DNA from: Candidatus Poribacteria bacterium | GTDB lineage: Bacteria > Poribacteria > WGA-4E > WGA-3G | Direction: 5' to 3' | DNA: 64,000 bases | Assembly: GCA_022822085.1 (NCBI GenBank) | Contig: JAJECK010000035.1 | Coordinates: 1 to 64,000 of the forward strand | In this document: one piece after another, positions 1 to 64,000 of the stretch | Layout of the letters: each line of letters opens with the position of its first letter | Numbering within the stretch: the first letter of the stretch is position 1 | Translations under genes and position numbers: made by a program | Notes under the pieces: model-generated | What the model was told of the DNA's origin: nothing | The model's input: the letters and a program-made list of their open reading frames with translations, nothing else | Database searches by the model: none

Positions 1-240
1 TTAGTACCATACCCTACAGACAGGGTTCGCCTTAGGGTAAGGAGAACAAGAGATGATGCATCTAAGAGTCGGGAATTTGGCGCGCGTAATGTCGGCTATA
101 TAAGGGCATCTAATCGCCGCGCAGTTGGAAAGTTCCAAGAAATAGAACTCTACGGTTATAAATCCTCCGAACAAGTTGATGTTGATAATACAACCGATCA
201 ACGGGAAAAAGAACTTGATGACTTACTCAACTTAGAGTAA
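1..240 (+). CDS. C-terminal part of a discoidin-like (F5/8 type C) protein, truncated by the window edge
   Basis: Reading frame 1 is open from the first base to the TAA at 238-240 and gives 79 residues; the start lies outside the window. The segment with VRLRVRR, GYIRASNRR and KFQEIELYGY aligns by eye with the end of the next protein (FRLKVPRRW, RKIQEIELYYA), so the two are tandem paralogues. The pattern, a basic strand followed by an 'EIELY' strand, is the usual last part of a discoidin/F5/8C beta sandwich, a fold that often binds carbohydrate. After it comes an acidic tail ending DDLLNLE. The function is not known; a surface or periplasmic ligand-binding role is inferred from the neighbour, which is a lipoprotein. 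Confidence 0.6.
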   Translation, partial: LVPYPTDRVRLRVRRTRDDASKSREFGARNVGYIRASNRRAVGKFQEIELYGYKSSEQVDVDNTTDQREKELDDLLNLE

Positions 241-338
241 CATAGAACTTAGAATCGAATGAAATGTTGCAAAACACCGTCATAACTATTAAGTCCTTGG
301 CGTATAACCTAACCGCGCCAAGTGAAAAGGAGGTATAT

Positions 339-920
339 ATGCGAATCGGATCAGTTATTCTTATTCTCTGTGTTCTGCTGGGAATTTCAGGATGTATCCT
401 TTCCTCGTCTTCATCGCTCAACTGGAGTGAAAATGTTGCTATTTCAGCTGCTGGAACCGACCCAAAGTTCCATGATGATAATTTATATACAGAAGGAGAA
501 ACTACTACTATCCGTGAGGATGCAAAGGATCGCGCCTCACAAGATGAAGCAGATAAATTCACTGAAGCAGTCCTAAGTTGGAACAGTCCACAAACTATCC
601 AACGCATTGTCATCAAAGCAAAAGAGGGACAACTGGAATTCTTCCACATTCAGTATATGCATGCGGATGGTAAGTGGGTCACAGTTAAGGATGTACGTGA
701 CAACATGCGTCCTATCTATAGATATACCTTGGGAAAACCTGTGGTGACAAACAAGTTCCGACTGAAAGTGCCACGACGTTGGGATTCAAGACATGTCGGT
801 GGGCAAAGCCGGTATAAACGATCTGAAACTGGCGCACCTACCGCTGCAGAATTTAGGAAGATTCAGGAAATTGAACTGTATTATGCACTGCCAACTTCTG
901 ATGCAGCATCAAATCAGTGA
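339..920 (+). CDS. Lipoprotein with a discoidin-like (F5/8 type C) domain
   Basis: The ATG at 339 is chosen because AAAAGGAGG lies just upstream (325-333) and the protein then begins with a signal peptide and lipobox (about residues 15-18, ISGC), followed by a serine-rich linker; an in-frame ATG at 264 has no such support. The 193-residue product is predicted to be exported and lipidated on Cys18. The body has the strand pattern of a discoidin/F5/8C module: 'AVLSWNSPQTIQRIVIKA' early, 'FRLKVPRRW' and 'IQEIELYYA' at the end. It is a tandem paralogue of the truncated gene before it. Ligand and partner are unknown; carbohydrate binding at the cell surface is the usual guess for this fold. Confidence 0.7.
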   Translation: MRIGSVILILCVLLGISGCILSSSSSLNWSENVAISAAGTDPKFHDDNLYTEGETTTIREDAKDRASQDEADKFTEAVLSWNSPQTIQRIVIKAKEGQLEFFHIQYMHADGKWVTVKDVRDNMRPIYRYTLGKPVVTNKFRLKVPRRWDSRHVGGQSRYKRSETGAPTAAEFRKIQEIELYYALPTSDAASNQ

Positions 921-997
921 TAAGAACGATTTCGTCCCACTGCGAGATTGAAATTTGGTAATACAAACATCCGTTTTAGGAATATATCTATTAGGAA

Positions 998-2212
998 ATG
1001 CTATCTCAGGAAACTAAGAATATTCTCCATCTCAGTCTGATCCAAGGCGTTGGACCAAAAACCGTTCAATTCTTGATTGATATTTTGGGTAGTGCTGAAA
1101 AAGTGTTGAATGCTACCCCATCAGAATTAAAGAAGATTGAAGGACTTTCCTCCAAGCTGCAAAGTAGTTTGCTGCAGAAGCAACTCGGATGTTCATTGGA
1201 ACGTGAACTGGAATTGATCCAAGAATACGGTTGTCATATCATAACTTTTTATGATGAAGCATACCCACCGCCGTTGAAAGAAATTGACACACCGCCTCTA
1301 TTGCTCTATGTTAGAGGTGAGTTGAAACCAGAAGATGCCTTTAGTATTGCTATTGTCGGTTCCCGCAACGCAAAAGATTATGGACGACGAGTCAGTTATC
1401 AATTAGCACACCAACTCGTGAACCGTGGTATGACAGTGATAAGTGGTTTTGCACAAGGGATTGATACCTGCGCACACCGCGGTGCCCTTGAAGCAGGCGG
1501 TAGAACTATTGCCGTTTTGGGTAATGGACTCAGTCTAATCTATCCAGCAGGGAATAAGGAATTGGTGGAGAAAGTAGTTGAGTCAGGGGCGTTAATCTCT
1601 GAATTCCCAATGGGGATGAAACCCATATCAAAAAATTTTCCGATACGCAACCGAATCATAAGCGGATTATCAATCGGAACTGTTGTAGTTGAAGCATCAA
1701 ATCGGAGTGGCGCACTGATTACCGCACGACACGCTATTGAACAGGGAAGAGAGGTGTTTGCAGTACCTGGTGAAATCTTCTCTGAATTATCAACCGGCAC
1801 ACATAGTTTGATTGATAAAGGGGCAAAACTTATCAGCACAGTGGACGATTTGGTAGGGGCATTACCGCAACATACTATCCGTCAAATCTCTGCCTTAAAA
1901 CCTGCAACTGCACAAGAGAAAAAGGTAGATATTACACAAGTCCCTGAAATCACAAAAAATGCATCTAAACCAATAGAAAAATTAACTGCAGAGACACCAG
2001 CTGAGACTAAATCTGTAGTACCACCACCACCAGATTTAACTGCTGATGAAAAAACGATTTTCGATGCGATCGAAGTCCCATCATCGCATATTGATACTAT
2101 TGTCCGAACAACACAATTGCCAATCAGTCAAGTTTCAAGCGTTCTCTTGATGTTAGAACTCAAAGGTGTTGTTCAGCAATTACCCGGTAAACAGTTCGCT
2201 ATAGTTACTTAA
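998..2212 (+). CDS. dprA: DNA-processing protein DprA (Smf)
   Basis: DprA protects incoming single-stranded DNA during natural transformation and loads RecA. The 404-residue protein has an N-terminal helix-hairpin-helix/SAM-like part (about 1-65), then the Rossmann-like DprA core (about 105-310) with the family motifs GSRNAKDYGRR, SGFAQGIDTCAHRGAL, FPIRNRIISGLS and VPGEIFSELSTGTHSLI. A charged, proline-rich linker (about 310-345) leads to a C-terminal winged-helix domain (about 350-404, ending GVVQQLPGKQFAIV). It is slightly longer than many DprA proteins because of that linker. accA follows after 13 bases. The assignment rests on several strong motifs in the right order. Confidence 0.95.
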   Translation: MLSQETKNILHLSLIQGVGPKTVQFLIDILGSAEKVLNATPSELKKIEGLSSKLQSSLLQKQLGCSLERELELIQEYGCHIITFYDEAYPPPLKEIDTPPLLLYVRGELKPEDAFSIAIVGSRNAKDYGRRVSYQLAHQLVNRGMTVISGFAQGIDTCAHRGALEAGGRTIAVLGNGLSLIYPAGNKELVEKVVESGALISEFPMGMKPISKNFPIRNRIISGLSIGTVVVEASNRSGALITARHAIEQGREVFAVPGEIFSELSTGTHSLIDKGAKLISTVDDLVGALPQHTIRQISALKPATAQEKKVDITQVPEITKNASKPIEKLTAETPAETKSVVPPPPDLTADEKTIFDAIEVPSSHIDTIVRTTQLPISQVSSVLLMLELKGVVQQLPGKQFAIVT

Positions 2213-2225
2213 GAAGGATTATTTT

Positions 2226-3206
2226 GTGAATTCAACAGAATTAGATTTTGAAAAACCATTAATTGAATTAGAACGGCACCTCTTACAATTGGACGCTTTC
2301 ACGGAAGAACATCCAGAGTTAGACCTAACAGAGGGAATTGCTGCGCTCAAACAGAACGCAGATACGCTTACAAAACAGACATTTCAAAAACTGAGTCGTT
2401 GGGACAAAGTTCGATTAGCACGACACGCACAAAGACCGCAAGCCTCACTATATATTGATAGCCTTCTTGACGATCCCGTTGAACTTCGCAGTGATAAGTT
2501 ATATGGGGATGACAGAGCACTCATCGGTGGGTTAGCATGGTTTGATGAGCAACCCATCGTCTACCTTGCGCAGCAGAAAGGTACGAACCTTGAAGAACGT
2601 CAAGAAATGAACTTCGGATATACGCACCCGGAGGGGTATAGAAAAGCAAGACGATTGATGCAGTTAGCAAACAAATTCAACCGTCCATTGGTCTGCTTCG
2701 TTGATACACCAGGCGCACATTTCGATCTCCGCTCTGAAGAATATGGACAAGCGGCTGCAATCGCTGATAATCTTGCCGAGATGATGCAAATGCGTGTTCC
2801 TATTCTCGTGGTTATTATAGGTGAAGGTGGAAGTGGTGGAGCGTTAGCTATTGCAGTCGGTAATCGTGTTTTGATGATGGAATATTCTGTCTACTGTGTC
2901 GCTCCACCTGAAGCCTGCAGCGGTATCGTGTGGAAAGACAAAGGAGAACACGCTCCTGAGGCTACAGAGGGGTATAAACCTACTGCACCAGATCTACTCA
3001 AGTTAGGTATTATTGATCAAATTATCAAAGAACCAATCGGCGGAGCACACAGAGACCCAGAAGCTGCTGTCCGTAATGTCAAACGGGCAATCAAGAAACA
3101 CCTTACAGAATTACTACAGATGTCTGAAAAACAACTGATCCAACAACGATATGAACGCTACCGAAATCTCGGACTTTATGGAGAAGATGACAGCAACCAC
3201 TCATGA
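2226..3206 (+). CDS. accA: Acetyl-CoA carboxylase carboxyltransferase subunit alpha
   Basis: AccA and AccD form the carboxyltransferase that moves CO2 from biotin to acetyl-CoA in the first step of fatty acid synthesis. The 326-residue product carries the AccA core: NFGYTHPEGYRKARRLMQLA, FVDTPGAH, IIGEGGSGGALAIAVGNRVL and PPEACSGIVWKD (about 130-240). The start is GTG at 2226, preceded by AAGAAGGATT. The 3' end overlaps the next gene by four bases (ATGA), so the two are probably translationally coupled. accD is not in the window. A basic C-terminal helix (EKQLIQQRYERYRNLG) is normal for the family. Confidence 0.95.
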   Translation: MNSTELDFEKPLIELERHLLQLDAFTEEHPELDLTEGIAALKQNADTLTKQTFQKLSRWDKVRLARHAQRPQASLYIDSLLDDPVELRSDKLYGDDRALIGGLAWFDEQPIVYLAQQKGTNLEERQEMNFGYTHPEGYRKARRLMQLANKFNRPLVCFVDTPGAHFDLRSEEYGQAAAIADNLAEMMQMRVPILVVIIGEGGSGGALAIAVGNRVLMMEYSVYCVAPPEACSGIVWKDKGEHAPEATEGYKPTAPDLLKLGIIDQIIKEPIGGAHRDPEAAVRNVKRAIKKHLTELLQMSEKQLIQQRYERYRNLGLYGEDDSNHS

Positions 3207-4333
3207 AGATCCGAACTATTACCACAGGCATTCCGTTTCCCTTCTCTGCTTATCAACTTCAACGTGCAGCCGAATTTAATACCACCTGCCGAAGACATCT
3301 TGAAGCGAACGGTTACGAAGTACAAACCACACGCGTAAGCAGTCAAATCTGGGATGAAGCACGAAATATAGACTCAATCCTTGCCTTAGAATCTGATGCA
3401 CAAGCGTTAGGGATTCAGTTCCTTAGTTTAGGCACAATCCTACCAGAAAAACGTGGAACCGAAACGCATCTCGCACAGGTCGCAGATGTCATTGTCCGAA
3501 GTGAAATACTCTTTGCCACCGTTACTTTGACAACGCAATCGGGACAATTAGGCTCAGATGTAACTGAAAAAGCAGCGGACATCATTCGTCAAATCGCACA
3601 CCGAACCGATGATGGCTACGGAAATCTCCGCTTCGCAGCACTCATGAATTGCCCACCAAATACCCCCTTCTTCCCCGCAGCATACTGGCACGACACCAGA
3701 ACGAATTTCAGCATCGGATGGCAAGCAATTGACTTCGTGCATGATGCTTTTACCGATGCCCCCAATTTAGAAACTGGCTTGCAGAACCTGAAGGACATCA
3801 TGGAAACTGAAGGACAAAAACTTGTTGTTCTCGCAGAAACGATAGCAAAAGAGTGGGGAACCAAGTTTATCGGTATAGACGTATCGCTTGCCCCAATGGG
3901 TGATGACAGCATCGCCTACGCTATGGAACAACTGCTTCCAGGCTGCTTCGGTGACAGCGGCACCTTGACAGTCGCGGCAGGTTTAACGCGAACACTGAAA
4001 GCACTTTCACTACCGCTCTGCGGATATTCCGGTTTGATGCTCCCCGTCCTTGAAGATGTCGGATTGGGCAAACGTAGTGAAGAGTGTTATTTCAATTTAG
4101 ACAGTCTCCTACTCTATTCTACCATCTGCGGAACCGGTTTGGACACAATCCCCATCCCAGGCGATGCCACAACAGAACAGATCGCCGCTATTTTGACTGA
4201 CGTTGCCACCCTCTCTCTGCAGCTTAACAAACCTTTGTCTGTTCGCCTTTTTCCCGTTCCCGGTCTAAAGGCAGGAGATATAACGCAGTTTGACTCTCCA
4301 TATCTAACAAACACTGCCGTTATGCAGATATAG
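3203..4333 (+). CDS. DUF711 family protein
   Basis: The 376-residue protein matches the DUF711 family in length and in motifs such as KIRTITTGI at the start, RFAALMNCPPNTPFFPAAYW (about 149-168), FIGIDVSLAPMGDDSIAYAME (about 223-243), GYSGLMLPVLEDVGL (about 275-289) and ICGTGLDTIPIPGD (about 309-322). The biochemical function of the family is not established; distant similarity to glycyl-radical activating or PFL-like folds has been discussed. It begins inside the accA stop codon, which suggests co-translation, but a metabolic link to fatty acid synthesis is only inferred from position. Confidence 0.8.
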   Translation: MKIRTITTGIPFPFSAYQLQRAAEFNTTCRRHLEANGYEVQTTRVSSQIWDEARNIDSILALESDAQALGIQFLSLGTILPEKRGTETHLAQVADVIVRSEILFATVTLTTQSGQLGSDVTEKAADIIRQIAHRTDDGYGNLRFAALMNCPPNTPFFPAAYWHDTRTNFSIGWQAIDFVHDAFTDAPNLETGLQNLKDIMETEGQKLVVLAETIAKEWGTKFIGIDVSLAPMGDDSIAYAMEQLLPGCFGDSGTLTVAAGLTRTLKALSLPLCGYSGLMLPVLEDVGLGKRSEECYFNLDSLLLYSTICGTGLDTIPIPGDATTEQIAAILTDVATLSLQLNKPLSVRLFPVPGLKAGDITQFDSPYLTNTAVMQI

Positions 4334-4381
4334 ATAACTTTCTCAATCATCATAAGTCACGAATAGGTATGTACTTTTTCC

Positions 4382-4410
4382 TTGCCAATTGCCATACCTT
4401 CTGATATGCT
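4382..4410 (+). promoter_or_regulatory. Candidate sigma-70 promoter for the cupin-sulfatase pair
   Basis: TTGCCA at 4382-4387 and TATGCT at 4405-4410 are separated by 17 bases, in the gap between the DUF711 gene and the bicupin gene. A transcript starting near 4417 would have a leader of about 55 bases with a good Shine-Dalgarno site (CGGAGG) before the ATG at 4472. Two mismatches in each hexamer at most; not tested. Confidence 0.45.
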
Positions 4411-4471
4411 AACATCAATTGTATCTGACAAATGCTATCTATCCAATTAAGACATATCGGAGGCACTAATT

Positions 4472-5200
4472 ATGTATATGCGGCATTGGTTACAAAGTCC
4501 TTCAAGCCTTACACACGGCAACATCATAAAACGCGAAATCTTTAGTAAACGAACAGAAGAAAATACAGATGATGAGGGGGCAATTCTCAGGTATGTTGAC
4601 AGTTTCTCCCGATGCTATCTTGAACCGCGTATCGCTTCTGTTCCAACTTCATTAGATGACCGACAACTTGTTTTCTATATCGTTGACGGCAGTGGAATTT
4701 TTGAAGCAGGTGACCTGAAACAGCAAGTTACTGAAGGAGACGCAATTCTTATCCCTCCAGGTCTCATCCATATCTTACATAACACAGAAAACACACCTTT
4801 AGAATTCCTGATATTAGAAGAAGTCCTTCCAGACGGTGTAGAAGCACCACGTAAAGACGCACTCATCCGAAACTATCGTGAACGTCCGCTATCACAAGGA
4901 CATTGGACACACCTCGTACATCCCATTTTCGGAGAAGACGACGGTTTAGTGGTGTTACATTCAGTGTTGATGGTGCGGATTGAAGCCATGCAGACACCAG
5001 ATACACACGGACACGATTCGGATATGGACGAAGTGTGGTATATGCTGGAAGGAAACGGCATACATGTTGTTAGCAGGAATGTGTATCGTCAGATGCCAGG
5101 AGATGCCGTCTCTGTTGCACCATCAAACCCCGGACATAGTCTAATCAATGACACAAATGAACCGCTAAAGACTTTCTATTTCGCGCGGTATAACAGGTAA
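4472..5200 (+). CDS. Two-domain cupin protein
   Basis: The 242-residue protein holds two cupin barrels. The first (about 60-135) reads VFYIVDGSGIFEAGD, GDAILIPPGLIHILHN; the second (about 165-240) reads THGHDSDMDEVWYMLEGNG and PGDAVSVAPSNPGHSLIND. The second has the HxH and glutamate pattern that usually binds a metal, so it is the more likely active or sensing domain. No signal peptide is visible, so it is cytoplasmic. It ends 10 bases before the sulfatase start and has its own candidate promoter, so both probably form one transcript. A sugar isomerase or a ligand-binding role are both possible. The ATG at 4478 is an alternative start. Confidence 0.75.
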   Translation: MYMRHWLQSPSSLTHGNIIKREIFSKRTEENTDDEGAILRYVDSFSRCYLEPRIASVPTSLDDRQLVFYIVDGSGIFEAGDLKQQVTEGDAILIPPGLIHILHNTENTPLEFLILEEVLPDGVEAPRKDALIRNYRERPLSQGHWTHLVHPIFGEDDGLVVLHSVLMVRIEAMQTPDTHGHDSDMDEVWYMLEGNGIHVVSRNVYRQMPGDAVSVAPSNPGHSLINDTNEPLKTFYFARYNR

Positions 5201-5210
5201 AGGAATAACT

Positions 5211-6668
5211 ATGGCAGACAACCCGCACGTCCTACTAATCAGCACAGACCATTGGCCTAACTCACTACTCGGAGTCAATGACCATCCAGACATACAAACA
5301 CCAACACTTGACTCTCTTGCCCGCGCGGGCACCCGATTTACTAACGGATACAGCGAATGCCCTGTCTGCGTCCCCGCACGCAAAACCTTGATGACAGGAA
5401 CAACGACACGCACGCACAAAGATAGGGTTTTCAACGACAAAAAAGGAATCAACGGACTCCCAACTATAGCACAGACCTTTCGCGATGCTGGCTATCAAGC
5501 GTACGCAGTCGGCAAACTGCACGTTTATCCACAACGCGATCGCATCGGGTTTGACGATGTGATCTTAGGTGAAGAAGGCAGATTACAATATGGGGCAGTT
5601 GACGACTATGAACTCTTTCTCGGTGACAGAGGGTATGCGGGGCAGCAGTTCGCACACGGCATGTGTAATAACGACTATCTCAACCGTCCTTGGCATCTCC
5701 CCGAAGATTGTCATGTCACTAACTGGAGCACACAACAGATGGTGCGTCAGATCAAACGCCGCGACCCAACGCGTCCCGGATTCTGGTTCCTGTCCTACTG
5801 CCATCCGCATCCACCATTAGCACCGCTGCAATGTTATATGGATATGTATCGGGATATTGATATTGAAATGCCCTTTCACGGCGAATGGTCTAAAGATACT
5901 GACAAACTTCCGTTGCCACTAAAATCACGTCAGATGCAGGATGCACGATACAATGAAAATCTAATCCGTACTGCGCGACAAGCATTTTACGCACTCAGCA
6001 CACACATCGACCATCAATTGCGGCTCGTCATCGGCACCCTGCGCGAAGAAGGTTTGTTGAACAACACAATCATTCTCTTTACATCTGACCACGGTGATAT
6101 GCTTGGAAATCATAGAATGTGGGCAAAACGGCTCTATTATGAAGATTCTGCTAACGTCCCAATGGTCCTTGTCGGCACTGCAGGCGACGACAGAGTCGGA
6201 CACCACAGAGTTGATAACCGTCTCGTTGGATGGCAGGATGTCATGCCAACGCTCCTCCATCTTGCTGGGGTTGATATTCCTGATACTGTAGATGGTATGC
6301 CGATGGTAGGTGACAAAAAACGTGAATGGCTATACGGGGAAGTCGGTGATGTTGGAAGTGCGACACGCATGATCCATGAAGGACGCTACAAACTTATCTA
6401 CTACGCCACCGGAAACTACAGACAACTCTTTGATTTAGAAGAAGATCCAAGAGAACTAAACGATCTGTCCGAATCTCCTGAACACGCTGAAGTCCTTGAG
6501 CGATTGACAAACTTGTTGATTGGTGAACTCTATGGTGGTGATGAAAAATGGGTGCAAGATGGTGAACTTATTGGGTTACCTGACAAAGCATATCGTCCAT
6601 CTGCTAACCGCAGTCTGTCGGGACAGCGTGGAATTCACTGGCCACAATCTCCATCTACCGGACGTTGA
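5211..6668 (+). CDS. Sulfatase (formylglycine-dependent, type I)
   Basis: The 485-residue protein is an alkaline-phosphatase-fold sulfatase. Metal ligands fit LLISTDHWPN near the start and FTSDHGDMLGNHRMW (about 290-304). The nucleophile motif C-V-P-A-R (Cys53-Arg57) followed by KTLMTG is the CxPxR signature in which the cysteine is oxidised to formylglycine; a maturation enzyme (FGE or anSME) must be encoded elsewhere. There is no obvious signal peptide (MADNPHVLLIST), so it may act in the cytoplasm, unlike many secreted sulfatases. The substrate is unknown; sulfated polysaccharide from a marine host or algae is a reasonable inference. It follows the bicupin closely. Confidence 0.9.
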   Translation: MADNPHVLLISTDHWPNSLLGVNDHPDIQTPTLDSLARAGTRFTNGYSECPVCVPARKTLMTGTTTRTHKDRVFNDKKGINGLPTIAQTFRDAGYQAYAVGKLHVYPQRDRIGFDDVILGEEGRLQYGAVDDYELFLGDRGYAGQQFAHGMCNNDYLNRPWHLPEDCHVTNWSTQQMVRQIKRRDPTRPGFWFLSYCHPHPPLAPLQCYMDMYRDIDIEMPFHGEWSKDTDKLPLPLKSRQMQDARYNENLIRTARQAFYALSTHIDHQLRLVIGTLREEGLLNNTIILFTSDHGDMLGNHRMWAKRLYYEDSANVPMVLVGTAGDDRVGHHRVDNRLVGWQDVMPTLLHLAGVDIPDTVDGMPMVGDKKREWLYGEVGDVGSATRMIHEGRYKLIYYATGNYRQLFDLEEDPRELNDLSESPEHAEVLERLTNLLIGELYGGDEKWVQDGELIGLPDKAYRPSANRSLSGQRGIHWPQSPSTGR

Positions 6669-6715
6669 ATATCCAGCTAAAATGTGATATAATTCTGAGC
6701 AACTATCCAGTAAAT

Positions 6716-6868
6716 ATTATACCAATTCTAATTATTTTTGGACCATTCTTCCGTAGGTCGGGTAGAGGCACGAAACCCGACATGGTAACCACAATCAATA
6801 CAAGTCGGGTTTCGTGCCTCTACCCGACGGACAAAAAAGGGTCCATTATAGAGTAGAAATGGTATTAT
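6716..6868. repeat. MITE-like palindromic element between the sulfatase and hsdM
   Basis: The intergenic gap is almost entirely one long inverted repeat. The core is a perfect 25-base inverted repeat at 6757-6781 and 6804-6828 around a short loop. Outer arms match imperfectly: ATTATACCAATTCTA on the left and TAGAAATGGTATTAT on the right, with GGACC/GGGTCC further in. A second element with the same ends (TACCAATTCT / AGAAATGGTA) but a different core lies at 41419-41537, so the ends behave as terminal inverted repeats of a small mobile element. It has no coding capacity of its own. As RNA it would form a strong hairpin and might end sulfatase transcription. Confidence 0.65.
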
Positions 6869-6891
6869 ATTGTAGGTGACTTTATTCAGTT

Positions 6892-8502
6892 ATGGCAAAA
6901 AAGAAATCAGACACAAATTCTAATAACAACGGGGCAACACTTGGCTTTGAAGCAACTTTATATCAGGCAGCAGACAAACTTCGCAACAATATGGATGCTG
7001 CTGAATACAAGCATGTAGTATTAGGGTTGATTTTCCTCAAATACATATCTGATTCATTTGAGGAAAAATATAATCTTCTGTTAGAAAAATATGCTAATCC
7101 ACAAAGTGAATTCTATATTAAAGAAGAAGATGCTCGTTTTGACTACGCAGAGGATAGAGATGAATACTTAGCAGAAAATATCTTTTACGTGCCGAAGGAA
7201 GCGCGCTGGTCATATTTGCAAGCAAACGCAAAGCAACCAGAAATTGGGAAACTGATTGATGACGCGATGCATATAATTGAACAGGAAAATCCGCGACTCA
7301 AAGGTGTTCTACCCAAGAATTACGCACGCGCCACGCTTGACAAACAACGGCTTGGGGAACTTGTCGATCTCATCGGCACAATCGGTTTAGGTGATGAAGA
7401 GAATCGCTCAAAGGATATACTCGGCAGAGTTTATGAATACTTCCTGGCACAATTCGCTAGTGCCGAAGGTAAAAGAGGTGGTCAGTTTTATACCCCTCGC
7501 TGTGTTGTGCAGCTGCTTGTTGAAATGCTTGCCCCATATCAAGGACGGATTTACGATCCGTGCTGCGGCTCAGGCGGTATGTTTGTCCAAAGTGAGGAAT
7601 TCGTTGAAGCACACGGTGGAGGGCTCAATGATATATCTATCTATGGACAGGAGTCCAATCCTACTACGCGGCAATTGGCACTGATGAACCTCGCTATTCG
7701 CGGTATTGAGGCGAATCTCGGACAGGAACACGCCGACAGCTTCCATGATGATCAACACCCAGACCTCAAAGTTGATTACATCCTTGCCAATCCACCATTC
7801 AACAGTAGCGACTGGGGCGGCGACCGATTGCGTGAAGATAAACGTTGGGTTTACGGCACCCCACCTATCGGTAACGCTAACTTTGCTTGGGTACAACACT
7901 TTATCTATCACCTGGCACCAAACGGCGTCGCTGGGTTTGTTTTAGCAAACGGTTCCATGAGTAGCAATACCGCAACCGAAGGCGAAATTCGCAAAAAAAT
8001 CGTTGAAGCTGACTTAGTAGACTGCATGGTTGCATTACCCGGTCAACTGTTCTATTCTACGTCAATTCCTGTTTGCCTCTGGTTTGTCGCGCGGAATAAG
8101 GAAAATCGCCTTTTTCGCAAACGCACTGGCGAGACGCTTTTTATAGATGCTCGCAGGTTAGGAAAGATGATTGACCGTGTACATCGTGAGCTAACGAATT
8201 CGGAAATGACGCAAATTGCCGAAACTTATCACGCATGGCGCGGCGATGAAGGCGCAGGTGAATATGCAGACGTACCCGGTTTCTGTAAAAGTGCCAAGCT
8301 TGATGAGATTCTGGAATACGGTTGCGTACTTACACCAGGACGATATGTAGGTATTGCAGATGTTGAGGATGACGAAATTCCTTTTGAACAGCAGATAACG
8401 CAACTTTCCGCAAAACTCTATGAACAACTTGCAGAATCTGAACGACTTGGAGCAGTTATCAAAAAGAATCTGGAAACTTTAGGTTATAGAGGTGAACAAT
8501 GA
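6892..8502 (+). CDS. hsdM: Type I restriction-modification system methyltransferase subunit HsdM
   Basis: HsdM transfers a methyl group from S-adenosylmethionine to adenine within the site chosen by HsdS. The 536-residue protein has the HsdM N-terminal helical domain (about 12-155), then the N6-adenine methyltransferase domain with motif [14 protein letters not shown] (about 223-235) and motif [16 protein letters not shown] (about 300-313). The phrase [19 protein letters not shown] before motif I is typical of the family. It overlaps the next gene by four bases (ATGA), the first of a chain of overlaps that ties hsdM, HEPN, MNT-HsdS and SEFIR together as one operon. Confidence 0.95.
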
Positions 8503-8912
8503 GTTTGCAATTGGACAGTTTAGCAAAATCTATCAGTATTTTGGAACGTTCTATCAAGACAGCAAACAGAGTTGATGACTCTGATGAAGATTTACAGGAA
8601 ACAGTTCGCGCTGGAGTCATTCATAGTTTTGAGGTCGCTTACGAACAGTCTTGGAAAATGTTAAAGCGGTGGCTTAAAGAAAATATTGGTACTGCCTCTG
8701 TTGATGGTGTTATCCTACGGAATCTCTTTCGTTTAGGAGCAGAAAATGGTCTCATCGTTGATGTGGAACGTTGGATGGAATATCACGATGTACGAAATTC
8801 AACTTCTCACACCTACGATGAAGATTCTACAGAAAATGTTTTTGCAGAAGCCACTGAATTTGTCCATGATGTCAAGCATCTTTTGAAGATGCTGGAGGAA
8901 CGTAATGATTGA
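8499..8912 (+). CDS. HEPN-domain protein (HI0074-like nucleotidyltransferase partner), probable RNase toxin
   Basis: The 137-residue all-helical protein resembles the HI0074 'nucleotidyltransferase substrate binding' family, now known as HEPN partners of MNT antitoxins. It ends in the helix with RNSTSH at 99-104, which is the R-x4-H motif that forms the RNase active site in HEPN toxins. Before it come '[25 protein letters not shown]' and '[13 protein letters not shown]', both typical. The gene overlaps hsdM by four bases and the following MNT-HsdS gene by eight. In known HEPN/MNT pairs the MNT enzyme adds AMP to the HEPN protein and silences it. That mode of control is inferred here. Confidence 0.85.
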
Positions 8913-10596
8913 TCTCAATCCGAAGCATTTTGAAACAGTTCAACAGATACTCGCGGAACATGTCCCTGGGTGTGAAGTTCGCGCTTTTGGGTCACGGGTA
9001 AAATGGACAGCTGAGGATTATTCCGATCTCGATCTTGTCGTAATTAACAGTCAAAAATCCAATCTGAGACAGATTCGGCAATTAACGGAGGCATTTGAGG
9101 AATCTAATCTACCGATCCGGGTTGATGTCTTAGATTGGCATACGATATCGGAAGAATTTAAGAAAATAATTACAGAGAAATACGAGGTGATACAAGGAGC
9201 AAAACCTGTTAAAGAAAATGAGGAATCTGCGGTAACTTCCAAGAATTCAAGTATACAGAATGACCTTTGGAATCAGGTAAAACTCGGAGAGGCTGTCAAA
9301 ATCAATCCTCAGCGAAAACTAAAAAAAACAGAGCAAGCATTTCATGTTGCTATGCGGGATGTTGAGGTATACAGGCGAGAGATTAACTCACATTCATATA
9401 AAGAATTTAGCGGATCTGGCACACGGTTTCAAAATGGGGATACGCTTTTAGCTCGTATCACACCTTGCCTTGAAAATGGGAAAACTGTGTATATAAACTG
9501 TCTCGAATCGAATCAAATTGGACATGGATCAACCGAGTTTATTGTACTATCTGGAATTGAGGGAAAAACAGATAACCTATTTGTATACTATTTAGCAAGA
9601 GATCCGAGTTTTCGAACCTTCGCGATCCATTCAATGCAGGGTTCTACAGGACGACAACGAGTTATGGCTAATTCAATAAATGCGTTTGAATTTGTCCTGC
9701 CCCCGATTAAGGAACAACACCGCATCGCTCACATCCTCGGCACACTTGACAATAAAATTGAACTCAACCGACAGATGAATGAGACATTAGAAGCAACTGC
9801 ACGGGCAATTTTCAAATCGTGGTTTGTAGATTTTGACCCTGTGAAAGCAAAGATGAAAGGGCAGAAACCTGTAGGTATGGACACCGAAACTGCCGACCTA
9901 TTTCCTTATGCGTTTGAGGATTCTCCGCTTGGGAAGATTCCGAAAGGATGGGAAGTAGAAAAAGTTGGGAATCTTGTTGAAATTGTTAAAGGGAGATCTT
10001 ATCGCAGTAGTGAACTAACAGAATCAGACGTTGCTTTGGTTTCTATTAAATCAATTATGCGCGGTGGTGGATACCGCCCAGATAATTTGAGACCCTATAC
10101 CGGAAAATATAACTCTGAACAAGTCATTACCCCTGGTGAGATTGTTATTGCTTATACTGACTTAACACAAGAAGCTGAGATTCTTGGAAAACCCGCAATT
10201 GTTCGTGGAGACGAAAAATATCAGACACTTGTTCCATCTCATCATTTAAGAATTATACGTCCCTTAGAATCGACAGTTTCTGTTTGGTTTCTCTATTGTC
10301 TTTTCAGAGAACGGCATTTTCAATCTCATATTTATGGATATGCAAACGGTACAACTGTCTTAGGATTAAGTAAAGATGGAGTACCGAGGTATCAATTTGC
10401 TTTGCCACCAGAAGAAGTCCGGTGTCTTTTTGATTCGGTTGCAGAGCCACTTTTCGCTAAAATTGAATCCAATGAAAAAGAATCCCGCACGCTTGCCAAA
10501 ACCCGCGACACGCTATTGCCGAAGTTATTATCTGGTGAAATTCGCGTAGACGATGCAGCTGAGATATTGAAGGTAAAAGATGGCAGAAAATCCTAA
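8905..10596 (+). CDS. hsdS: Fusion of an MNT nucleotidyltransferase (antitoxin) with type I specificity subunit HsdS
   Basis: Residues 1-99 are a minimal nucleotidyltransferase: AFGSR at 27-31, then D-L-D at 41-43 and a third acidic residue in VDVLD (73-77), which together give the catalytic triad of the MNT family. A linker (about 100-112, rich in Lys, Glu and Ser) leads into a full HsdS: first target-recognition domain about 113-275, conserved helix with IKEQHRIAHILGTLDNKIELNRQMN, second domain beginning PKGWEVEKVGNL, and the closing helix ending TLLPKLLSGEIRVDD. No Met codon lies between the two parts until inside the first recognition domain, so a separate HsdS start is not evident. The gene overlaps HEPN by eight bases. 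A frameshift artefact is unlikely, since the frame is continuous. Confidence 0.88.
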   Translation: MIDLNPKHFETVQQILAEHVPGCEVRAFGSRVKWTAEDYSDLDLVVINSQKSNLRQIRQLTEAFEESNLPIRVDVLDWHTISEEFKKIITEKYEVIQGAKPVKENEESAVTSKNSSIQNDLWNQVKLGEAVKINPQRKLKKTEQAFHVAMRDVEVYRREINSHSYKEFSGSGTRFQNGDTLLARITPCLENGKTVYINCLESNQIGHGSTEFIVLSGIEGKTDNLFVYYLARDPSFRTFAIHSMQGSTGRQRVMANSINAFEFVLPPIKEQHRIAHILGTLDNKIELNRQMNETLEATARAIFKSWFVDFDPVKAKMKGQKPVGMDTETADLFPYAFEDSPLGKIPKGWEVEKVGNLVEIVKGRSYRSSELTESDVALVSIKSIMRGGGYRPDNLRPYTGKYNSEQVITPGEIVIAYTDLTQEAEILGKPAIVRGDEKYQTLVPSHHLRIIRPLESTVSVWFLYCLFRERHFQSHIYGYANGTTVLGLSKDGVPRYQFALPPEEVRCLFDSVAEPLFAKIESNEKESRTLAKTRDTLLPKLLSGEIRVDDAAEILKVKDGRKS

Positions 10597-11554
10597 GGTG
10601 TTTATTTCATATTCTCACGATTCTCCAGAGCATAAACGTTGGGTATCCGAACTCGCTGCAAGACTTCGGCACAGTGGAATTGATGCAATACTTGATCAAT
10701 GGGACCTTGGACTTGGAGAAGATAAAACAAGATTCATGCAACGCGGTATCGTAGATGCTGACAGGGTTTTAGTAGTATGCACGGATAATTATGTTGAAAA
10801 GGCAAACGCAGGTGAAGGTGGTGCAGGCTATGAGGGTATGATTATAAACGTGGAACTTGTTCAGAATTTAGATACTAACAAATTCATTCCTATAATCCGG
10901 CAAGCATCAGGAAAAGTAAAAACACCTATATTTTTAGGCACAAGAGTCTATGCTGACTTTACAGATGAAAAGGAATATGACTTTACAGATGAAAAGGAAT
11001 ATGATGAGGAATTCTCTAAATTGATTCATGCTCTCTACGGAAAGTCATTTGTGCAAAAACCTCCATTGGGAGAAAGTCCATTTGCTGAAATTTCTCCTGA
11101 TAAAGAAATATCGCCTGCTAAAGAATTGCATACACGACTGTCTGACATTCCAGAACAAGTCAAGTCTGCAGCCGACGCTTACAAAGCAGCAGTTGAAGTC
11201 ATTCGTGAAGAAGATGTGTTTGAATGGAGGCAACTCATCAAACGAATCAAACCAAATATATTTAACTCTTTGATACAGTGGGGAGAACATGAGCTAGATC
11301 CACAACAAGAAAACAAAGAACTGTTTCAGGTTGTGGATGAGGTTGTTGAAATTATTTCACCCTTAATGTCTGCTGCTTTAGTGGGTGTTGAATCTTGTAA
11401 AGAGGGATTTAGAGATCAAAAGATCCTGCTTGAAGACTTAGAAAACATTGCTAAGCAAAATATCGCTGGCATCCGAGTAAATATTCCTCGCACGTTAGGA
11501 TATATATATATCATAGTCTGCATGGAAGTATTAGCCTTAACACAAATCAATTAG
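10580..11554 (+). CDS. SEFIR/TIR-domain protein
   Basis: The first 150 residues form a SEFIR/TIR domain: PKVFISYSHDSPEHKRWVSE, then SGIDAILDQWDLGLGED, DADRVLVVCTDNYV and GAGYEGMIINVEL. Domains of this kind in bacteria often cleave NAD+ or signal in antiviral defence. The remainder (about 190-324) is helical and ends hydrophobically (YIYIIVCMEVLALTQIN), and is not recognised. A 24-base exact tandem duplication at 10955-11002 repeats DFTDEKEY twice in the protein. The gene begins 17 bases before the MNT-HsdS stop, so it is translationally coupled to the restriction operon; a role as an abortive-infection effector is inferred. Confidence 0.8.
   Translation: MAENPKVFISYSHDSPEHKRWVSELAARLRHSGIDAILDQWDLGLGEDKTRFMQRGIVDADRVLVVCTDNYVEKANAGEGGAGYEGMIINVELVQNLDTNKFIPIIRQASGKVKTPIFLGTRVYADFTDEKEYDFTDEKEYDEEFSKLIHALYGKSFVQKPPLGESPFAEISPDKEISPAKELHTRLSDIPEQVKSAADAYKAAVEVIREEDVFEWRQLIKRIKPNIFNSLIQWGEHELDPQQENKELFQVVDEVVEIISPLMSAALVGVESCKEGFRDQKILLEDLENIAKQNIAGIRVNIPRTLGYIYIIVCMEVLALTQIN
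10955..11002 (+). repeat. 24-base exact tandem duplication inside the SEFIR gene
   Basis: Two identical 24-base units, 10955-10978 and 10979-11002, each encode D-F-T-D-E-K-E-Y. The reading frame is kept. An exact copy suggests a recent slippage event in an exposed acidic loop. Confidence 0.9.
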
Positions 11555-11708
11555 ACCTTGCTTTAAGTCTCGTTCGGGTTAAAATTTTTGATATATATAC
11601 AAGAAAGCAACACCATCTTTGGGAAAGGAGTGAGCTTATGGGGTGGTCAAAATCACTTGGCGGTAATTGTGTAGGAGGCTGGAACTATTTATCCGAGGCT
11701 TTTGAAAG

Positions 11709-12161
11709 ATGGGATTGGTTGTCTCTAATATTTGGGAACGATTCAAAAGAATATCGGCTTCATTGGTTGCCTACTACATGGCACTGAATATCCATGAGTT
11801 AGCGGTAATAATTTCATCAAGTCAGCAGAGCAAATCTGGTAACAGTTACAACATAAACTTTACATCTTATTTTAACGTTCCACTGACTTTTATGTCTGAA
11901 AACCAAGATATAGATATATATGAACGATCAACTTCCCTTTTGTTTCGGAATTCAGAATCAGTATCAGAATTATGGGGTTGTTTAAATGTTACGCGTGAGC
12001 AAATGGAGAATTCATGGTTAGATTGGATTCGTTCTTTTGAACATTGGTTAGAGAATGTTTATAGCAGATACCCAAATGGCAAATACCCAAATGTTAGTAG
12101 GCGAGATATTTATAAAAACGTTGATCGTCATCGGAATTTTTTTAAGATGTTGGAACCTTAG
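11709..12161 (+). CDS. Hypothetical protein, possibly the 3' part of a frameshifted gene
   Basis: The 150-residue product is not recognised; it contains SLVAYYMALNIHELAVIISS and an aromatic C-terminal half (SWLDWIRSFEHWLENVYSRYP). The start at 11709 lacks a good ribosome site. A better site (GGGAAAGGAG, 11621-11630) precedes an ATG at 11638 in another frame, which reads MGWSKSLGGNCVGGWNYLSE and closes at about 11787, overlapping this ORF. One indel near 11745-11770 would join the two into a protein of about 175 residues. It lies between the SEFIR gene and the ATPase inside the defence island, so a defence role is possible, on position only. Confidence 0.45.
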   Translation: MGLVVSNIWERFKRISASLVAYYMALNIHELAVIISSSQQSKSGNSYNINFTSYFNVPLTFMSENQDIDIYERSTSLLFRNSESVSELWGCLNVTREQMENSWLDWIRSFEHWLENVYSRYPNGKYPNVSRRDIYKNVDRHRNFFKMLEP

Positions 12162-12204
12162 ACTCTTATTGGTAAAACAGTTCAACAAGAATAATCTATA
12201 TAAG

Positions 12205-12302
12205 GCAAAAACATGAATCTCACTACAATTTACGAATCCGACATTGAAGCAGCAACATTTGGAGGAAGTTTAAGTGACTCATCAAACTGTTCCACACATT
12301 GA
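12205..12302 (+). pseudogene. Remnant copy of the hsdR 5' end
   Basis: From 12205 the sequence repeats the ribosome-site region and first 16 codons of hsdR (14119-14175). ATG at 12213 starts [16 protein letters not shown], against [16 protein letters not shown] in hsdR, with about five base differences in the first 48. After that the match ends, and the frame runs on to a TGA at 12300-12302, 29 codons in all. The ATPase starts at 12274 in another frame, and its ribosome site (GGAGG) lies at the point where the similarity breaks. This looks like the scar left when the ATPase-DUF4276 pair entered at the start of hsdR. Confidence 0.75.
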
Positions 12303-13497
12303 GTCATTGCGTATTAAAAACTACCGCGCGCTACGGAATGTAGAGTTAAAACAGCTTAAACCGCTAACTATCTTTTTAGGCGCAAACGGTAGCGGTAAAT
12401 CAACACTATTTGATGTTTTTGCGTTTCTCTCTGAATGTTTCACAATTGGGTTACACCAAGCTTGGAATAAAAGAGGTGGACTTAAAGAACTAAGGACACG
12501 CGGCTGTGATGGACCGATTGAGTTTGAGTTGAAATATCGAGAGAAACCTAAAACACCAGTTATCACCTATCATCTTTCTATCAATGAAAATGCGGATGGT
12601 CCCATTGTTGAAACCGAATGGCTGCAATGGCGCCCCAGTAGCCGGGGAAAACATATCCGCTTCCTTGATTTTCATCAAGGTGTAGGCAGCATCATCGATG
12701 GTGAGTTCCCTGATGAGGGGGGCACACGAATTGATGAACGACTTGATGATTCGTCGGCACTCGCTGTTAACATGTTTGGGCTGTTAACAAGACATCCCCG
12801 CGTCAGTGCCCTTCGCCGTTTTATTGCAGATTGGCACCTCTCGGACCTTTCCACCGATGCCACACGCCAGACCACTGACGATGGACCGCAAAAAAGATTG
12901 TCCAAAACAGGGGACAATCTGCCCAATGTTATCCAATATCTTCAGGAAAGATACCCAGAACGTTTAGAGAAAATCATCTCGGTTCTGTCGGAGCGTGTGC
13001 CGCGCTTAGAAAACATAGAGACAAAATCCATGATAGACAGTCGCCTCCTACTACACATTAAAGATGCACCTTTTGAACAACCCATTTTGGCAAAGTTCAC
13101 CTCCGATGGTACGTTAAAGCTGCTATCTTATCTCACACTGTTTCATGATAGACAACCGCCACAATTGATCGGTATTGAAGAACCTGAAAATTACCTACAC
13201 CCGCGCCTATTAACCGGTTTAGTCGAGGACTGTTTTAAGGCATCAGCTTCGTCTCAACTTATGATTACCACCCATTCACCTCATTTTGTTAATGAACTTC
13301 ATCCTGAGGATGTATGGGTTTTGTATCGGGATGAAAAAGGTTGGACAGTGTGCAAACGCGCTTCGGAGATGTTAGGAATCAATGAATTAATAGATGCAGG
13401 CGCGAAATTAGGGAAACTCTGGATGGAAGGTTACTTTGAATTCGGTGATCCGTTGACCAATGCAGGAGGCCCAAAGCGAGGTCTGCATGCACATTAA
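12274..13497 (+). CDS. AAA ATPase of the RecF/OLD-like type (COG4637-like)
   Basis: The 407-residue protein starts at GTG 12274 behind GGAGG. It has IESLRIKNYRALRNVELKQL, Walker A GANGSGKST (about 36-44), a long middle region, then Walker B LIGIEEPEN (about 299-307) followed by YLHPRLL and the switch TTHSPHFVNEL. This is the SMC/OLD-type ATPase seen as the sensing subunit in several phage-defence systems. It overlaps the DUF4276 gene by 11 bases, so the two are coupled. The arrangement of an AAA ATPase with a small TOPRIM-like partner recalls PARIS and related systems; that comparison is inference. Confidence 0.85.
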   Translation: MTHQTVPHIESLRIKNYRALRNVELKQLKPLTIFLGANGSGKSTLFDVFAFLSECFTIGLHQAWNKRGGLKELRTRGCDGPIEFELKYREKPKTPVITYHLSINENADGPIVETEWLQWRPSSRGKHIRFLDFHQGVGSIIDGEFPDEGGTRIDERLDDSSALAVNMFGLLTRHPRVSALRRFIADWHLSDLSTDATRQTTDDGPQKRLSKTGDNLPNVIQYLQERYPERLEKIISVLSERVPRLENIETKSMIDSRLLLHIKDAPFEQPILAKFTSDGTLKLLSYLTLFHDRQPPQLIGIEEPENYLHPRLLTGLVEDCFKASASSQLMITTHSPHFVNELHPEDVWVLYRDEKGWTVCKRASEMLGINELIDAGAKLGKLWMEGYFEFGDPLTNAGGPKRGLHAH

Positions 13498-14110
13498 ATT
13501 CTTCTTGGAAGAGCTTTCTGCTGAGATAGCATTAAGGCACATCTTGCCCAAGATTCTTTCATCAGATGTCATTTGTATCTTCCATGCATTTGAAGGAAAG
13601 GATGATATGCTCGAAGAATTGCCAAAGCTTATGAAAGGACACCAATGGATACCTGATGATTGGCGAATTGTTGTGCTTATTGATGAAGATCGGACAGACT
13701 GTCACGAACTGAAAGCAAATTTAGAAAAAGCAGCGCACGAAACGGGTTTTGTGACAAAATCCAACGCGGCTCCAGATGAAGATTTTCAAGTCGTCAATCG
13801 AATAGTAATTGAAGAATTAGAAGCATGGTTTTTTGGAGATGTTGAGGCTTTGCGTGCAGCATACCCCAAAATCCCAAAAAACCTACAATCTAAGGCAAGA
13901 TTCCGAAATCCAGATACAATCCAGGGCGGAACCTACGAAGCATTGAGAGACTTGTTAATTCAGAAAAAATACTATAGAGAACGGATACCTAAAACTACGG
14001 TAGCACAGAGAATTGCCGAACACATGGAACCAAGTCGGAACAGATCAAAAAGTTTTCAGGTGTTTGTTGAGGGGCTCAAGGCATGTGTGGGTGAAGAATC
14101 GTTGGTATAG
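13487..14110 (+). CDS. DUF4276 family protein (TOPRIM-like partner of the ATPase)
   Basis: The start at 13487 gives [24 protein letters not shown], the usual DUF4276 beginning (a strand followed by 'EE' and a helix ending LPKIL); an in-frame ATG at 13460 would add nine odd residues. The 207-residue protein has [13 protein letters not shown] (a strand ending in acidic residues, as in TOPRIM folds) and [21 protein letters not shown], the hallmark EAW segment of the family. The biochemical role of DUF4276 is not settled. Pairing with an upstream AAA ATPase is common and supports an effector or nuclease role in defence. hsdR starts 17 bases downstream. Confidence 0.82.
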
Positions 14111-14127
14111 GACATTGGGGCAATAAC

Positions 14128-17100
14128 ATGAATCTCACGACAATTCACGAATCAGATATTGAAGCAGCAACACTTGAATGGCTTACAGACCTGGGCTATA
14201 CCGTCCGACGCGGTCCCGACATTGCCCCGGACACACACGATGCTGAACGTTCCACTTACAAGGAAGTGGTGTTAAAGCGTCGTTTACAGGATGCAGTTGC
14301 TCGCCTAAATCCAACAATACCCACCGAAGCACAGGAAGAAGTGATCCGAAAAGTGCTTAATCCAGATTCCCCCACACTGGTTCAAAACAATCGCGCATTT
14401 CATCAAATGTTAGTTGACGGTATAGAGGTAGAATATCGGCAAACAGATGGCACTGTCCGTGGCGATCGCGTGCAGTTAATAGATTTTGAAGCACCAGAAA
14501 ACAACGATTGGCTTGCAGTCAATCAGTTCACAGTGCTGGGTGAATCTGAACGACGCCCGGACGTTGTCCTATTTATCAACGGACTCCCTTTAGCTGTCCT
14601 TGAACTCAAAAATCCAACCGACGAGAAAGCCACCCTTTTAACCGCGTTTCGTCAAATGCATACCTACAAAAATGAGATCCCCGCGCTTTTCACTTACAAC
14701 GAAACGCTAGTCATTTCAGATGGGGTAGAGGCACGCATCGGATCTCTAACTGCCGACAAGGAGTGGTTTCTGCCGTGGCGCACAATTGAGGGAGAAGGCG
14801 AGGCACCATCAACCGAATTAGAATTAGAAGTGTTGATTAGAGGGACCTTTGAAAAGCATCGGTTTTTGCGTTATCTAAAACATTTCATCGTTTTTGAAGA
14901 AACAGAGAGTGGAGCAATTGCTAAAAAAATCGCCGGTTATCACCAATTTCACGCAGTCCAAACAGCGGTCGGAGCCACTCTCGAAGCGTCATGTCCTGAA
15001 GGAGATAAACAGTGCGGTGTCGTTTGGCATACACAAGGCTCCGGTAAAAGCTTGACGATGGCTTTTTATGCTGGCAGTATCGTTCAACATCCGCAAATGG
15101 AAAACCCAACGTTAGTCGTTGTCACTGACCTAAATGACCTTGACGATCAGTTGTTCGGCACATTCGCGCGATGTCACCAACTGCTGCGACAGACACCAGA
15201 ACAAGCAAAAGATAGACGGCACTTACGCGAACTTCTGAGGGTTGTCTCTGGCGGCGTAGTTTTTACGACAGTTCACAAGTTTTTCCCTGAAGGTGAAGAA
15301 ACCCGTTTCCCACAGTTATCTGCTCGACGAAACATCGTTGTCATAGCAGACGAAGCACACCGTAGCCAGTACGGCTTTATTGATGGATTCGCTCGTCACA
15401 TGCGCGATGCACTTCCGAATGCATCTTTTATCGGTTTTACCGGCACACCAATTGAACTCACTGACCGCAATACCGTTGCCGTTTTTGGCAACTACATCAG
15501 CATCTACGACATCCAGCAAGCGGTTGATGACGGTGCCACTGTACCCATCTTCTACGAAAGCCGCCTCGCAAAAATTGAACTTGACGAGGACGAAAAACCG
15601 CATATTGATCCAGAATTTGAGGAATTGACCGAAACAGAAGAAATAACACAGAAAGAAAAACTCAAAACCAAATGGGCACAACTTGAGGCGTTGGTAGGCA
15701 CAGAAAAGCGATTAGGTCTCATTGCCGATGATATAATTGCACACTTTGAAGAACGGTTAGAGACAATGGATGGCAAGGCAATGATTGTCTGTATGAGTCG
15801 CCGCATCTGCGTTGACCTCTACAATGCTATTGTCAAACGCCGTCCGGACTGGCATAACGACAATGACATGGAAGGTGAGATAAAGGTCGTGATGACGGGG
15901 TCAACCGCTGATGACGAATCATGGCAACCGCATATCCGGAACAAAAAAAGGCGAGAGGGATTGGCAACCCGATTTAAAAACGCCAATGATCCGTTTAAAA
16001 TTGTGATTGTCCGCGATATGTGGCTCACTGGATTTGATGCACCCAGTCTCCACACGATGTATGTAGACAAACCGATGCGTGGGCATGGCTTGATGCAGGC
16101 GATTGCTCGTGTGAATCGCGTTTACGGCGACAAGCCAGGAGGTTTGATAGTAGACTACATAGGAATCGCTTACCATCTGAAACGGGCATTGAGCAATTAT
16201 ACCAAAAGTGGTGGAAAAGGGGAGGCTACCGTTGATAAAGCAGAAGCAGTCGCAGTAATGCTGGAAAAGCATGAAATCTGCTGCGGACTGTTTGATCAAT
16301 TCGACTGGTCGTTATGGACTGCTGGAAATGCCCCAGATCGTATAAGATTGTTACCTGCAGCACAAGAACATATCCTAAAACAGAAGGATGGAAAAACACG
16401 TTTACTGGAAGCTGTTTCCGAACTGACCAAAGCGTTTGCCCTGGCTGTCCCACATGAAAAAACAACCGAGGTCCGCGATGATGTCTCCTTCTTTCAGGCT
16501 GTGAGAAAAGTTTTGGCAAAGCGCACAGACGCAGAAGAGACACAGTTGGAAGCCTCTGAACAAGCAATCAAACAGTTGGTATCCAAAGCGGTTGTTCCTG
16601 AAGGCGTGGTTGATATATTCGCTGCCGCTGGACTGGAAAAACCTGATGTCTCAATCCTCTCTGATGAATTTCTTGCTGAAGTACAAGACCTACCCCATAA
16701 AAACGTAGCAGTTGAACTTTTAGAAAAACTCCTTAGCGGTGAAATTAAAACTCGCTCACAGAAAAACGTCGTACAAAGTCGTTCATTTGCTGAGATGTTG
16801 GAACGTTCAATTCGTTCCTATCAGAACCGATCAATTGAAGCAGCACAAGTTGTTGAAGAACTACTCGAAATCGCAAGAGAGATGCACCAAGCGAAAGATC
16901 GTGGTGAGGAATTAGGGTTGTCAGATGAAGAATTAGCTTTCTATGATGCACTTGAAACTAACGATAGTGCGGTTGAAGTACTCGGTGATGAAACCTTGAA
17001 AACCATAGCGGTTGAACTTGTAGAAGCCGTACGAAGAAGCGTTACTATTGACTGGACAATTAAAGAGAGCGTCCGCGCCAGGATAAGATTAGCAGTTAAA

Positions 17101-17208
17101 CGCATTCTCCGAAAACATCGTTACCCACCAGATAAACAGGAAAAGGCATCCCGGACTGTTTTAGAACAAGCCGAAGTCTTGTGTAAGGATTGGGTGATAG
17201 AAGATTGA
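14128..17208 (+). CDS. hsdR: Type I restriction endonuclease subunit HsdR
   Basis: HsdR moves DNA and cuts it when HsdM/HsdS meet an unmethylated site. The 1026-residue protein has the PD-(D/E)xK nuclease motif in [20 protein letters not shown] (about 147-166), Walker [13 protein letters not shown] (about 298-309), the DEAH-type motif [23 protein letters not shown], and helicase motif VI within [16 protein letters not shown]. The C-terminal 300 residues are helical and bind the methylase core. It is separated from hsdM and hsdS by five defence-type genes, so the original hsdMS-R operon appears to have been opened up. Confidence 0.95.
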
Positions 17209-17303
17209 AACCAACCTTAGAAGTTACTTTGAAAAACACAGTAATGTGTGGTTAGTCTTAGGATCCTAATCTAATTCTTGTTAGTACATTTATTCATACA
17301 TCC

Positions 17304-17332
17304 TTGACAAAATCATTTGAATGCGTTACACT
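17304..17332 (+). promoter_or_regulatory. Sigma-70 type promoter for the STAS gene
   Basis: A perfect TTGACA (17304-17309), a 17-base spacer and TACACT (17327-17332) lie about 55 bases before the ATG at 17388. A small inverted repeat (TCCGC ... GCGGA) falls in the leader, and GAGGGAG precedes the start. Confidence 0.65.
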
Positions 17333-17387
17333 AAACAATTATAATCATCTCCGCTTATAATTGGCGGAAATACTGTGAGGGAGAAAT

Positions 17388-17741
17388 ATGTTAGCTGAAA
17401 TTCGTAACAGAGAAGGTGTTATTGTTATACGTCCAACTGGTCGTATGATCGGTGCTGCTAATGTTGAACTTAGACAGCAAATTCAGGAAGAACTTGAAGA
17501 ATACTTTGATTCACCAAAGGTCATCTTCAATCTTGAAGAAGTTACCCGAATGGATAGTAGTGGCTTAGGCACGCTCGTTTCCGTTCACGTCACTATCACG
17601 CGCAAGGGTGGGCGGACAGCACTTGTCAAAGCGGGCGCGCATATCAGAAATCTACTCGTTCTTGGAAGGTTGGCATCCGTGTTTGAAAGTTACGACAGTG
17701 AAGAGGAAGCAATCCTTGAACTGAATAAAGAAAAAAGTTAA
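17388..17741 (+). CDS. STAS-domain anti-sigma factor antagonist
   Basis: The 117-residue protein is one STAS domain. VIVIRPTGRMIG (about 11-22) is followed by VIFNLEEVTRMDSSGLGTLV (about 45-64). In SpoIIAA-like proteins the first serine of the D-S-S-G loop (here Ser57) is phosphorylated by a partner anti-sigma kinase, which switches binding to it. No RsbW-like kinase or sigma factor gene is nearby, so the partner must be elsewhere. The gene is a single unit with a strong promoter. Confidence 0.9.
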   Translation: MLAEIRNREGVIVIRPTGRMIGAANVELRQQIQEELEEYFDSPKVIFNLEEVTRMDSSGLGTLVSVHVTITRKGGRTALVKAGAHIRNLLVLGRLASVFESYDSEEEAILELNKEKS

Positions 17742-17843
17742 ACTGCAGGATTAGTTATCCACACTATACATCATCTTAAGTCGAACGACTCAAGACTTAC
17801 TAAATTTATAAACTATTACGATTGAAGGATATTAAGGAGATTT

Positions 17844-19001
17844 ATGGCAAATCAGAACTGCCTATCACTTACTGTTAACGCTGGTTTCCATGACCGGGAT
17901 GGATGTCCTGTTATTGCTAACCTTGACCATCCCGGTATTCACGAATATGCTAAACGTGAGGTCATCCTAACAGATACAGAAAATGGCGAGGTCATCCCCG
18001 CACAATGCTACAAAAGTGATGACAAAAAGTCTACGACCTTAGCATGGATACTTAACGATCTTCCCGCTGAGGCCTCACGCACCTACTCGCTTTCAGAGGG
18101 TGATATTAACACAGACACAGGTGTTGAATTAGAATATGGCACGGAAACAATTGATGTTACTCTCAACGGTAGACCATTTACAACGTTTCGTTATGGAAAC
18201 TCCCAGTTCCGTCCCTATTTCTTCCCTGTCCTAGGACCAGATGGGCGTGAAGTAACACGCGGTGAGACAAGCGACATCTCAAAAGACCACGTTCACCACC
18301 GTTCACTCTACGTCGCCTACGGGGAAGTTAACGATGTGGACTTATGGGGTGAAGGTAGCAATTGTGGAAAAGTGGTACATCAAGGGTTTACACAAAAACA
18401 TGGTGGCGCAGTTGTCAGCAGAATATATGCTGAAAACAACTGGGAAACGAAAGAGGGCAAAGTCTTGATGAAAGACACGCAACATTTCCGTATCTACAAC
18501 CTATCTGAAGCTAGTGCTATTGTCGACCTTGACTTAAGTTTTATTGCATCTGAAGGGGATGTCCATTTCGGTGACACCAAAGAGGGCGGCATCATGTGCA
18601 TTCGGGTGCACCCATCAATGAATGCATCAGATGGAGGAAAGATTGAAAACGCATTTGGCGGAATCAACGAAGCAGAAACCTGGGGAAAACGCGCGAATTG
18701 GTGTGACTATTCCGGGATTGTTGACGGCACACCTGTCGGAATCGCTGTATACGATCACATTGTAAATCCGCGCTATCCAACCTATTGGCACGTTCGAAAC
18801 TACGGACTAATGGGAAGCAACATCTTTGGCAGCGGCACCTTTGAACGTGACAAATCTAAAGATGGTTCTTACACACTGAAAGAGGGTGATGAGATGCACT
18901 TCCGATTCCGTGTGCTAATACACGCAGGTGATGCCACTGAAGGTAAGGTCGCACAGAAATATCACGATTTCATCAACCCACCTACTGTTGAGATTTCCTA
19001 A
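17844..19001 (+). CDS. PmoA-like protein (DUF6807)
   Basis: The 385-residue protein resembles the DUF6807 'PmoA' family of beta-sandwich proteins that are common in Planctomycetes, Verrucomicrobia and Poribacteria. Typical segments are FRPYFFPVLGPDGREVTR (about 125-142), DHVHHRSLYVAYGEVNDVDLW (about 149-169), WCDYSGIVDGTPVGIAVYDH and YGLMGSNIFG, with a His-rich stretch early. The name comes from an old annotation and does not imply methane oxidation. Its neighbour is a Gfo/Idh/MocA oxidoreductase, a frequent pairing that suggests carbohydrate catabolism. A MITE-like element starts right after its stop codon. Confidence 0.8.
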   Translation: MANQNCLSLTVNAGFHDRDGCPVIANLDHPGIHEYAKREVILTDTENGEVIPAQCYKSDDKKSTTLAWILNDLPAEASRTYSLSEGDINTDTGVELEYGTETIDVTLNGRPFTTFRYGNSQFRPYFFPVLGPDGREVTRGETSDISKDHVHHRSLYVAYGEVNDVDLWGEGSNCGKVVHQGFTQKHGGAVVSRIYAENNWETKEGKVLMKDTQHFRIYNLSEASAIVDLDLSFIASEGDVHFGDTKEGGIMCIRVHPSMNASDGGKIENAFGGINEAETWGKRANWCDYSGIVDGTPVGIAVYDHIVNPRYPTYWHVRNYGLMGSNIFGSGTFERDKSKDGSYTLKEGDEMHFRFRVLIHAGDATEGKVAQKYHDFINPPTVEIS

Positions 19002-19125
19002 TGCTTCGTCAACATATTATTGTTCACGATTCGGAGATCGATCAGACCGATGGACTGCTTATGGTCCGAGGGAACTCCGATTCCCGACTACTTTCAAGCT
19101 CCATCAATTAACGCTTGACAAAGCA
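19002..19125. repeat. MITE family A, copy 1 (124 bp)
   Basis: The element begins TGCTTCGTCAA and ends TTGACAAAGCA, near-perfect terminal inverted repeats, and is flanked on both sides by CTAA (18998-19001 and 19126-19129), a likely 4-base target duplication with a TA centre. A second 124-base copy lies at 54932-55055. Internally TCGGAG pairs with CTCCGA, around an inner stem that differs between the copies. It inserts directly behind the stop codon of the DUF6807 gene. Confidence 0.85.
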
Positions 19126-19231
19126 CTAATACTGTAATGAAACATTGATAGTTAGTGATACTTTGAAGGCGCGTTTTGCAAGCGCGCTATACGGTATTAT
19201 AAAATTAGAGGACTTACAAGGAGACCAATAT

Positions 19232-20302
19232 ATGCCAATACCAACTATTCACGTAGGCTGCACACATTTCGCACACGGACGCCTACAAGCACAAGTCAAT
19301 TCACACGGGTTTGAACCTGTAGCATGCGTAGACATCAATCTCGAAGCTGCAAAGAATGGTGTTGAATCAATAAACGGAGCACCTGAAGGCTTATCAGACC
19401 GCATCTACACAACAATCACTGAAGCAAAAGATAAGCATCCTGAAGCACAGGCATGTCTCGTCTATGCGTCAACAACAGTTCACGCAGAACTTATTGTTGA
19501 AAGTCTAAATCTCGGCATGCATACGCTCTGTGTCAAACCGATTGCCACTACACAAGATGAATTTCACGACATCATCAAAGCACACAAGGCAAACCCTGGC
19601 ACGATTCTTGTGCAGGGTCAAAATAAGCGATGGAATCCTGCCGCCGCAAAAATGCGAGAATGGCTCCGAGAAGATGGCGGTATCGGTGAGATGTTAGGTG
19701 GCGAATGCCGATTCTGGATACGTCAAAACCTATTCACCGGACCCGATTCGCGACAACCCGATGCTTATGTTGATGGACTCTATTTCCACGCAGGTTGCAG
19801 CCACCAACTTGACCAACTCGTTGGTGCTAAAGGACTTCCAAAATATGTTACAGCACAAGTTCACAACCGTCGCGACCCTGCATTAGGGCAGATAGAAGCG
19901 TGGGGGACTGCGGGCGGAAACGCCTTTATGGAATATGACAACGGCGCACCGTTCACTTACGCTGGCACCCGCGCAGGACACATGGGAGCTTACGGATGGA
20001 GTGGCAGCTGGACATTCCACGGTGAAGAGGGGGACCTCCGCAGAGATGGCGGACATCTACAACTGTTCCGAACAGGTCAAGAGATTGAAAACCTTACACT
20101 TCAAGACCTCCACGGCGGATTGATTGAAGACGACAGACTCCAATTTGATGCTTTCGCTGAAGCAATTAGCACCGGTAAAGACCGGGAATGGATTCAAGAT
20201 AGCACACTCGGCACATGGATATTGATGGAAGCATGCAACGAATCTGCACGGACACACGAACGCGTTGATGTGGAAGCATTTGCTGAGAAGATGCTCGCGT
20301 AA
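19232..20302 (+). CDS. Gfo/Idh/MocA family oxidoreductase
   Basis: The start at 19232 follows AAGGAGA; an in-frame ATG at 19145 would add 29 residues without ribosome-site support. The 356-residue enzyme has an N-terminal Rossmann half with HVGCTHFAHGRLQAQVNSHG and ACVDIN, then the CVKPIATTQDE segment, where Lys-Pro is the family's usual cofactor and catalytic element. The C-terminal half has WIRQNLFTG and GLYFHAGCSHQLDQL. The glycine-rich loop reads GCTHFAHG instead of the more common GxGxxG, a modest deviation. It probably oxidises a sugar or sugar acid using NAD(P)+. It is followed after 20 bases by the lipoprotein array. Confidence 0.85.
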   Translation: MPIPTIHVGCTHFAHGRLQAQVNSHGFEPVACVDINLEAAKNGVESINGAPEGLSDRIYTTITEAKDKHPEAQACLVYASTTVHAELIVESLNLGMHTLCVKPIATTQDEFHDIIKAHKANPGTILVQGQNKRWNPAAAKMREWLREDGGIGEMLGGECRFWIRQNLFTGPDSRQPDAYVDGLYFHAGCSHQLDQLVGAKGLPKYVTAQVHNRRDPALGQIEAWGTAGGNAFMEYDNGAPFTYAGTRAGHMGAYGWSGSWTFHGEEGDLRRDGGHLQLFRTGQEIENLTLQDLHGGLIEDDRLQFDAFAEAISTGKDREWIQDSTLGTWILMEACNESARTHERVDVEAFAEKMLA

Positions 20303-20322
20303 ATCCTCGGGCGAAGTATAGA

Positions 20323-21546
20323 ATGAAGTCTCTTACACTATTTTTTCTTGTTCTGCTTAGTTCAACAATACTCATTGCGTGTGAGAAGCTGCCGCCGTTA
20401 CCGGTCAAAGATGTTCTTGATCCTTCGCAAACCAATACGCAATTCGTTCAAAGGGCATTGTCTGACCTCGCTGGCACCGCTGCTGAACGTAAATTTGTTG
20501 ATCTCGCTAATGCAGCAAACGGCGTTACAGAGATACTTGCAGTTGATGATGGCACATCAGTGGAACCATTATTTTCAAAAATTGCTAAACTTGCGCATGA
20601 GGCAACTGTTTTAGAACGCGCATTTGCTAAAGCAGGATGTGAATATTTACGGAAATTTGCTGAAGCATCAATGAACACAGTCCGGGCATACACAATCAGG
20701 GATGCAGCTGGCATGGAAAAGGCATGGCAGAACCTTGCTCAAGAGGTTTTAAATGCAGAAACGGTATTGCATCAGTTGACAGCTGAAAACGGATTCATTC
20801 CTTTCGCTTTCGGATACGGTCTATATATTGATGCTCCCGAGGGCTATTATTATATTCCGAGATTAGATTATCCACAATATAAACTGGGTGAATTCTGGGT
20901 GGTGTACGACAGCAGAATTCACCCGGTCCCTGAAACAAGTGCAGATGTTATTGAATTTCTGACTGACAAAGGATACAACGCGACACCGGAAAGAGGGCGG
21001 GCCTATTTAGAAACTGTATACTTAGGTGCGGCTGTTGATATGTCTCTAATTGTAGATTATTTGCGAAAAGAATTGCTCAAGATTCCTGGCGTTGCGGTGA
21101 TATATCCCATAGTCATTCGCCGTGGACTATACACTGTCCCCGATCTACCGCCTAAAAATGTCCGAATAATAAATCGTGTAAGGGAAAGATACAATGAGAT
21201 GTGGTGTCAAGGCAACTTTGACGCTATAGACAGTATCTTAACTGATGAAAGCGAGTTAGATTTCTTTGATTATGCTTTTGTCCGCAACCTGGCAGACATC
21301 TATGCAGAAGAAATTCCCGAAACTACTGAACGTATTCAAATGAATCAGTTTTCACTCCGTTCAATTGCTTTAGAATTCTTAGAAATCTACTTTGAGAATT
21401 CAGAGAATACTCTTGACGAGACTATTGAACTCTTTAGACAATCTGTCATAAGCGGCAATATAGATATAGAACATAAAACTTACGATCACTATTACCTTAC
21501 CACTAACTATTGGAAGCAACTTGTAACTGATCTTATGAATCAATAA
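20323..21546 (+). CDS. Lipoprotein of a tandem paralogous family, copy 1
   Basis: The 407-residue protein starts with a signal peptide and lipobox (IACEKLPPLP, Cys about 20). It is the first of four tandem paralogues separated by 12 bases. Shared blocks are AERKFVDLANAANGVTEILAVDDGTSVEPLFSK-like N-terminal sequence, FIPFAFGYG near residue 165, and a C-terminal block with RYNEMWCQGNFDAIDSIL and LDFFDYAFVRNLADIYAEE. The C-terminal block is nearly identical to copy 3. The family is not recognised. All copies are predicted to be lipid-anchored in the envelope, and nothing in the sequence shows a catalytic site. Confidence 0.75.
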   Translation: MKSLTLFFLVLLSSTILIACEKLPPLPVKDVLDPSQTNTQFVQRALSDLAGTAAERKFVDLANAANGVTEILAVDDGTSVEPLFSKIAKLAHEATVLERAFAKAGCEYLRKFAEASMNTVRAYTIRDAAGMEKAWQNLAQEVLNAETVLHQLTAENGFIPFAFGYGLYIDAPEGYYYIPRLDYPQYKLGEFWVVYDSRIHPVPETSADVIEFLTDKGYNATPERGRAYLETVYLGAAVDMSLIVDYLRKELLKIPGVAVIYPIVIRRGLYTVPDLPPKNVRIINRVRERYNEMWCQGNFDAIDSILTDESELDFFDYAFVRNLADIYAEEIPETTERIQMNQFSLRSIALEFLEIYFENSENTLDETIELFRQSVISGNIDIEHKTYDHYYLTTNYWKQLVTDLMNQ

Positions 21547-21558
21547 TGGAGTCTTCAG

Positions 21559-22887
21559 ATGCTTTCTCCACACGGTATTACCGCATCAGCGTTCCGAATG
21601 AAGTTTTTTAAACTACTACCTTTTGTCGCGCTCAGCGCAATAATGCTCACCGGATGTGAGAGACAATTTGTATCACCAATAGACCCTATTCATCCACCTT
21701 CAACTAATACACGATATGCTGCACAAAAGGCACTGTCGGACCTCGCTGACACCGCTGCTGAACGTAAATTTGTTGATCTCGCAAACGCAGCAAGTGACCT
21801 CTCAGAAACACTCGCAATTGACGATAGCACATCAGTGGAACCAATATTTTCAAAAATTGCTAAACTTGCTGGTGCAGCAACTATCTTGGAACACGCATTT
21901 AGTGAAGCAGGATGCAAAATTGAATTGCAAGGTTTTGCTCACGCATCAATGGACGCAGTCCGGGCATATACAATCAGGGATGCAATTCAGATGGAACAAG
22001 CATTACAAAACCTTGCTCATGCCGTATCGGCAACTGAAATGCAATTAAGACAATTACCAGTTGAGAACGTTTTTATGCCATTTGCTTTCGGATACGGACC
22101 CGCCATCGATACTACATGGAACGAGTTTTTTCATACTCTCGGATCAAACGACCCACTCTATGTACCCGGTCTAATCTTGATCCAGTACGACGAGACAATA
22201 CGCCCCATCAAGGAATCAAGAGCAGCTGTAACAGACTTTTTGTCTCAAAAAGGATACAGTGTAAAAGTGGAAGGATGGTCAAGGTTTGTTGGATTTGGAA
22301 AAAACAAATGGTTCCATCTCAAAGACTACTCAACACAAGTACAAGTAGAAGAGGTGACCGGTTATTTTGAGTCTATAGACTTAGGTGCGGATGTTGATCC
22401 GCTGCTTATTATGGGAGAATTAATCGACATCCCTGGTGTTACTCTTGTGCAGCCCGCTGTCTTTGAAGCTCCTGTTGATCCTGTTCCCCCTTCAGAAAGT
22501 TATTATATAATTCGTAGGGTAGCAGCTAAATATAATGAGGCGTGGTGTCGAAACAATTTCGACGTTATAGACAACATCTTAATTGAAGAAACCGGTTTAG
22601 ATTTCTTTGATTATACTTTTGTCCGCAAGCTTGCTGACATTACAGCGGAGGAACTTCCCGATACCGTAGAAAGCATTCAAATGAATCAGTTTTCTTTCCG
22701 TTGGATAGCTGAAATATTTCTTATGATTTACTCTTGGAATCCAGAGAGAACCATTGATGAGACTATTGACCGTTTCCGCGAATATATTAGAACTTGGGGT
22801 GTAGGTATTAGTCATCTGAAATTTGATCACTACTACCAAACTACTGATTATTGGAAGCAACTTATCAAGGATCATTTGAATAATTAA
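21559..22887 (+). CDS. Lipoprotein of a tandem paralogous family, copy 2
   Basis: The 442-residue product starts MLSPHGITASAFR, and only then comes the signal peptide (MKFFKLLPFVALSAIMLTGC; lipobox LTGC). The extra first 13 residues match the start of the gamma-glutamyltransferase downstream (MQSPHGSAFRPS), at both the base and residue levels, and the same holds for copy 4. Internal start at 21598 (ATGAAG) is possible. The rest aligns with copy 1, including FMPFAFGYGPAID and LDFFDYTFVRKLADITAEE, but it has a longer middle part. Function unknown. Confidence 0.75.
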   Translation: MLSPHGITASAFRMKFFKLLPFVALSAIMLTGCERQFVSPIDPIHPPSTNTRYAAQKALSDLADTAAERKFVDLANAASDLSETLAIDDSTSVEPIFSKIAKLAGAATILEHAFSEAGCKIELQGFAHASMDAVRAYTIRDAIQMEQALQNLAHAVSATEMQLRQLPVENVFMPFAFGYGPAIDTTWNEFFHTLGSNDPLYVPGLILIQYDETIRPIKESRAAVTDFLSQKGYSVKVEGWSRFVGFGKNKWFHLKDYSTQVQVEEVTGYFESIDLGADVDPLLIMGELIDIPGVTLVQPAVFEAPVDPVPPSESYYIIRRVAAKYNEAWCRNNFDVIDNILIEETGLDFFDYTFVRKLADITAEELPDTVESIQMNQFSFRWIAEIFLMIYSWNPERTIDETIDRFREYIRTWGVGISHLKFDHYYQTTDYWKQLIKDHLNN

Positions 22888-22899
22888 TGGAGTTTTCAA

Positions 22900-24138
22900 A
22901 TGAAGTTCATATCACTACTTTTTCTTTCCATATTTAGCACAATAATGTTCATTGCCTGCGAATTTGTCCGCCCATTACCAGGCAAAAATGTTCCTGATAC
23001 ACCGCAATCCAGCACGCAATTAGCGCAAAGTGCCTTGTCAAGTCTTGCTGACACAGCAAATGAACGCGCTTTCGTTGACCTTGCCAACGCAGCAAACGAC
23101 CTTTCAGAGACACTCGCAATTGATAATGGAACATCCGTGGAACCGATGTTCTCAAAACTTGCTAAACTTGCTGATGTAGCAACTAACTTTGAACATGCAT
23201 TTAGTAAAGCAGGATGCGAAATAGAATTTCAGAAATTTGATGAAGCATCAATAGACGCAGTCCGGGCATACACAGTCAGGGACGCAGCTGACATGGAACA
23301 AGCATTGCAAAATCTCGCTCAAGGAGCAATGGCAGCGGAAACCGCATTGCGGCAGTTGCCTGCAGAGAATGTCTTCATTCCCTTCGCCTTCGGATACGGC
23401 TTAAACATTGATCTGCCCGAGGGTAACTATTATGACATATTCAAGTCGAATAATTATCCTCCATATAAACTCGGCATCATATCGGTGTGGTACGACAATA
23501 AAATTCGTCCAACGACTGAAACAAGTACAGCAGTAATTGAATTTCTAACTGACATAGGATACAAGGTAACAACAGAAGGTGTAACAACAGAAGGTTTAAA
23601 CTACAATAAAGAAACCATCAATTTAGGTTCGGATGTAGATCCGCGTCTGATTACAAACAAATTGGATGACATTCCCGGGGTTGAGCGCGCACTTCCACAC
23701 CCCATTCCTGTCCCAGATCTTCCTCCATGGCTCGTTCCGCCTCCCCCTGATAGTTTCATAATAAACCGAATGAGGAAAAAATACAATGTTGCGTGGTGCC
23801 AAGGCAACTTTGCCGTTATAGACAGTATCTTAATTGAAGAAAGCGGGTTAGATTTCTTTGATTATGCTTTTGTCCGCAACCTGGCAGACATCTATGCAGA
23901 AGAAATTCCCGAAACTGCTAAACGTATTGAAATGAATCATCTTTCACTCCGTTCAATCGCTTTAGAATTCTTAGAAATCTACTTTGAGAATTCAGAGAAT
24001 ACTCTTGACGAGACTATTGAACTCTTTAGACAATCTGTCATAAGCGGCAATATAGATATAGAACATAAAACTTACAATCACTATTACCTTACCACTAACT
24101 ATTGGAAGCAACTTGTAACTGATCTTATGAATCAATAA
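22900..24138 (+). CDS. Lipoprotein of a tandem paralogous family, copy 3
   Basis: The 412-residue product has a signal peptide with lipobox FIAC (about residue 21) and belongs to the same subtype as copy 1. Its last roughly 95 residues and the corresponding 280 bases (from about 23862) are nearly identical to copy 1, while the N-terminal halves have diverged, a pattern expected from gene conversion or an unequal crossover. A short duplication (VTTEGVTTEGLNY) lies in the middle. The region before it has a proline-rich turn (PVPDLPPWLVPPPPD). Function unknown. Confidence 0.75.
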   Translation: MKFISLLFLSIFSTIMFIACEFVRPLPGKNVPDTPQSSTQLAQSALSSLADTANERAFVDLANAANDLSETLAIDNGTSVEPMFSKLAKLADVATNFEHAFSKAGCEIEFQKFDEASIDAVRAYTVRDAADMEQALQNLAQGAMAAETALRQLPAENVFIPFAFGYGLNIDLPEGNYYDIFKSNNYPPYKLGIISVWYDNKIRPTTETSTAVIEFLTDIGYKVTTEGVTTEGLNYNKETINLGSDVDPRLITNKLDDIPGVERALPHPIPVPDLPPWLVPPPPDSFIINRMRKKYNVAWCQGNFAVIDSILIEESGLDFFDYAFVRNLADIYAEEIPETAKRIEMNHLSLRSIALEFLEIYFENSENTLDETIELFRQSVISGNIDIEHKTYNHYYLTTNYWKQLVTDLMNQ

Positions 24139-24150
24139 CGGAGATACCAA

Positions 24151-25440
24151 ATGCAATCACTATACAGCATTACCACTGCAGCGTTTCGGTTGAAGCTTTT
24201 TACGCTACTTTTTGTAGCAGCACTCAGTGCAACAATACTCACCGGATGTGAGAGACAATTTGTATCGCCGATAGATCCTACTGATCCATCGCAAACTGCC
24301 TCACACTTGGCACAAAAAGCACTGTCGGATCTTGCCAAAACCGCTGCTGACCGTGGATTTGTTGATCTTGCTAACGCTGCAAATGAAGTCGTAAAAGTTC
24401 TCGCAATAGAAACAGGAACGACAACAGGAATGGCATTCTTGAAGCTTTATCGGGAAACATACACCTTACAAAACGCATTTGCTTTAGTAAGCTGCGGGAT
24501 AACATTAGAAGAATTTTATATGGCATCCGGGCGTGCAGCAGAGGCATACATAACAGATCCATACTTAACAGAAGCAGCAGTGGAACCAAGGGACAGGGAA
24601 CAAGTATTGGAAAACCTTGCTCATGAAGCATTGAATGCAGGAACGATATTGCGGCAGTTTCCTGCAGAGAACGCTTTTATTCCCTTTGCCTTCGGTTATA
24701 AGCCCTCCGGCTATCTTCCCTCAGGCAGTGGTGGGACAGTATACTTTTATCCGTGCAACAACGAAATACTCATAAGTTATGATGAAACAATCCTGCCAGT
24801 GATTATAACGCGGGCAGCTGTAGTTGAGTTTCTGACTCTTAAAGGATACGCGATGGTGCAGGAGAAACTACCATCTACCAATTATGAGTTTATAAATTTA
24901 AGTGCGGATGTTAATCCATATTCTATTAGGGAAGAATTACTCTCTATTCCCGGTGTTGCGAGAATAGGTATCTGTGGGGATGACTACATTCCCGGGCCTT
25001 CTATCATAGAAGAACCAACCTTCGATGCTCAACCATTTTTTATTGTCGTAGACCGGGTAAGGGCAAGATATAATGAAGCTTGGTGTCAGGGCAACTTTGA
25101 CGTTATCGACAGCATCTTAATTGAAGAAAGCGGGTTAGATTTCTTTAATTATATTTTTATCCGCAATCTTACAGATATCTATGCAGAAGAAATTCCGGAG
25201 GCTGCAGAACGTATCCAAACAAACGGTTTTTCCCTTCACAGTATAGCAGTTGTGTTTCTTTATATCTATTCTTGGCATTCAGAGAAAAGTCACGAAGATA
25301 TTATTGAACTCTTCCGACAATCCATCAGAGATGGATATGTGGCTATAGAACATGTAAGAGGTGGGATGCGTGTTAAGAATCTATACATCGATCAAATCGC
25401 CCCACCACAACCACCAATCACAATCCGGACAATTCCCTAA
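24151..25440 (+). CDS. Lipoprotein of a tandem paralogous family, copy 4
   Basis: The 429-residue product starts MQSLYSITTAAFR and then carries the signal peptide with LTGC, as in copy 2; the first codons again resemble the start of the downstream ggt gene. It keeps FIPFAFGYK and LDFFNYIFIRNLTDIYAEE but has lost the shared C-terminal end (HYYLTTNYWKQL in the other copies) and ends in a different, proline-rich tail (APPQPPITIRTIP). It is the most diverged copy. Function unknown. Confidence 0.75.
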   Translation: MQSLYSITTAAFRLKLFTLLFVAALSATILTGCERQFVSPIDPTDPSQTASHLAQKALSDLAKTAADRGFVDLANAANEVVKVLAIETGTTTGMAFLKLYRETYTLQNAFALVSCGITLEEFYMASGRAAEAYITDPYLTEAAVEPRDREQVLENLAHEALNAGTILRQFPAENAFIPFAFGYKPSGYLPSGSGGTVYFYPCNNEILISYDETILPVIITRAAVVEFLTLKGYAMVQEKLPSTNYEFINLSADVNPYSIREELLSIPGVARIGICGDDYIPGPSIIEEPTFDAQPFFIVVDRVRARYNEAWCQGNFDVIDSILIEESGLDFFNYIFIRNLTDIYAEEIPEAAERIQTNGFSLHSIAVVFLYIYSWHSEKSHEDIIELFRQSIRDGYVAIEHVRGGMRVKNLYIDQIAPPQPPITIRTIP

Positions 25441-25467
25441 TCATTCAGTAAATAATGGAGGTTACAG

Positions 25468-27096
25468 ATGCAATCACCACACGGCTCAGCGTTCCGTCCG
25501 TCTGTAATGGGCAGTAATGGCATGGTAACATCAGGACACGTACTTGCTTCACAAGCAGGCATCCAAACAATGATGGCTGGCGGCAATGCTGTTGACGCTG
25601 CTATCGCAACTGCCGCCGCACTCGGTGTCGTTGAACCTGCTGGTTCTGGTGTCGGCGGGGATGGATTTATCCTCATCTATTGGGCAGAAACAGGACAAGT
25701 CGCAGCGGTAAATGGAACAGGACCCGCACCAAGCGCAGCAACCCGCGAGACCTACCTCAAAAACGGCGGCATTCCAATGAAAGGCATGCGGAGCGTTTCT
25801 GTGCCCGGACTTCTTGACGCTTGGCTGCTTGCACACGAACGATACGGTACCCTCAAGTTAGATGAAGTTTTCGCGCCAGCAATCTCTCTTTGTGAGGAAG
25901 GATTTCCAGTTAGTCATAGACTTGCAGGAGGATTAAGAGGAGAAAACGCTCGCTTTGCAGCAGAACCCGATAGCCGCGCTATCTTCACAAACGATGGTGA
26001 ACCGATTCCCGCAGGTGAACTGCTTGCAAATCCAAATCTCGGCACAACTTTTCGAAAAATTGCCAAAGATGGCAGAGATACATTCTACAAAGGCGAAATT
26101 GCAAAAGCCATTGGTGAATTCAGCCATGCTCATGACGGCCTTTTAACAGCAGAAGACCTGGCAGACTTCCATGCACATTGGGATGAACCAATACACGTTA
26201 ACTATCGTGGTTACGAAGTGTATGAAATGCCACCTAACTCAAGCGGACATATCTTACTACAAGAGTTGAATGTTGTAGAGTTATTTGATTTGCAAGCGTT
26301 GGGATACAACACAGCCGAAAGCGTGCATCTGATGGTAGAAGCGAAAAAACTCGCATTCGCTGACAGAGAGAAATACATGGCAGACCCCAATTGGATAGAT
26401 GTTCCCATAGAAGGCATGTTATCTAAATCCTACGCCGCTGAACAGGCAAAACGGATTGATCTGGAGAAAGCTGCTATTGATGTTCCCGCAGGTGGCCCGG
26501 AGTCACATGAGGATACGACCTGTTTCTGCACCGCCGACCGCGCGGGAAACCTTGTCTGTGTGCTGCAGAGTATCCAATCAGGATTCGGTTCCAGTTTAGT
26601 CGCAGGTGACACAGGTATCCTGCTAAACAACCGAATGACCTATTGGCATTTAGAAGAAGATCATCCCAACTGCCTAATGCCGGGCAAACGTGTCCGACAC
26701 ACAATGAATCCTGTCATCGTGACAAAAGATGGAAAACCCATGTTAGCGTGCGGAACACCGGGGGCAGATACACAAGTACAGACAAACCTACAATTGGTTA
26801 CACATGTTCTCGACTTTGGCATGACGCCACAGGAAGCAGTCTCTGCACCGCGATGGCGCAGTCTACAGAACCCGATGGAATCTACGATCCCACACACTTG
26901 CTCAAATCACCTGCAGTTAGAAACACGATTTTCATCAGATACGCAAGACGGTTTAGCGGAAAGAGGGCATGAACTCCAAATCGTCGGGGACTGGGGCGGT
27001 CCAGGCAGCGCACAGATGATACAGGTTCACCCTGAATCAGGGGCACTTATCGGCGGATCCGACCCGAGAACTGATGGATATGCTGTGACTTTTTAG
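25468..27096 (+). CDS. ggt: Gamma-glutamyltransferase family protein
   Basis: Gamma-glutamyltransferases cleave themselves and then transfer or hydrolyse gamma-glutamyl groups such as that of glutathione. The 542-residue protein has the family N-terminus GGNAVDAAIATAAALGVVEPAGSGVGGDGF (about 33-62) and the processing site DTTCFCTADRAGNLVC, where Thr350 is the predicted nucleophile after autocleavage. FGSSLVAGDTGILLNNRM follows. The Met at the start has the ribosome site ATGGAGG. There is no signal peptide, so it is probably cytoplasmic, unlike the classic periplasmic E. coli enzyme. The first 11 codons resemble those of lipoprotein copies 2 and 4 upstream. Confidence 0.9.
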   Translation: MQSPHGSAFRPSVMGSNGMVTSGHVLASQAGIQTMMAGGNAVDAAIATAAALGVVEPAGSGVGGDGFILIYWAETGQVAAVNGTGPAPSAATRETYLKNGGIPMKGMRSVSVPGLLDAWLLAHERYGTLKLDEVFAPAISLCEEGFPVSHRLAGGLRGENARFAAEPDSRAIFTNDGEPIPAGELLANPNLGTTFRKIAKDGRDTFYKGEIAKAIGEFSHAHDGLLTAEDLADFHAHWDEPIHVNYRGYEVYEMPPNSSGHILLQELNVVELFDLQALGYNTAESVHLMVEAKKLAFADREKYMADPNWIDVPIEGMLSKSYAAEQAKRIDLEKAAIDVPAGGPESHEDTTCFCTADRAGNLVCVLQSIQSGFGSSLVAGDTGILLNNRMTYWHLEEDHPNCLMPGKRVRHTMNPVIVTKDGKPMLACGTPGADTQVQTNLQLVTHVLDFGMTPQEAVSAPRWRSLQNPMESTIPHTCSNHLQLETRFSSDTQDGLAERGHELQIVGDWGGPGSAQMIQVHPESGALIGGSDPRTDGYAVTF

Positions 27097-27190
27097 CTCA
27101 TTACTTATAAGAGTAGTAGGCACGCTCATGAAGATTAAGATATTAAACAGGTAATTTTCTATCCGTAAGAGGCAGGTGAGCTCCATCGCT

Positions 27191-27212
27191 GGCGAGGTTT
27201 CCTAACCTCGCC
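27191..27212. repeat. Small palindrome with GGTT-TCCT-AACC core
   Basis: Perfect 9-base stem around the loop TCCT, in the gap between ggt and the epimerase. The same core with a different outer stem occurs at 46945-46968, and reversed at 46989-47008; a relative lies inside ileS at 43077-43096. Confidence 0.75.
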
Positions 27213-27304
27213 AAATTACCGAAATATTATCTTAATATTCATCCGCGTGCCGTATAGAAATTAAAGAGGTGTAATAAATTGTTTGATTACAAACGGAGAA
27301 GTGT

Positions 27305-28363
27305 ATGAAAATATTGGTAACAGGTGGCACAGGACGCATCGGATCAAATCTCACTAAAAAACTATTAGAAAAGGGACACGAAATCCGGTGTTTTACATAT
27401 CCCGGTGATGCCAATCGGGTAGATAGATGGAAAGGTAATGACAAGGTTGAGACATTCCTCGGTGATCTGCGCGAATATGAAGATGTCAAAAAAGCAGTTG
27501 AAGGTGTTGACGCTATCTATCATATCGCTGCTGCTTTTGGTGGACCATTTAATAACCGTGAGTATCTCGCTATCAACGGGATGGGAACGCTCAATATTTT
27601 AGAATGTGTCCGCGAATTCAATAAAGACATACATCGTCTCGTCTATGCTTGCACTGAAGCAATCTATTGGGAATTAACAGAAAAAGGCAGACTATTCAAT
27701 GAACTCATTACAGAGGATATGGTCGCAAAATATCACCACATGCCCTACTTCCTAACAAAATGGATCGGTGAAGAACTCTGCATGACGTATCACCATCAAT
27801 ACGGTGTACCATCCACGGTCTTCCGTTTTACAACTGTCGTAGAACCAAGTGAATTTCTCAATGATGATGGATTACCGAAGTTTTTCGTATTTAGCACCAT
27901 CTATAATCGATACAAAAACTATAAAGGCGATGATCCTGCAGAATTAGAAACCGCAGAAGCAGTTATGAAAGCGTGGAATGGAAAAGAAAAGTTTGTCCTC
28001 AAACGCAACCCCGACGGCAGACCCTACAAAGAACATTTCACAGACATTCGAGACATTGTTCAAGGATTGGTATTGGGCATAGAAAAGGACACCGCTGTCG
28101 GTCAAGAATTCACACTCGGTGGCAACGGTGTTTTCAACTTTGAAGAAGTCGTCCCTTACTTGTGTGAACGTTACAAAATGGATTATGCAGATATAAAACT
28201 CACGAACCCCAACTATTTTGAGTTTGACCTGACCAAAATCAAAACATTGTTAGACTTTGAACCGCAGCACGACATTGCAAGTATCCTTGATGCGGCTGAA
28301 GCAATGAAACGCGGTGAAGATGTTGACATCATACCAACAGGTATTCGTTGGGGTAAAAGTTAA
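27305..28363 (+). CDS. NAD-dependent epimerase/dehydratase family protein (SDR)
   Basis: The 352-residue protein starts KILVTGGTGRIGSNLTKKLLEKGHEIRCF, the Rossmann nucleotide-binding loop TGGTGRIG of extended SDR enzymes. The usual YxxxK catalytic pair is not clear; PYFLTKWIGEE (about 148-158) has Tyr149 and Lys153 and fits the spacing. Substrates of this group are usually nucleotide sugars. ERYKMDYADIKLTNPNYFEFD and the C-terminal end show no special feature. It stands alone, with its own ribosome site (GGAGAAGTGT). Confidence 0.85.
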   Translation: MKILVTGGTGRIGSNLTKKLLEKGHEIRCFTYPGDANRVDRWKGNDKVETFLGDLREYEDVKKAVEGVDAIYHIAAAFGGPFNNREYLAINGMGTLNILECVREFNKDIHRLVYACTEAIYWELTEKGRLFNELITEDMVAKYHHMPYFLTKWIGEELCMTYHHQYGVPSTVFRFTTVVEPSEFLNDDGLPKFFVFSTIYNRYKNYKGDDPAELETAEAVMKAWNGKEKFVLKRNPDGRPYKEHFTDIRDIVQGLVLGIEKDTAVGQEFTLGGNGVFNFEEVVPYLCERYKMDYADIKLTNPNYFEFDLTKIKTLLDFEPQHDIASILDAAEAMKRGEDVDIIPTGIRWGKS

Positions 28364-28451
28364 TTTCCCTTGAAATCTACAGAAAGATAGGTTAAACTAA
28401 AGATTAGAGAACACATTTAGACCGTAAACTTCCAGATTGAGGAGATTCGCG

Positions 28452-30116
28452 ATGAAAATGACATATTGGATGAAAAATCGGAGTTGGATAATTCTGCTTG
28501 CTTTTGCACTGTTGGCAGCGAGTTGTGCAACTGTAACTACAGTCACCACTAACAATAGACACGTCCATTCAAGCACTAAACACTTAGATAGACACATTGA
28601 TTCTGTGCTGAACCGGGAAGGAATTAAACCTTCAAAACAGACCTCGGATACTGAATTCTTACGACGTGTCTATTTAGATATGACAGGAACAATTCCCACC
28701 CCCGAGCAAGTCTTAGAATTTATCAACGACGGTTCACAGGACAAGCGGGCAGAGAAAATTGATGAACTTATTGAAAGCAAAGAATCTGTTGAGTATTGGA
28801 CAAATGTATGGGTCAACTGGCTCATCGGAAGACGTGATGACGCAGATGACAGGCGTATCGGTTTAACAGGGTGGGTACGTGAAGCACTTGATACCAACAT
28901 GCCTTACGATCAATTTGTTAGTGAACTCGTCTCTGCAGATGGTGAGTTAAAAGATAACGCAGCAGGAAATTATGTCCTACGGTATGAACGATCACCTGTC
29001 TTTTTGACTTCACACACATCACGATTATTTCTCGGTCTCCCGATGCAGTGTGCTGAATGCCACGATCATAAAACCGAAACTTGGCTGCAAAAAGACTTCT
29101 ACGGGGTCGCCGCATTCTTCACTGGTATCCAAAGTGAAGAAAAAGGTATGATCACAGGCATGGATATGATCGGTAATGAGAAAGAGATGGAAAATTATCT
29201 CATTACTAATAGCGCAAAACAGGACCGGGCAATGTACGTTGAAAGTATGAAGGAATCGGTTACACCGCGGTTCCTTGATGGGGCAGATTATACAGGTGAA
29301 CTCATCAAGAAACGGCAAGCTCTCGCTGAATGGATGACTGCTAAAACGAATCCCTTCTTTAGCAAAGCCATCGTAAACAGAATCTGGAAACACTTTATGG
29401 GACGAGGATTCGTAGAACCGGTTGATGGATTCGGAGACGAAAACAGACCGACAAATCCCACACTATTGGCTTGGTTAGCAGAGGATTTCATCATTCACGG
29501 ATATGACTTGCAACACCTGATGCGGACAATCCTCAATTCAAATACTTACCAGAGAAGTTCAGAAACGAATGACAGCAACAAAGATGACGATGTCTTTTAC
29601 TCACACGCATATATGAAACCTTTGAGTGCTGAACAATTTTTCTATTCCATGCTGCAAGCAACCGCCTTTGAAAGGCTATGGAAGATTAATATGAGCAGTA
29701 TGGACAGGAGTGGCGGTGAAGATAGAGAAGGTATGCTCCGAGACCTTGAATATAAGAAACGCGAACATCTCAAAAGATTCCTTTTTCTACTTGATAACGG
29801 TGAAATGGAAGAAATTGAAGCTTTCAATGGTACCGTCCCCCAAGCTCTTATGATGATAAATGGAGACATGGTGAATGACAGTGCCGATTACAAAAAACAC
29901 GGAACTTTCGTGAACTATGTCCTGGATAATTGGCGTGACACAAATGAGCGTGTCGAGTTTATGTATCTCACAGTTCTTTCACGGATACCGACAAGCAAAG
30001 AACATACCTACTTCAAACGATATTTAGACCGTAGTTTATACACAGACAAAGAATTAGCTTACGAAGACCTATATTGGGCTTTGCTGAATTCAGCAGAATT
30101 CTCGTTTAACCATTAG
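28452..30116 (+). CDS. Lipoprotein with DUF1549 and DUF1553 domains
   Basis: The start is taken at ATG 28452, with GAGGAG seven bases upstream; an in-frame TTG at 28437 is less likely. The 554-residue protein has a signal peptide with a lipobox-like end (LLAASC, about residues 22-27). Then come DUF1549 (about 40-270), with the cytochrome-like C-A-E-C-H motif in MQCAECHDH, and DUF1553 (about 290-550), with NPFFSKAIVNRIWKHFMGRG and FVEPVDGFGDENRPTNP. This pair is typical of Planctomycetes, Verrucomicrobia and Poribacteria, where it is linked to surface polysaccharide or cytochrome-type proteins of unknown role. Confidence 0.85.
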   Translation: MKMTYWMKNRSWIILLAFALLAASCATVTTVTTNNRHVHSSTKHLDRHIDSVLNREGIKPSKQTSDTEFLRRVYLDMTGTIPTPEQVLEFINDGSQDKRAEKIDELIESKESVEYWTNVWVNWLIGRRDDADDRRIGLTGWVREALDTNMPYDQFVSELVSADGELKDNAAGNYVLRYERSPVFLTSHTSRLFLGLPMQCAECHDHKTETWLQKDFYGVAAFFTGIQSEEKGMITGMDMIGNEKEMENYLITNSAKQDRAMYVESMKESVTPRFLDGADYTGELIKKRQALAEWMTAKTNPFFSKAIVNRIWKHFMGRGFVEPVDGFGDENRPTNPTLLAWLAEDFIIHGYDLQHLMRTILNSNTYQRSSETNDSNKDDDVFYSHAYMKPLSAEQFFYSMLQATAFERLWKINMSSMDRSGGEDREGMLRDLEYKKREHLKRFLFLLDNGEMEEIEAFNGTVPQALMMINGDMVNDSADYKKHGTFVNYVLDNWRDTNERVEFMYLTVLSRIPTSKEHTYFKRYLDRSLYTDKELAYEDLYWALLNSAEFSFNH

Positions 30117-30123
30117 ATTAGAG

Positions 30124-30247
30124 CGTATCTCATAAATCACTTGTAGGGGCGGGGTCTCCCCGCCCGTTTAGAAGAATCCTTTCTATATAGGGACGAGGTG
30201 ACCTCGCCCCTAAGATGAAGGTGTCCTATTATGATTTATGAGATATA
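30124..30247. repeat. MITE derived from the resident IS5-family element
   Basis: TATCTCATAAATCA (30126-30139) and its exact reverse complement (30232-30245) bound about 120 bases with no gene. Extended ends (GAGCG at the left, ATACTG at the right) match those of the IS at 40505-41374 (CAGCATATCTCATAAAT), and TA flanks both. Inside are two GC-rich hairpins: GGGCGGGG/CCCCGCCC at 30147-30165 and GGGACGAGGT/ACCTCGCCCC near 30190. It is a non-autonomous derivative that could be mobilised by the IS transposase. Confidence 0.8.
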
Positions 30248-30305
30248 CTGTAGAAACGGCGATTCGTCAATCAGCGAATCGCCTTAACAGAAGGAGTGTC
30301 ATTAT

Positions 30306-31031
30306 ATGAAAAAATTTGGTATATTTGTCCTCTTATGTTGTTTCGTTCTTAGCATTACAAACGTAGCAATCTCACAACTATATTTTGAGGATAACTTTGA
30401 CAAGGCAAACGAATCAGAGAAAAAGTGGGTTCCCCTATGGGGAGACTGGCAATTCAAAGATAAAGAATACCAACAACTCAAAAATGATGTCAACTGCATC
30501 AGTATTGTTGCAGATGACTATTGGGATGATGATTGGGTTGAATATACCTATGAGGTGCGCGCAAACAAAATCGATGGAGCGGAAGCTTTTCTAATTATGT
30601 TTCGACTTCAAGGTCAAATGAATCCCCGAGATAGAGACCTCGCAGAACATCCTGCCAGAATGAAAGGAAAACCACTGTTTGAATATTGGTGGAACCTCGG
30701 TGGTTGGGGCAACTCCGTTTCGAGAATAGAAGCTTGGAACGGTGGTGCATATAAACAGGCTGCTGATAGTAATCATACCTTTGAGACCAATAAATGGTAT
30801 AGCATCAAGATCGTAAATACCCCAACGAGTTACACACTCATCCTTGACGATGAAGAGGTACACGAAATTGCCGATGCCGACAAAGATGGTGTGGGACGAG
30901 TTGGCCTCGGAACGTGGAATACCACCGCAAAATACGAGGATGTTCTTGTCTACGGTCCTGGCGGTCCATTACCCGTTGACCCAAAAGGCAAAGTGGCTAC
31001 GGCATGGGGTTTCCTCAAAGCTGGCAGATAA
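30306..31031 (+). CDS. Secreted concanavalin-like (LamG/DUF1080-type) protein
   Basis: The 241-residue protein has a signal peptide ending near AISQL (about residue 25). The middle (about 27-215) is a beta-sandwich of the DUF1080/3-keto-disaccharide hydrolase or LamG type: YFEDNFDKANESEKKWVPLWGDWQF, DYWDDDWVEYTYEVRANKID and NKWYSIKIVNTPTSYTLILDDEEVHE. It ends with PVDPKGKVATAWGFLKAGR, a tail shared with other secreted proteins here (38937 region, 45595, 58433). It probably binds or cleaves polysaccharide in the envelope. A terminator follows. Confidence 0.75.
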   Translation: MKKFGIFVLLCCFVLSITNVAISQLYFEDNFDKANESEKKWVPLWGDWQFKDKEYQQLKNDVNCISIVADDYWDDDWVEYTYEVRANKIDGAEAFLIMFRLQGQMNPRDRDLAEHPARMKGKPLFEYWWNLGGWGNSVSRIEAWNGGAYKQAADSNHTFETNKWYSIKIVNTPTSYTLILDDEEVHEIADADKDGVGRVGLGTWNTTAKYEDVLVYGPGGPLPVDPKGKVATAWGFLKAGR

Positions 31032-31056
31032 GCCAAATTCACTATATATAAGGATA

Positions 31057-31098
31057 GGCAGAACCATTTGTTAATGATTCTGCCTTCTTTTATTTTAT
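31057..31098 (+). terminator. Rho-independent terminator downstream of the concanavalin-like gene
   Basis: GGCAGAA at 31057-31063 pairs with TTCTGCC at 31078-31084, and is followed by the T-rich tract TTCTTTTATTTTATT. It lies 26 bases after the stop codon. Confidence 0.7.
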
Positions 31099-31108
31099 TC
31101 AACAATTG

Positions 31109-31186
31109 TCCTGTAGGAGGGTTTGTAACCCCGACTTTCTAAAATTCGTCCTGTAAGAGGGGTTTGTAACCCCGACTTTCTAAAAT
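31109..31186. repeat. Tandem 37-38 base direct repeat
   Basis: Two copies (31109-31145 and 31149-31186) of the unit beginning TCCTGTA and including GGTTTGTAACCCC. The right end of copy 2 lies over the last codons of the NADAR gene. The unit belongs to the dispersed GGTT...AACC palindromes. Confidence 0.7.
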
Positions 31187-31881
31187 AGACTGAGTTGTTC
31201 TGACTCCTGTTCTGTTACAGGGTATTGTTCAGGTCCATTAAGTGTAGTGAGATAATAATCCTTATCACTAATTATCTGTTTATCCATCAATCCATTTTTA
31301 GAAAAAGAAACATAAAACGCAGCAGCGCGTGCTTGGCAATTTAATGATTTACTTGGATTGAAGACAATATCTGAAAACCCTTGATACGATTCAAGTTGTT
31401 GCATTAGATCTTTCTTTTGCTGATATAGTGCAGTGATATATAACCAGTCATAGAAAGCCGTCTTTGGTTCAGTAGGAAAGTCTTCTCCACAGAAGTTAAA
31501 ACCGATCAACTCTCCCGAATTCTGCAACCGTTCATCAGTCTTTGCCGACTTGCTGGATACTGAATATAAATCGTGGTGCGGACCACCATTTTCAAACACC
31601 TTACTCCCTTGATATGCACACTCCACGCTCATCTTCCGACCATTTTCCGTTTCCAAAGGCAGAATAAAAGCACTCAGTGAAACCCCAAGACGCGATTCCG
31701 ATTTTCGCGATATCTCCAAAATTGGAGCGATTCCTTGCTTTTCGGCAGCTTCATGTAAGGATAGTATAGATTTCTGCATCTGCGATTTTGCAAAACCGGG
31801 ATGCCATTTGAACTCTATGTCTACCTGTTTAACAAACGGACATCCGTTGAAATCAGGAAAAAAAACGGGCCGGTTCACCAT
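31180..31881 (-). CDS. NADAR-domain antitoxin of the DarT1-associated type (DUF6977-like), no toxin alongside
   Basis: The 233-residue protein starts MVNRPVFFPD and keeps the segments characteristic of the family: FVKQVDIEFKWHPGFAKSQMQKSI, ENGRKMSVECAYQGSKVFENGGPHHDLY and FPTEPKTAFYDWLYITALY (from memory of homologues). NADAR enzymes remove ADP-ribose from guanine bases put there by DarT1 toxins. No DUF4433/DarT gene is found within reach in either direction. An orphan may protect against invading DarT-carrying elements, or be a relic. Confidence 0.8.
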   Translation of the reverse strand: MVNRPVFFPDFNGCPFVKQVDIEFKWHPGFAKSQMQKSILSLHEAAEKQGIAPILEISRKSESRLGVSLSAFILPLETENGRKMSVECAYQGSKVFENGGPHHDLYSVSSKSAKTDERLQNSGELIGFNFCGEDFPTEPKTAFYDWLYITALYQQKKDLMQQLESYQGFSDIVFNPSKSLNCQARAAAFYVSFSKNGLMDKQIISDKDYYLTTLNGPEQYPVTEQESEQLSLF

Positions 31882-31907
31882 TATTTCAGTTCCTTTTTCC
31901 TTTTAAT

Positions 31908-32095
31908 CATCAGTAATTAGTTTCGCAAGATCGGGTGTTTCATTTAGGTTCATCTAAAAATTGTGTTGGTAACTCGAAATTTAAGAGAATCTTTCACCTC
32001 AATCTCATTGACAACCTTCCTTACATTAGGCAATGGCAATCGTTGAATTTTGGAGAAATTGAATGAATATCGGTATCAATAAAGACCAAAGTTAA
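31908..32095 (-). pseudogene. Possible decayed PIN-type toxin behind the UPF0175 gene
   Basis: Immediately after the UPF0175 gene, minus-strand frames give VFIDTDIHS, a PIN-like first strand with two aspartates, then a stop. A second fragment (VRKVVNEIEVKDSLKFRVTNTIF, ending near 31953) is hydrophobic and charged like a PIN C-terminus. UPF0175 antitoxins are normally followed by a DUF3368 PIN toxin, so this could be what is left. The match is short and weak. Confidence 0.25.
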
Positions 32096-32443
32096 CTATT
32101 CCTCTGTCTTTTCGTTCTCTCTGTGAAAACTTTTGATAAGCGAAACACCTTCTTTCAACTCCTCTACCGATTCAACCTCAACAACTTTCAAGGTCCCTTT
32201 CGCTTTTAAAACCGATTCAAACTCAAAACGGTGCATCCCAGCAAGCTCCGATGCTCTTCCGAGCGTCACTTCTCCAGCTTGATAGAGTTGGACTGAAGCA
32301 TCAAGGCGAGATTTCTGTTTGTTACGTACCAGTTTTTCAACGGCATCAACGATCAAAGTATGGGAATCAGGATAGAGCCCAACCCCGATCAAAGCATCAA
32401 CTTCTTTTTCAAGATCAGGCGATTGAATTTCAACCTGTAGCAT
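32096..32443 (-). CDS. UPF0175 family antitoxin
   Basis: The start is taken at 32443 (ATG after TGGAGGTGATACTG, a good ribosome site); ORF frames five residues longer lack it. The 115-residue protein has a helical N-terminal half and then the UPF0175 signature VQLYQAGEVTLGRASELAGMHRFEF, which is a helix-turn-helix-like DNA-binding region with the A-x-x-A/E motif. These proteins usually form type II toxin-antitoxin pairs with PIN-domain toxins. Here no intact toxin follows. Confidence 0.8.
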   Translation of the reverse strand: MLQVEIQSPDLEKEVDALIGVGLYPDSHTLIVDAVEKLVRNKQKSRLDASVQLYQAGEVTLGRASELAGMHRFEFESVLKAKGTLKVVEVESVEELKEGVSLIKSFHRENEKTEE

Positions 32444-32542
32444 CAGTATCACCTCCACAAAACATTCAATTAATCGGATTCAGAAAGAAACAATTCGTCT
32501 TCATTCATCCGCTAATGTATTCTGACATAACTTACTGCACTC

Positions 32543-32788
32543 CTACCACACTTCATTTCCCACTGCTTGACCTGTAGAAATCTCACCGTGTGCATTTTCC
32601 TCTGTTACCTGAGATACGAGTTCCGCTAACTTTAGGCGAGGTAACTTCACCGTGCGGCGACTTTTTGCTCGCTGATGTCCCTTCTTCTTAGTCACTTCTA
32701 TATTCTCGCCGTGCAAACTTTTCTCTGACACAAAAGGGATATCTAATTTCGTCATATCTTTTTCGGAAGTCGTTATTTTAGCTGCCAT
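32543..32788 (-). CDS. MazE-like antitoxin C-terminal domain protein
   Basis: The last 32 residues (KLAELVSQVTEENAHGEISTGQAVGNEVW) match the C-terminal toxin-binding tail of MazE/ChpR-type antitoxins (typical form LLAQITPENLHGE..GPAVGNEVW). The first part (MAAKITTSEKDMTKL..., basic KKKGHQRAKSRR) is not the usual SpoVT/AbrB fold. A MazF toxin gene is not found downstream in 32459-32542 or elsewhere nearby. An 81-residue protein with only the binding tail could still neutralise a MazF toxin. A short coding gene, so certainty is moderate. Confidence 0.6.
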   Translation of the reverse strand: MAAKITTSEKDMTKLDIPFVSEKSLHGENIEVTKKKGHQRAKSRRTVKLPRLKLAELVSQVTEENAHGEISTGQAVGNEVW

Positions 32789-32885
32789 GATGTATTTCCT
32801 CCTTGGATTATATTTGAAAGTATACTATATTGAGGCAAAGAAAATCAAACTGTTTTCAGGATATGTGAAGGGAAGTCCTTTATTC

Positions 32886-33932
32886 CTATTGATCCCCAGA
32901 ATGCTCATGCGGATGGGGATGCTCTGGGGCTTCAGGCATTGGACGTTGAGATAACCACCACGCAAACGCAACTATCAAACATGCAAACACAATCGCACAG
33001 ATTGACATCGGCATCCCCACTGTCTTCTCACCGTCTGTCAGACTCTCCGATTGCATGCGAATCCTGAATAACGCGATAATACCTAACACGACAACAACCG
33101 CAGCCATCACAAGATTTGCCTGCCACGGCACACGAAAAAGCACTGTAATTAGTGAAATCACAGCAACAGTCATACTCAATAAAGCAAAAGAGTTATATGG
33201 TGTTGTCCCAATTTCCTCTGTTTCAGAGATATAGACAGACTGGCGCGCTGGCACAGGCACTGGTGCACCATCCTGATAGGTCATCTCAATAAGTTTGATG
33301 AATTCGGCTAACAGTTTTTCATCCTGAATCCACTCATAGAGTGTTGGATATTCATGCCGCAACAAGATAATAAACTCCTGACGTTGTGCGCTGTAATCAG
33401 TGAACTCATCCCAATCCTTTTCCGCAACGGTGATATACGGTTCCGGTCCGACACGGAGTTCATATCCTTTCCCAGCAACATAAACAACGCTACCGACATC
33501 CTCGCGTTGTGCCATGAGTATTTCACCAGAGTCCATAACTGATTGTTGATTGTCCTCCGCTGTCGCTGCCATGTCGCGTTGTTTGAGTGCCTCTGCCTTC
33601 TCTTCAGATTGCGATGTTAACTCGCTATCTGCAATTGCCACATCAATGCGACTCATCAATTCAAGTGCAATAACCTCATGCTCAGGGTCAACAAACAGCG
33701 CGGTTTCCCGTTCCTCTTTTACTGGTACAGGACGACAACGTATCTGCTGCGCGCCTAAAGTCGCTTGATTCAACTTGATTTCCCATTCATCACTTGTGCG
33801 ATAAATCTCAATCCAGTTTGCAGTGTCCCCAACTTCCTCACCTATGAAGTCTGAAACTTGATTTAATCTACCTTCGCTCACTTGTGCGTCCTGAGTTGGA
33901 CTCCGCAGTCTTCCTCTTTCCCCATCCATCAC
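32886..33932 (-). CDS. Membrane protein with a His-rich tail, function unknown
   Basis: The 348-residue protein is soluble and acidic through about residue 245, then has three hydrophobic segments: FALLSMTVAVISLITVLF, ANLVMAAVVVVLGIIALF and MPMSICAIVFACLIVAFAWW. The tail (PEHPHPHEHSGDQ) may bind metal. The soluble part has no family I recognise; EEVGDTANWIEIYRTSDEW is its most structured segment. It begins 9 bases downstream of the glycosyltransferase stop, so the genes may share a transcript. An ATG one codon in is an alternative start. Confidence 0.65.
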   Translation of the reverse strand: MMDGERGRLRSPTQDAQVSEGRLNQVSDFIGEEVGDTANWIEIYRTSDEWEIKLNQATLGAQQIRCRPVPVKEERETALFVDPEHEVIALELMSRIDVAIADSELTSQSEEKAEALKQRDMAATAEDNQQSVMDSGEILMAQREDVGSVVYVAGKGYELRVGPEPYITVAEKDWDEFTDYSAQRQEFIILLRHEYPTLYEWIQDEKLLAEFIKLIEMTYQDGAPVPVPARQSVYISETEEIGTTPYNSFALLSMTVAVISLITVLFRVPWQANLVMAAVVVVLGIIALFRIRMQSESLTDGEKTVGMPMSICAIVFACLIVAFAWWLSQRPMPEAPEHPHPHEHSGDQ

Positions 33933-33941
33933 AACTCCTTA

Positions 33942-35156
33942 TCAACTCTCTGACAATAATTCTTCGTAGACGGTCTCTGTCAAAGCACTGTTTTTCTCAC
34001 TGCTAAACAACATTTCTGCGCGTTGACGCGCTGCTTTTCCCATTGCCGTTAACTGTTCCGAATCGTTTGCGAGTTCTGCAATTGCAGAAGCAATCGCCTC
34101 AGCATTTTCAGGCGGCACCAAAACCCCTGTTTCAGGCGTAACCAACTCCTTACTTCCGCCAAGTGGCGTAGCAATAACGGACTTACCAACTGCCATCGCT
34201 TCAATGATTGTCCGTGGGCATGCTTCTGGAATGATTGAAGGCACTAACACAATATCAAGCAGAGATGTGACAACGCGCGTATCAGATAGAAACCCGGTGA
34301 AGATAACTGAATCGGCAACGTCTAAATCCACTACCTCCTGTTTTAGTGATGCCATATAATCGTGGTCTTTCTGAAAATAAGGACCACCCACAATCAGCAA
34401 TTTGATATTAACCGAGTTGTTTTCTATTTTCTTTAACTCAGCCATTGCCCTCACCAAAAAATGTATTCCCTTTTCCGGTGTTATCCGAGTCACAACACCT
34501 ACAAATAGTGGATGGGTTGATTCCATCCCCTTCTGTGTAACTTCTTCATTTTCCAATAACAGTTCTGTCCGCAGAGTCTCCACTTCTGTCTGTGAAGCTT
34601 GAAACTCCTCCAAATCCACTCCATTATAGATTAAAGTCTGCTTCTCTGCTGGTACAAAATCCCAACGGGTCGCCTCTGATACTAATATGACGCGTCGCAA
34701 CAGTTTGGCACAAATCTTATCCAATATGCCGTAAGATGTCGCATAACGTTTGTGCATGAGAATAGGAATACGGTGCCACTTCGCGACGATACCTCCGAGC
34801 AGTGCGACCGAAAGCGAATTAGCGTGGATCAGCGAAATTGAATGTTGTTTTACTGCTTGATGAAGTTGTCCGATTACCCAGAGCTGTTGAAAATCATTCA
34901 GCAGATCACGCAATGTAAATCGTTTAACCTTATCTGTTTTGTTATGTGCTTCAGGGAGAGATAGCGGAATAACATAAGCACCAGTCTTAGCCACTTCATC
35001 GGCAAAGGGACAATTAGCAAGACAACCCACGAATGGTGAAAATCGTTGTCTGTCCAACAACTTCAGCAGGAGCAGGAGACTCCGTTGTCCACCGCCAATA
35101 CCTGAACCGCTATCAAGATAGAGAATGTTGTATTTTGATGGATCGGGTGTTTTCAT
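33942..35156 (-). CDS. Glycosyltransferase family 4/GT-B type
   Basis: The start is taken at ATG 35156 (GTGGGAAG upstream); a TTG four codons earlier is an alternative. The 404-residue protein has an N-terminal acceptor domain with SGIGGGQRSLLLLLKLL, and a C-terminal donor domain with FVGVVTRITPEKGIHFLVRAMAEL and VPSIIPEACPRTIIEAMAVGKSVIATPLGG, the GPGTF-like E-x7-E motif region of GT4. It transfers a sugar from a nucleotide donor, probably into a surface polysaccharide or lipid. The tsaE gene upstream overlaps it by 44 bases at its own 3' end. Confidence 0.85.
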   Translation of the reverse strand: MKTPDPSKYNILYLDSGSGIGGGQRSLLLLLKLLDRQRFSPFVGCLANCPFADEVAKTGAYVIPLSLPEAHNKTDKVKRFTLRDLLNDFQQLWVIGQLHQAVKQHSISLIHANSLSVALLGGIVAKWHRIPILMHKRYATSYGILDKICAKLLRRVILVSEATRWDFVPAEKQTLIYNGVDLEEFQASQTEVETLRTELLLENEEVTQKGMESTHPLFVGVVTRITPEKGIHFLVRAMAELKKIENNSVNIKLLIVGGPYFQKDHDYMASLKQEVVDLDVADSVIFTGFLSDTRVVTSLLDIVLVPSIIPEACPRTIIEAMAVGKSVIATPLGGSKELVTPETGVLVPPENAEAIASAIAELANDSEQLTAMGKAARQRAEMLFSSEKNSALTETVYEELLSES

Positions 35157-35544
35157 CTTCCCACGCAATGTGTATTTTTATACAGGTATCGGGCAAACCT
35201 TCTGCCATTCGTTCTGCCCACTCAATAATACAGATGCCATCGCTATTCATATACTCACCTAAGCCGAGTTCAGCAATCTCAGCAAAGGTCTCAAGACGAT
35301 ATAGATCAATATGATAGATAGGAATCTCCCCATCGTATTCATTGATGAGAATATAGGAAGGACTGCTTACTACCTCACCCGGCGCGATGCCGATACCACG
35401 GGCAATTCCTTGTGTGAGACATGTTTTCCCTGACCCGAGATCACCAATAAGTGCGACAACATCACCGGCTTTCAACGTCCTACCAAGTTCCTCACCGAGA
35501 GTTTGTGTCTCCTCTGGGCTCTCTGTACTAACTATCTTTTCCAT
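35113..35544 (-). CDS. tsaE: tRNA t6A biosynthesis ATPase TsaE
   Basis: TsaE is the ATPase that helps TsaB, TsaD and TsaC make t6A37 in tRNAs that read ANN codons. The 143-residue protein has P-loop VALIGDLGSGKTCLTQGIARGIG (about 34-55), SPSYILINEYDG, YHIDLYRLE and EYMNSDGICIIEWAERM, all family motifs. ATG 35544 is preferred (AGGACATA before it); a GTG five codons earlier is possible. It overlaps the sugar ABC ATPase gene upstream by 17 bases. Confidence 0.92.
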   Translation of the reverse strand: MEKIVSTESPEETQTLGEELGRTLKAGDVVALIGDLGSGKTCLTQGIARGIGIAPGEVVSSPSYILINEYDGEIPIYHIDLYRLETFAEIAELGLGEYMNSDGICIIEWAERMAEGLPDTCIKIHIAWEDENTRSIKIQHSLS

Positions 35545-37072
35545 TATGTCCTGCTGCACACCGCAGGATGTCCTCCTGCGTCAAATTGTTATTCTCAAAT
35601 TCACCTGTAATCCTACCTTCATGCAGGACCAAAACCCTATCACTCATACCCAGAATCTCTGGCAGTTCCGATGATACTAACACGATAGCAACACCTTCGT
35701 CAGCAAGTTGAGCTGTCAACGCATGAATTTCTGCCTTTGCCCCGACATCAATTCCGCGTGTCGGTTCGTCAAGAAACAAGACTTTCGGACGAGTCATCAA
35801 CCATTTCCCTAAAACGACTTTCTGCTGATTCCCGCCACTCAACTGGCGAACAGGAACATCTAACGATGCCGTTTTAATGCGGAGGGTATCGACAGATTCA
35901 CTGCTCTTTTGATACTCCATCTTACGATTTATAATACCTAATGCAGTAAGTTCTTTTGACACACCAACACCCACAAGCGTCATATTACGAACAACATCAT
36001 TATCTAAAATAAGTCCATACTGTTTCCGATCTTCACTGACTAACGCCATGCCTTGCCGTATAGCATCCTTCGGTGAACCGCACTGAACTTGGACACCATC
36101 CCTATAGACCTTACCCTTCCACTTTCCCGAGGACGCACCAAAAATAGTGTTTACTAATTCCGTCCTACCTGCCCCCATCAGTCCAGCGATACCGAGTATT
36201 TCACCACGGCGCACTGCAAAACTGATATTCTCAAGTTGTGGGGGTTCAGTCGGATATGTGCACAAATCCTCAACCTGTAACGCCACATCATCCCTATTTG
36301 TTGATGATGTGATATGTTGTCGGTCTGGATAAAATGTCGTCAACTCACGTCCAACCATCTGTGAAATCAATAGGTCTTCGGTGCATTCGTCAATTGATTG
36401 CGTTGCGACTGTTTTGCCATCACGCAACACAGTCACCTTATCAGCAAGCCGAAATATCTCTTTGAGTTTATGGGTAATATAGATACAAGCGACACCCTCC
36501 TCTCGGAGTTGCTTCAAAATTTGATGGAGGATGTTCACTTCACTTTCAGTCAACGCTGCTGTCGGTTCATCAAGCACGAGCACCCTCGCATTTCGTGCCA
36601 ACGCCTTCGCTATCTCAACAAGTTGCTGCTGACCGATACCCAGTTTATAAACCTGTCCATGTAGCGGAATGTCCAAGCCAAACTGTGCCAACAACGCGCC
36701 AACATCGTTATACAGACGCGTTTTGTCAATTATGCCAAAGCGACAAGGTTCCTGACCGAGATAGATGTTCTCTGCTACCGTCATTTCCGGTATCAATGCT
36801 AATTCCTGATGTATTACAGCAATACCGACCCGTTCTGCTTCACGCACATGACGGAAATGTTGTTCTGCCCCGTTGATAAGGAGTTGCCCATCGTAGGTAC
36901 CATGCGGATGCACCGCTCCGAGTATTTTTATCAGTGTTGATTTACCTGCACCGTTTTCACCGCAGAGCGCGTGAATCTCTCCAGAATGCACCTCAAAATT
37001 CACATCATCTAACGCACGCACACCTGGGAAATCTTTGGTAATCGCCTGCATGCTGAGAAGTGGCACTTCCAT
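35528..37072 (-). CDS. Sugar ABC transporter ATP-binding protein (RbsA/MglA-type, two ATPase domains)
   Basis: The 514-residue protein is a tandem ATPase of a simple-sugar importer. Domain 1 has Walker A LCGENGAGKSTLIKILG (about 34-50), LGIGQQQLVEIAKALA and LVLDEPTAAL. Domain 2 has a degenerate Walker A (IAGLMGAGRTELVNTIFG) and an intact LSGGNQQKVVLGKW with LFLDEPTRGIDVG. This asymmetry is normal for the family. The permease and binding-protein genes are not adjacent. It has a strong promoter at 37105-37133, and tsaE and the glycosyltransferase follow in overlap. Confidence 0.92.
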   Translation of the reverse strand: MEVPLLSMQAITKDFPGVRALDDVNFEVHSGEIHALCGENGAGKSTLIKILGAVHPHGTYDGQLLINGAEQHFRHVREAERVGIAVIHQELALIPEMTVAENIYLGQEPCRFGIIDKTRLYNDVGALLAQFGLDIPLHGQVYKLGIGQQQLVEIAKALARNARVLVLDEPTAALTESEVNILHQILKQLREEGVACIYITHKLKEIFRLADKVTVLRDGKTVATQSIDECTEDLLISQMVGRELTTFYPDRQHITSSTNRDDVALQVEDLCTYPTEPPQLENISFAVRRGEILGIAGLMGAGRTELVNTIFGASSGKWKGKVYRDGVQVQCGSPKDAIRQGMALVSEDRKQYGLILDNDVVRNMTLVGVGVSKELTALGIINRKMEYQKSSESVDTLRIKTASLDVPVRQLSGGNQQKVVLGKWLMTRPKVLFLDEPTRGIDVGAKAEIHALTAQLADEGVAIVLVSSELPEILGMSDRVLVLHEGRITGEFENNNLTQEDILRCAAGHNGKDS

Positions 37073-37104
37073 ACTATTGATACTCCAATACTGACATTTC
37101 TGTT

Positions 37105-37133
37105 ATTATAGCAAGAAAAAACAAGGCATTCAA
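37105..37133 (-). promoter_or_regulatory. Sigma-70 promoter of the sugar ABC ATPase-tsaE-glycosyltransferase operon
   Basis: On the minus strand TTGAAT (37133-37128) and a perfect TATAAT (37110-37105) are spaced 17 bases, about 30 bases from the ATG at 37072. A 24-base sequence at 37150-37173 upstream of it recurs exactly at 45388-45411, upstream of the ileS promoter. Confidence 0.7.
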
Positions 37134-37149
37134 GTTTTTTGTCAGTATC

Positions 37150-37173
37150 GCAGGGTTATTTAGTTTTAAGAAT
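37150..37173. repeat. 24-base direct repeat, copy 1 (upstream of the ABC ATPase promoter)
   Basis: Begins GCAGGGTTATTTAG and ends TTTTAAGAAT; identical to 45388-45411. Both copies lie just upstream of the -35 box of a minus-strand gene (the ABC ATPase and ileS). Confidence 0.75.
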
Positions 37174-37239
37174 TTTCAGTTTGTGAGTTTAACTGTTAGT
37201 CCAATATATCGATTTGATTTTGCATATCAGATTATGACT

Positions 37240-37565
37240 CTTTAGTCCCGTAGGGACGATATGTTTATAGAGGACGAATTTCCTACATGTCTTTAGTCCC
37301 GTAGGGACGATATGTTTATAGATCATGCATGAACACGATGTTCTTCAGTCCCGTAGGGACGGAATGTTTATAGAAAAATGCTGTCACCACCTCTCTTTAG
37401 TCCCGTAGGGACGATATGTTTATATAATCCCGTCGGACCACAGATATCGTCCAGACAGAGCTGGTCCCTAATTCCTGCACGATCTATAAACATATCGTCC
37501 CTACGGGACTAAAGAGGGTTTGAATGACGTTTTTCTATAAACATATCGTCCCTACGGGACTGAAG
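37240..37565. repeat. CRISPR-like palindromic repeat cluster, four forward and two inverted units
   Basis: A 31-base unit beginning CTTTAGTCCCGTAGGGACGA and ending TGTTTATAG occurs at 37240-37270, 37291-37321, 37343-37373 and 37395-37425, then inverted at 37484-37514 and 37535-37565. Spacers are unique and 20-21 bases. The third and sixth units share a CTTCAG variant, and the third also has GGAATG. The core GTCCC-GTA-GGGAC is a hairpin. Two more units lie at 59895-59925 and 59945-59975. Spacers are too short and the orientation flips, and there are no cas genes, so this is not a normal CRISPR array. Confidence 0.8.
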
Positions 37566-37711
37566 AGCATTATTCAAAATCAAAAATCCTTAAATTGATG
37601 CCTATGGGGGGTAATCTCACCGTCCCCATGAGAAATGGACTTTGCAAGACCGATTTGTGTATCCACCTAAAGATAAAAGAATTCCAGGGAATTCCAAGAT
37701 AAAAAAAGTCC

Positions 37712-37740
37712 TTGCACAACTCATGCCTTTTTGCTATACT
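37712..37740 (+). promoter_or_regulatory. Candidate promoter upstream of the interrupted gene at 38060
   Basis: TTGCAC at 37712-37717 and TATACT at 37735-37740 have a 17-base spacer. The next 320 bases to the ATG at 38060 hold no ORF but do contain possible stems (CTGCCGA...TCGGCAG near 37804-37845), so either a long leader or a small RNA may be made. Confidence 0.4.
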
Positions 37741-38059
37741 ATAAATAGATGTTATAAATTCATGCGACTTTTGATGAGTTGGCATGGAGAACATCAAAGG
37801 GGCAGCTGCCGAGACGTACAATAAAGTTTCGGTGTGTCGGCAGTATTAAAAGCAAACCATATCGCCGACACTAGCTCTGCCGTAATACGAGTACGACAGT
37901 GCTGGTTTCTATCATACTATATTATAGACCTCTTGTCTATGGAATTGAATAGAGACCAGCTGACCCGATAGGAATACACACAAAAACCTTCCTATTTGTC
38001 AAATCACTGTCAAACCTCAAACAAGTCCTAACTTTCATTTGACAATAAGGAGAAAACAA

Positions 38060-38947
38060 ATGTTTAAATATAAGGCTATTCTCATCGCAGTGATCCTCAC
38101 TGCATTGTTGTTCGTAAGTTTTATTAATAGTAATTATGCCGTTGAGACGACGTTTCCCGTTGGGCATAAACCAATTGTAATTGAAGAACTGAGGTCTTAC
38201 AATAACATAAGCACAGAATACAATTACAGTTCTCCCTACTTCACTTTCTATATCAAAACCGATAGACCTTTTTCTTATATCTTTTGGTTTGTTGACAATG
38301 CTTATGAAGGCATGAGCGTGGGAGACGGTAACAAAACCGATACTTATTTCGGTTTTCCCAATTTACCCGGAAACATATAAGGCAAAGAGTATGAGATAAA
38401 GGCAATTGCTTGGCCACCTGAACCGGGTAATTTCCAGGTAGGCACTGAAATCTACGATTTTACGGTGGTGAAACCGATCTGGTTGTATGAAGTAGGTCCA
38501 AATACAGGTGCCCGGGTCTCCTTAGAGATTTCAAGGTTCTACTATGACGGTTCGTCTATTATTATGGATTCTACCATCTATGCCCGTAACCCAACAGATA
38601 ATCCAGGGGAGATAATAGTTTCGCCGTGGTTCTGGACGCAGAAATACGACGCACCCGATGGTAGAGGGGAAGATGAACATCGAGATACCAAACCCTCCGA
38701 AGTTATTGCCGTCGGTGAAACCTCTCAGTATTTTACCCCCGGTCCTAATACGGACCCCGAGGAGGAGCTCGGCGGCGGGCAACCCTTCCATCGTAATATC
38801 GGCACACTGGAAAAAGACAAGGAGGTTTATTATAAAGCGCATGCGCACCTGCAAGTGGACGGCGGGGGTGTAGACAGCTGGGAAGTAGATACACAATCTC
38901 AGACAGTTACAGCGGCTGTAACGTTTACTTGGGAAGATGGTCCATAA
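38060..38947 (+). pseudogene. Secreted protein gene interrupted by an in-frame TAA
   Basis: ATG 38060 follows AAGGAGA and starts a signal peptide (MFKYKAILIAVILTALLF). The frame stops at TAA 38378-38380 after 106 codons, then resumes in the same frame (GKEYEIKAIAWPPEPGNFQVG) and runs to 38947. Without the stop, it gives a protein of about 295 residues. A single base change from TAT or CAA-like codon could explain the stop, so this looks like a recent nonsense mutation. No known domain is recognised in either half; the second half has WFWTQKYDAPDGRGEDEHRD. The next gene begins right behind. Confidence 0.65.
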
Positions 38948-38959
38948 CCCTATTGCAAC

Positions 38960-38980
38960 GGCAGGGGACATGCCCCTGCC
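38960..38980 (+). promoter_or_regulatory. Hairpin just upstream of the TolB-like gene's ribosome site
   Basis: GGCAGGGG (38960-38967) pairs with CCCCTGCC (38973-38980) around a 5-base loop. The Shine-Dalgarno TAAGGAG lies at 38992-38998. The downstream copy of the gene (40291) has a very similar leader, so the whole segment was duplicated. Confidence 0.5.
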
Positions 38981-39005
38981 ACTTCTTCTTTTAAGGAGCA
39001 GACCC

Positions 39006-40013
39006 GTGAAAAGACACAAAGTTTTTTTGTTATCCTTACTGCTACTGCTTATGTCGACCGTGGTTACCCATGCCAAAATCGTTTTTGATTCAGAACGCAA
39101 CGGTATTGATGGTGTCTACGTGATGGACGATGACGGCAGCAACCAGACACTGCTTATCGACACGTTCCGTCCCTACTCACCGAGTTGGTCTCCCGACGGC
39201 AGACAGATTGTATTTAAAAGACCTGGTAGTTTTCTTTACTTGATGAATTCAGACGGCACAAACATTCGGCAACTCACAAAAGCGGATTATATCAATAGAG
39301 CTTCATTTTCACCGGACGGCAAATTTCTCGTTTTTAAGAGAAGGATTGATTGGAAAGACCGCACCATCGTACTCAATATAGAAACGGGAAAGATGAAAGA
39401 GATCTCGGATTTCTGGGGTAACCACCATGATTGGGCACCAGATGGCAAGCATATAATATGTGCAGAACCTTGGACGGACGGTGTCAATAATACGATTTGG
39501 ATTATGGAAGCGGATGGTCACAACCTACGCCCACTGGTCCCCGCAGCGGCTGCCGGCGGCGAATTCACGATTCGCCGTGACTCTCCGCGTTGGTCGCCTG
39601 ATAGTCAACAGATCGTGTTCCTCCAGGTAGAGTGGAAACGCGCGGCGGGGGGAAAATTTTTTTATAAGGCGTTTCGGTATATGACATGTAATCGCAACGG
39701 AACAAACCTCAGATCGCTCCATATACCGAAGGACATGGAAGGGATTTACGTTGACTGGATGGATGACGGTGAATCTATCGTTTTTAGCGCGAAGGCTGAC
39801 ATCCCTTTGAACCAACCGCTACCGCATGATTTTGAGTTTCCGCCACCGAATATCTACAAGTATCATATTCGCACCCGTGTGATGACACGGCTCACAAACC
39901 ATCCAGGCAGGGATGTGACAATAGATTGGATCAGTGATGATGTGCTACCTGTCCCGCCGCAAGGCAAAAAAAAAGTAACGTGGGGGACGGTCAAACAACA
40001 GGGCAGTGAATAG
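39006..40013 (+). CDS. Secreted TolB-like beta-propeller (WD40-like PD40) protein
   Basis: The start is taken at GTG 39006, after TAAGGAG, giving a protein of about 335 residues with a signal peptide (MKRHKVFLLSLLLLLMSTVVTHA); the frame upstream is open to 38937 but has no ribosome site. Repeats of IVFDSERNGIDGVYVMDDDGSNQTLL and PSWSPDGRQIVF, typical of TolB/PD40 blades, run through the protein. It ends VPPQGKKKVTWGTVKQQGSE, one of the four shared tails. It is probably periplasmic or surface bound. A truncated copy of this gene lies at 40291. Confidence 0.8.
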   Translation: MKRHKVFLLSLLLLLMSTVVTHAKIVFDSERNGIDGVYVMDDDGSNQTLLIDTFRPYSPSWSPDGRQIVFKRPGSFLYLMNSDGTNIRQLTKADYINRASFSPDGKFLVFKRRIDWKDRTIVLNIETGKMKEISDFWGNHHDWAPDGKHIICAEPWTDGVNNTIWIMEADGHNLRPLVPAAAAGGEFTIRRDSPRWSPDSQQIVFLQVEWKRAAGGKFFYKAFRYMTCNRNGTNLRSLHIPKDMEGIYVDWMDDGESIVFSAKADIPLNQPLPHDFEFPPPNIYKYHIRTRVMTRLTNHPGRDVTIDWISDDVLPVPPQGKKKVTWGTVKQQGSE

Positions 40014-40290
40014 CCTTTAACCTCCCTAACTCCCCTTATCAAGGGGAATTGGGGCATGCACCCCTTATGCATCAATTTAGCGGAGATTTAAAGGTAGCAG
40101 GCACACTCCGTGGGTCCTCCGTCCGCAAGCGAAAAGATCACGGCACACGGTGTCTGCGGACTACTTTCAGAAAACTATTATCGTGAACGGCACACGGCGT
40201 GTGCGGACTACTTTGCGGACGTATTTTAAATTGACGCTTATGGGGAATTGGGCATGCCCCCTGCCACTTCTTCTTTTAAGGAGCAGAACC
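40014..40290. repeat. Intergenic stretch with dispersed palindromes
   Basis: No gene is seen in these 277 bases. They hold CCCCTTATCAAGGGG (near 40033), and two copies of a motif around GGCACACGG(T/C)GT(C/G)TGCGGACTACTTT (near 40142 and 40191), the second a palindrome GCACACGGCGTGTGC. The last 50 bases repeat the leader of the TolB-like gene upstream. Confidence 0.6.
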
Positions 40291-40504
40291 GTGAAAAGAC
40301 ACAAAGTTGTTATGGTGTGCCTGTTACTGCTACTGCTTGCGTCGACCTTAGCCCATGCCAAAATCGTTTTTGATTCAGAACGCAATGGTATTGATGGGGT
40401 CTACGTGATAGACGATGACGGCAGCAACCAGACACTGCTTACCGACGAGTTCCGTGCCCACTCACCGAGTTGGTCTCCCGACGGCAGACAGATTGTATTT
40501 ACTA
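40291..40504 (+). pseudogene. TolB-like gene truncated by the IS element
   Basis: GTG 40291, again after TTAAGGAG, starts MKRHKVVMVCLLLLLLASTLAHAKIVFDSERNGIDGVY and continues as in the gene at 39006 for about 71 codons up to GRQIVFT. The IS5-family element begins at 40505, and the 3' remainder is not found beyond it (41376 on). So the copy is dead. Upstream leader and first 70 codons are close to the intact paralogue. Confidence 0.8.
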
Positions 40505-41374
40505 CAGCATATCTCATAAATATTTTAATGACATACGTATGCAAGCAGTACAAAACCTAAATAATTTTCAGCATAATATTCCCAACGAACGACTAAACGC
40601 CGAAAATCCTCCAACCAACTGAAAAATCTTTCTACTTTGAAACGACGCTTGGACCGTCGCAAACGCCGACCATCCTGTGTCGCCTGTTTTTTGCGATTCT
40701 TTTTATGAGGGGCTACCATTTCAATACCACGCCCCCTCAAAGACGCATCTAAAGGATCAGAGTCATAGGCTTTGTCCCCAATCAACACAGCGGGGTCTTC
40801 GGAGGTCCAACAGGCATCCAACGCCAGTTCAACCAAGCGCACTTCATGACAGGAAGCACTTATAATCAGAACACTCACAGGCCTACCGCTTTTTTCTGTC
40901 CTAGCTACCAGTTTTGTCCCTTTGCCACACTTCGTTGGACCCACACAAGTACCACCTTTCTTCGCAGGAACGAATTTCGCATCAATACAGCACTCACTCA
41001 TATCTATTTTTTTTCGCTTCTCAAGCATTTCTGTGAGTGCATTTGAACTTTTTCAAGCGTTCCATCCCTTGACCATTGCTGAAAACGACGATGACAAGTT
41101 TGGTAGGATGGATACTTTTCCGGTCCATCCCGCCAAGGTGTGCCTGTTCGCAACACCCAGAGTATCCCATCTAATACTTCTCTATTATCACGCCAAGGTC
41201 TGCCTTGTTTACCTGATGGGAGTTCAGGTAACAGCGGTTCAATGATTTCCCATTTTTTATCGCTGAGTTCCATTCAAATCATCTCCTAACTTTCATATCT
41301 TTTCAAAAGTTTAACAGAGATGATAATTTTTTAAAAGTTTTAATTTCAATTATTACTATTTATGAGATACGCTG
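40505..41374 (-). mobile_element. IS5-family insertion sequence (IS427-like)
   Basis: About 870 bases with terminal inverted repeats CAGCATATCTCATAAAT (40505-40521) and ATTTATGAGATACGCTG (41358-41374), one mismatch apart, each flanked by TA (40503-40504, 41375-41376), as expected for target TA duplications. It holds two overlapping ORFs of transposase on the minus strand. It sits in a TolB-like gene. The MITE at 30124-30247 has the same ends. Confidence 0.85.
40525..41273 (-). CDS. IS5-family transposase made by -1 frameshifting of two ORFs
   Basis: ORF A (41004-41273, 89 aa, from MELSDKKWEIIEPLLPELPSG) has the DUF4096 N-terminal domain and ORF B (40525-41028) has the DDE domain: DAKFVPAKKGG (D1), VLIGDKAYDSD (D2) and ERFFSWLEDFRRLVVRWEYY (E). 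The frames meet at a run of eight A on the minus strand (41014-41007). ORF A ends GAA AAA AAA TAG there; slipping back one base at the run gives ...KK IDMSECCIDAKF, which joins ORF A to ORF B exactly. So a -1 programmed frameshift is predicted. Confidence 0.8.
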
Positions 41375-41418
41375 TAAATAACCGTAATTTTTACTTGATT
41401 TTTTGTTACGTTACAGTG

Positions 41419-41537
41419 TAATACCAATTCTATAAATGTTTATCCCATGAAGAGTTGTTATGCTTGTCTTGAAATACCGCACAAACTGGAAGTTTATGGG
41501 ACATTAAAGAGACTTTAATTATCAGAAATGGTATAAT
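41419..41537. repeat. MITE-like element with TACCAATTCT ends
   Basis: Ends TAATACCAATTCT (41419-41431) and AGAAATGGTATAATA (41524-41538) match those at 6716-6868. Inside, TTTATCCCAT and ATGGGACATT form a further imperfect palindrome. No gene is present. Confidence 0.55.
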
Positions 41538-41592
41538 ATTATGTATAGCAAGTAAACCAAATCCATGCAATGTTGAATTCAGGATATCCTAA

Positions 41593-41922
41593 ATGTTGAA
41601 TAAATATCTATCTCTTTCTGTTTTTTTCATTCTCAGCATAATTTTGACGGTAATATCGTCTTATGGATTGTCATTTCTTATCGTCCCACACCATCCTATA
41701 GATCCATATCAACTTATGGAAGAAATGACAAACTCTGGTGAGAGAGTTACATCGGACTGGTGGGATGAGGTATACATACCTGAAAAACACCATGAACGCT
41801 TTGCCATACTTGGAGAAAAACGGGAAGATGTGTTTAAAATACTATTGATAATGACGCTTCCCCTGGTTTCCTGTGGTTGTTGGCTGGTATTCATTAGGCA
41901 CCGGTGGTTAGTTAGCGTGTAG
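41593..41922 (+). CDS. Small membrane protein, function unknown
   Basis: The 109-residue product has two hydrophobic segments (LSVFFILSIILTVISSYGL near the start and VFKILLIMTLPLVSCGCWLVF at the end) joined by an acidic loop (WWDEVYIPEKHHERF). No family is recognised. It stops two bases before the end of ileS on the other strand, so they converge. It is short, so certainty is limited. Confidence 0.5.
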   Translation: MLNKYLSLSVFFILSIILTVISSYGLSFLIVPHHPIDPYQLMEEMTNSGERVTSDWWDEVYIPEKHHERFAILGEKREDVFKILLIMTLPLVSCGCWLVFIRHRWLVSV

Positions 41923-41924
41923 GA

Positions 41925-44900
41925 CTACACCTGCTCAACACTCAACGTAGCAGGTTCACCGTTGAGATTCTGATCTACACTAAACGCCTTCTTACTTGCC
42001 GATTCAACCACTTCAGTCGTCAAAGTCTCACTCAAAATATACTCCCGATGTGCTTCAAATGCCTCCGATACAAGCGCAGATGATGTTTTCACACTGAGCT
42101 TAATCCGATCAGACACATTAAAATCCGCATCCTTTCGCATGTTTTGGATTTTATTGACAAGTTCGCGCGCCATCCCTTCAAGCACTAATTCGTGTGTCAG
42201 TTCCGTTGACAATGCGACAAATTTCCTCGCATCCACCACTACAAAGAAACCTTCTCTATTCTGTGTCTGCACGTCGATTTCTGACTGCTCAAGGGTGTAG
42301 GTCTCACCGGATGCATCAATTTCTAAACTCCCATTCGCTTCCAATTCCGATTTCAACTGCATCGCATCCGCAGTAGCGAGTGCTTTAGCGATTGCCTGCA
42401 CACCCTTGCCATACTTCGGTCCCAACACCTTGAAGTTCGGTTTGAGAGTCACCTGTGCAAACGTGTCCAACTCTTCTGTAAATACGATTTCTTTAACATT
42501 CAACTCATCGTGAACGAAGGAGGATAGACGATTGACAGTCTCTTTTTCCGCTTCTGATAGTCCGCCGAGTGTGATTTCAGCAAGTGGTTGACGCGTCTTA
42601 ATACCGGAACGATTCCGAGCAGCATGCCCCATACTGATAACCTCGCGTGTGAAAGCCATATCGTCTTCTAACGTGGCATCTATTAACGCATCATCTGCAT
42701 TCGGGTATTCTGCAAGGTGAACGCTCAGCGGTGCATCGGAGTCAAGCGAACAGACTAAGTTGCGATAGAGCTCATCTGCCAAGAACGGAATAAACGGTGC
42801 AGCAAGTTTCGCAACAGTCACAAGCACCTCATACAACGTGGCATAAGCTGCGTGTTTGTCTTGTCCTGCCTCCGCGCCCCAAAAGCGGCCACGGGAACGA
42901 CGAACATACCAGTTGCTAAGGTCATCCACAAACGCTTCAATAGCTCGTGGTGCATTCGTCAGATGGTAATTCTCCATGTCGTCTCGCACCTTATTGATCA
43001 AGGTCCGCAATCGGGACAAAATCCATCTGTCTATCATCGCACGTTCAGAAACCGGTGGTGCATCTTGCCACGGCGCGCGAGGTTGGAAAACCTCGCCAGC
43101 AATTTCCAAATTGGCATACATCACGAAGAAACTATAGACATTGTGTAGTGTTCCCATGAACTTCTTCAACGCTTCATCAATGCTTTCCGGTTGGAAAGTC
43201 CGTTGTGCCCAAGGCGGAGAGCCAGTGAACATATACCACCGCATCGCATCTGCACCCTGCTCATTCAAAATCGTCCACGGGTCTACTGTGTTACCTCGAC
43301 TTTTGCTCATTTTCTGCCCATCGGAAGCGAGTATCAACTCAAGACAGAGGCAGTTTTTATATGCAGGTTTGTCGTATAGAAGTGTGCCAGTTGCCAACAG
43401 ACTGTAGAACCAACCACGAGTCTGGTCAATTCCTTCCGAGATGAAGTCGACAGGATAGGTACGTTCAAATAACTCCTTGTTTTCAAAAGGATAGTGCCAT
43501 TGTGCCGTGTGTGCACAACCTGAGTCAAACCAACAATCAATCACATCCTGAATGCGATGCATTGTGCCGCTACACTTCTCACAAGTCAGCACAACGTCGT
43601 CAACATAGGGACGGTGGAGTTCAATATCATCAGGCACATCACGACCGAGTTCCTTCAGTTCCGCAATACTACCAACGCAGTGTTGATGTCCACAATCGTC
43701 ACATATCCAAATAGGAAGCGGTGTTCCCCAATAACGTTCCCGACTCAATCCCCAGTCAATGTTGTTTTCCAACCAGTTACCAAACCTGCCATCTTTGATA
43801 TGCTCAGGATACCAGTTGATCTCCTGATTGTGCTGACGCATCTGGTCTCGGATTGCAGTCGTCCGGATAAACCACGATTCACGCGCATAATACAACAACG
43901 GGTTATCACATCGCCAACAGAACGGATATTGGTGTGTGTACTCAGCTGCCTTGAACAACAACCCACGTTCATCTAAGTTTTCTATGATCATCGGGTCGGC
44001 ATCTTTGACATATTCACCTGACCACACATCCTTAACTTCTGGGACAAACTTACCATCCGCACCCACCAACTGCACAAACGGTAGATTGTGTTTTTGACCG
44101 ATATCGTAGTCATCTTGACCAAAAGCAGGTGCGATATGGACTAATCCGCTTCCCTCTGTGGTCGTTACGAAGTCACCAGGGACAATATAATAGGACTTTT
44201 CGTCATGCTCTCCAGCATCAAAAAGCGGTTCATATTCCCAATCGAGTAGGTCGCTGCCCTTATAGTTTTCAACAATCTGTGGAGGTTCATCACCAAATAA
44301 TCCTTGCATGCATTCCTTTGCAAGGATAAGTTTTTTACCATTTTCTTCAACAGCGACATAATCGTCCTCTTCACCGACAGCAACAGCGACGTTTGAAGGC
44401 AACGTCCACGGAGTCGTTGTCCACACAAGCAGATAGGTCCCTTCTCTATTCTTCAGTGGAAATCGTACAAAGATGGACGGGTCAGCTACCTCTTGGTAAC
44501 CGAGTGCAACTTCATGACTTGCCAACGTTGTCCCACACCGATAGCAATACGGCTGCACCTTATGTCCCTGATACAGCAGTTTTTTGTCCCAGGCTTGCCG
44601 CAACACCCACCACACACTCTCAATATAATCATTTGACAACGTAATATACGCTTCATCTAAGTTCACCCAGAATCCGATACGTTCCGTCATCTCACGCCAA
44701 TCCTGCTCATATTGGAAGACGTTTTCCTTGCACTTCTCAATAAAGTTTTGAACACCGTAAGCCTCTAATTCCGCTTTATTTCTGATGTTGAGTTGTTTCT
44801 CCACCTGATACTCAACAGGAAGTCCGTGCGTGTCCCAACCTGCTTTTCTGTGGACATAATGTCCAGTCATCGTCTTATATCGGCACACAGCGTCCTTCAT

Positions 44901-45089
44901 GATGCGTGCAAGGACGTGATGCACACCGGGTGGGGCATTTGCAAACGGCGGTCCTTCAAGGAAAATAAACGGCGGCGCGTCCTTGTACATCTCCATGCTT
45001 TTCTCAAAGATGTCGTTTTCACGCCAGAACGCAAGCGTCTGTTTCTCCTTTTCTGCAAAGGTAAATTGTGGTGATACTTCTTCAAACAT
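41925..45089 (-). CDS. ileS: Isoleucyl-tRNA synthetase, IleRS2-like with GVHH in place of HIGH
   Basis: IleRS charges tRNA-Ile and edits valine. The start is taken at ATG 45089 (GAGGA upstream), giving 1054 residues. Class I elements are FIFLEGPPFANAPPGVHHVL (about 41-60), KAGWDTHGLPVEYQVEK, and DGQKMSKSRGNTVDPW. At the signature position Gly55-Val56-His57-His58 replaces the usual H-x-G-H. In work on mupirocin-resistant IleRS2 the same altered signature (GXHH) was linked to hyper-resistance. Upstream are a promoter, leader ORF and terminator. A palindromic repeat (43077-43096) lies in-frame in the coding sequence, in the linker AGEVFQPRA. Confidence 0.95.
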   Translation of the reverse strand: MFEEVSPQFTFAEKEKQTLAFWRENDIFEKSMEMYKDAPPFIFLEGPPFANAPPGVHHVLARIMKDAVCRYKTMTGHYVHRKAGWDTHGLPVEYQVEKQLNIRNKAELEAYGVQNFIEKCKENVFQYEQDWREMTERIGFWVNLDEAYITLSNDYIESVWWVLRQAWDKKLLYQGHKVQPYCYRCGTTLASHEVALGYQEVADPSIFVRFPLKNREGTYLLVWTTTPWTLPSNVAVAVGEEDDYVAVEENGKKLILAKECMQGLFGDEPPQIVENYKGSDLLDWEYEPLFDAGEHDEKSYYIVPGDFVTTTEGSGLVHIAPAFGQDDYDIGQKHNLPFVQLVGADGKFVPEVKDVWSGEYVKDADPMIIENLDERGLLFKAAEYTHQYPFCWRCDNPLLYYARESWFIRTTAIRDQMRQHNQEINWYPEHIKDGRFGNWLENNIDWGLSRERYWGTPLPIWICDDCGHQHCVGSIAELKELGRDVPDDIELHRPYVDDVVLTCEKCSGTMHRIQDVIDCWFDSGCAHTAQWHYPFENKELFERTYPVDFISEGIDQTRGWFYSLLATGTLLYDKPAYKNCLCLELILASDGQKMSKSRGNTVDPWTILNEQGADAMRWYMFTGSPPWAQRTFQPESIDEALKKFMGTLHNVYSFFVMYANLEIAGEVFQPRAPWQDAPPVSERAMIDRWILSRLRTLINKVRDDMENYHLTNAPRAIEAFVDDLSNWYVRRSRGRFWGAEAGQDKHAAYATLYEVLVTVAKLAAPFIPFLADELYRNLVCSLDSDAPLSVHLAEYPNADDALIDATLEDDMAFTREVISMGHAARNRSGIKTRQPLAEITLGGLSEAEKETVNRLSSFVHDELNVKEIVFTEELDTFAQVTLKPNFKVLGPKYGKGVQAIAKALATADAMQLKSELEANGSLEIDASGETYTLEQSEIDVQTQNREGFFVVVDARKFVALSTELTHELVLEGMARELVNKIQNMRKDADFNVSDRIKLSVKTSSALVSEAFEAHREYILSETLTTEVVESASKKAFSVDQNLNGEPATLSVEQV
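43077..43096. repeat. Palindromic repeat inside the ileS coding region
   Basis: GCGAGGTT and AACCTCGC (8-base stem) flank GGAA. It keeps the frame and codes for part of AGEVFQPRA, a linker before the anticodon-binding domain. The intergenic palindrome at 27191-27212 is a near match, so the repeat seems to have entered the gene in-frame. Confidence 0.6.
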
Positions 45090-45113
45090 GCGGTAGTTCC
45101 TCATATAATGCTT

Positions 45114-45160
45114 AAAAAACAAAACGCCCCACCGAAATCCGTTGTTTCAGTGATGGGCGT
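45114..45160 (-). terminator. Attenuator terminator in the ileS leader
   Basis: On the minus strand ACGCCC and CACTGAAA (45160-45145) pair with TTTCGGTG and GGGCGT (45137-45124), with a 2-base bulge and one G-T wobble, followed by a T-tract (TTTGTTTTTT, 45123-45114). It lies 25 bases before the ileS start. Its 5' arm also can pair with 45193-45200, so it is a 3:4 hairpin of attenuation type. Confidence 0.8.
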
Positions 45161-45188
45161 CCTAATAATACTGCTTATCTGCTTGCAA

Positions 45189-45302
45189 TTAACCCACCAC
45201 AGCACGACGAATAGCAATAATAATTCGTTCGACGTGAAGGGATACTTGGTTTGGGGCAGATTTACACTGCAATGTTGGTGCGGTAAGCGACTGATAAAAC
45301 AT
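45189..45302 (-). CDS. Ile-rich leader peptide of ileS
   Basis: ATG 45302-45300, 37 codons to TAA 45191-45189: begins MFYQSLTAPTLQ and ends with ERIIIAIRRAVVG. Codons 27, 28, 29 and 31 are ATT (45224-45216 and 45212-45210). The GTGGTGGG of the last three codons (45200-45193) is complementary to CCCATCAC (45157-45150), the terminator's 5' arm, with one G-T wobble. Stalling at the Ile codons would leave this segment free and favour antitermination; a ribosome at the stop codon would cover it. A ribosome site (ACGAGA) before the ATG is weak. Confidence 0.7.
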   Translation of the reverse strand: MFYQSLTAPTLQCKSAPNQVSLHVERIIIAIRRAVVG

Positions 45303-45348
45303 CTGATTATCTCGTTTAAAACTTGGTTTGGATTGTGTCTCTAATTAT

Positions 45349-45378
45349 ATAATACTACAAACTATAGTTAGGTGTCAA
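45349..45378 (-). promoter_or_regulatory. Sigma-70 promoter of the ileS leader
   Basis: On the minus strand TTGACA (45378-45373) and TATTAT (45354-45349) are 18 bases apart. Transcription would start near 45342, about 40 bases before the leader ATG. Confidence 0.7.
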
Positions 45379-45387
45379 ATTTTTTTA

Positions 45388-45411
45388 GCAGGGTTATTTA
45401 GTTTTAAGAAT
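45388..45411. repeat. 24-base direct repeat, copy 2 (upstream of the ileS promoter)
   Basis: Identical to 37150-37173. It lies 10 bases upstream of the -35 box. Confidence 0.75.
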
Positions 45412-45594
45412 CCTCTATTTTGGGATGGACTGAAAGTTAATACACAGGACGGTAGGTACGGTTTCCAACCGTGATTTCTTCTGAATCTCAGAAGACACGG
45501 AGAATGTCTGAATCGCGGAAGGCGCTGAAAACACGGAAGACGCGGAAAATGTGAGAGGTGTGTGCTTTGCGCGGCTACGAGCGGCGTGTGGCGG

Positions 45595-46611
45595 TTATTT
45601 CGTATATGTTCTTTTCAGTTCTGCCCAACGCACTGATTGTTTCCCTTCGGGTGTGATAGGCAATTCACCACCATTCCAATGAGCCCTTGATCCTTCCGCC
45701 AAGAACGTAATCTCATCTGTAGCGAGATCATACTTATAAATCTTCATCACAATAGGAAGGTCGTTATCTCTATCATATACATGCGCACTGAAAAGCACAG
45801 ACCGCTGTCCATCCATCCATTCAACAGAAATTGGAAACCAATTCTCAGGTGTTTTCAATGTCCGTGTTGTGTCGTCATCTATGTTGTGGATGATAATACG
45901 GAATGTTCCTGTTGACCGAATTTGAATTCCCTTACCACCATCATCGTCCCAAAGTATGTTGACGATGATATCCATCTCGATATATAGCATCTGTTTGCCA
46001 TCAGGTGACCATCGCGGATAAAAACGATGCCTCCCACCTCTTTCAGGATCGGGGTGTGTCCATTGACGCATGTTGTCTCCATTTGCATCCACGAACCAAA
46101 GGTTTTTCTCAATAATATCATGATCGTCATTGATAAAGACAATTTGCTTTCCATCCGGCGACCAGTCGCAGTAATGTATATGATTTCTGAGTATCAGATT
46201 TGTTTCACGAGTATCAATATCTATTGTATAGAGACCTATCAGATAGTTGTGGTAGAGAAGTTTTCTACCATCTGGAGAATACCGCAAGTCTGTTGCTGCT
46301 CCAAACTCGTCCGTAATCTGCCGGGCATTCGATCCATTTGCATTCATGATGAAAATATCGGGTCGCGTGCTGATGTCATTCGGTGTTGTGTCCCGTATAA
46401 ACGCTATCTGTCTTCCGTTAGGCGACCATCTCGGTCTCCATTCGGAATATGGATTGTCGTTGATAGGTGTGATGTTTCTGCCATTGTCATCCATGACAAA
46501 GATTTGTGCTTTTCCGTTTTCCCACGTGCTGAATATGATTTTGGCGTTGGCTGTTGCTGCACATAGCAGTAGTATGAGACTGATAGTTAACGTTGTTCGT
46601 AGTGTTTGCAT
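45595..46611 (-). CDS. Secreted TolB-like beta-propeller protein
   Basis: The 338-residue product has a signal peptide (MQTLRTTLTISLILLLCAATANA) and four or more PD40 blades: FVMDDNGRNITPIND, PRWSPNGRQIAFI, DIFIMNANGSNARQIT, DLRYSPDGRKLLYH, CDWSPDGKQIVFI and PRWSPDGKQMLYI. It ends PITPEGKQSVRWAELKRTYTK, the tail shared with three other secreted proteins. It is a distant paralogue of 39006. Its role is not known; binding of proteins or polymers in the periplasm is likely. It stands alone, with palindrome-rich DNA on both sides. Confidence 0.8.
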   Translation of the reverse strand: MQTLRTTLTISLILLLCAATANAKIIFSTWENGKAQIFVMDDNGRNITPINDNPYSEWRPRWSPNGRQIAFIRDTTPNDISTRPDIFIMNANGSNARQITDEFGAATDLRYSPDGRKLLYHNYLIGLYTIDIDTRETNLILRNHIHYCDWSPDGKQIVFINDDHDIIEKNLWFVDANGDNMRQWTHPDPERGGRHRFYPRWSPDGKQMLYIEMDIIVNILWDDDGGKGIQIRSTGTFRIIIHNIDDDTTRTLKTPENWFPISVEWMDGQRSVLFSAHVYDRDNDLPIVMKIYKYDLATDEITFLAEGSRAHWNGGELPITPEGKQSVRWAELKRTYTK

Positions 46612-47065
46612 GTGTCTTCTCCTTCGGTTTGTTCTGCTGGTTTATGAGCAATTTACGTGCCAATCGCAGTCTGCTGAATCGTGCTTTGTGCTGCACGATT
46701 ATGTGCATCGGTTGTTGCTGTTGCACGTATTGGTGCAGGGATTTCTGAATCGCAGAAGACGCGGAAAAGACATATCTTAATCCAATATCACAATCAAAGA
46801 ACACAACAATAATCTCGGATTTTGCGGAGATTCTATCGTTGCAGTGGTTTCCACCGCGTCAACAATCTTTTTGGTATAAACCCTGACAAATTTGGTGTAT
46901 AATAGTTATATAGTGGAACCTAAAAATATGTGCACACTCCTGGTAGATGCGGTTTCCTAACCGCATCTATGAGACTGAATGAATACCAGTTCGGTTAGGA
47001 AACCGAACCTACCGTAGTGTGTAAATAATTATGGTTTTTACTATCAATTAAAAAGGAACATCGTT
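46612..47065. repeat. Gene-free stretch with palindromes before the protease array
   Basis: No gene is supported in 454 bases. Two palindromes of the GGTT/AACC family are present: AGATGCGGTT-TCCT-AACCGCATCT (46945-46968) and GTTCGGTT-AGGA-AACCGAAC (46989-47008), in opposite orientation. TATAAT at about 46901 lacks a well-placed -35 box. A dispersed motif (CTGAATCGCAGAAGACGCGG) near 46746 also occurs near 45490. Confidence 0.6.
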
Positions 47066-48547
47066 ATGCAAGAAAATAAAGATATCACTTTGCGACAATT
47101 CGCTGAAAATGCCCTTAAGAATTCTGTTGTCCGTTTGAATGTGAAAAGAGAAATACCACTTCTTTCATTACGACCTCAATATGATTTATCTAATATTTAT
47201 TCAGGGAGTGGAAGTGGCTTTTTTATAGATAAGCACGTGATTGTTACGAACTGCCATGTCATATTAGGAGCTACGTCCGTCTCGGGTTATCTCTCAAAGA
47301 TGGAAAACACATTCCAGATTGAAAGTGTTAAGGCTTATGACTTGGACAATGATTTAATTGTTCTCAAGGTGACAAATGCTGGAACACCACTTAAACTTGG
47401 TGATAGTAACATGATCGATAAGAAAGATTCTGTTTGTGCAGCAAGTTATGCCAAAGGTGTACCCAATATCGTACACGGTACCATTGATGGAATTGACCGA
47501 AATGATAATCAGATTCGAATGAAAATCCGGACTGCTGCCGGCAGCAGCGGATGTGCAATCATTAACAGAATAGGTGAAGTAATTGGGATTGATACGGCTG
47601 GAAATGACGCATATTCTTACGCTATTCCGTCAAACACATTAAAATCGTTATTAAGAAAAACTGGAAAAGAAATGTCTATCACAGTGTGGCACAAACTTCC
47701 ACTCATACGCGCTTTTGCTGCAGCTGAAATAGGTGATGATTTGCTTGAAGACGAAGAATATAAAGAAGCAATTGCATATTTTGATACAGCAATTGAACTC
47801 AAACCTGATAATGCGAAGGCATACAAAGGTCGGGCAGGCGCAAGGATGGAACTTACAAACTTTAGCAGGGGAATTGAAGATTATCTCAACTACCGTAAAC
47901 TCAATCCTAAATCAATCCGTAGGTCCGGTTTTTGGTCCTACTCAATCTGGAAGTTGATTGGGGTTTGGACTGTTGGGGGACATCTTCTCATCAAGTTATT
48001 AAGAACACTATTTAGTGAAAGTAGTTGGTTCAGATTACGAGGGATATTTAAATCTGCATTTGGGCAATCTGAAGCGAAGGATGGGAATCATGCGAAAGCA
48101 AAATTGCTATTGCAGGAATCAATAAGTGACTTTACTGAGGCAATATCTCTAAATCCCGATGAGGCAGGAATATATAACAGCCGCGGGTGGGCAAAGTATC
48201 TACTTGGACAAGTTGAAACTAAACAAGATAATGAAGCAGAAGCAAAGAGACTTTTTCATGAGGCAATATCGGATAGTGAGAATGCACTACAGTTCGACAT
48301 GAAGAATCCAAAACATCGGTCTGCATACTATCATACACGTGCTGTTGCAAAGGCGGAGTTAGGGGCACATAACGATGCTATCAATGACTTAGATTTATCT
48401 ATAAAGCTAAATTCAGAGAAGGCACGTTACTTTTTCGACCGTGGACTTTCAAAAGCATCACTTGAACAGTGCAAGGACGCAGAAATAGATTTTACGAAAG
48501 CGAGACAATTGCAGCCGGATATTGAGAAAAAGTATAAAGACGAATAG
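47066..48547 (+). CDS. Trypsin-like serine protease with TPR repeats, array copy 1
   Basis: First of five tandem paralogues. The N-terminal part (about 25-205) is a trypsin-like/HtrA-type protease with GSGFFIDKHVIVTNCHV (His64), AYDLDNDLIVLKV (Asp96) and AAGSSGCAIINRIGEVIGID (Ser161), so a full triad is predicted. The C-terminal part has TPRs (YFDTAIELKPDNAKAYKGRA; DLDLSIKLNSEKARYFFDRG). Between them is an amphipathic segment (WKLIGVWTVGGHLLIKLLRTLF). There is no signal peptide, so it is cytoplasmic. Target and trigger are unknown; closely similar to copy 4. Confidence 0.8.
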   Translation: MQENKDITLRQFAENALKNSVVRLNVKREIPLLSLRPQYDLSNIYSGSGSGFFIDKHVIVTNCHVILGATSVSGYLSKMENTFQIESVKAYDLDNDLIVLKVTNAGTPLKLGDSNMIDKKDSVCAASYAKGVPNIVHGTIDGIDRNDNQIRMKIRTAAGSSGCAIINRIGEVIGIDTAGNDAYSYAIPSNTLKSLLRKTGKEMSITVWHKLPLIRAFAAAEIGDDLLEDEEYKEAIAYFDTAIELKPDNAKAYKGRAGARMELTNFSRGIEDYLNYRKLNPKSIRRSGFWSYSIWKLIGVWTVGGHLLIKLLRTLFSESSWFRLRGIFKSAFGQSEAKDGNHAKAKLLLQESISDFTEAISLNPDEAGIYNSRGWAKYLLGQVETKQDNEAEAKRLFHEAISDSENALQFDMKNPKHRSAYYHTRAVAKAELGAHNDAINDLDLSIKLNSEKARYFFDRGLSKASLEQCKDAEIDFTKARQLQPDIEKKYKDE

Positions 48548-48567
48548 ACAATAAAGAGGAAACACCT

Positions 48568-50550
48568 ATGGAAAAACAAAACGTTGAACATATCTTAGGC
48601 ACCGTTGTGTATTTAAAATTCGAGCCTGATAGTAAAAAATACACCGGTAGAGGTAGTGGGTTTTTCATTGAACCTGACAAAATTGTTACAAACATCCATG
48701 TTCTCTCTGACGGTACAATTGTCAATGTGAAGTGTCAAAAGACAGGAACAACATATACCGTTGAAGGTGTTATCACGTCCGATGACATAAACGATCTTGC
48801 GGTCCTGAAGATCGCTGAAGCAGCGACACCATTCCCTCTTGGGGACAGCCGCAAAGTTCGCAAAGGGCACACCGTCTCTCTCGTATCTTTTCGAGAGGAA
48901 GATGGAAATCAAGTAGATGGTACTGTTGATATCATCCGAAATAGTGGGAAACACCATTGGATAGGATTCAATATCCCTAACGGAAGAGGGTATAGTGGCA
49001 GTCCCGTGCTGAATGCTAAAGGTGAGGTCGTCTCTGTTCTCCAGGCTTCAGAAGAACAATCTCATGAAGATAGACCCACCAATTTCAGAGCTATATCCTC
49101 AAGTCTTCTCGGCACACTTTTGGAAAATGCTAAAAGAGTGGAACCGCTTGATGTCTGGCAAAAACGAGATAGGATACGTGCCTATGAAAAATCATATCAG
49201 GGTAGTCTCAGCAGTCAGCATAAGGATATTAAAGAGGCAATAGCATTTTATGATGATGCAATCAGACTCAATCCGGATCTGGCTGACACCTACCACGGTA
49301 GAGCAGCAGCGATGAGGACGGTAGCAAGACCAGATGAAATGGTCAGCAATTCACTCACAGCACTCCGACTCAATAGAGAGCAATTTAATATGCTCCGTAT
49401 TGGCATATTCCTTTCGTGGAAGTGGAACGTTAGCAAACTTGCAATCAAAAATCTTTTTAATAGATGTGTAAAGAAAATATTTGGTGAAGATGGTTGGTCC
49501 GAAATGCAATTTGAAGTGAAATTCCTTGTTGCCAATAAGAGAATTACAAAGGGATATACTTCTAATGCTCTGCAAGTGTATCAATTAGTTGTTACTGATT
49601 TGACTGAAGTGCTCAACGATAAACCGAGTAAATCAAAACAGGAAACTTTGAATAAAGCACGCAAGTTGTATCAACAGGGAATAAACAATCTAACTGAAAT
49701 CATCAACAGCGATCCAAATAGTGCCGAATCGTATTATTACAGAGGACTTGCAGGAAATATCTTCGGTGAATTAGAAGATCAGCAACGTAGTCCAGATATA
49801 GCACAAAAACTATATCAGGGAGCAATAGATGACTTCACTCAAGCTATTGATTATAAATTACGTGGCTTGCGTGTGCATGATCTCCGTGGACAGACAAAGT
49901 CTCTGATGGCAAAACTTGAAACAAAACAAGACAACACTGAAACTGCCCAGAAACTATACCAAGAGATCGTATCCGACAGTGACAACGCACTCGGATTGCA
50001 GGAGAAATGTAAGGTTTGTCGGTCAGCTATCCATTTCACACGCGGTGCTGCAGAAGCTGCCCTTGAGAACCATGACGCCGCTATTGAAGATTACAATAAC
50101 GCTTTAGAACTGAACCCCAAACATGTCCAAGCATACATCAATCGTGGACATGCGAAAAATGATCGTGGTGATACAAATGGTGCAATAGAGGACTTTAGTA
50201 ATGCCATCCAACTGAAGCCTGAAGAAGGCACAGCCTATTTTAGTAGGGGAGGTATAAAGTCAAAAATTGAGGATTATGAAGGGGCAATAGACGATTACAA
50301 TTTCGCCATAAAACATAACCCTGAACCTGCTAAACTTTATTATATCTATTATATTCGGGGAAATGCTAAGTTAAAACTTGATGATTTTGCAGGTGCTATT
50401 GACGATTATGATAATGCTATCCGACTGCATCCTAAATATGCTAATGCATACAACAATCGCGGTAAAGCAAAACAAGCACTCGGACAGCACGAAGATGCAG
50501 AAGCAGATTTCACAAAAGCAAAGGAATTAGACCCAGATATTGAAAATTAA
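48568..50550 (+). CDS. Trypsin-like serine protease with TPR repeats, array copy 2
   Basis: The largest of the five at 660 residues. Protease part (about 10-190): GSGFFIEPDKIVTNIHV, ITSDDINDLAVLKI and NGRGYSGSPVLNAKGEVV, so His, Asp and Ser are kept. TPR units begin near 215; a hydrophobic insert (IGIFLSWKWNVSKLAIKNLFNRC) interrupts them, and the C-terminal 170 residues have at least four units (AIEDYNNALELNPKHVQAYINRG; AIDDYDNAIRLHPKYANAYNNRG). It begins 20 bases after copy 1, with GAGGAAACACCT before the ATG. Confidence 0.8.
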   Translation: MEKQNVEHILGTVVYLKFEPDSKKYTGRGSGFFIEPDKIVTNIHVLSDGTIVNVKCQKTGTTYTVEGVITSDDINDLAVLKIAEAATPFPLGDSRKVRKGHTVSLVSFREEDGNQVDGTVDIIRNSGKHHWIGFNIPNGRGYSGSPVLNAKGEVVSVLQASEEQSHEDRPTNFRAISSSLLGTLLENAKRVEPLDVWQKRDRIRAYEKSYQGSLSSQHKDIKEAIAFYDDAIRLNPDLADTYHGRAAAMRTVARPDEMVSNSLTALRLNREQFNMLRIGIFLSWKWNVSKLAIKNLFNRCVKKIFGEDGWSEMQFEVKFLVANKRITKGYTSNALQVYQLVVTDLTEVLNDKPSKSKQETLNKARKLYQQGINNLTEIINSDPNSAESYYYRGLAGNIFGELEDQQRSPDIAQKLYQGAIDDFTQAIDYKLRGLRVHDLRGQTKSLMAKLETKQDNTETAQKLYQEIVSDSDNALGLQEKCKVCRSAIHFTRGAAEAALENHDAAIEDYNNALELNPKHVQAYINRGHAKNDRGDTNGAIEDFSNAIQLKPEEGTAYFSRGGIKSKIEDYEGAIDDYNFAIKHNPEPAKLYYIYYIRGNAKLKLDDFAGAIDDYDNAIRLHPKYANAYNNRGKAKQALGQHEDAEADFTKAKELDPDIEN

Positions 50551-50589
50551 ACAAATACAAGCTCATTCAAACATATAGGGCCCATCACT

Positions 50590-52128
50590 ATGGAACAAGA
50601 AAAAGACAATACACCTCAACATATTGATGAAAATAATAGAAACGCTTTGGTTTATATTGAAATAATGCCAAATAATATATTAGTTCTCCCTTGGCGTATA
50701 AAGAAGTTTTTTACGAGAAGTCAAAGTGTTACAAACGTAAGTATGCACAATACTTTTACGAGCATGCATAAGGATGCGAAAAAAGATGCACAGAAAATTG
50801 GTGTCGCAGGCACCGGTTTTTTTGTTGCGCCAGACCTATTGGTGACCAATATTCATGTTGTCGCAAATGCGGAAACTATCGCCGCAAAACATCTGACATT
50901 CAAGAAAACACCTATGTACCACCCAGACCATAAAGATATCCCTTATGGATACAAAAGGGAAGTTAGCAAAAAACCTGTCTTATATTCTATCAATGGTGTT
51001 GCTGCGTTCGATGCACAGAATGACTTGGTTGTGCTAAAAGTTAATGAGAAATGTGCTACCCATCTCCCTCTTAGCAATAGTGAAAATGTCAACAAAGAAG
51101 ACAAAGTGTTTACCCTAACTTATGCAAATGCTGAGTACAAATGCATTGAAGGCACTTTATCTGGTAGGAACGAGAGGAGATGGTTTGAGATTGTAACGCA
51201 GTATACACCAGGAAATAGTGGGAGTCCTGTGCTCAACACGAATGGAGAAGTCATCGGCATAGCATGTCTGATGGCTCAGACACAGCATGAGAGTACCCTC
51301 AATCCTCTTATATTGGGAAGTGCTATTCCATCTAATTATCTTGAAAATCTCCTTGAAGAAGCGGAAGAAATAGAGTCTTTTGCCACATGGCAAAAACGTC
51401 CAACTATCCATGCCTATGCTTTGTTGAGTCAGGCACAAAGGAAACAGGCACAAGGGAAATACAAATCCGTAATTGCAAAATATAACCGAATTCTCAAACT
51501 CAACCCCCATATTACTGTTGGTTATAGTAACCGAGGTGCTGCAAAAACCGCACTTGGCAACTATATCAAAGCGATTGAAGATTATGATGAAGTTATTCAA
51601 CAATATCCGGATTATTCGAATGCATACTACAATCGTGGGAGAGCAAAAGGTCTACTTGGTGAGAAATATGTTAAACAAGGAAAACTTGCGGAAGCACGAC
51701 AATACTATCTAATGGCGATTGACGACTATGCCGAAGTAATTAATCAGGATCCAAAACGCAGTATAGCTTACAATAATCGTGGGTGGACGAAGTATCTTCT
51801 TGGGCAAGTTGAAACGAAAGAAGGAAACCAGACAGAAGCACAAAGACTATATCAAGAAGCAATAACCGATGCTGATGAGGCATTAAGGTTCCAACCTGAG
51901 GGAGACTTATATCGGTCATCATTCTATCACACTCGCGGTGCTGCAAAAGCTGCCCTTGACAATCATCACGAAGCGATTGAGGACTTTGATGAATCCATTA
52001 ACCTAAATCCCGACAAAGCGTTGTTATATCAGGACCGTGGACTATCCAAAAAAGCAATCGGGCTGCGAACAGAAGCGGATGCAGACTTCGCCAAAGCAAA
52101 AGAATTAGACCCGAAGATTGACAAATAA
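50590..52128 (+). CDS. Trypsin-like serine protease with TPR repeats, array copy 3
   Basis: 512 residues. Protease part (about 65-255): AGTGFFVAPDLLVTNIHV, AFDAQNDLVVLKV and YTPGNSGSPVLNTNGEVIGI, so the catalytic motifs are intact. It has an N-terminal extension (about 20-60) not seen in copy 1, and lacks the hydrophobic insert. TPRs follow (YNRILKLNPHITVGYSNRG; YDEVIQQYPDYSNAYYNRG; DFDESINLNPDKALLYQDRG). Starts 39 bases behind copy 2. Confidence 0.8.
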   Translation: MEQEKDNTPQHIDENNRNALVYIEIMPNNILVLPWRIKKFFTRSQSVTNVSMHNTFTSMHKDAKKDAQKIGVAGTGFFVAPDLLVTNIHVVANAETIAAKHLTFKKTPMYHPDHKDIPYGYKREVSKKPVLYSINGVAAFDAQNDLVVLKVNEKCATHLPLSNSENVNKEDKVFTLTYANAEYKCIEGTLSGRNERRWFEIVTQYTPGNSGSPVLNTNGEVIGIACLMAQTQHESTLNPLILGSAIPSNYLENLLEEAEEIESFATWQKRPTIHAYALLSQAQRKQAQGKYKSVIAKYNRILKLNPHITVGYSNRGAAKTALGNYIKAIEDYDEVIQQYPDYSNAYYNRGRAKGLLGEKYVKQGKLAEARQYYLMAIDDYAEVINQDPKRSIAYNNRGWTKYLLGQVETKEGNQTEAQRLYQEAITDADEALRFQPEGDLYRSSFYHTRGAAKAALDNHHEAIEDFDESINLNPDKALLYQDRGLSKKAIGLRTEADADFAKAKELDPKIDK

Positions 52129-52139
52129 TTTTACTCCTA

Positions 52140-53678
52140 ATGGCACAAGCAAGAGATAAAACACTACAACACATTGCGGAAAAAGCTCTATCTGAATCAG
52201 TCGTTCGCTTGGAACTGTGGTGCCCCGATACATATCACGAATATGTCATCTCTTTTGATGTGGATAATCCTACACAATATCCTGGTGTAGAATCAGTTGA
52301 CCAACCATCCAATAAGATTAAAACTATAATAAAGCAACTCATGAAACATGCAAGTGGTTTTTTCGTTGATAAGGACACGATTGTCACCAATTGTCATGTT
52401 GCACAAGGGGTAGACTCCATCGAAGCGGAACTTGTAGATAAGCAAGAAAAATTTGATATAGAAAGTGTTGAAGCTTATGACGTTGAAAATGACCTGATTC
52501 TCCTAAAAGTCAACGGTGAAGGCGTTCCACTAACTATTGGTGATAGCACAGAAATTATGAGTGAAGACGTTATCTGTGCAGCTGGTTATCCTAACGGAAA
52601 TGCAGAAATCATTCACGGTGCAATTGATGGTATCAGTTCAAGCAATCAACGTATCCGTATGCGAATTGGCACTACTGGTGGCAGTAGTGGGTGTCCTATT
52701 TTCAATAGTAACGGTGATACAATAGGCGTTGATGCGTCCGGTAATGATGCATATAGTTTTGCTATTCCAGCTAACGCCTTAAAAGCATTAATCAACAAGG
52801 ATAGAGAATCACTCCCATTAAAGGAATGGCAGAAATTACCCAATATACGTGCATTTACCGAAAAGAAGGAAGGGGATAAATTGCAGAAAGAAGGTGACTA
52901 CAAAAAGGCAATCGCGCATTATGATACTGCAATTCAACTCAAACCAGATATGGTAACAGCGTACGAGGGAAGAGCAGATGCCAAGATGGAACTTGGGGCA
53001 CTCGGCGGATCAATGGAAGATATTCTCACGATAGCGCGTCTCAAGCCAGTTCAGTTTCGTTTTTCCAATTTCAAAAACTATTTTTCATGGAAATTTAGCT
53101 GGATTAAGTGTATATGTATACATCTTTTCATCAAGCTTTTAGCTTTCATCTTTGGCAAAAGTGGTTGGTTTAGATTTAAAGCACATGTAAAGATTGGAAG
53201 AGCAAGAACTGAAATGAAAAAAGGAAACAAAACTAAAGCAAAACTGATTTATCAAGAGGCTATATATGACTTTACTGTGGCTATTCATCTAAAACCCAAG
53301 GTTGCTGGAATCTATAATTGTCGTGGATGGACGAAATATCTATTAGGACAACATGAAACTGAGGAAGATGACGAAGAGAAAGCACAGCAATTGTATCAAG
53401 AAGCAATTTCTGACGCAGACAAGGCTTTACAGTTACATTCTAAAAATTCCAAATCTAAGGCTGCGTACTATCACACCCGCGGCACTGCAAAAGCTGCACT
53501 CAATGATCATCACGCAGCGATTACAGATTTCAATGAATGCATCCGTATAAGACCTAAGAAAGCACTATACTATGACGACCGTGGACTATCAAAGAAAGCA
53601 ATTGGACAGCAGGAAGATGCCGAAGCAGATTTTGCGAAGGTAGAGGAAATAGATCCAGATTTTGAAAGGACACCTTAA
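52140..53678 (+). CDS. Trypsin-like serine protease with TPR repeats, array copy 4
   Basis: 512 residues, closest to copy 1 (both start with a 'TLxxxAExAL' helix and 'SVVRL'). Protease part: ASGFFVDKDTIVTNCHV, AYDVENDLILLKV and TGGSSGCPIFNSNGDTIGVD, complete triad. A TPR unit precedes the hydrophobic insert (FSWKFSWIKCICIHLFIKLLAFIFG), and further TPRs follow it (IYQEAIYDFTVAIHLKPK; DFNECIRIRPKKALYYDDRG). It begins 11 bases after copy 3. Confidence 0.8.
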   Translation: MAQARDKTLQHIAEKALSESVVRLELWCPDTYHEYVISFDVDNPTQYPGVESVDQPSNKIKTIIKQLMKHASGFFVDKDTIVTNCHVAQGVDSIEAELVDKQEKFDIESVEAYDVENDLILLKVNGEGVPLTIGDSTEIMSEDVICAAGYPNGNAEIIHGAIDGISSSNQRIRMRIGTTGGSSGCPIFNSNGDTIGVDASGNDAYSFAIPANALKALINKDRESLPLKEWQKLPNIRAFTEKKEGDKLQKEGDYKKAIAHYDTAIQLKPDMVTAYEGRADAKMELGALGGSMEDILTIARLKPVQFRFSNFKNYFSWKFSWIKCICIHLFIKLLAFIFGKSGWFRFKAHVKIGRARTEMKKGNKTKAKLIYQEAIYDFTVAIHLKPKVAGIYNCRGWTKYLLGQHETEEDDEEKAQQLYQEAISDADKALQLHSKNSKSKAAYYHTRGTAKAALNDHHAAITDFNECIRIRPKKALYYDDRGLSKKAIGQQEDAEADFAKVEEIDPDFERTP

Positions 53679-53714
53679 ACATTAACGTATAGGAAATAGA
53701 CAGGGAACTCTGTG

Positions 53715-54926
53715 ATGGAACATGAAAGAGATTACCAATTTCAACATATTGCTGCAAGCTGCAAAGAATCTACTGTTTGCTTGAAAACGACATTTATCGG
53801 GTTGACAGCTCAAACCGGAAGTGCCTTTTTTGTAGAACCAGACAAAATAGTAACGAATATTCATGTTATTGGAGGAGTACCTATTTTTAATGTCAAAGTG
53901 ATCACCGCAAAGCAGTTTGAAAACAAAAGAATTCCTATACACCACCGTATTTCTGATACAGTAAAAAATGGCATTCTTCGGCTGTTCCAACATTTCTTTA
54001 CACACTTAGGATCGGAGAAAAATGAAAAGCCGAATCAATCTCAAAATCGAGAAGAAAAGATAGTATACGCGATTGAAGGTGTTACAGCGTTTGATGATAA
54101 AAACGATCTTGTTCTCCTCAAGATTACAAAAGCAGGTGTACCACTTCCGATTGGAAACTGCAATGATATTCAAAGTGGAGAACAAGTTTATATTGTCGGT
54201 TATGTTGACACACAATATAAATGTATAAAAGGAAATATTGTTAATGGGAACAATAGTGACAAACAACTTATGATAAAAGTGAAGAAACCTGAGAAGGACG
54301 TTGCCGGACACAGCGGCGGACCTGTGTTAAACAGCAAAGGTGAAGTTATTGGAGTTGTTGCCTCTGCTTTAGGATCAGGATCAAATAAGAGGGATGCAAG
54401 TGGTCATATCTTCGTTCATGCCCTTCCTGTAAATGTACTCCAAGAAATGATGGAGAACTCAGGGCAAGTTGAGCCTTTGGAGAAATGGCGTAAACATCCA
54501 CAGATAAGTGCATACAACAAAGCAGATTTGGGGAACATGAAATTAGCAGCCGGAAAATACAAACAGGCGATAGAATACTATACTGCTGCACTTCAACGGA
54601 ATCCCAACTTTGCGTTTGTCTATTTTAAACGGGGTTATGCAAAGGACGAACTTGGTGATGTTAAAGGTGCTATAGAAGATTATGACAATGCTATAAGACT
54701 AAACCCTGACAATGCTGGTATATATAATAATCGTGGATATTCAAAGAACAAGTTGGGTGCCTATGAAAGTGCGATAGAAGATTATGACAATGCTATTCGG
54801 CTTAACCCTGAAGATGTGGATTTTTACAATAATCGTGGACGTGCAAAAAAAGCACTTGGGAAGCATAAAGATGCGGAAGAAGATTTCGATAAAGCAAAGG
54901 AATTAAATTCAAAATCTAAAAAGTAA
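53715..54926 (+). CDS. Trypsin-like serine protease with TPR repeats, array copy 5
   Basis: The start is taken at ATG 53715 (a GTG precedes it). The 403-residue protein has AFFVEPDKIVTNIHV, AFDDKNDLVLLKI and VAGHSGGPVLNSKGEVIGVV, so the triad is intact with the standard GHSGGP. The protease (about 20-250) is followed by three TPRs (YYTAALQRNPNFAFVYFKRG; DYDNAIRLNPDNAGIYNNRG; DYDNAIRLNPEDVDFYNNRG), each 34 residues. The shortest, and without the hydrophobic insert. A MITE of family A lies right after the stop. Confidence 0.8.
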   Translation: MEHERDYQFQHIAASCKESTVCLKTTFIGLTAQTGSAFFVEPDKIVTNIHVIGGVPIFNVKVITAKQFENKRIPIHHRISDTVKNGILRLFQHFFTHLGSEKNEKPNQSQNREEKIVYAIEGVTAFDDKNDLVLLKITKAGVPLPIGNCNDIQSGEQVYIVGYVDTQYKCIKGNIVNGNNSDKQLMIKVKKPEKDVAGHSGGPVLNSKGEVIGVVASALGSGSNKRDASGHIFVHALPVNVLQEMMENSGQVEPLEKWRKHPQISAYNKADLGNMKLAAGKYKQAIEYYTAALQRNPNFAFVYFKRGYAKDELGDVKGAIEDYDNAIRLNPDNAGIYNNRGYSKNKLGAYESAIEDYDNAIRLNPEDVDFYNNRGRAKKALGKHKDAEEDFDKAKELNSKSKK

Positions 54927-54931
54927 CGTAG

Positions 54932-55055
54932 TGCTTCGTCAACATATTATTGTTCGCGATTCGGAGATCGCTCCTACCGATGGACTGCTTAGGGTAGGAG
55001 GGAACTCCGATTCCCGACTACTTTCAAGACCCATCAATTAACGCTTGACGAAGCA
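54932..55055. repeat. MITE family A, copy 2 (124 bp)
   Basis: Begins TGCTTCGTCAA and ends TTGACGAAGCA, with GTAG on both sides (54928-54931 and 55056-55059). Same length as the copy at 19002. Inner stem is CTCCTACC/GGTAGGAG here, against TCAGACC/GGTCCGA in copy 1, while flanking parts are nearly identical. It lies behind the stop of the last protease gene. Confidence 0.85.
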
Positions 55056-55077
55056 GTAGGCATCCTTTCTTCAATAT

Positions 55078-57321
55078 TCAATACCGTTTCACCAATTCCA
55101 ATCCCCAAAACCTTGGTTCATTCACATAACCGGTCAGGTTATTGAAGTCAATACCACCAGTTAAAGAAGTATCGTCGAGGATGTTACGGCCTATAAGTGC
55201 AAATTCCGTTACAACATTCGGTATCTTACAAGCGAGTCTAACGCCACCTTCCAAAAGCCAGTCATCGCTAAATTCCACAGAGTCGTAAAGAAAGAAATGC
55301 ACACGACTCCGATATGCCCAATCCGTAGATGCTACGAGGCGGAAACCTGATGGCAGCTCAAGAATATAACGCAAGTTTATGTCAGCAATCCAAGTAGGTG
55401 CTTGTGGCAAAGTGTTGCCATCAATATAATATGTGCCTTCAACAGAAGCATGTGGATCCAATACTGTGCAGGGTGCCCCGCAACCTGCCACAGTCAAATT
55501 CGGATCATCAATGCGTGTATAGTTGTAACTGATACCCGCTGATACCTCCAACGGTTTGATCGGTGCAAATATCAATTCTGCCTCAACACCACGTCCAATA
55601 GTGTTCTCAGCATTCACTAACCGGTTGAAATTCGCCTCTCCACCCACAGCAGTTAGTTGTTGGTCTTGCATAGAGTAGTTAAACGCTGTAAGATTTAGAT
55701 GTATTCGTTGATCCAACAATCGCATCTTCGTGCCAACTTCAAAGGATAGAATAGTCTCTGTATCCGCAACCGTGACTTCATTTCCAAATAACAAACGTCC
55801 CTGAATACTGGGGGCACGGAACCCTCGCGCACCACGCCAATATGTCTGTATACTCGGGGAAATCTGATACCGTAGACTCAGATCACCACTCCATACTGTA
55901 TCCTGCGGATTTTTGTGGATAGGTCCGATCGGTTTAGCTCCCTTTTCTGCCTCAACTGCGGGTACTTCCTCTCGCCATGCAGTATAATCCTTTGCATCAT
56001 CAGATAAACGCACCCCGACACCTAATTCCAAATCTTCACTTAATTGCAAGGTCGTGGAGGCATACGCTGCCAGTGCTGTAGCGGTCTGCTCTTGACGCAC
56101 ATATCCATCTTGAGTGCCGCCAGCCAAAGTATTGTAATTGAAATCCTCCATTTTCACAAACTCATTAAAATAATACAAACCAAATTGATAGTCGATACGA
56201 CTGTCACCTGTAGTCATCAAACGAACTTCTTGACTGAACTGATTTAGCAAAGGAATGCCTGACGCTGTTTCGGAAGGAAATGGAATCACACCAGGACCAC
56301 TTGTTGGCAGGAAAGCAGCTCCGTACCCGCCATCAATATCTCCACGCGTGAAGAGTGTCAGCCTCTCCAAACCTGTCAGCGATACTAATTGGTGGTTTCC
56401 AATATCGTAACTAACCTGAAATGCTAACCCACCAGAAAATAGATTTTGTTCATTTTCGCCATCTTGTGCGACGTTGGCACGTTCAAAATCTTGAACTAAC
56501 CCACCTTCATCGGGGGCAATTATATTTGCACGAAATATGCGGGCAGTACCATCAAGATCGCGGACATGAAGTTTTAGCCATGTTTCCAACTTCGGCATCG
56601 GTGTCCACAATAATTGCAGCCGTGCAGCAAGATCATGATGTCCACCTAAAGTATTGTCATCATTCGTATGCGTGTTGTCTACCCAATCGCCACGCCATAG
56701 ACTTAGGATTGAAAGCCGTGCTGAAAGGACAGATGGAATAAACGATTCGGAAATCGCTCCTTCATAATTGATGGTTCTGAACCTACCGAAACTTAACTGA
56801 CCATAATGTTCCTCTGTATGTGTAGGTCGCGCTGATTCAAACTTCACTGCACCAGCAGGCGTATTCCGACCAAATAGTGTACCTTGTGGTCCCCGTAACA
56901 CTTCAATTCGTTCCAAGTCAAAGGCAGGATACCCTTTCAACAAAGCATTTTCCAACACGACACCATCATAGAGAACTGAAACCGGTTGTGATGCGTTGAG
57001 GTCAAAGTCAGTGTTACCAAGTCCACGGATATAAAATCGTGGAAACACGCGACCAAAAGACGATTCCATCTGTAGACTCGGCGTGCGATTTGACAGAAAA
57101 CGTAAATCCATGCCTGATGATCGTAAATCTTGGGATTTGCCACCGCGGATCGTTGATACGGAGAGCGGTACTTCAAAAGACAACTGCTCGCGTTTACGGG
57201 CGGTAACCACTACCTCTTCTAATGTATGTACGTCTTCTGTTTCCTCATCGGCAACGGATATAAAAGTTGTAGATAGTAAAGCCACAAAAATTAATACAAA
57301 TATCTGCTTACAAATTTCCAT
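55078..57321 (-). CDS. TonB-dependent receptor
   Basis: Outer membrane receptor using TonB energy for import of iron complexes, vitamins or sugars. The 747-residue protein has a signal peptide (MEICKQIFVLIFVALLSTTFISVA), then EEVVVTARKREQ near the mature start (a TonB-box-like region), a plug domain with LSVSTIRGG, YIRGLGNTDFDLN and IEVLRGPQGTLFGRNTPAGAVKF, and a beta barrel to the terminal aromatic FWGLELVKRY. Ligand unknown. No TonB/ExbBD gene is nearby. Its presence implies an outer membrane. Confidence 0.92.
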   Translation of the reverse strand: MEICKQIFVLIFVALLSTTFISVADEETEDVHTLEEVVVTARKREQLSFEVPLSVSTIRGGKSQDLRSSGMDLRFLSNRTPSLQMESSFGRVFPRFYIRGLGNTDFDLNASQPVSVLYDGVVLENALLKGYPAFDLERIEVLRGPQGTLFGRNTPAGAVKFESARPTHTEEHYGQLSFGRFRTINYEGAISESFIPSVLSARLSILSLWRGDWVDNTHTNDDNTLGGHHDLAARLQLLWTPMPKLETWLKLHVRDLDGTARIFRANIIAPDEGGLVQDFERANVAQDGENEQNLFSGGLAFQVSYDIGNHQLVSLTGLERLTLFTRGDIDGGYGAAFLPTSGPGVIPFPSETASGIPLLNQFSQEVRLMTTGDSRIDYQFGLYYFNEFVKMEDFNYNTLAGGTQDGYVRQEQTATALAAYASTTLQLSEDLELGVGVRLSDDAKDYTAWREEVPAVEAEKGAKPIGPIHKNPQDTVWSGDLSLRYQISPSIQTYWRGARGFRAPSIQGRLLFGNEVTVADTETILSFEVGTKMRLLDQRIHLNLTAFNYSMQDQQLTAVGGEANFNRLVNAENTIGRGVEAELIFAPIKPLEVSAGISYNYTRIDDPNLTVAGCGAPCTVLDPHASVEGTYYIDGNTLPQAPTWIADINLRYILELPSGFRLVASTDWAYRSRVHFFLYDSVEFSDDWLLEGGVRLACKIPNVVTEFALIGRNILDDTSLTGGIDFNNLTGYVNEPRFWGLELVKRY

Positions 57322-57373
57322 AATCTCCCCTTTGAAATAATTTATGGTTAGTTGCTAATCTTATGTTGTTATG

Positions 57374-58195
57374 TCATACACGCTCATCTTTTGTGTTTGC
57401 AACCTGCTCGCGTAGCCGTTCTATTTCTGCTTCTAATTCACTTACCTTCGCTTCTGCTTCCTCCCGACGATGTTGTTCTTCTTCGCGTAGCACCTGCTCT
57501 TCTTCTCGTAGCGATTTCTCTTGCTCAAACATGTGCTTTATTTCCATAGATGTTGAAATAGGTGTACCATCAGGTAGATAGGGACGCAAGAGTCTCACAT
57601 GTGTCGTTTGATCGTCTTCCCAACGCAACCAGAGATTCAGTGCTTTGCTGAACAATCCACTATCAGCATCCGGTTCTATCTCTACGATGTTACCTGATGG
57701 ATTTCGTTGCCACCCGAGAAACTCAGCAGGTTTCTTCATCTCTGGTTGATGGATAAAGTATTCTTGAACTCCTATATCCTTCAGATACAACTCCACTTTT
57801 TTTGTCCGATCCTGATGTGCTGTTGAATCAGAGAGGAATTCAATGACTGCTACAGGCACTGTCCCCTCTGCCCAAGTATAGAAACTACGGCGTAACGGAT
57901 ATTTTTCAACTCCGAAGACGATGTAAATATCAGGTGCAACACATTTTGTGATATCCCCTTCTTCATAATAGATAAAACTGTCAACACCGATGTGTATCAG
58001 TTCGTTGATTGCAAAATATCGAAAAAACTGGTCAAATAATATGTTTATTTGTAAACCGTGGAATGCGGTTGCTGCCATAGGTTCGTCGTCCTCACAAGGA
58101 TATCCTTCAATGTAGATGGTCGGTTTCCCATTTGCTTTTGGAAATACAGGTATATATTTTCTCTGTTTTATTTCAAAGTCATTTAAGGTATTCAT
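57374..58195 (-). CDS. Uma2-family (DUF820) putative restriction endonuclease-like protein with coiled-coil tail
   Basis: The 273-residue protein has the Uma2/DUF820 core of a PD-(D/E)xK nuclease: KCVAPDIYIVFG (Asp), PVAVIEFLSDSTAHQDRTKKVELYLK (Glu and Lys), and EYFIHQPE. The last 60 residues are a Glu/Arg-rich coiled coil (SLREEEQVLREEEQHRREEAEAKVSELEAEIERLREQ). Such genes are numerous in cyanobacteria and in Poribacteria-like genomes; their role is unclear. It lies just before the TonB receptor on the same strand. Confidence 0.8.
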   Translation of the reverse strand: MNTLNDFEIKQRKYIPVFPKANGKPTIYIEGYPCEDDEPMAATAFHGLQINILFDQFFRYFAINELIHIGVDSFIYYEEGDITKCVAPDIYIVFGVEKYPLRRSFYTWAEGTVPVAVIEFLSDSTAHQDRTKKVELYLKDIGVQEYFIHQPEMKKPAEFLGWQRNPSGNIVEIEPDADSGLFSKALNLWLRWEDDQTTHVRLLRPYLPDGTPISTSMEIKHMFEQEKSLREEEQVLREEEQHRREEAEAKVSELEAEIERLREQVANTKDERV

Positions 58196-58432
58196 GGTCT
58201 GTTCCTTATAGTTCGTCGCAGTTCAATTGCAGAAACTACTTTGCTCATAGACTACATATTTATTATTCATACCGTTTGTATAGTATGGCTTAAGTATATC
58301 ACAGATTTAAGGGATAATCAAAGACTCTGGTCTTCAATAAATCTGACGCTAACATCAGATTTTTGTTGTAAATAGATAAAATGATTGTTATAATCAAATA
58401 CTCTGATATGGGTATAAACAGGAGGCAAACTT

Positions 58433-59293
58433 GTGTTACATATTTTTTTCACAAACAGAACCAACAGGTATACCAAAATATCACTCTATTACATCATCTT
58501 TATTTTGATGTTTTTGTCTGTGATGGTTTTAGACGTATCAGCTGTGCCGTTAAAACCAGATGCATATTGGAATTTTGATGATGGCACTGCCAGGGATAGT
58601 TCAACCAGAAGACTGCATGGCAAGTTTATCGGAAAACCGGCAGCGGTTAAAGGTGTCTCAGGGAACGCTTTGAAGTTTGTTGGTGGTCAAGGTATCAAGA
58701 TTCCAGATTCTCGAGGGATCAATACGAGAGGTCCTTTTCCCAACCGTACTGTCGGAACCCTCTTTTATTGCGATAATGCCAACCAAGTTCAGAAACAAAT
58801 CATTTTTGAAGCAGGTGGAATTACCAAAGGCTTAGCCATTTATGTCCATAGGGGTAGGGTGTATGTTGGTGCTTGGAATGTACCAAATCTCAACTGGAAT
58901 GGTGCATATCTGTTTACAAAGATTAAATCAAGAAGATGGTATTATGTGGCGTTAGTTATTCGCAATGCCACGAATAAAGTGGAATCCAACAAGATTGAAA
59001 TGTGGATGGACGGTGAACTTATCGGGAAAGCAAAAGGGGCGTATCTCCAAGCACATGGACAAGATATAGGTATTGCACATGTCAGTCAGCATACCAAATA
59101 CCACGATGGCACCGGTAGAGGTAGAGATGTTGATTGGTTTGAAGGTTTAATTGACGAAATTGTTATTTACAATAGAGCGTTAAATATGGCAAATTTATCA
59201 AGATTGATGGATCCTCTCAACGTTGCACCCCAAGGTAAATTCACGACTACTTGGGGTAATCTAAAGACTCTATATAATCAACAGGTCCCCTAA
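58433..59293 (+). CDS. Secreted LamG-domain protein with shared C-terminal tail
   Basis: The start is taken at GTG 58433, six bases after AGGAGGC. After a signal segment (ISLYYIIFILMFLSVMVLDVSA), the 286-residue protein holds a LamG/concanavalin-like fold: YWNFDDGTARDSSTRRLHGKFIG, GNALKFVGGQGIKIPDSRG, RRWYYVALVIRN, EMWMDGELIGKAKG and EGLIDEIVIYNRAL. It ends NVAPQGKFTTTWGNLKTLYNQQVP, the tail seen on three other secreted proteins. It probably binds a surface polysaccharide. A palindromic element starts at its stop codon. Confidence 0.8.
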   Translation: MLHIFFTNRTNRYTKISLYYIIFILMFLSVMVLDVSAVPLKPDAYWNFDDGTARDSSTRRLHGKFIGKPAAVKGVSGNALKFVGGQGIKIPDSRGINTRGPFPNRTVGTLFYCDNANQVQKQIIFEAGGITKGLAIYVHRGRVYVGAWNVPNLNWNGAYLFTKIKSRRWYYVALVIRNATNKVESNKIEMWMDGELIGKAKGAYLQAHGQDIGIAHVSQHTKYHDGTGRGRDVDWFEGLIDEIVIYNRALNMANLSRLMDPLNVAPQGKFTTTWGNLKTLYNQQVP

Positions 59294-59392
59294 CGTGAGT
59301 TTGATAATTAGATCGGATGTAACCGTCCGTTGGATTTCGTCCCTCAACCCAACGGACAGTGGTTATTGGATTTTATGATCAAACTCACGTTA
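59291..59392. repeat. MITE-like palindrome behind the LamG gene
   Basis: TAACGTGAGTTTGAT (59291-59305) is the exact reverse complement of 59378-59392, and an inner stem GTCCGTTGG/CCAACGGAC lies inside. The left arm includes the stop codon of the LamG gene. It may act as a terminator, and the TA-ended arms fit a small mobile element. Confidence 0.65.
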
Positions 59393-59403
59393 ATTAACTC
59401 AAT

Positions 59404-59616
59404 CTAAACGTCTGTAGTCTCTATATTCTGCATTGGGTCCTTTGTTGTGAGTTCCCCATTCGGTAATTCGTAGTATAGGTGCCCGTTAATATCGTAGACA
59501 TTCGGAATTCCTTTTTTTCGGTTTTCTTCCTGTGCTTTTTTGACAGCCCGATTGCCAATCCGCAAAATTTCCCGTGCCCATTTATAGGTTTCAAGGTTGA
59601 AGTCGTCGTGTTGCAT
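59404..59616 (-). CDS. Small conserved hypothetical protein
   Basis: The 70-residue protein (MQHDDFNLETYKWAREILRIGNRAVKKAQ...) ends GIPNVYDINGHLYYELPNGELTTKDPM. The 'GIPNVY-NG-YYELPNGE' form is common in small hypothetical proteins of cyanobacteria and related genomes, so it is likely a real gene. It is soluble; no function is known. Confidence 0.65.
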   Translation of the reverse strand: MQHDDFNLETYKWAREILRIGNRAVKKAQEENRKKGIPNVYDINGHLYYELPNGELTTKDPMQNIETTDV

Positions 59617-59894
59617 TACGCTCCTCCAGTGTTAATGTTTTGCATACATATTCTTATATCATTGTAGGTCGGAAGAACCCTCCTAAATCTCTTATTAGTC
59701 GGACTTCTGTTCCTTCGTCACTGTCATGATTTTGCGAATGCTTTGATGGCGAATTTATTGTGATGCTGTTTCAAATCATGGGTGTTTCTCCTTATGAAAA
59801 GTGTACTTAACGAGTTGTGCTAAATAACTATTTGTTAAACATTATTCAACATTTACGATTTGTTATGTAGATATTTCTCATTGGATTGTCCATT

Positions 59895-59975
59895 CTTTAG
59901 TCCCGTAGGGACGATATGTTTATAGAAAACATAGTACATACCCTTTTTAGTCCCGTAGGAACGATATGTTTATAT
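59895..59975. repeat. Two further units of the CRISPR-like palindromic repeat
   Basis: Units at 59895-59925 and 59945-59975 match the 31-base unit of 37240-37565 (second one with AGGAACG), separated by 19 bases. The rest of 59617-60240 holds no gene that I can support; it is T/G-rich from 60090 on. Confidence 0.75.
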
Positions 59976-60240
59976 GTTAAATCCATCTTATGTGAATACA
60001 ATACAAACAAGCAGTTAACTGACACAAGTCGTGTACTTAAAAGCGCGTTTTGTAAATTAGTTATGCGATTAGTGGACATAAGGGGTTATAGGGTGTTTTT
60101 CGGTTTGCCGATTTTTTTGTGAGTACGTTTGGTCCGTTTTTGTTTTGGTCCGATTTTCGGCATTTTTCTGTGTTTTTTGTGGTTGCATGGTGTGGGATGT
60201 GTAAAGTTTTTGGCATGAAATTGCCTTGAATGGTGGTTTT

Positions 60241-60747
60241 TTATGTCTCTGTTGCATCTGTAACCTCTTGAAATATCCCAAAGAGTTTTTCTTGGGTTGC
60301 ATTCGGATCTTCAATAATGATTCTTGCCCCACCGATTACATCCATAAACCCTAATTCGCGAGGATAACGCGGCACAACATGCAAGTGTAGATGTGCTATA
60401 CTCGCACCGGAGGATTCACCCATATTGTATCCTACATTGAAGCCTTTTGGTTGATATGCCTGCGTCAGAACTTCAAAACTGAGACATTGCAGTTGATGTA
60501 GGTTATATACCTCATCTTTAGTCAATTCTCGTGTGTCAACTATATGTCGATTTGGAAAAATCATCAGATGCCCTGGACTATAAGGATATAGATTTAGAGA
60601 GATTGTGAAGAGTTCTGTTCTATGGACTTCAAGCCTTTCAACTTTTTCATCTTTTTCTACGATTGCACATAAGATACAAGGGACATCTGGACGGTTTTTT
60701 CCTTTCGCGTAAGGCATTTTGTTGGGTACAAATAGGTTTTGACGCAT
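60241..60747 (-). CDS. HIT-family protein
   Basis: A histidine-triad hydrolase or transferase of nucleotide conjugates. The 168-residue protein has YPYSPGHLMIFPNRHI (about 51-66), NVGYNMGESSGASIAHLHLHVVPRY, where HLHLHVV is the HxHxHxx active site. Two CxxC-like cysteines (VPCILCAIV) near the start suggest a zinc site as in FHIT/HINT relatives. It is alone, with A-rich and T-rich DNA after it. Confidence 0.88.
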   Translation of the reverse strand: MRQNLFVPNKMPYAKGKNRPDVPCILCAIVEKDEKVERLEVHRTELFTISLNLYPYSPGHLMIFPNRHIVDTRELTKDEVYNLHQLQCLSFEVLTQAYQPKGFNVGYNMGESSGASIAHLHLHVVPRYPRELGFMDVIGGARIIIEDPNATQEKLFGIFQEVTDATET

Positions 60748-60943
60748 TCAAAATCTCCGTAATGATAGAAACTTGCTATAATCTCTATATCATAATATAC
60801 CATTTTATTGATAGTTGCAAGTGTTACTTATTCATCTTAAATTACATATTTCATTGGTCAGACGAGCATATTATGTAACCGAAATTCTGTAGATTGCGTT
60901 AAATCCGATAACCGTAAAGATATTTATAGTTGAGGAAAAGAAA

Positions 60944-61219
60944 ATGCAAAACCAAACCACAGAATTCTATGGAAATATTAATCCGCTTGTCGGGTTGTCT
61001 GCGAAGACATTGCGGCTCTATGTTGCATTTGAAGTATTTCGTAGTCAAGCTGATTCTCTTGAAAAACCGGAATGGTTCCGGACCCCTAATAGAGATGAAG
61101 TGCTCGGTAAAGTCGGGTTTACAAAAACAGATATTGATACTGGCATATCGGAATTAATAGCTGCCAAGTTATTAGAAATCCAATATAAAAACAGCGATCA
61201 ATGGTATTGTTTGAAATAA
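60944..61219 (+). CDS. Small hypothetical protein, perhaps winged-helix
   Basis: The 91-residue product (from MQNQTTEFYGN) has a helix-rich part (AKTLRLYVAFEVFRSQADSLEKPEWF) then VGFTKTDIDTGISELIAAKLLEIQYKNSDQWYCLK, which has the turn and wing form of a winged helix. No family is recognised. AGGAA lies before the ATG; Maf follows after six bases, so they are likely co-transcribed. Confidence 0.6.
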   Translation: MQNQTTEFYGNINPLVGLSAKTLRLYVAFEVFRSQADSLEKPEWFRTPNRDEVLGKVGFTKTDIDTGISELIAAKLLEIQYKNSDQWYCLK

Positions 61220-61225
61220 CAGTCT

Positions 61226-61822
61226 ATGTCATTTCTCAATATTCCGCGTTTAATTTTAGCTTCGGCATCCCCGCGTCGTGCGGCCTTATTATCTCAAATT
61301 GGTTTGACATTTGAGGTATATCCGAGTGGAATTCAAGAACCCGATCCAAAAAATAACATATCCCCAAAAGTAGTGACACAGCAACTGGCATCATTAAAAG
61401 CAGGTGATGTTGCCAAACGTTATACAGAGGGGATTGTCATCGGTGCAGATACACTTGTGTCCTATAAGAAACAACTACTTGGTAAACCGAAAAATGATGA
61501 AGATGCATTAAAAATGTTATCTAAACTTAGTGCTAAACGGCATAGAGTTGTAACGGGTGTTTCTCTCATTGACCTAAAAGAAAACAGAGAGATAACATGG
61601 GCAGAAGTTACAAAAGTGTATTTTAGGAAGATCACTAAAGAAGAGATATTGAACTATATCCAAAGTGGTGAAGCAAGTGATAAGGCTGGTGCTTATGGGA
61701 TCCAGGGACGTGGAAGTGCATTTGTTAAACGGATTGAAGGATGTTATTTCAATGTAGTTGGATTACCTGTGGCAAGTCTTGTTGAACAATTATTGGATTT
61801 TGTTCCTGATGTCAGTATCTAA
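61226..61822 (+). CDS. maf: Maf-family nucleoside triphosphate pyrophosphatase
   Basis: Maf proteins hydrolyse non-standard or pyrimidine NTPs. The 198-residue protein has RLILASASPRRAALLSQIGLTFEV (about 8-31), IVIGADTLVSYKKQLLGKPKNDEDA, and SDKAGAYGIQGRGSAFVKRIEGCYFNVVGLPV (about 152-183), all signature motifs. It fits the family's usual length. The IolB-like gene overlaps its end by 14 bases. Confidence 0.92.
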   Translation: MSFLNIPRLILASASPRRAALLSQIGLTFEVYPSGIQEPDPKNNISPKVVTQQLASLKAGDVAKRYTEGIVIGADTLVSYKKQLLGKPKNDEDALKMLSKLSAKRHRVVTGVSLIDLKENREITWAEVTKVYFRKITKEEILNYIQSGEASDKAGAYGIQGRGSAFVKRIEGCYFNVVGLPVASLVEQLLDFVPDVSI

Positions 61823-62465
61823 ACATTATTCACCAACTCAAGGTTATTCACATCTGATAGCACCTGGCGAGTCTGGCATAAATAATCTTCACTTCGGTAT
61901 CCTCAACCTATCTTCCAATTCAACCTATTTTGACCATTCTGCTGATTGTGAAGTTCTCCTGATTGCATTCGGTGGACAGTGCACACTATTGGTCGGTCAT
62001 AATGGGAACAAAGCGAATGGGGGCCTGGGTAAACGTAAAGATGTCTTTAGTGGTGATCCAGGTGTTGCCTATATTCCGCACCATACAACTTATGAAGTTA
62101 TCACGACTTCAAATCGGGTTGAAATAGCCATTTGTAAAACCGTGTCATACTCAGATATCGCAGCCATAATTTTAGATTCTGGCAAAATGGAAACTGAATT
62201 GGAATATCAACTTCGCTTTACAGAAAACAACACCCCAACTAAATTGAGGGGAGAAGCAATTTGTTTCTTTAGATTCCAAGATGCAAATGGAACTGTAATG
62301 TTTCAAACTGTTGACGGTGAAAAGAAGAAAACGCGAACTGTTTTGTCCAATAACGATTTACTATTGTTGCCAGAAATGACACGCGCTCAATTCATATATT
62401 CAGAGGGTAAATCTTATCAACTATTGATAAATAGGGTAACTCCCTCTGAGATAGTTACAATTTGA
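61809..62465 (+). CDS. IolB-like protein (5-deoxyglucuronate isomerase family)
   Basis: The start is taken at ATG 61809; the longer frame to 61758 would overlap maf by 65 bases. The 218-residue protein is cupin-like, and fits IolB/KduI: FDHSADCEVLLIAFGGQCTLLVGH, GKRKDVFSGDPGVAYIPHHTTYEVIT and VEIAICKT. IolB isomerises 5-deoxyglucuronate in myo-inositol breakdown, and other inositol genes are absent from this window, so the substrate may differ. It ends 28 bases before yajC on the other strand. Confidence 0.7.
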   Translation: MSVSKHYSPTQGYSHLIAPGESGINNLHFGILNLSSNSTYFDHSADCEVLLIAFGGQCTLLVGHNGNKANGGLGKRKDVFSGDPGVAYIPHHTTYEVITTSNRVEIAICKTVSYSDIAAIILDSGKMETELEYQLRFTENNTPTKLRGEAICFFRFQDANGTVMFQTVDGEKKKTRTVLSNNDLLLLPEMTRAQFIYSEGKSYQLLINRVTPSEIVTI

Positions 62466-62492
62466 TCAGGTATCATATCTTTCAGATAATTT

Positions 62493-62840
62493 TTATGATA
62501 TAGGAGGAACAAACCCGCCATCACCACTCTTACCCGGTTGGGCTTCTCCGATTAGTTCTCCTCCCTTTTTCAGAAAGGCAACAGCACTTAGCGAAATCTG
62601 AACCTTCACATCTTGATTATTGATTTCTGCTATAGAGAGTAAAATAATCTTCTTGTCGTTTGTAATTCCAAGTATTTTTCCGTGCAACCCTCCATTTGTT
62701 ACTATTTCATCTCCTTTAGTTAAATTTTCAAGCATTGCCTGATGTTTTTTCCGTCTTTGTTGTTCTGGGCGAAACATCAAAAAATACATGATAAGAATCA
62801 TCGGAACAATCAAAAAAAGTGTACCTGTAAGACCATCCAT
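62493..62840 (-). CDS. yajC: Preprotein translocase subunit YajC
   Basis: YajC is a small membrane partner of SecDF. The start at 62840 (MDGLTGTLFLI) follows AAGGAG, at a rather long spacing of 12 bases; ATG 62867, which overlaps the queA stop by four bases, is an alternative. One membrane helix (LFLIVPMILIMYFLMF) leads to RPEQQRRKKHQAMLENLTKGDEIVTNGGLHGKI, the YajC signature. A Gly/Pro-rich tail closes it. The order queA-yajC is often seen near secDF. Confidence 0.9.
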   Translation of the reverse strand: MDGLTGTLFLIVPMILIMYFLMFRPEQQRRKKHQAMLENLTKGDEIVTNGGLHGKILGITNDKKIILLSIAEINNQDVKVQISLSAVAFLKKGGELIGEAQPGKSGDGGFVPPIS

Positions 62841-62863
62841 TGTAAAAATATTCTCCTTAATTT

Positions 62864-63892
62864 TCATAGGATAAGCATAGCATCACCATAACTATAGAAG
62901 CGGTAATCATGAATTAGTGCTTCACTGTATGCATTTTGAATTAGTTCAATATCAGCAAAGGCACTGACTAACATGAGTAAAGTTGATTTAGGTAGATGAA
63001 AGTTTGTTACTAACGCATCTACTATATTAAATTGGTAACCGGGATATATGAATAGTTCACTATATCCACTGAATGATTGTATAGTTCCTTCCACTGCTGC
63101 AGTTTCCAACGACCGTACAACTGTTGTGCCGATTGCAACAATTTTTGTGCCTGCTGTCCGTTTATCGCGTATCTGTATTGCTTCTTTCTCAGCCAGATGT
63201 ATATATTCTGCATGCATCTTGTGGTTTTGGATGCTCTCTACTTTTACGGGTAGAAAAGTGCCAATCCCAACATGTAGTGTCAACATTGCAGTATCTATAC
63301 CGTTATTTTTTAACCTTCCCAGCAATTCTGGTGTAAAGTGCAAACCTGCGGTCGGCGCAGCAATTGCTCCTTCGTTTGTAGCATAAACTGACTGATATCG
63401 GACTTTATCCTCCGCATCTGGTGAACGACGGATATAGGGTGGCAACGGCATGATCCCTACTTCTGAGAGAATAGTGGTAAAAACACCCTTATAAGTGAAG
63501 TGGACTGTACAATTACCGTCGTCAGGTTTGTCAATAACTTCAGCGTTTAATATCCCATCACCGAATTGTATCTGTGTTCCTATTTGTAGACTACGTCGCG
63601 GCTTGGCAAGAACTTCCCATGTGTCCTTTTCCTTTTCTTCAATGAGAAGTAGTTCTATTTTACCTCCGGTTTTCCTCTTTTTTCCAATTAATCTTGCTGG
63701 TATCACCTTTGTGTCGTTCAAAACTAATAGTGATTGTTTTGGTAGATATGCGCCTATATTGGAAAAAGTTGTATGCTGTATTTTCCGTGTGCATCGGTCA
63801 ATCACCATCAACTTTGATGCATCCCGATGTTGCAGAGGCTCTTGTGCAATTCGATCCTGTGGAAGCTCATAGTCGAAATCTGTCAGTTTCAT
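62864..63892 (-). CDS. queA: S-adenosylmethionine:tRNA ribosyltransferase-isomerase QueA
   Basis: QueA makes epoxyqueuosine on tRNA by adding the ribosyl group of SAM. The 342-residue protein has MKLTDFDYELPQDRIAQEPLQHRDASKLMV at the start, LLVLNDTKVIPARLIGKK, the typical GAIAAPTAGLHFTPELLGRLKNNGID (about 170-195), LHVGIGTFLPVK and NFHLPKSTLLMLVSAFA (about 295-311). Length is as usual. It lies between ruvB and yajC. Confidence 0.95.
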   Translation of the reverse strand: MKLTDFDYELPQDRIAQEPLQHRDASKLMVIDRCTRKIQHTTFSNIGAYLPKQSLLVLNDTKVIPARLIGKKRKTGGKIELLLIEEKEKDTWEVLAKPRRSLQIGTQIQFGDGILNAEVIDKPDDGNCTVHFTYKGVFTTILSEVGIMPLPPYIRRSPDAEDKVRYQSVYATNEGAIAAPTAGLHFTPELLGRLKNNGIDTAMLTLHVGIGTFLPVKVESIQNHKMHAEYIHLAEKEAIQIRDKRTAGTKIVAIGTTVVRSLETAAVEGTIQSFSGYSELFIYPGYQFNIVDALVTNFHLPKSTLLMLVSAFADIELIQNAYSEALIHDYRFYSYGDAMLIL

Positions 63893-63934
63893 AGAAGTAG
63901 GCGTTCTGTCCGATTTGTGTTGTTTTATGACCTA

Positions 63935-64000
63935 TCATATATCAAATAACGAAGGCTGCTCGCTTGTTGGATAGCCGAAATATTCGTAAGCCCTTTCTGT
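63935..64000 (-). CDS. ruvB: C-terminal end of RuvB, truncated by the window edge
   Basis: The last 21 codons (minus strand, TGA at 63937-63935) read TERAYEYFGYPTSEQPSLFDI. The TERAYEYFG segment is the typical end of RuvB (GRVATERAYEHFG in many species). RuvB is the Holliday junction branch migration motor, and ruvB-queA is a common neighbour pair. Rests on a short stretch, but with a specific match and order. Confidence 0.75.
   Translation of the reverse strand, partial: TERAYEYFGYPTSEQPSLFDI

Follow-up and report, generated by a model that had tools for sequence, protein, structure and literature searches.

What does the beginning of one gene do at the front of its neighbors? The question is raised by a stretch of 64,000 nucleotides from a Candidatus Poribacteria bacterium (positions 1 to 64,000 of contig JAJECK010000035.1; the whole stretch is referred to here as the window), in which members of a tandem array of lipoprotein genes open with codons resembling the start of the downstream gene ggt, encoding gamma-glutamyltranspeptidase. 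We asked where these codons came from, how the array acquired them, and whether they are translated.

The Lipoprotein Array and Its Neighbor ggt

Copy 1 of the array (20323..21546, + strand, as for all features given here; 407 aa, MKSLTLFF...LIAC) is leaderless and starts 20 nt past the stop codon of an oxidoreductase-like gene, which we take from its look to be of the Gfo/Idh type. Copy 2 (21559..22887; 442 aa) opens with 13 ggt-derived codons, MLSPHGITASAFR (21559..21597), aligned here with the long ggt start of genome G018 and called the leader, behind which stands the signal peptide MKFFKLLPFVALSAIMLTGC. Its ribosome-site context, TAATGGAG (21544..21558; pairing −5.9 kcal/mol), belongs to a region matching that upstream of ggt at 15 of 20 nt, and the TAA within it doubles as the stop codon of copy 1. 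Copy 3 (22900..24138; 412 aa) also has the TAATGGAG context, where copy 4 has TAACGGAG, and has kept the ggt-like ribosome site, without a leader. Copy 4 (24151..25440; 429 aa) carries the leader MQSLYSITTAAFR (24151..24189), assigned by sequence match to the ggt start. Downstream lies ggt itself (25468..27096; 542 aa; PF01019, E = 5.5e-157), with the ribosome site TAATGGAGG... (25453..25467) and a short start, MQSPHGSAFR (25468..25497), without the three codons ITA; this segment is the present-day remnant of the leader's source.

In copies 2 and 4 the signal peptide (MKFF... and LKLF...) follows directly on the 13 residues, as the first-pass annotation had claimed, the first codon past the leader being ATG in copy 2 and TTG in copy 4; the signal peptide of copies 1 and 3 begins at the first codon. 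All 19 copies have, by eye, a charged n-region, a hydrophobic core, and a signal peptide ending in [TI][GA]C with an invariant Cys column, and all are predicted bacterial lipoproteins, that is, substrates of signal peptidase II. A Pfam search with the four window copies gave no match above the cut-off, a PDB fold search with a model of mean pLDDT 74.6 gave none at E ≤ 0.001, and literature searches for the locus itself found no account of it.

Copies 2 and 4 Open with a ggt-Like Start

The leaders of copies 2 and 4 are 39-nt, in-frame segments resembling the downstream ggt start: copy 2 at 21559 reads ATGCTTTCTCCACACGG..TCAGCGTTCCG, copy 4 at 24151 reads ATGCAATCACTATACAG..GCAGCGTTTCG, and ggt at 25468 reads ATGCAATCACCACACGG.TCAGCGTTCCG, coordinates and letters that the first-pass annotation had given correctly. 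The long ggt form, MQSPHGITASAFRP, fits the leader without a gap, whereas the window's own ggt (MQSPHG---SAFRP) needs one. In ungapped comparison with the long form of G018, 33 of 39 nt agree in the leader of copy 2 and 29 of 39 nt in that of copy 4; at the amino acid level the figures are 12 of 13 and 8 of 13, respectively.

Within the window itself the match is short, and on that ground one might suspect that the two starts are alike by chance or have converged. However, when the first 33 nt of ggt were compared with the 5′ ends of the window's ORFs, 238 in all, copies 2 and 4 ranked first and second apart from ggt (local scores of 26 and 21, against 18 for the next ORF), and shuffled leaders attained the observed score in 3 (copy 2) and 26 (copy 4) of 20,000 trials. 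Leaders are moreover present in six of the seven genomes with the array, the exception being G030, whose locus holds a single, leaderless copy. Chance is so improbable as to be negligible; the likeness of copies 2 and 4 to the ggt start is real. The similarity extends upstream: for the 20 nt preceding 141 ATG starts, the best matches after ggt itself were copies 3, 2, and 4 (15, 15, and 13 of 20), with one unrelated start, at 10580, likewise at 13.

A degenerate leader pattern was also run against the window's genome (G000). Copy 2 was the sole match at zero to two mismatches, 10 sites including copy 4 matched at three, and the 11 sites at up to three mismatches compare with 4 for a reversed-pattern control. 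A dispersed leader element elsewhere in this genome was rejected, as only copy 2 matched closely; the verdict covers the window's genome only.

Conservation Points to ggt as the Source of the Leader

All 68 orthologs read have a conserved ggt start: those of the 58 family genomes, with or without an array, and those of 10 order-level outgroups. The start was identified as the M-x-[S/T]-P standing closest ahead of the G-x-[N/Q]-G motif, a choice that favors that motif and that no row failed. Four duplicate ggt loci (L032, L033, L036, and L047) were left out, and the 68 rows exclude the order-level genomes G036 and G037, without a close ortholog, and G042 and G044, where an ortholog was seen and its start not read. 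The long start is kept in 10 of the 58 family genomes, and the outgroup starts all have the length of the long form. In genus g1 all 18 ggt genes are of the short form, lacking ITA; the seven g1 leaders, unlike g1 ggt, have the ITA length (consensus MQSPHGITASAFR). The leaders represent the old ggt form, which the ggt beside most of them no longer has.

A single-protein search of the 10 outgroup genomes gave no lipoprotein match, the more sensitive profile search for the lipoprotein having covered the family genomes only. Judged from these sequences, the leader derives from ggt, in agreement with the first-pass annotation. The opposite direction, acquisition of the ggt start from the lipoproteins, was rejected, since all 10 outgroup ggt genes have the start in genomes without a lipoprotein match in the single-protein search.

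Leaders Follow Array Position and Share One Junction

The array occurs in 7 of the 58 Poribacteria family genomes and lies directly upstream of ggt in all seven. In each, ggt adjoins the last copy on its downstream side and aligns over residues 1-542: beyond the repeat, the donor gene is still intact. When 5′ ends were compared across relatives, as the first-pass annotation had suggested, an array beside an unrelated ggt start, which that annotation had named as refuting its idea, was absent among the seven.

Leaders were found in 11 of 12 non-first copies versus 0 of 7 first copies (Fisher p = 1.6e-4), the sole non-first copy without one being copy 3 of the window. All 11 are 39 nt long, as is the long ggt segment, and lead into [ML]K, giving one common junction; in G073 the leaders were defined as residues 1-13. 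For G018, the first copy was taken to start at TTG, so TTG can serve as a start in this lipoprotein family. The same tail can have two sequels: the body of G004 copy 2 with its spacer and the ggt start aligns with the body of G073 copy 1 with its spacer and the leader of G073 copy 2 (1,305 columns, 83%).

Probable Translation of the Leader and Possible Selection on It

In all 11 leader copies, Shine-Dalgarno pairing is good before the leader ATG and almost lacking before the internal start, which, together with the upstream match, bears out the earlier proposal that the lipoproteins took over the translation signals of ggt. Probably, then, translation includes the leader, which would extend the protein in front of its signal peptide. 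Alternatively, it could be an untranslated fossil, with translation beginning at the internal ATG or TTG of the signal peptide. The internal codon at the joint is indeed still ATG in 6 of the 11 leader copies, TTG is usable as a start, and first copies lack the 13 residues altogether; yet that codon is TTG in three copies and CTG in two, the pairing favors the leader ATG throughout, and the 11 leaders show no change of length and an excess of synonymous changes. We consider the fossil reading improbable.

The leader pN/pS of 0.40 (bootstrap over codons 0.22-0.74) does not stand out from the values elsewhere in these genes (0.30 for the signal peptide, 0.49-0.65 for the body). Under the assumption of a star, which ignores shared ancestry and applies to the pN/pS as well, the mean simulated non-synonymous share was 0.72 versus 0.35 observed in the leaders (0 of 1,000 simulations as low). 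When distinct codon states were counted conservatively, 21 were synonymous and 21 non-synonymous, versus 70% non-synonymous expected (P = 0.006). On the same assumption, codons 2-5 alone show no departure from neutral (P = 0.22), and codons 7-9 in g1 have five synonymous and two non-synonymous states (P = 0.03). It is possible, though less likely than not, that the captured leader has passed from a passive scar to a selected part of the lipoproteins, a portable module that starts translation and export, with a lengthened n-region in which GITASAFR is kept at the amino acid level; if so, each new copy would be expressible from inside the array with the mature protein unchanged. Part of the leader's change may predate capture, having arisen within ggt.

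Exchange among Lipoprotein Bodies

In a tree of lipoprotein bodies built from 15 of the 19 copies, G073 having been found later, the leader label needs five changes, about as many as labels placed by shuffling (mean 5.2); the leader tracks array position better than body phylogeny. The well-supported branches force only two of these changes, and a single clade with support of 100/99 unites four leader copies (copy 2 of G003, G004, and G005 and copy 4 of G000), so the leader distribution depends in part on lineage. Mosaic identities in 18 chosen pairs of the 15 copies show exchange; the within-genome pairs among these 18 are alike in stretches only, at up to 99%, and none along the whole gene. 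The body of copy 4, from the codon past the leader, shares 86.3% identity with copy 1 of G073, which has no leader. This is above the 80.2% identity of the ggt genes of the window and G073, which is one sign of transfer, from the best cross-genus pair and not a typical one. On the ggt tree, array presence needs six changes, and the history of the array therefore includes losses or transfers.

Origin of the Leader-Bearing Copies

Most probably, the leader-bearing copies were made by tandem duplication with breakpoints at the lipoprotein start and past ggt codon 13. The ancestral state would have been a leaderless lipoprotein gene between the oxidoreductase gene and ggt. Duplication would have joined the point past ggt codon 13 to the lipoprotein start codon, and each added copy would therefore take its ribosome site and opening 13 codons from ggt; the first copy would retain its own start and gain no leader because its 5′ end is anchored to the unique flank. 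The event would date to a time when ggt had the long start, ITA included, which the leaders preserve and g1 ggt has lost. Homologous exchange among copies, and probably also among lineages, would later have reshuffled the bodies. Lipoprotein signal peptides are cut off at the lipobox cysteine, and a translated leader would be removed together with the signal peptide.

The first-pass annotation had proposed growth of the array by insertion at the ggt start; the involvement of ggt stands, and a tandem duplication that broke within ggt fits better than insertion. Insertion of a lipoprotein gene at the ggt start would have duplicated the target (13 codons with their ribosome site), after which the leader of the first copy would have been lost once. 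It predicts the ribosome sites of the first copies of G004 and G005, which resemble that of ggt at empty sites and count against duplication, and copy 3, with a ggt-like ribosome site and no leader, shows that clean leader loss may occur. Under duplication, copy 3 needs a second step: either copy 1 converted it, or the stretch from one ATG to the next was deleted. Insertion, however, needs one extra ancestral loss to explain first copies that are leaderless throughout, the single-copy locus included. Tandem duplication is preferred because the leader is absent from all first copies and present in nearly all later ones, as 13 codons in frame with one common joint. We regard insertion as an unlikely origin of the leaders; it may account for the lipoprotein's first arrival. 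Recurrent conversion, in which recombination repeatedly recopied the ggt start into neighboring lipoprotein starts, would suit the frequent exchange among copies and the alike ribosome sites ahead of leaders and of ggt. Against it, all 11 junctions agree, and g1 ggt cannot have been the converting sequence after its loss of ITA, since g1 leaders keep the ITA length and no g1 ggt does; we hold this reading very improbable.

Comparison with Known Systems

The founding joint of gene arrays is often unreadable; here it is an in-frame tag. This tag would mark the copies born by duplication and place the breakpoint to the codon, order events (a joint made from the long ggt start, later lost in genus g1), and separate inheritance by array position from gene-body exchange. 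The locus is a natural bacterial example of genes that took their translation start from a neighbor, and, as signal peptides are cut off, it suggests that they tolerate grafted N-termini.

We know of no leader from a neighboring gene in the lpl arrays of Staphylococcus aureus. Going by the description of lpl in PMC4470592 and PMC5187369, the feature in common with the Poribacteria array is tandem lipoprotein genes. In Drosophila, tandem duplication with breakpoints inside genes makes chimeric genes (PMC4503668). The Poribacteria array has the marks of such an origin: the 5′ part of the leader-bearing copies comes from an adjacent gene, the first copy has the original 5′ end, and later copies, apart from window copy 3, carry the joint. 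Unlike the Drosophila chimeras as described, the Poribacteria case is bacterial, its donor gives a ribosome site and 13 codons, and the chimera was amplified into an array that preserves the donor's older form. In bacteria, promoter capture by tandem duplication (Anderson and Roth 1978, as cited in PMC11111574) likewise has a duplication joint supply new expression signals, whereas the leader represents capture of a translation start with coding sequence, in a natural, old event without laboratory selection. Duplication joints are known to give rise to chimeric genes, and the Poribacteria locus is a natural bacterial case.

Results

In the window, the gamma-glutamyltranspeptidase gene ggt (25468-27096; PF01019, E 5.5e-157) lies directly after a tandem of four lipoprotein genes on the same (+) strand, which were located by sequence reading at 20323-21546 (copy 1), 21559-22887 (copy 2), 22900-24138 (copy 3), and 24151-25440 (copy 4). 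The first-pass annotation had reported that copies 2 and 4 carry 13 ggt-like residues ahead of the signal peptide, and this was borne out: the residues are MLSPHGITASAFR and MQSLYSITTAAFR, these 13-codon leaders resemble the ggt start beyond chance level, and the likeness extends, as proposed, to the ribosome-site context. No residues precede the signal peptide in copies 1 and 3; copy 3 has the ggt-like ribosome-site context without the leader.

The ggt starts of 68 orthologs, from all 58 family genomes and 10 order-level outgroups, were compared, and M-x-[S/T]-P-H opens every one. Three additional codons, M[Q/E]SPHGITASAFRP, are present in 10 of the 58 family starts, and since all 10 outgroup starts have the same long length (e.g., MQSPHGIKFSGFRP), the long form is most simply the older. 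The window's genus (g1) has the short start in 18/18 genomes; a second genus (g2) has both, and the ITA segment may have been lost there more than once. On a quick ggt tree, the long/short state needs 5 changes when the outgroups are scored long. The copy 2 leader is identical to the long ggt start of G018, a g2 genome, at 12/13 residues and 33/39 nt. The consensus of the seven g1 leaders is MQSPHGITASAFR; these leaders thus keep a version of the ggt start found in 0/18 g1 ggt genes.

A profile of 15 rows, searched against the 58 family genomes, matched 24, with full-length copies in 7: G000 (the window's genome), G003, G004, and G005 of g1, and G018, G030, and G073 of g2. Matches in the remaining 17 were weak or partial only. 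The same alignment, scanned against a collection of species genomes, returned six loci, every one titled Candidatus Poribacteria. In all 7 array genomes ggt immediately follows the lipoprotein copies, and in 6 a full gene, which from its appearance we take to be oxidoreductase-like, stops 18-21 nt 5′ of the first copy. In G004 this gene is cut down to its last codons (L062, about 4851-5315), and the spacer before the remnant contains inverted repeats, judged by eye only. The empty site, where the oxidoreductase tail leads straight into ggt, is found in 12 of the 14 array-less g1 genomes. Presence of the array requires 6 changes on the quick ggt tree.

No Pfam family scored above the cut-off for the four window lipoproteins, and a PDB fold search with an AlphaFold2 model (mean pLDDT 74.6) gave no match at E<=0.001. 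A middle domain of ~85 residues (in window copy 2, roughly positions 200-300 of the protein) recurs by profile search, frequently as repeats, in further small ORFs across many family genomes (G026:C111:48922-49551, G081:C1:1561309-1561929, and G016:C75:47800-48678), and by eye it occurs twice in G003 copy 1. Its predicted likeness to the PCSK9 prodomain (Foldseek probability 0.98) is weak, because the E value is 0.81 and other folds stand beside it at 0.97. A lone 255-aa lipoprotein ORF (L066:595-1362, in G016:C31) has an array-type signal peptide and the middle domain, without a leader; its neighbor is presumably mnmG.

The leader is absent from all 7 first copies, including that of G030, the sole single-copy locus, and present in 11 of 12 later copies (19 copies; Fisher p 1.6e-4). 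It is 39 nt in 11/11, without length variation, and [ML]K, the signal peptide start, comes next in 11/11. On a tree of 15 bodies (the copies after the leader), the leader is unclustered, with 5 changes versus a mean of 5.2 for shuffled labels (309/500 as low), and leader-bearing G003 copy 3 joins the first copies of G003, G004, and G005, all without a leader, at 100/99. Against a position rule, however, the well-supported branches of this tree force just 2 leader changes, and one 100/99 clade is made up of four leader copies. Window copies 1 and 3 are 95-99% identical in their last 300 aligned nt and 50-80% outside. This patchy identity and the unclustered leader argue that bodies have been exchanged between copies while the 5′ tag mostly kept with array position. 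The leaderless window copy 3 could have arisen by clean leader loss, for which deleting the stretch from one in-frame ATG to the other would suffice, or through conversion by copy 1.

Shine-Dalgarno-like pairing precedes the leader ATG in all 11 copies (-4.8 to -10.7 kcal/mol), versus next to none at the internal start (1.2 to -1.9 kcal/mol), where the codon is ATG in 6, TTG in 3, and CTG in 2. TTG may still be usable as a start, as assumed for the first copy of G018. The leader is thus likely translated, and would leave together with the signal peptide, as established knowledge of other lipoproteins implies. Under an assumed star tree, leader pN/pS is 0.40 (0.30 for codons 6-13, 0.64 for codons 2-5) and amino-acid replacements fall below expectation, with codons 2-5 appearing neutral by a conservative count; the counts are no more than suggestive of selection acting on the leader peptide.

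Discussion

The G004 copy 2 body, with its spacer and the first ggt codons, aligns to G073 copy 1, with its spacer and the first copy 2 leader codons, at 83% over 1,305 columns. The common tail runs into ggt in G004 and into leader plus lipoprotein in G073; one such tail with two sequels is the trace expected from a tandem duplication whose right breakpoint lay within ggt. We consider it quite probable, as a whole, that the array grew by tandem duplication, with breakpoints at the lipoprotein start and after ggt codon 13, and later exchange of bodies. The ggt signal may already have served the lipoprotein when it first arrived, because the ribosome sites of the first copies of G004 and G005 resemble that of ggt at empty sites; this is in line with the first-pass view that insertion at the ggt start took over its translation signals. 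The window copy 4 body (24191-25391) matches the leaderless G073 copy 1 (L117:4753-5980) at 86.3% over 1,234 columns, starting inside the first codon after the leader. That it is closer than the two ggt genes, only 80.2% identical, suggests that array DNA has passed from one genus to another.

A literature search found no report of this lipoprotein-ggt locus. The type of process, chimeric genes and signal capture at duplication joints, is already known, and the locus is a natural bacterial case of it. PMC4503668 describes chimeric genes at tandem-duplication breakpoints in Drosophila, which the ggt-leader lipoproteins resemble as chimeras probably formed at such a breakpoint; promoter capture via tandem duplication in bacteria, as cited in PMC11111574, would share with the lipoprotein array a duplication joint that gives a gene new expression signals.

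Follow-up and report, generated by a model that had tools for sequence, protein, structure and literature searches.

The pheST genes of E. coli are preceded by a leader peptide, PheM, that carries cognate codons, and competing antiterminator and terminator structures control this synthetase gene. An earlier note on the DNA analysed here, made from its letters alone, rightly named pheST as a known case of attenuation at an aminoacyl-tRNA synthetase gene. It slightly overstated how rare such cases are, however, since another one was proposed in 2021: uORFC-8-2, found before cysS in Rhodobacterales, is predicted to be a ribosome-mediated attenuator with tandem cognate codons and a U-run terminator (PMC8632094). 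A further uORF-associated attenuation candidate, uORFC-13-1, precedes aroF in Acholeplasma (PMC8632094), and ilvB leader ORFs of Actinobacteria, which lie before biosynthesis operons, carry runs of Ile/Val/Leu codons overlapping terminator hairpins, their mode of regulation having been left unclear (PMC1262725). As for ileS, the note's statement that this gene is usually tied to T-boxes agrees with the ileS T-boxes described in Firmicutes and Actinobacteria (PMC2494555, PMC1262725).

Regulation in Poribacteria has hardly been studied, and ileS has so far been linked chiefly to T-boxes. The note knew of no described ileS case of this kind, and we found no report in open-access full text of a leader-peptide attenuator of ileS, of attenuation in Poribacteria or of one switch re-coded across synthetase genes. 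Leader-peptide attenuation is known, but the ileS case and the phylum-wide re-coded module presented here are apparently undescribed. In the window, the whole stretch of 64,000 nucleotides of Poribacteria DNA that was analysed, the leader upstream of ileS is highly likely to be a ribosome-mediated transcription attenuator that senses tRNA-Ile charging, controls ileS and belongs to a family of Poribacteria attenuators.

Parts of the ileS leader

The whole leader arrangement lies on the minus strand, in the 290 bases upstream of ileS (41925-45089), which encodes an isoleucyl-tRNA synthetase (NCBIfam TIGR00392, 943 bits for a cut-off of 621), and every coordinate given for its parts in the earlier note was confirmed on the sequence. 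It starts with a sigma-70-type promoter (45349-45378, 11 of 12 positions matching), in which TTGACA (45378-45373) and TATTAT (45354-45349) are separated by 18 nt, followed by a weak ribosome-binding site and a leader ORF of 37 codons (45189-45302, MFYQSLTAPTLQCKSAPNQVSLHVERIIIAIRRAVVG*). The predicted sensor (45210-45224) consists of Ile ATT codons at positions 27-29 (45224-45216) and 31 (45212-45210) of this ORF, the first of them 24 nt ahead of segment 2, the very distance noted before. Segment 2 (GTGGTGGGT, 45192-45200, codons 35-37) is the 5' strand of the antiterminator, as identified by pairing and cross-family covariation, and its core GTGGTGGG (45200-45193; also given as GTGGTGGGC) overlaps the last codons of the ORF. 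The antiterminator and the terminator have one strand in common, segment 3 (GCCCATCAC, 45150-45158), which pairing and covariation identify as the 3' strand of the former and the 5' strand of the latter; CCCATCAC (45157-45150) lies within this 5' arm. The intrinsic terminator with its U-tract (segments 3:4, 45114-45160) was recognised from sequence, folding and covariation.

This arrangement is not due to chance. The 3' half of the leader (121 nt) folds with a z-score of -3.3 and none of 200 shuffles was equally stable, the duplex formed by GUGGUGGG and the terminator arm, a complementarity claimed in the earlier note, was equalled by only 0.4% of shuffles, and the entire arrangement is found again in 54 of the family's 59 genomes (see below). 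The whole leader gave a z-score of -0.2 against shuffles, a value near zero being expected because its 5' part is only coding. The top-scoring models for the isoleucyl-tRNA synthetase itself (41925-45089) are MupB (974 bits) and MupA (956 bits), both below the cut-offs of 1900, and from these best scores the enzyme is probably of the eukaryote-like type.

From these parts we infer that the leader is transcribed, that ribosomes stall on it, that transcription ends at its terminator and that the outcome depends on isoleucine. RNA polymerase would transcribe the leader with a ribosome trailing on the 37-codon ORF. When Ile-tRNA is ample, this ribosome would reach the stop codon just past GTGGTGGG and cover the segment, so that GCCCATCAC would pair with the downstream arm, form the terminator and turn ileS off. 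When Ile-tRNA is scarce, the ribosome would stall at the ATT codons and leave GTGGTGGG free to pair with GCCCATCAC before the last arm exists, and polymerase would read on into ileS. The leader would thereby very probably turn ileS on when isoleucine is short.

Conservation, covariation and folding in relatives

We looked for ileS in 83 genomes of the class, retrieved its upstream regions and searched family f1 with a covariance model of the leader, which found it ahead of ileS in 54 of the 59 genomes. Four leader-less genomes (G025, G028, G049 and G058) have no assembled ileS 5' end, while G026, where a promoter stands immediately ahead of ileS without any leader, represents a true loss; in G030 and G048, the leader lies at a contig end, separate from ileS. 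One genome, G040, has two ileS copies (L015 and L040), 88% and 87% identical to that of the window, each with its own attenuator.

The comparison of related ileS leaders that the earlier note had proposed showed that the Ile codons, the frame, the competing stems, the promoter and the spacing are conserved, turning a guess from a single sequence into a well-supported reading. In family f1, the peptide mostly ends in ..IIIAIRRAVVG, and nearly all members carry a run of Ile codons, mostly 2-5, at the same distance. The reading frame is kept across the family: gaps in the aligned coding part all measure 3, 6, 9 or 18 nt, against 1, 2 or 4 nt in the spacer and loop, these being per-sequence counts and not independent events, with ATT repeats slipping in threes anyway. 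A promoter with at least 10 of 12 matches stands at the corresponding place in 46 of the 48 leaders, compared to 97 of 960 shuffled regions (about 10%). A codon-position variability test on the leader peptide gave no significant coding selection and no signal in the N-terminal part, which is expected if only the frame and the sensor codons matter, and the coding case therefore rests on the frame-preserving gaps and the codon runs.

The 2:3 and 3:4 stems, whose covariation the note had put forward as a check, both covary across families. Among 50 f1 leaders, the 9-pair antiterminator is paired in 99.8% of cells and nearly invariant, and covariation is weak there because segment 2 hardly varies within the family. 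In a cross-family alignment of 16 leaders, 97.7% of antiterminator cells are paired, and 4 pairs show changes on both sides; for the terminator, the figures are 90% and 5 pairs. Twelve of the aligned rows were found by their position upstream of ileS, while L087, L093, L095 and L096 were found by a model already holding the antiterminator and lean to it. Neither covariation score was reached by any of 500 shuffles, which do not remove relatedness, and sliding the partners by 1-3 columns left 32-59% of antiterminator and 31-53% of terminator cells paired.

These pairings bear on whether the leader could instead be a riboswitch of the T-box type, to which uncharged tRNA-Ile would bind directly, as T-boxes are common at ileS elsewhere (PMC2494555, PMC1262725) and the segment holds a UGGU that might contact a tRNA through its ACCA end. 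The partner of this segment is however the terminator arm, which covaries with it, and the ORF frame and Ile codons are conserved even though a T-box needs neither. Moreover, neither the window nor 20 related loci matched any curated Rfam family, amino-acid leaders included, at gathering score, and there was no T-box among the weak matches. We therefore regard a T-box as extremely improbable and retain the ribosome-sensing attenuator.

Folding predictions with ViennaRNA agree with such an attenuator. For 49 leaders, with transcripts ending before segment 4 and a ribosome masking 13 nt from the start of an Ile codon, the mean predicted antiterminator probability rose from 0.47 without ribosome to 0.88 when the ribosome sat on the first Ile codon and to 1.0 when it sat on the last (0.20, 0.97 and 1.0 for the genome of the window). 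A ribosome at the stop codon would cover segment 2 in all 49 leaders, and these modelled states support the idea, already in the note, that a stall leaves the segment free and stop-codon occupancy covers it. Once segment 4 is included, the terminator prevails whatever the state (mean 0.98-0.99); since the full-length RNA prefers the terminator at equilibrium, the switch must be kinetic. RNAalifold also pointed to a hairpin that may span the stop codon of the leader (45181-45203, GCTGTGGT / ATTGC-AGC), paired in 93% of cells with no double-sided change; it would sequester half of segment 2 and, as a suggestion only, might act as an anti-antiterminator.

Three features that characterise an attenuator were found at ileS: a short ORF with a codon run for the regulated amino acid, an intrinsic terminator between this ORF and ileS and, from sequence, covariation and folding, a mutually exclusive antiterminator whose 5' strand would be exposed by a stall and covered at the stop codon.

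In many relatives, the spacing between terminator and ileS ranges from about 56 to more than 600 nt and is filled with varying repeat-like DNA, the leader being intact (e.g. L108, L016 and L039).

The leader ORF could also control translation of ileS instead of transcription termination, by reinitiation, through which leader ORFs have been proposed to raise downstream translation (PMC4833913), or by start-site masking. The conserved and covarying terminator with its U-tract argues against this, and the variable distance between terminator and ileS, with its inserted DNA, speaks against close coupling, which makes an action on translation very unlikely compared to transcription attenuation.

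Divergent leaders and other downstream genes

Divergent versions of the leader also stand ahead of ileS elsewhere in the class, in families other than f1, and in G084, a genome from outside the class (..DDIIIIRLLQTMVG.., also given as ..LALNDDIIIIRLLQTMVGAEISS). Leaders of families f3/f4 (G016 MEIRIVYSSPSTHKSIRETESRNIRLSIGIISIIIIIPSCDGGLMETK, G023 MLTITVIISSVLISIIILIDGGQKA) carry the segment GATGGTGGG in a reading frame that differs from that of f1; since the Ile run stays in place in f3, it is the RNA and not the peptide end that appears to be selected. The leader of G011, read from the sequence, is MPPFDGIAVLIIIIP, in some f7 members (G007 and G009) the Ile codons number only two or three, and in G024 the leader ORF is interrupted. 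The f5 ileS leaders, rich in Phe, Tyr and Trp and not in Ile (G002, L061: MNRLLTIDVEARIYIFLFWLSYFYALGLFRVVGRLKGS; G001, L151: ..LLTRFWPFFYASILPGMVGRLRRA), do not fit the Ile-sensing picture and count against it.

While the note described a single ileS attenuator, which stands, it underestimated the scope of the switch, which also precedes other amino-acid genes with other sensor codons. The ileS-leader model already found weaker second loci, and a broader model, R2, gave matches in 77 of the 85 genomes and in 17 of the phylum's 22 genera, the downstream genes being named by NCBIfam for representatives and by eye for the others. Leaders before DAHP synthase, often with leuA next, read ..FVFYLYLYLYLYGNDRW and ..TLYFFYLYLFLLYLRCDGG; those before tyrS read ..YLYYYTSVLFVPALYLHGDGG (G013), ..SQPYFYYTYQYVYSLL (G084) and ..RSNFYYYYCG (G083), those before leuS ..SALALRLRLLGLLRL (G003) and ..VVLVRLRLALAVL (G019), and one before leuA ..FILYALLLWLCGG..DDLALALLQTG (G083). 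Others precede cimA (G002 ..AVIAIIIIIRIAAPC, G001 ..ELISIISIRIARPGG), the first enzyme of a route to isoleucine. Weaker single cases are an argD-like gene with Arg codons (G013, L218: ..FIRVRRSRSG), a DhnA-like gene with trpC and Trp codons (G084, L220: ..NYWRWYWRFE) and a metG-like gene with Met codons (G024, L214: ..IIMIFMMVELNGG). The genome of the window has a second copy of its own, L156 (G000:C80:24063-24182, E 0.008 with R2), located before DAHP synthase and leuA, whose leader is rich in Phe/Tyr/Trp (..LLRGFYFSLWVLFTLGLYPFTYCGGKW). Upstream of the other class I synthetase genes of this genome, identified by eye as valS, leuS and metG, no such leader was seen.

The sensor codons fit the downstream gene: when gene labels were permuted among 36 leaders that represent six genes, with roughly one leader for each genus and gene, not one of 100,000 permutations gave a sum as high as that observed (193, for a mean of 138), in a set hand-chosen from hits of a model that spans the last few codons before the segment, with genus relatedness kept in. 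The scored stretch of each leader was 66 nt long and stopped 3 nt short of the segment; it was read in three frames, with the best frame kept per amino-acid class, so that the score is frame-agnostic and diluted.

Some hits were set aside. Weak ones before HisRS (G024), a threonine-synthase-like gene (G014) and acetyltransferase-like genes (G084) have no matching codons, and L210, L219 and L222 look like chance. A search for the exact switch pattern in 84,980 species genomes returned 17 hits, 10 of them outside Poribacteria, without the second terminator arm and apparently due to chance. A second copy occurs in about 28 genomes of genus g4, and the copies that were read precede a CBM9/DUF5916 protein and have no clear codon run; these paralogous leaders (L087-L092, L097-L106 and others; e.g. 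MFYLSLTTLIHENCLCTFIGLGIVLIGISMCRAEVGL) have the same terminator.

A further reading is that the leader senses branched-chain amino acids generally, or any ribosome pausing, rather than isoleucine specifically, considering that Val (GTG GTG) and Leu codons are also present in leaders, that f5 leaders are aromatic and that the DUF5916 copy has no clear run. The Val codons are nevertheless the antiterminator sequence itself, read in another frame in f3, whereas Ile runs are kept, vary by whole codons and change with the gene. Such broad sensing is thus quite unlikely compared to sensing of isoleucine at ileS.

Judging from these sequences, one switch with Ile, Leu, Tyr or Phe/Tyr/Trp sensors suggests a reusable regulatory module across the phylum. 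It is fairly probable that an ancestral switch was duplicated within Poribacteria and re-coded, giving one module for the supply of Ile, Leu, Tyr, aromatic amino acids and perhaps Arg, Trp and Met, as a ribosome-based counterpart of the T-box regulon.

Comparison with known attenuators and T-boxes

By analogy, the ileS leader would work like pheST or trp attenuation in E. coli. It resembles pheST in its synthetase gene, its leader peptide with cognate codons and its competing antiterminator and terminator, but differs in amino acid, gene, phylum and sequence, and the Poribacteria switch precedes several synthetase genes. With ileS as its gene and Ile as its sensor codons, it falls outside uORFC-8-2, an alphaproteobacterial candidate for Cys whose codons lie within the first of its two stems and which precedes a single gene (PMC8632094). 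uORFC-13-1, from another phylum, can be likened to the DAHP synthase copy of the window's genome by gene function, and the ilvB leaders are likewise short ORFs with codon runs, but before biosynthesis genes and not ileS. T-boxes also raise ileS when tRNA-Ile is uncharged, and they too are one element re-coded for many synthetase genes; the sensor in Poribacteria would instead be a ribosome translating an ORF, and no T-box match was found there. If this is true, Poribacteria have a ribosome-sensing module that can be re-targeted by codon swaps, just as T-boxes are by swaps of their specifier codon.

What the first reader, a model, noticed from the sequence alone, without database searches (positions are those of the whole stretch)
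47066..54926. Five tandem genes for trypsin-like protease fused to TPR
All five keep His, Asp and Ser motifs and lack signal peptides, and the TPR part varies in number. Copies 1, 2 and 4 have an amphipathic or hydrophobic insert between TPR blocks, copies 3 and 5 lack it. Subtypes differ in the Ser motif (GSSG, GYSGSP, GNSGSP, GHSGGP). Tandem variation of the recognition part with a constant catalytic part is typical of systems that respond to diverse targets, such as defence or proteolytic signalling.
Basis: inference. Interest (0 to 1): 0.68.

Follow-up and report, generated by a model that had tools for sequence, protein, structure and literature searches.

The report
Tandem HtrA-like proteases with TPR arms
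A sponge-type Poribacteria genome carries five neighbouring genes for active protein-cutting enzymes fused to protein-binding arms; relatives keep a variable set of two to five at the same chromosomal spot, an old and slowly reshuffled gene family more likely to be a set of specialised internal proteases than a rapidly diversifying defence system.

Summary
In detail: 47066-54926 encodes five intact cytoplasmic Trypsin_2+TPR proteins in one compact operon. The heads have the HtrA (S1C) fold, with TPRs where HtrA has PDZ. The interpretation only partly holds. In 16 genomes of the same Candidatus Poribacteria genus the array sits between ileS and a TonB receptor (where the contig allows), with 2-5 members. 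Trees show four old subfamilies (A-D) predating these species, not recent amplification. Heads are no more conserved than arms (paralogues 27-48% against 37-49%; dN/dS about 0.17-0.40 in both), so "constant catalytic, varying recognition part" is wrong. Two clear arm exchanges between heads exist, plus apparent broken copies: slow birth-and-death with rare modular exchange. The "insert" of copies 1, 2 and 4 belongs to subfamilies A and D; in copy 4 it is modelled as a 53-residue helix in the TPR solenoid. No defence partner, phage relative or mobile context was found. Best reading: a lineage-expanded set of soluble or membrane-associated HtrA-like proteases whose arms recruit different clients. 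The plain architecture is already annotated in cyanobacteria. The locus, subfamilies and arm swaps appear undescribed in the papers searched.

The parts
47066..48547 (+). Copy 1 (subfamily D): cytoplasmic HtrA-like protease head (to about 47686) plus TPR arm; Ser motif GSSGCA
47918..48073 (+). Hydrophobic segment inside the TPR arm of copy 1 (approximate limits)
   Evidence: position by alignment to the copy 4 model
48568..50550 (+). Copy 2 (subfamily A): protease head (to about 49155) plus the longest TPR arm of the five; 95 aa longer than its closest orthologue
49387..49545 (+). Hydrophobic/aromatic segment inside the TPR arm of copy 2 (approximate limits)
50590..52128 (+). Copy 3 (subfamily B): protease head (to about 51387) with a hydrophobic insert before the first core strands, plus TPR arm without the long helix
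52140..53678 (+). Copy 4 (subfamily D): protease head (to about 52826; HtrA fold, Z 26 to HtrA1) plus TPR arm of six repeat-like units
53061..53219 (+). Copy 4 insert, modelled as one 53-residue helix (aa 308-360) with a hydrophobic core
53712..54926 (+). Copy 5 (subfamily C): protease head (to about 54485) with a poorly modelled insert between His and Asp (aa 71-115), plus four canonical TPRs
41925..45122 (-). Isoleucyl-tRNA synthetase (ileS), conserved left flank of the array
   Evidence: 86-93% identical in the genus
45595..46611 (-). PD40 beta-propeller protein between ileS and the array; absent at this place in G010 (not a conserved partner)
55078..57321 (-). TonB-dependent receptor, conserved right flank of the array
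   Evidence: 71-87% identical

Best explanation
An old, vertically kept multigene locus of cytoplasmic HtrA-like (S1C-fold) serine proteases in which a C-terminal TPR arm takes the place of the PDZ domains of canonical HtrA. Shown: intact triads, HtrA fold, no export signal, an operon-like layout, four subfamilies older than the sampled species, 2-5 members per genome, purifying selection on head and arm alike, apparent broken copies and rare arm exchange. Inferred: each TPR arm recruits a different client or adaptor protein to its head. In subfamilies A and D the long hydrophobic helix either holds the enzyme at the inner face of the membrane or mediates self-assembly. The set as a whole performs ATP-independent, client-selective proteolysis (processing or quality control) inside the cell, with individual specificities gained and lost by lineage.
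For: Pfam Trypsin_2+TPR in all five. Triad invariant in 37 members. AF2 of copy 4 (pLDDT 89.6) matches HtrA1/DegP/DegS/Deg1 protease domains at Z 23-26, and of copy 5 at Z about 23. No signal peptide and no room for a longer start, in contrast to most dispersed paralogues, which carry signal peptides or lipoboxes. Conserved ileS-[array]-TonB place. Head tree resolves A-D as four supported groups; window copies group with orthologues, not with each other. dN/dS 0.17-0.40 in heads and 0.16-0.28 in arms where dS can be estimated. Arm swaps: G013 C-head with B arm, G014 A-head with C arm.
Against: No client, partner or expression data; function is inferred from architecture. Genome-wide there are 27 Trypsin_2 matches (26 over the cut-off), so the array need not act as one unit. 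Heads evolve much faster than ileS (75-79% against 92.5% to G010), faster than is usual for core quality control. Trimerisation, a defining HtrA property, could not be tested. No coordinates were available to inspect how the arm sits relative to the active site.
Confidence: 0.55

Rival explanations
1. An antiviral or self-surveillance repertoire: each TPR arm detects an intruder or damage signal and the head cleaves and activates a toxic effector elsewhere in the genome, as the trypsin-like proteases of Hachiman and AVAST systems (and the caspase of Canu systems) do.
For: Lineage-specific gain and loss, apparent broken copies and arm swaps; faster evolution than flanking ileS; trypsin-like proteases activate pro-nucleases in antiphage systems (PMC12799240) and are effectors of conflict systems (PMC7159879); PADLOC trypsin-containing models match the heads at about 50 bits.
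Against: PADLOC matches cover only the generic trypsin part. No nuclease, gasdermin-like, VMAP, MoxR/vWA or EAD gene was recognised beside the array, whose flanks are ileS, PD40, TonB receptor and Uma2. Not on a mobile element but at one conserved chromosomal site. No phage relative of the copy 5 head. Purifying selection in arms. The window's actual defence genes lie about 30 kb away.
Confidence: 0.2
2. Host-interaction proteins of a sponge symbiont: TPR-bearing eukaryotic-like proteins delivered to or acting on the sponge, with the protease as an effector.
For: Candidatus Poribacteria genomes (sponge association from general knowledge); TPR proteins are commonly counted among eukaryotic-like proteins of sponge symbionts (papers listed, not read in detail); dispersed paralogues carry signal peptides.
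Against: Array members lack any export signal, and no secretion genes lie beside them. TPRs here are ordinary bacterial TPRs. The same architecture is annotated in cyanobacteria without animal hosts.
Confidence: 0.1
3. Largely neutral copy-number variation of a generic housekeeping protease at a duplication-prone locus, with no division of labour between copies.
For: Birth-and-death pattern, truncated and split copies in G006, G007, G008, G009, G017.
Against: Four subfamilies kept as distinct lineages across species, each mostly with its own arm type and characteristic inserts, all with intact triads and dN/dS well below 1. Splits may be draft-assembly errors.
Confidence: 0.15

Closest known systems
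HtrA/Deg family (S1C; DegP, DegQ, DegS, HtrA1, HtrA2, plant Deg1)
   Same: Protease fold and active-site order; Z 23-26 over 170-200 residues including the N-terminal helix and strand
   Different: No PDZ domain matched; a TPR arm instead; no signal peptide; inserts in protease loops and in the arm
'Tetratricopeptide repeat-containing serine protease family protein' of cyanobacteria (Nostoc, Acaryochloris)
   Same: Trypsin-like domain followed by TPRs; 28-34% identity over head and arm
   Different: Single genes on plasmids in the places inspected, near integrases or toxin-antitoxin genes, not a conserved chromosomal array
Dispersed Trypsin_2-TPR paralogues of the same genome (C1, C5, C22, C92, C101, C104, C150)
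   Same: Same head and arm families
   Different: Most have signal peptides or lipoboxes, C92 and C150 do not; some carry two protease domains in one ORF
Nuclease-protease pairs of Hachiman, AVAST and Lamassu (PMC12799240)
   Same: Intracellular trypsin-like protease fused to another module
   Different: No fusion to HamA, Avs or LmuA and no recognised adjacent nuclease

Membership tests
HtrA/Deg (S1C) | Chymotrypsin-fold protease domain of HtrA type | tested here: met
   Profile matches to HtrA1, HtrA2, DegP, DegQ; structure matches Z 23-26
HtrA/Deg (S1C) | His-Asp-Ser triad | tested here: met
   Invariant in 37 members
HtrA/Deg (S1C) | C-terminal PDZ domain(s) | tested here: not met
   Pfam finds TPRs and no PDZ in all five
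HtrA/Deg (S1C) | Export to the cell envelope, usual for bacterial members | tested here: not met
   No hydrophobic N-terminus and no room for a longer start
HtrA/Deg (S1C) | Trimer as the basic unit | not testable with these tools
   Only single chains were modelled
Defence nuclease-protease pairs (Hachiman, AVAST, Lamassu) | Protease fused to HamA, Avs or LmuA | tested here: not met
   Protease is fused to TPRs only; PADLOC LmuA match covers the trypsin part only
Defence nuclease-protease pairs (Hachiman, AVAST, Lamassu) | Adjacent MBL-fold pro-nuclease gene | tested here: not met
   Flanking genes are ileS, PD40, TonB receptor, Uma2
VMAP/iSTAND ternary conflict systems | MoxR ATPase, vWA, VMAP or EAD components in the same operon | tested here: not met
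   Operon holds only the five proteases; no such domains in the scanned flanks
Gasdermin-activating protease operons | Gasdermin gene beside the protease | tested here: inconclusive
   No candidate among annotated flanking genes; no gasdermin profile was run and small ORFs were not checked exhaustively

The most novel reading that the evidence does not exclude
A modular intracellular proteolytic surveillance repertoire: one chromosomal site keeps several HtrA-type heads and TPR arms and recombines them, so that new head-arm pairings create new protease specificities inside the cell, used against phages or host-derived proteins.
Probability: 0.13. Interest if true: 0.75.

Novelty: new variant of a known kind. 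Interest (0 to 1): 0.42.

Why it matters
HtrA proteases are usually envelope enzymes gated by PDZ domains. A family of cytoplasmic HtrA-fold enzymes gated or aimed by TPR arms, kept as a variable set at one locus for the age of a genus, would be a natural experiment in how protease specificity is built from interchangeable modules. The swapped pairs (G013, G014) make that testable by comparing the same head with different arms. It also corrects a tempting reading: tandem variation by itself is not evidence of defence.

Tried and rejected
Recent tandem amplification: rejected, window copies do not group together. Constant catalytic, variable recognition part: rejected by domain-wise identity and dN/dS. 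Strong gene conversion of arm ends within genomes: amino-acid test negative (748 of 1000 permutations as high), third-position test weakly positive (18 of 1000), so at most weak. Transmembrane reading of the insert: not adopted, because crossing the membrane would put two halves of one TPR solenoid on opposite sides; hydrophobicity is borderline (kd19 about 0.4-1.9). Defence families: PADLOC matches are generic trypsin. Phage relatives of the copy 5 head: none. Literature on Poribacteria TPR proteases and on HtrA-TPR tandem arrays: no paper describing this family found. Genome-contig scan: its only pattern lay in the last TPR, so it says little about other phyla. Promoter and terminator scans were at chance level. 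G011 and G012 could not be assessed because ileS lies at the contig start.

Full report
What is there. The window lies in a 5.6 Mb draft genome (contig C36). Five ORFs at 47066-54926 follow each other on the + strand with gaps of 11-39 nt. Each has a Pfam Trypsin_2 domain followed by TPRs. The triad is intact in all five and invariant in 37 aligned relatives. The N-termini are not hydrophobic, and only 4-16 in-frame codons precede each start before a stop, so hidden signal peptides are excluded.

Fold. The AlphaFold2 model of copy 4 is confident (mean pLDDT 89.6, pTM 0.76). Its first 225 residues match HtrA-type proteases: HtrA1 3tjn Z 26.0, rmsd 2.6 over 187 residues; DegP, DegQ, DegS and plant Deg1 follow closely. 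The copy 5 model (pLDDT 79.4, pTM 0.74) gives Z about 23 to the same proteases for residues 1-254 and about 23 to consensus TPR and O-GlcNAc transferase TPRs for 262-402. Sequence profiles agree. So these are HtrA-fold enzymes with a TPR arm where HtrA has PDZ domains, and no PDZ match was found. Copy 5 has four TPRs and copy 4 six repeat-like units. The segment is found in subfamilies A and D and absent from the arms of B and C. B and C carry their own inserts in the protease half.

The locus in relatives. In the same genus the array sits between ileS and a TonB-dependent receptor. Reading along the array: G000 D A B D C; G010 D A B D; G006 A' D A C(truncated) B; G007 A(split) B C(split) plus an exported one; G005 A' A' C; G017 D(split) C C'; G014 D A A C plus an exported one; G013 D A C (ileS on another contig); G003 D A; G009 D(split) A; G002 D D; G001 D C; G015 D A; G016 D D; G008 D(truncated) plus an exported one; G004 C C' at a contig end. 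That is 16 genomes, with D in 13, A in 10, C in 9 and B in 4. The site is conserved, the membership is not. Splits and truncations may partly be draft-assembly errors.

History. A tree of heads resolves A, B, C and D each as one supported group, and each window copy groups with its orthologue in other species rather than with its neighbours. The subfamilies are therefore older than the sampled species. The tree of arms largely repeats the head tree, with supported exceptions: the C-head of G013 carries a B-type arm, an A-head of G014 carries a C-type arm, and arms of some D members of G001 and G003 group with D4-type arms of G002 and G015. A test for homogenisation of the last 75 residues within genomes was negative for amino acids and weakly positive for third codon positions (18 of 1000 permutations).

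Rates. Between orthologues the head is about as divergent as the arm: copy 1 75% against 83%, copy 2 77 against 76, copy 3 79 against 83, copy 4 78 against 73, all to G010. Among the five paralogues heads are 27-48% identical and arms 37-49%. dN/dS is 0.17-0.40 for heads and 0.16-0.28 for arms where dS can be estimated. The clear differences between orthologous arms are in repeat number: copy 2 is 95 aa longer than in G010, and copy 5 is 68 aa shorter than in G014. ileS is 92.5% and the TonB receptor 87% identical to G010, so the proteases evolve faster than their neighbours but under purifying selection. This contradicts a constant catalytic part beside a fast-varying recognition part.

The wider family. 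The own genome has 27 Trypsin_2 matches, 26 of them over the cut-off. Many more are fused to TPRs, most with signal peptides or lipoboxes, and some have two protease domains in one ORF. Genus members have 6-27 Trypsin_2 matches, and matches to the copy 3 head number 3-23 in the genus against 0-9 in other genera of the order. So this is a lineage expansion. The plain architecture is known: cyanobacterial plasmids carry genes annotated as TPR-containing serine proteases, 28-34% identical.

Function. No partner suggests a pathway. The flanks are ileS, a PD40 propeller protein (absent at this place in G010), the TonB receptor and an Uma2-like protein. PADLOC matches are limited to the generic trypsin part of RT-protease and LmuA models. 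No phage record encodes a relative of the copy 5 head. Known intracellular trypsin-like defence proteases come with a pro-nuclease or with MoxR/vWA/EAD components (PMC12799240; PMC7159879), and none is seen here. I therefore favour client-selective, ATP-independent intracellular proteolysis aimed by TPR arms (0.55), leaving defence at 0.2. Client binding by the arms and membrane association of the A/D helix are inference, not shown.

Verdict. Observation confirmed; interpretation partly supported. The result is a new variant of a known kind of protease family, with an interesting but slow modular evolution, and no present evidence for immunity.

Noticed in passing
window 6892-17208: Defence island: type I restriction-modification (MTase 6892-8502, specificity 8905-10596, REase 14128-17208) enclosing a bSEFIR gene (10580-11554) and a HEC-01-like pair (12274-14110), by PADLOC; about 30 kb from the protease array.
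   Followed up: partly
window 20323-25440: Four tandem ORFs of 407-442 aa with lipoprotein-like N-termini and similar sequences just after them (for example NTQFVQRALSDLA, NTRYAAQKALS); the first has no Pfam match.
   Followed up: no
window 46960-47030 and 54950-55030: Inverted-repeat (REP-like) sequences flank the array on both sides (for example GATGCGGTTTCCTAACCGCATC and GGTTCGGTTTCCTAACCGAACT), seen in the sequence printed and; they could seed recombination.
   Followed up: no
G003 contig C34, G008 C43, G012 C70: A pair of high-scoring Trypsin_2 (HtrA-like) genes lies a few kb from ileS on the side away from the array, so the array may descend from HtrA duplication at this locus.
   Followed up: partly
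L075:7575-9557: In G017 a B-type trypsin head with TPRs is fused behind an FGE-sulfatase domain, at a second conserved site beside acetolactate-synthase-like and phosphofructokinase-like genes; the same site in G000 (L055) and G010 (L151) holds unfused relatives.
   Followed up: partly
L088:4644-12447 (G026, another family of the order): Four close-paralogue Trypsin_2-TPR genes in tandem also lie next to ileS, but on its 3' side; two have signal-peptide-like N-termini and two do not.
   Followed up: partly
L090:3479-3904: A PIN-domain (toxin-like) gene sits inside the array of G013.
   Followed up: no
L049:3851-6367, L144, L145, L147: Lipoprotein-type ORFs with two Trypsin_2 domains and two TPR blocks in one chain, at another conserved place in several genomes.
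   Followed up: no
window 40525-41028: DDE transposase remnant near the 3' side of ileS.
   Followed up: no
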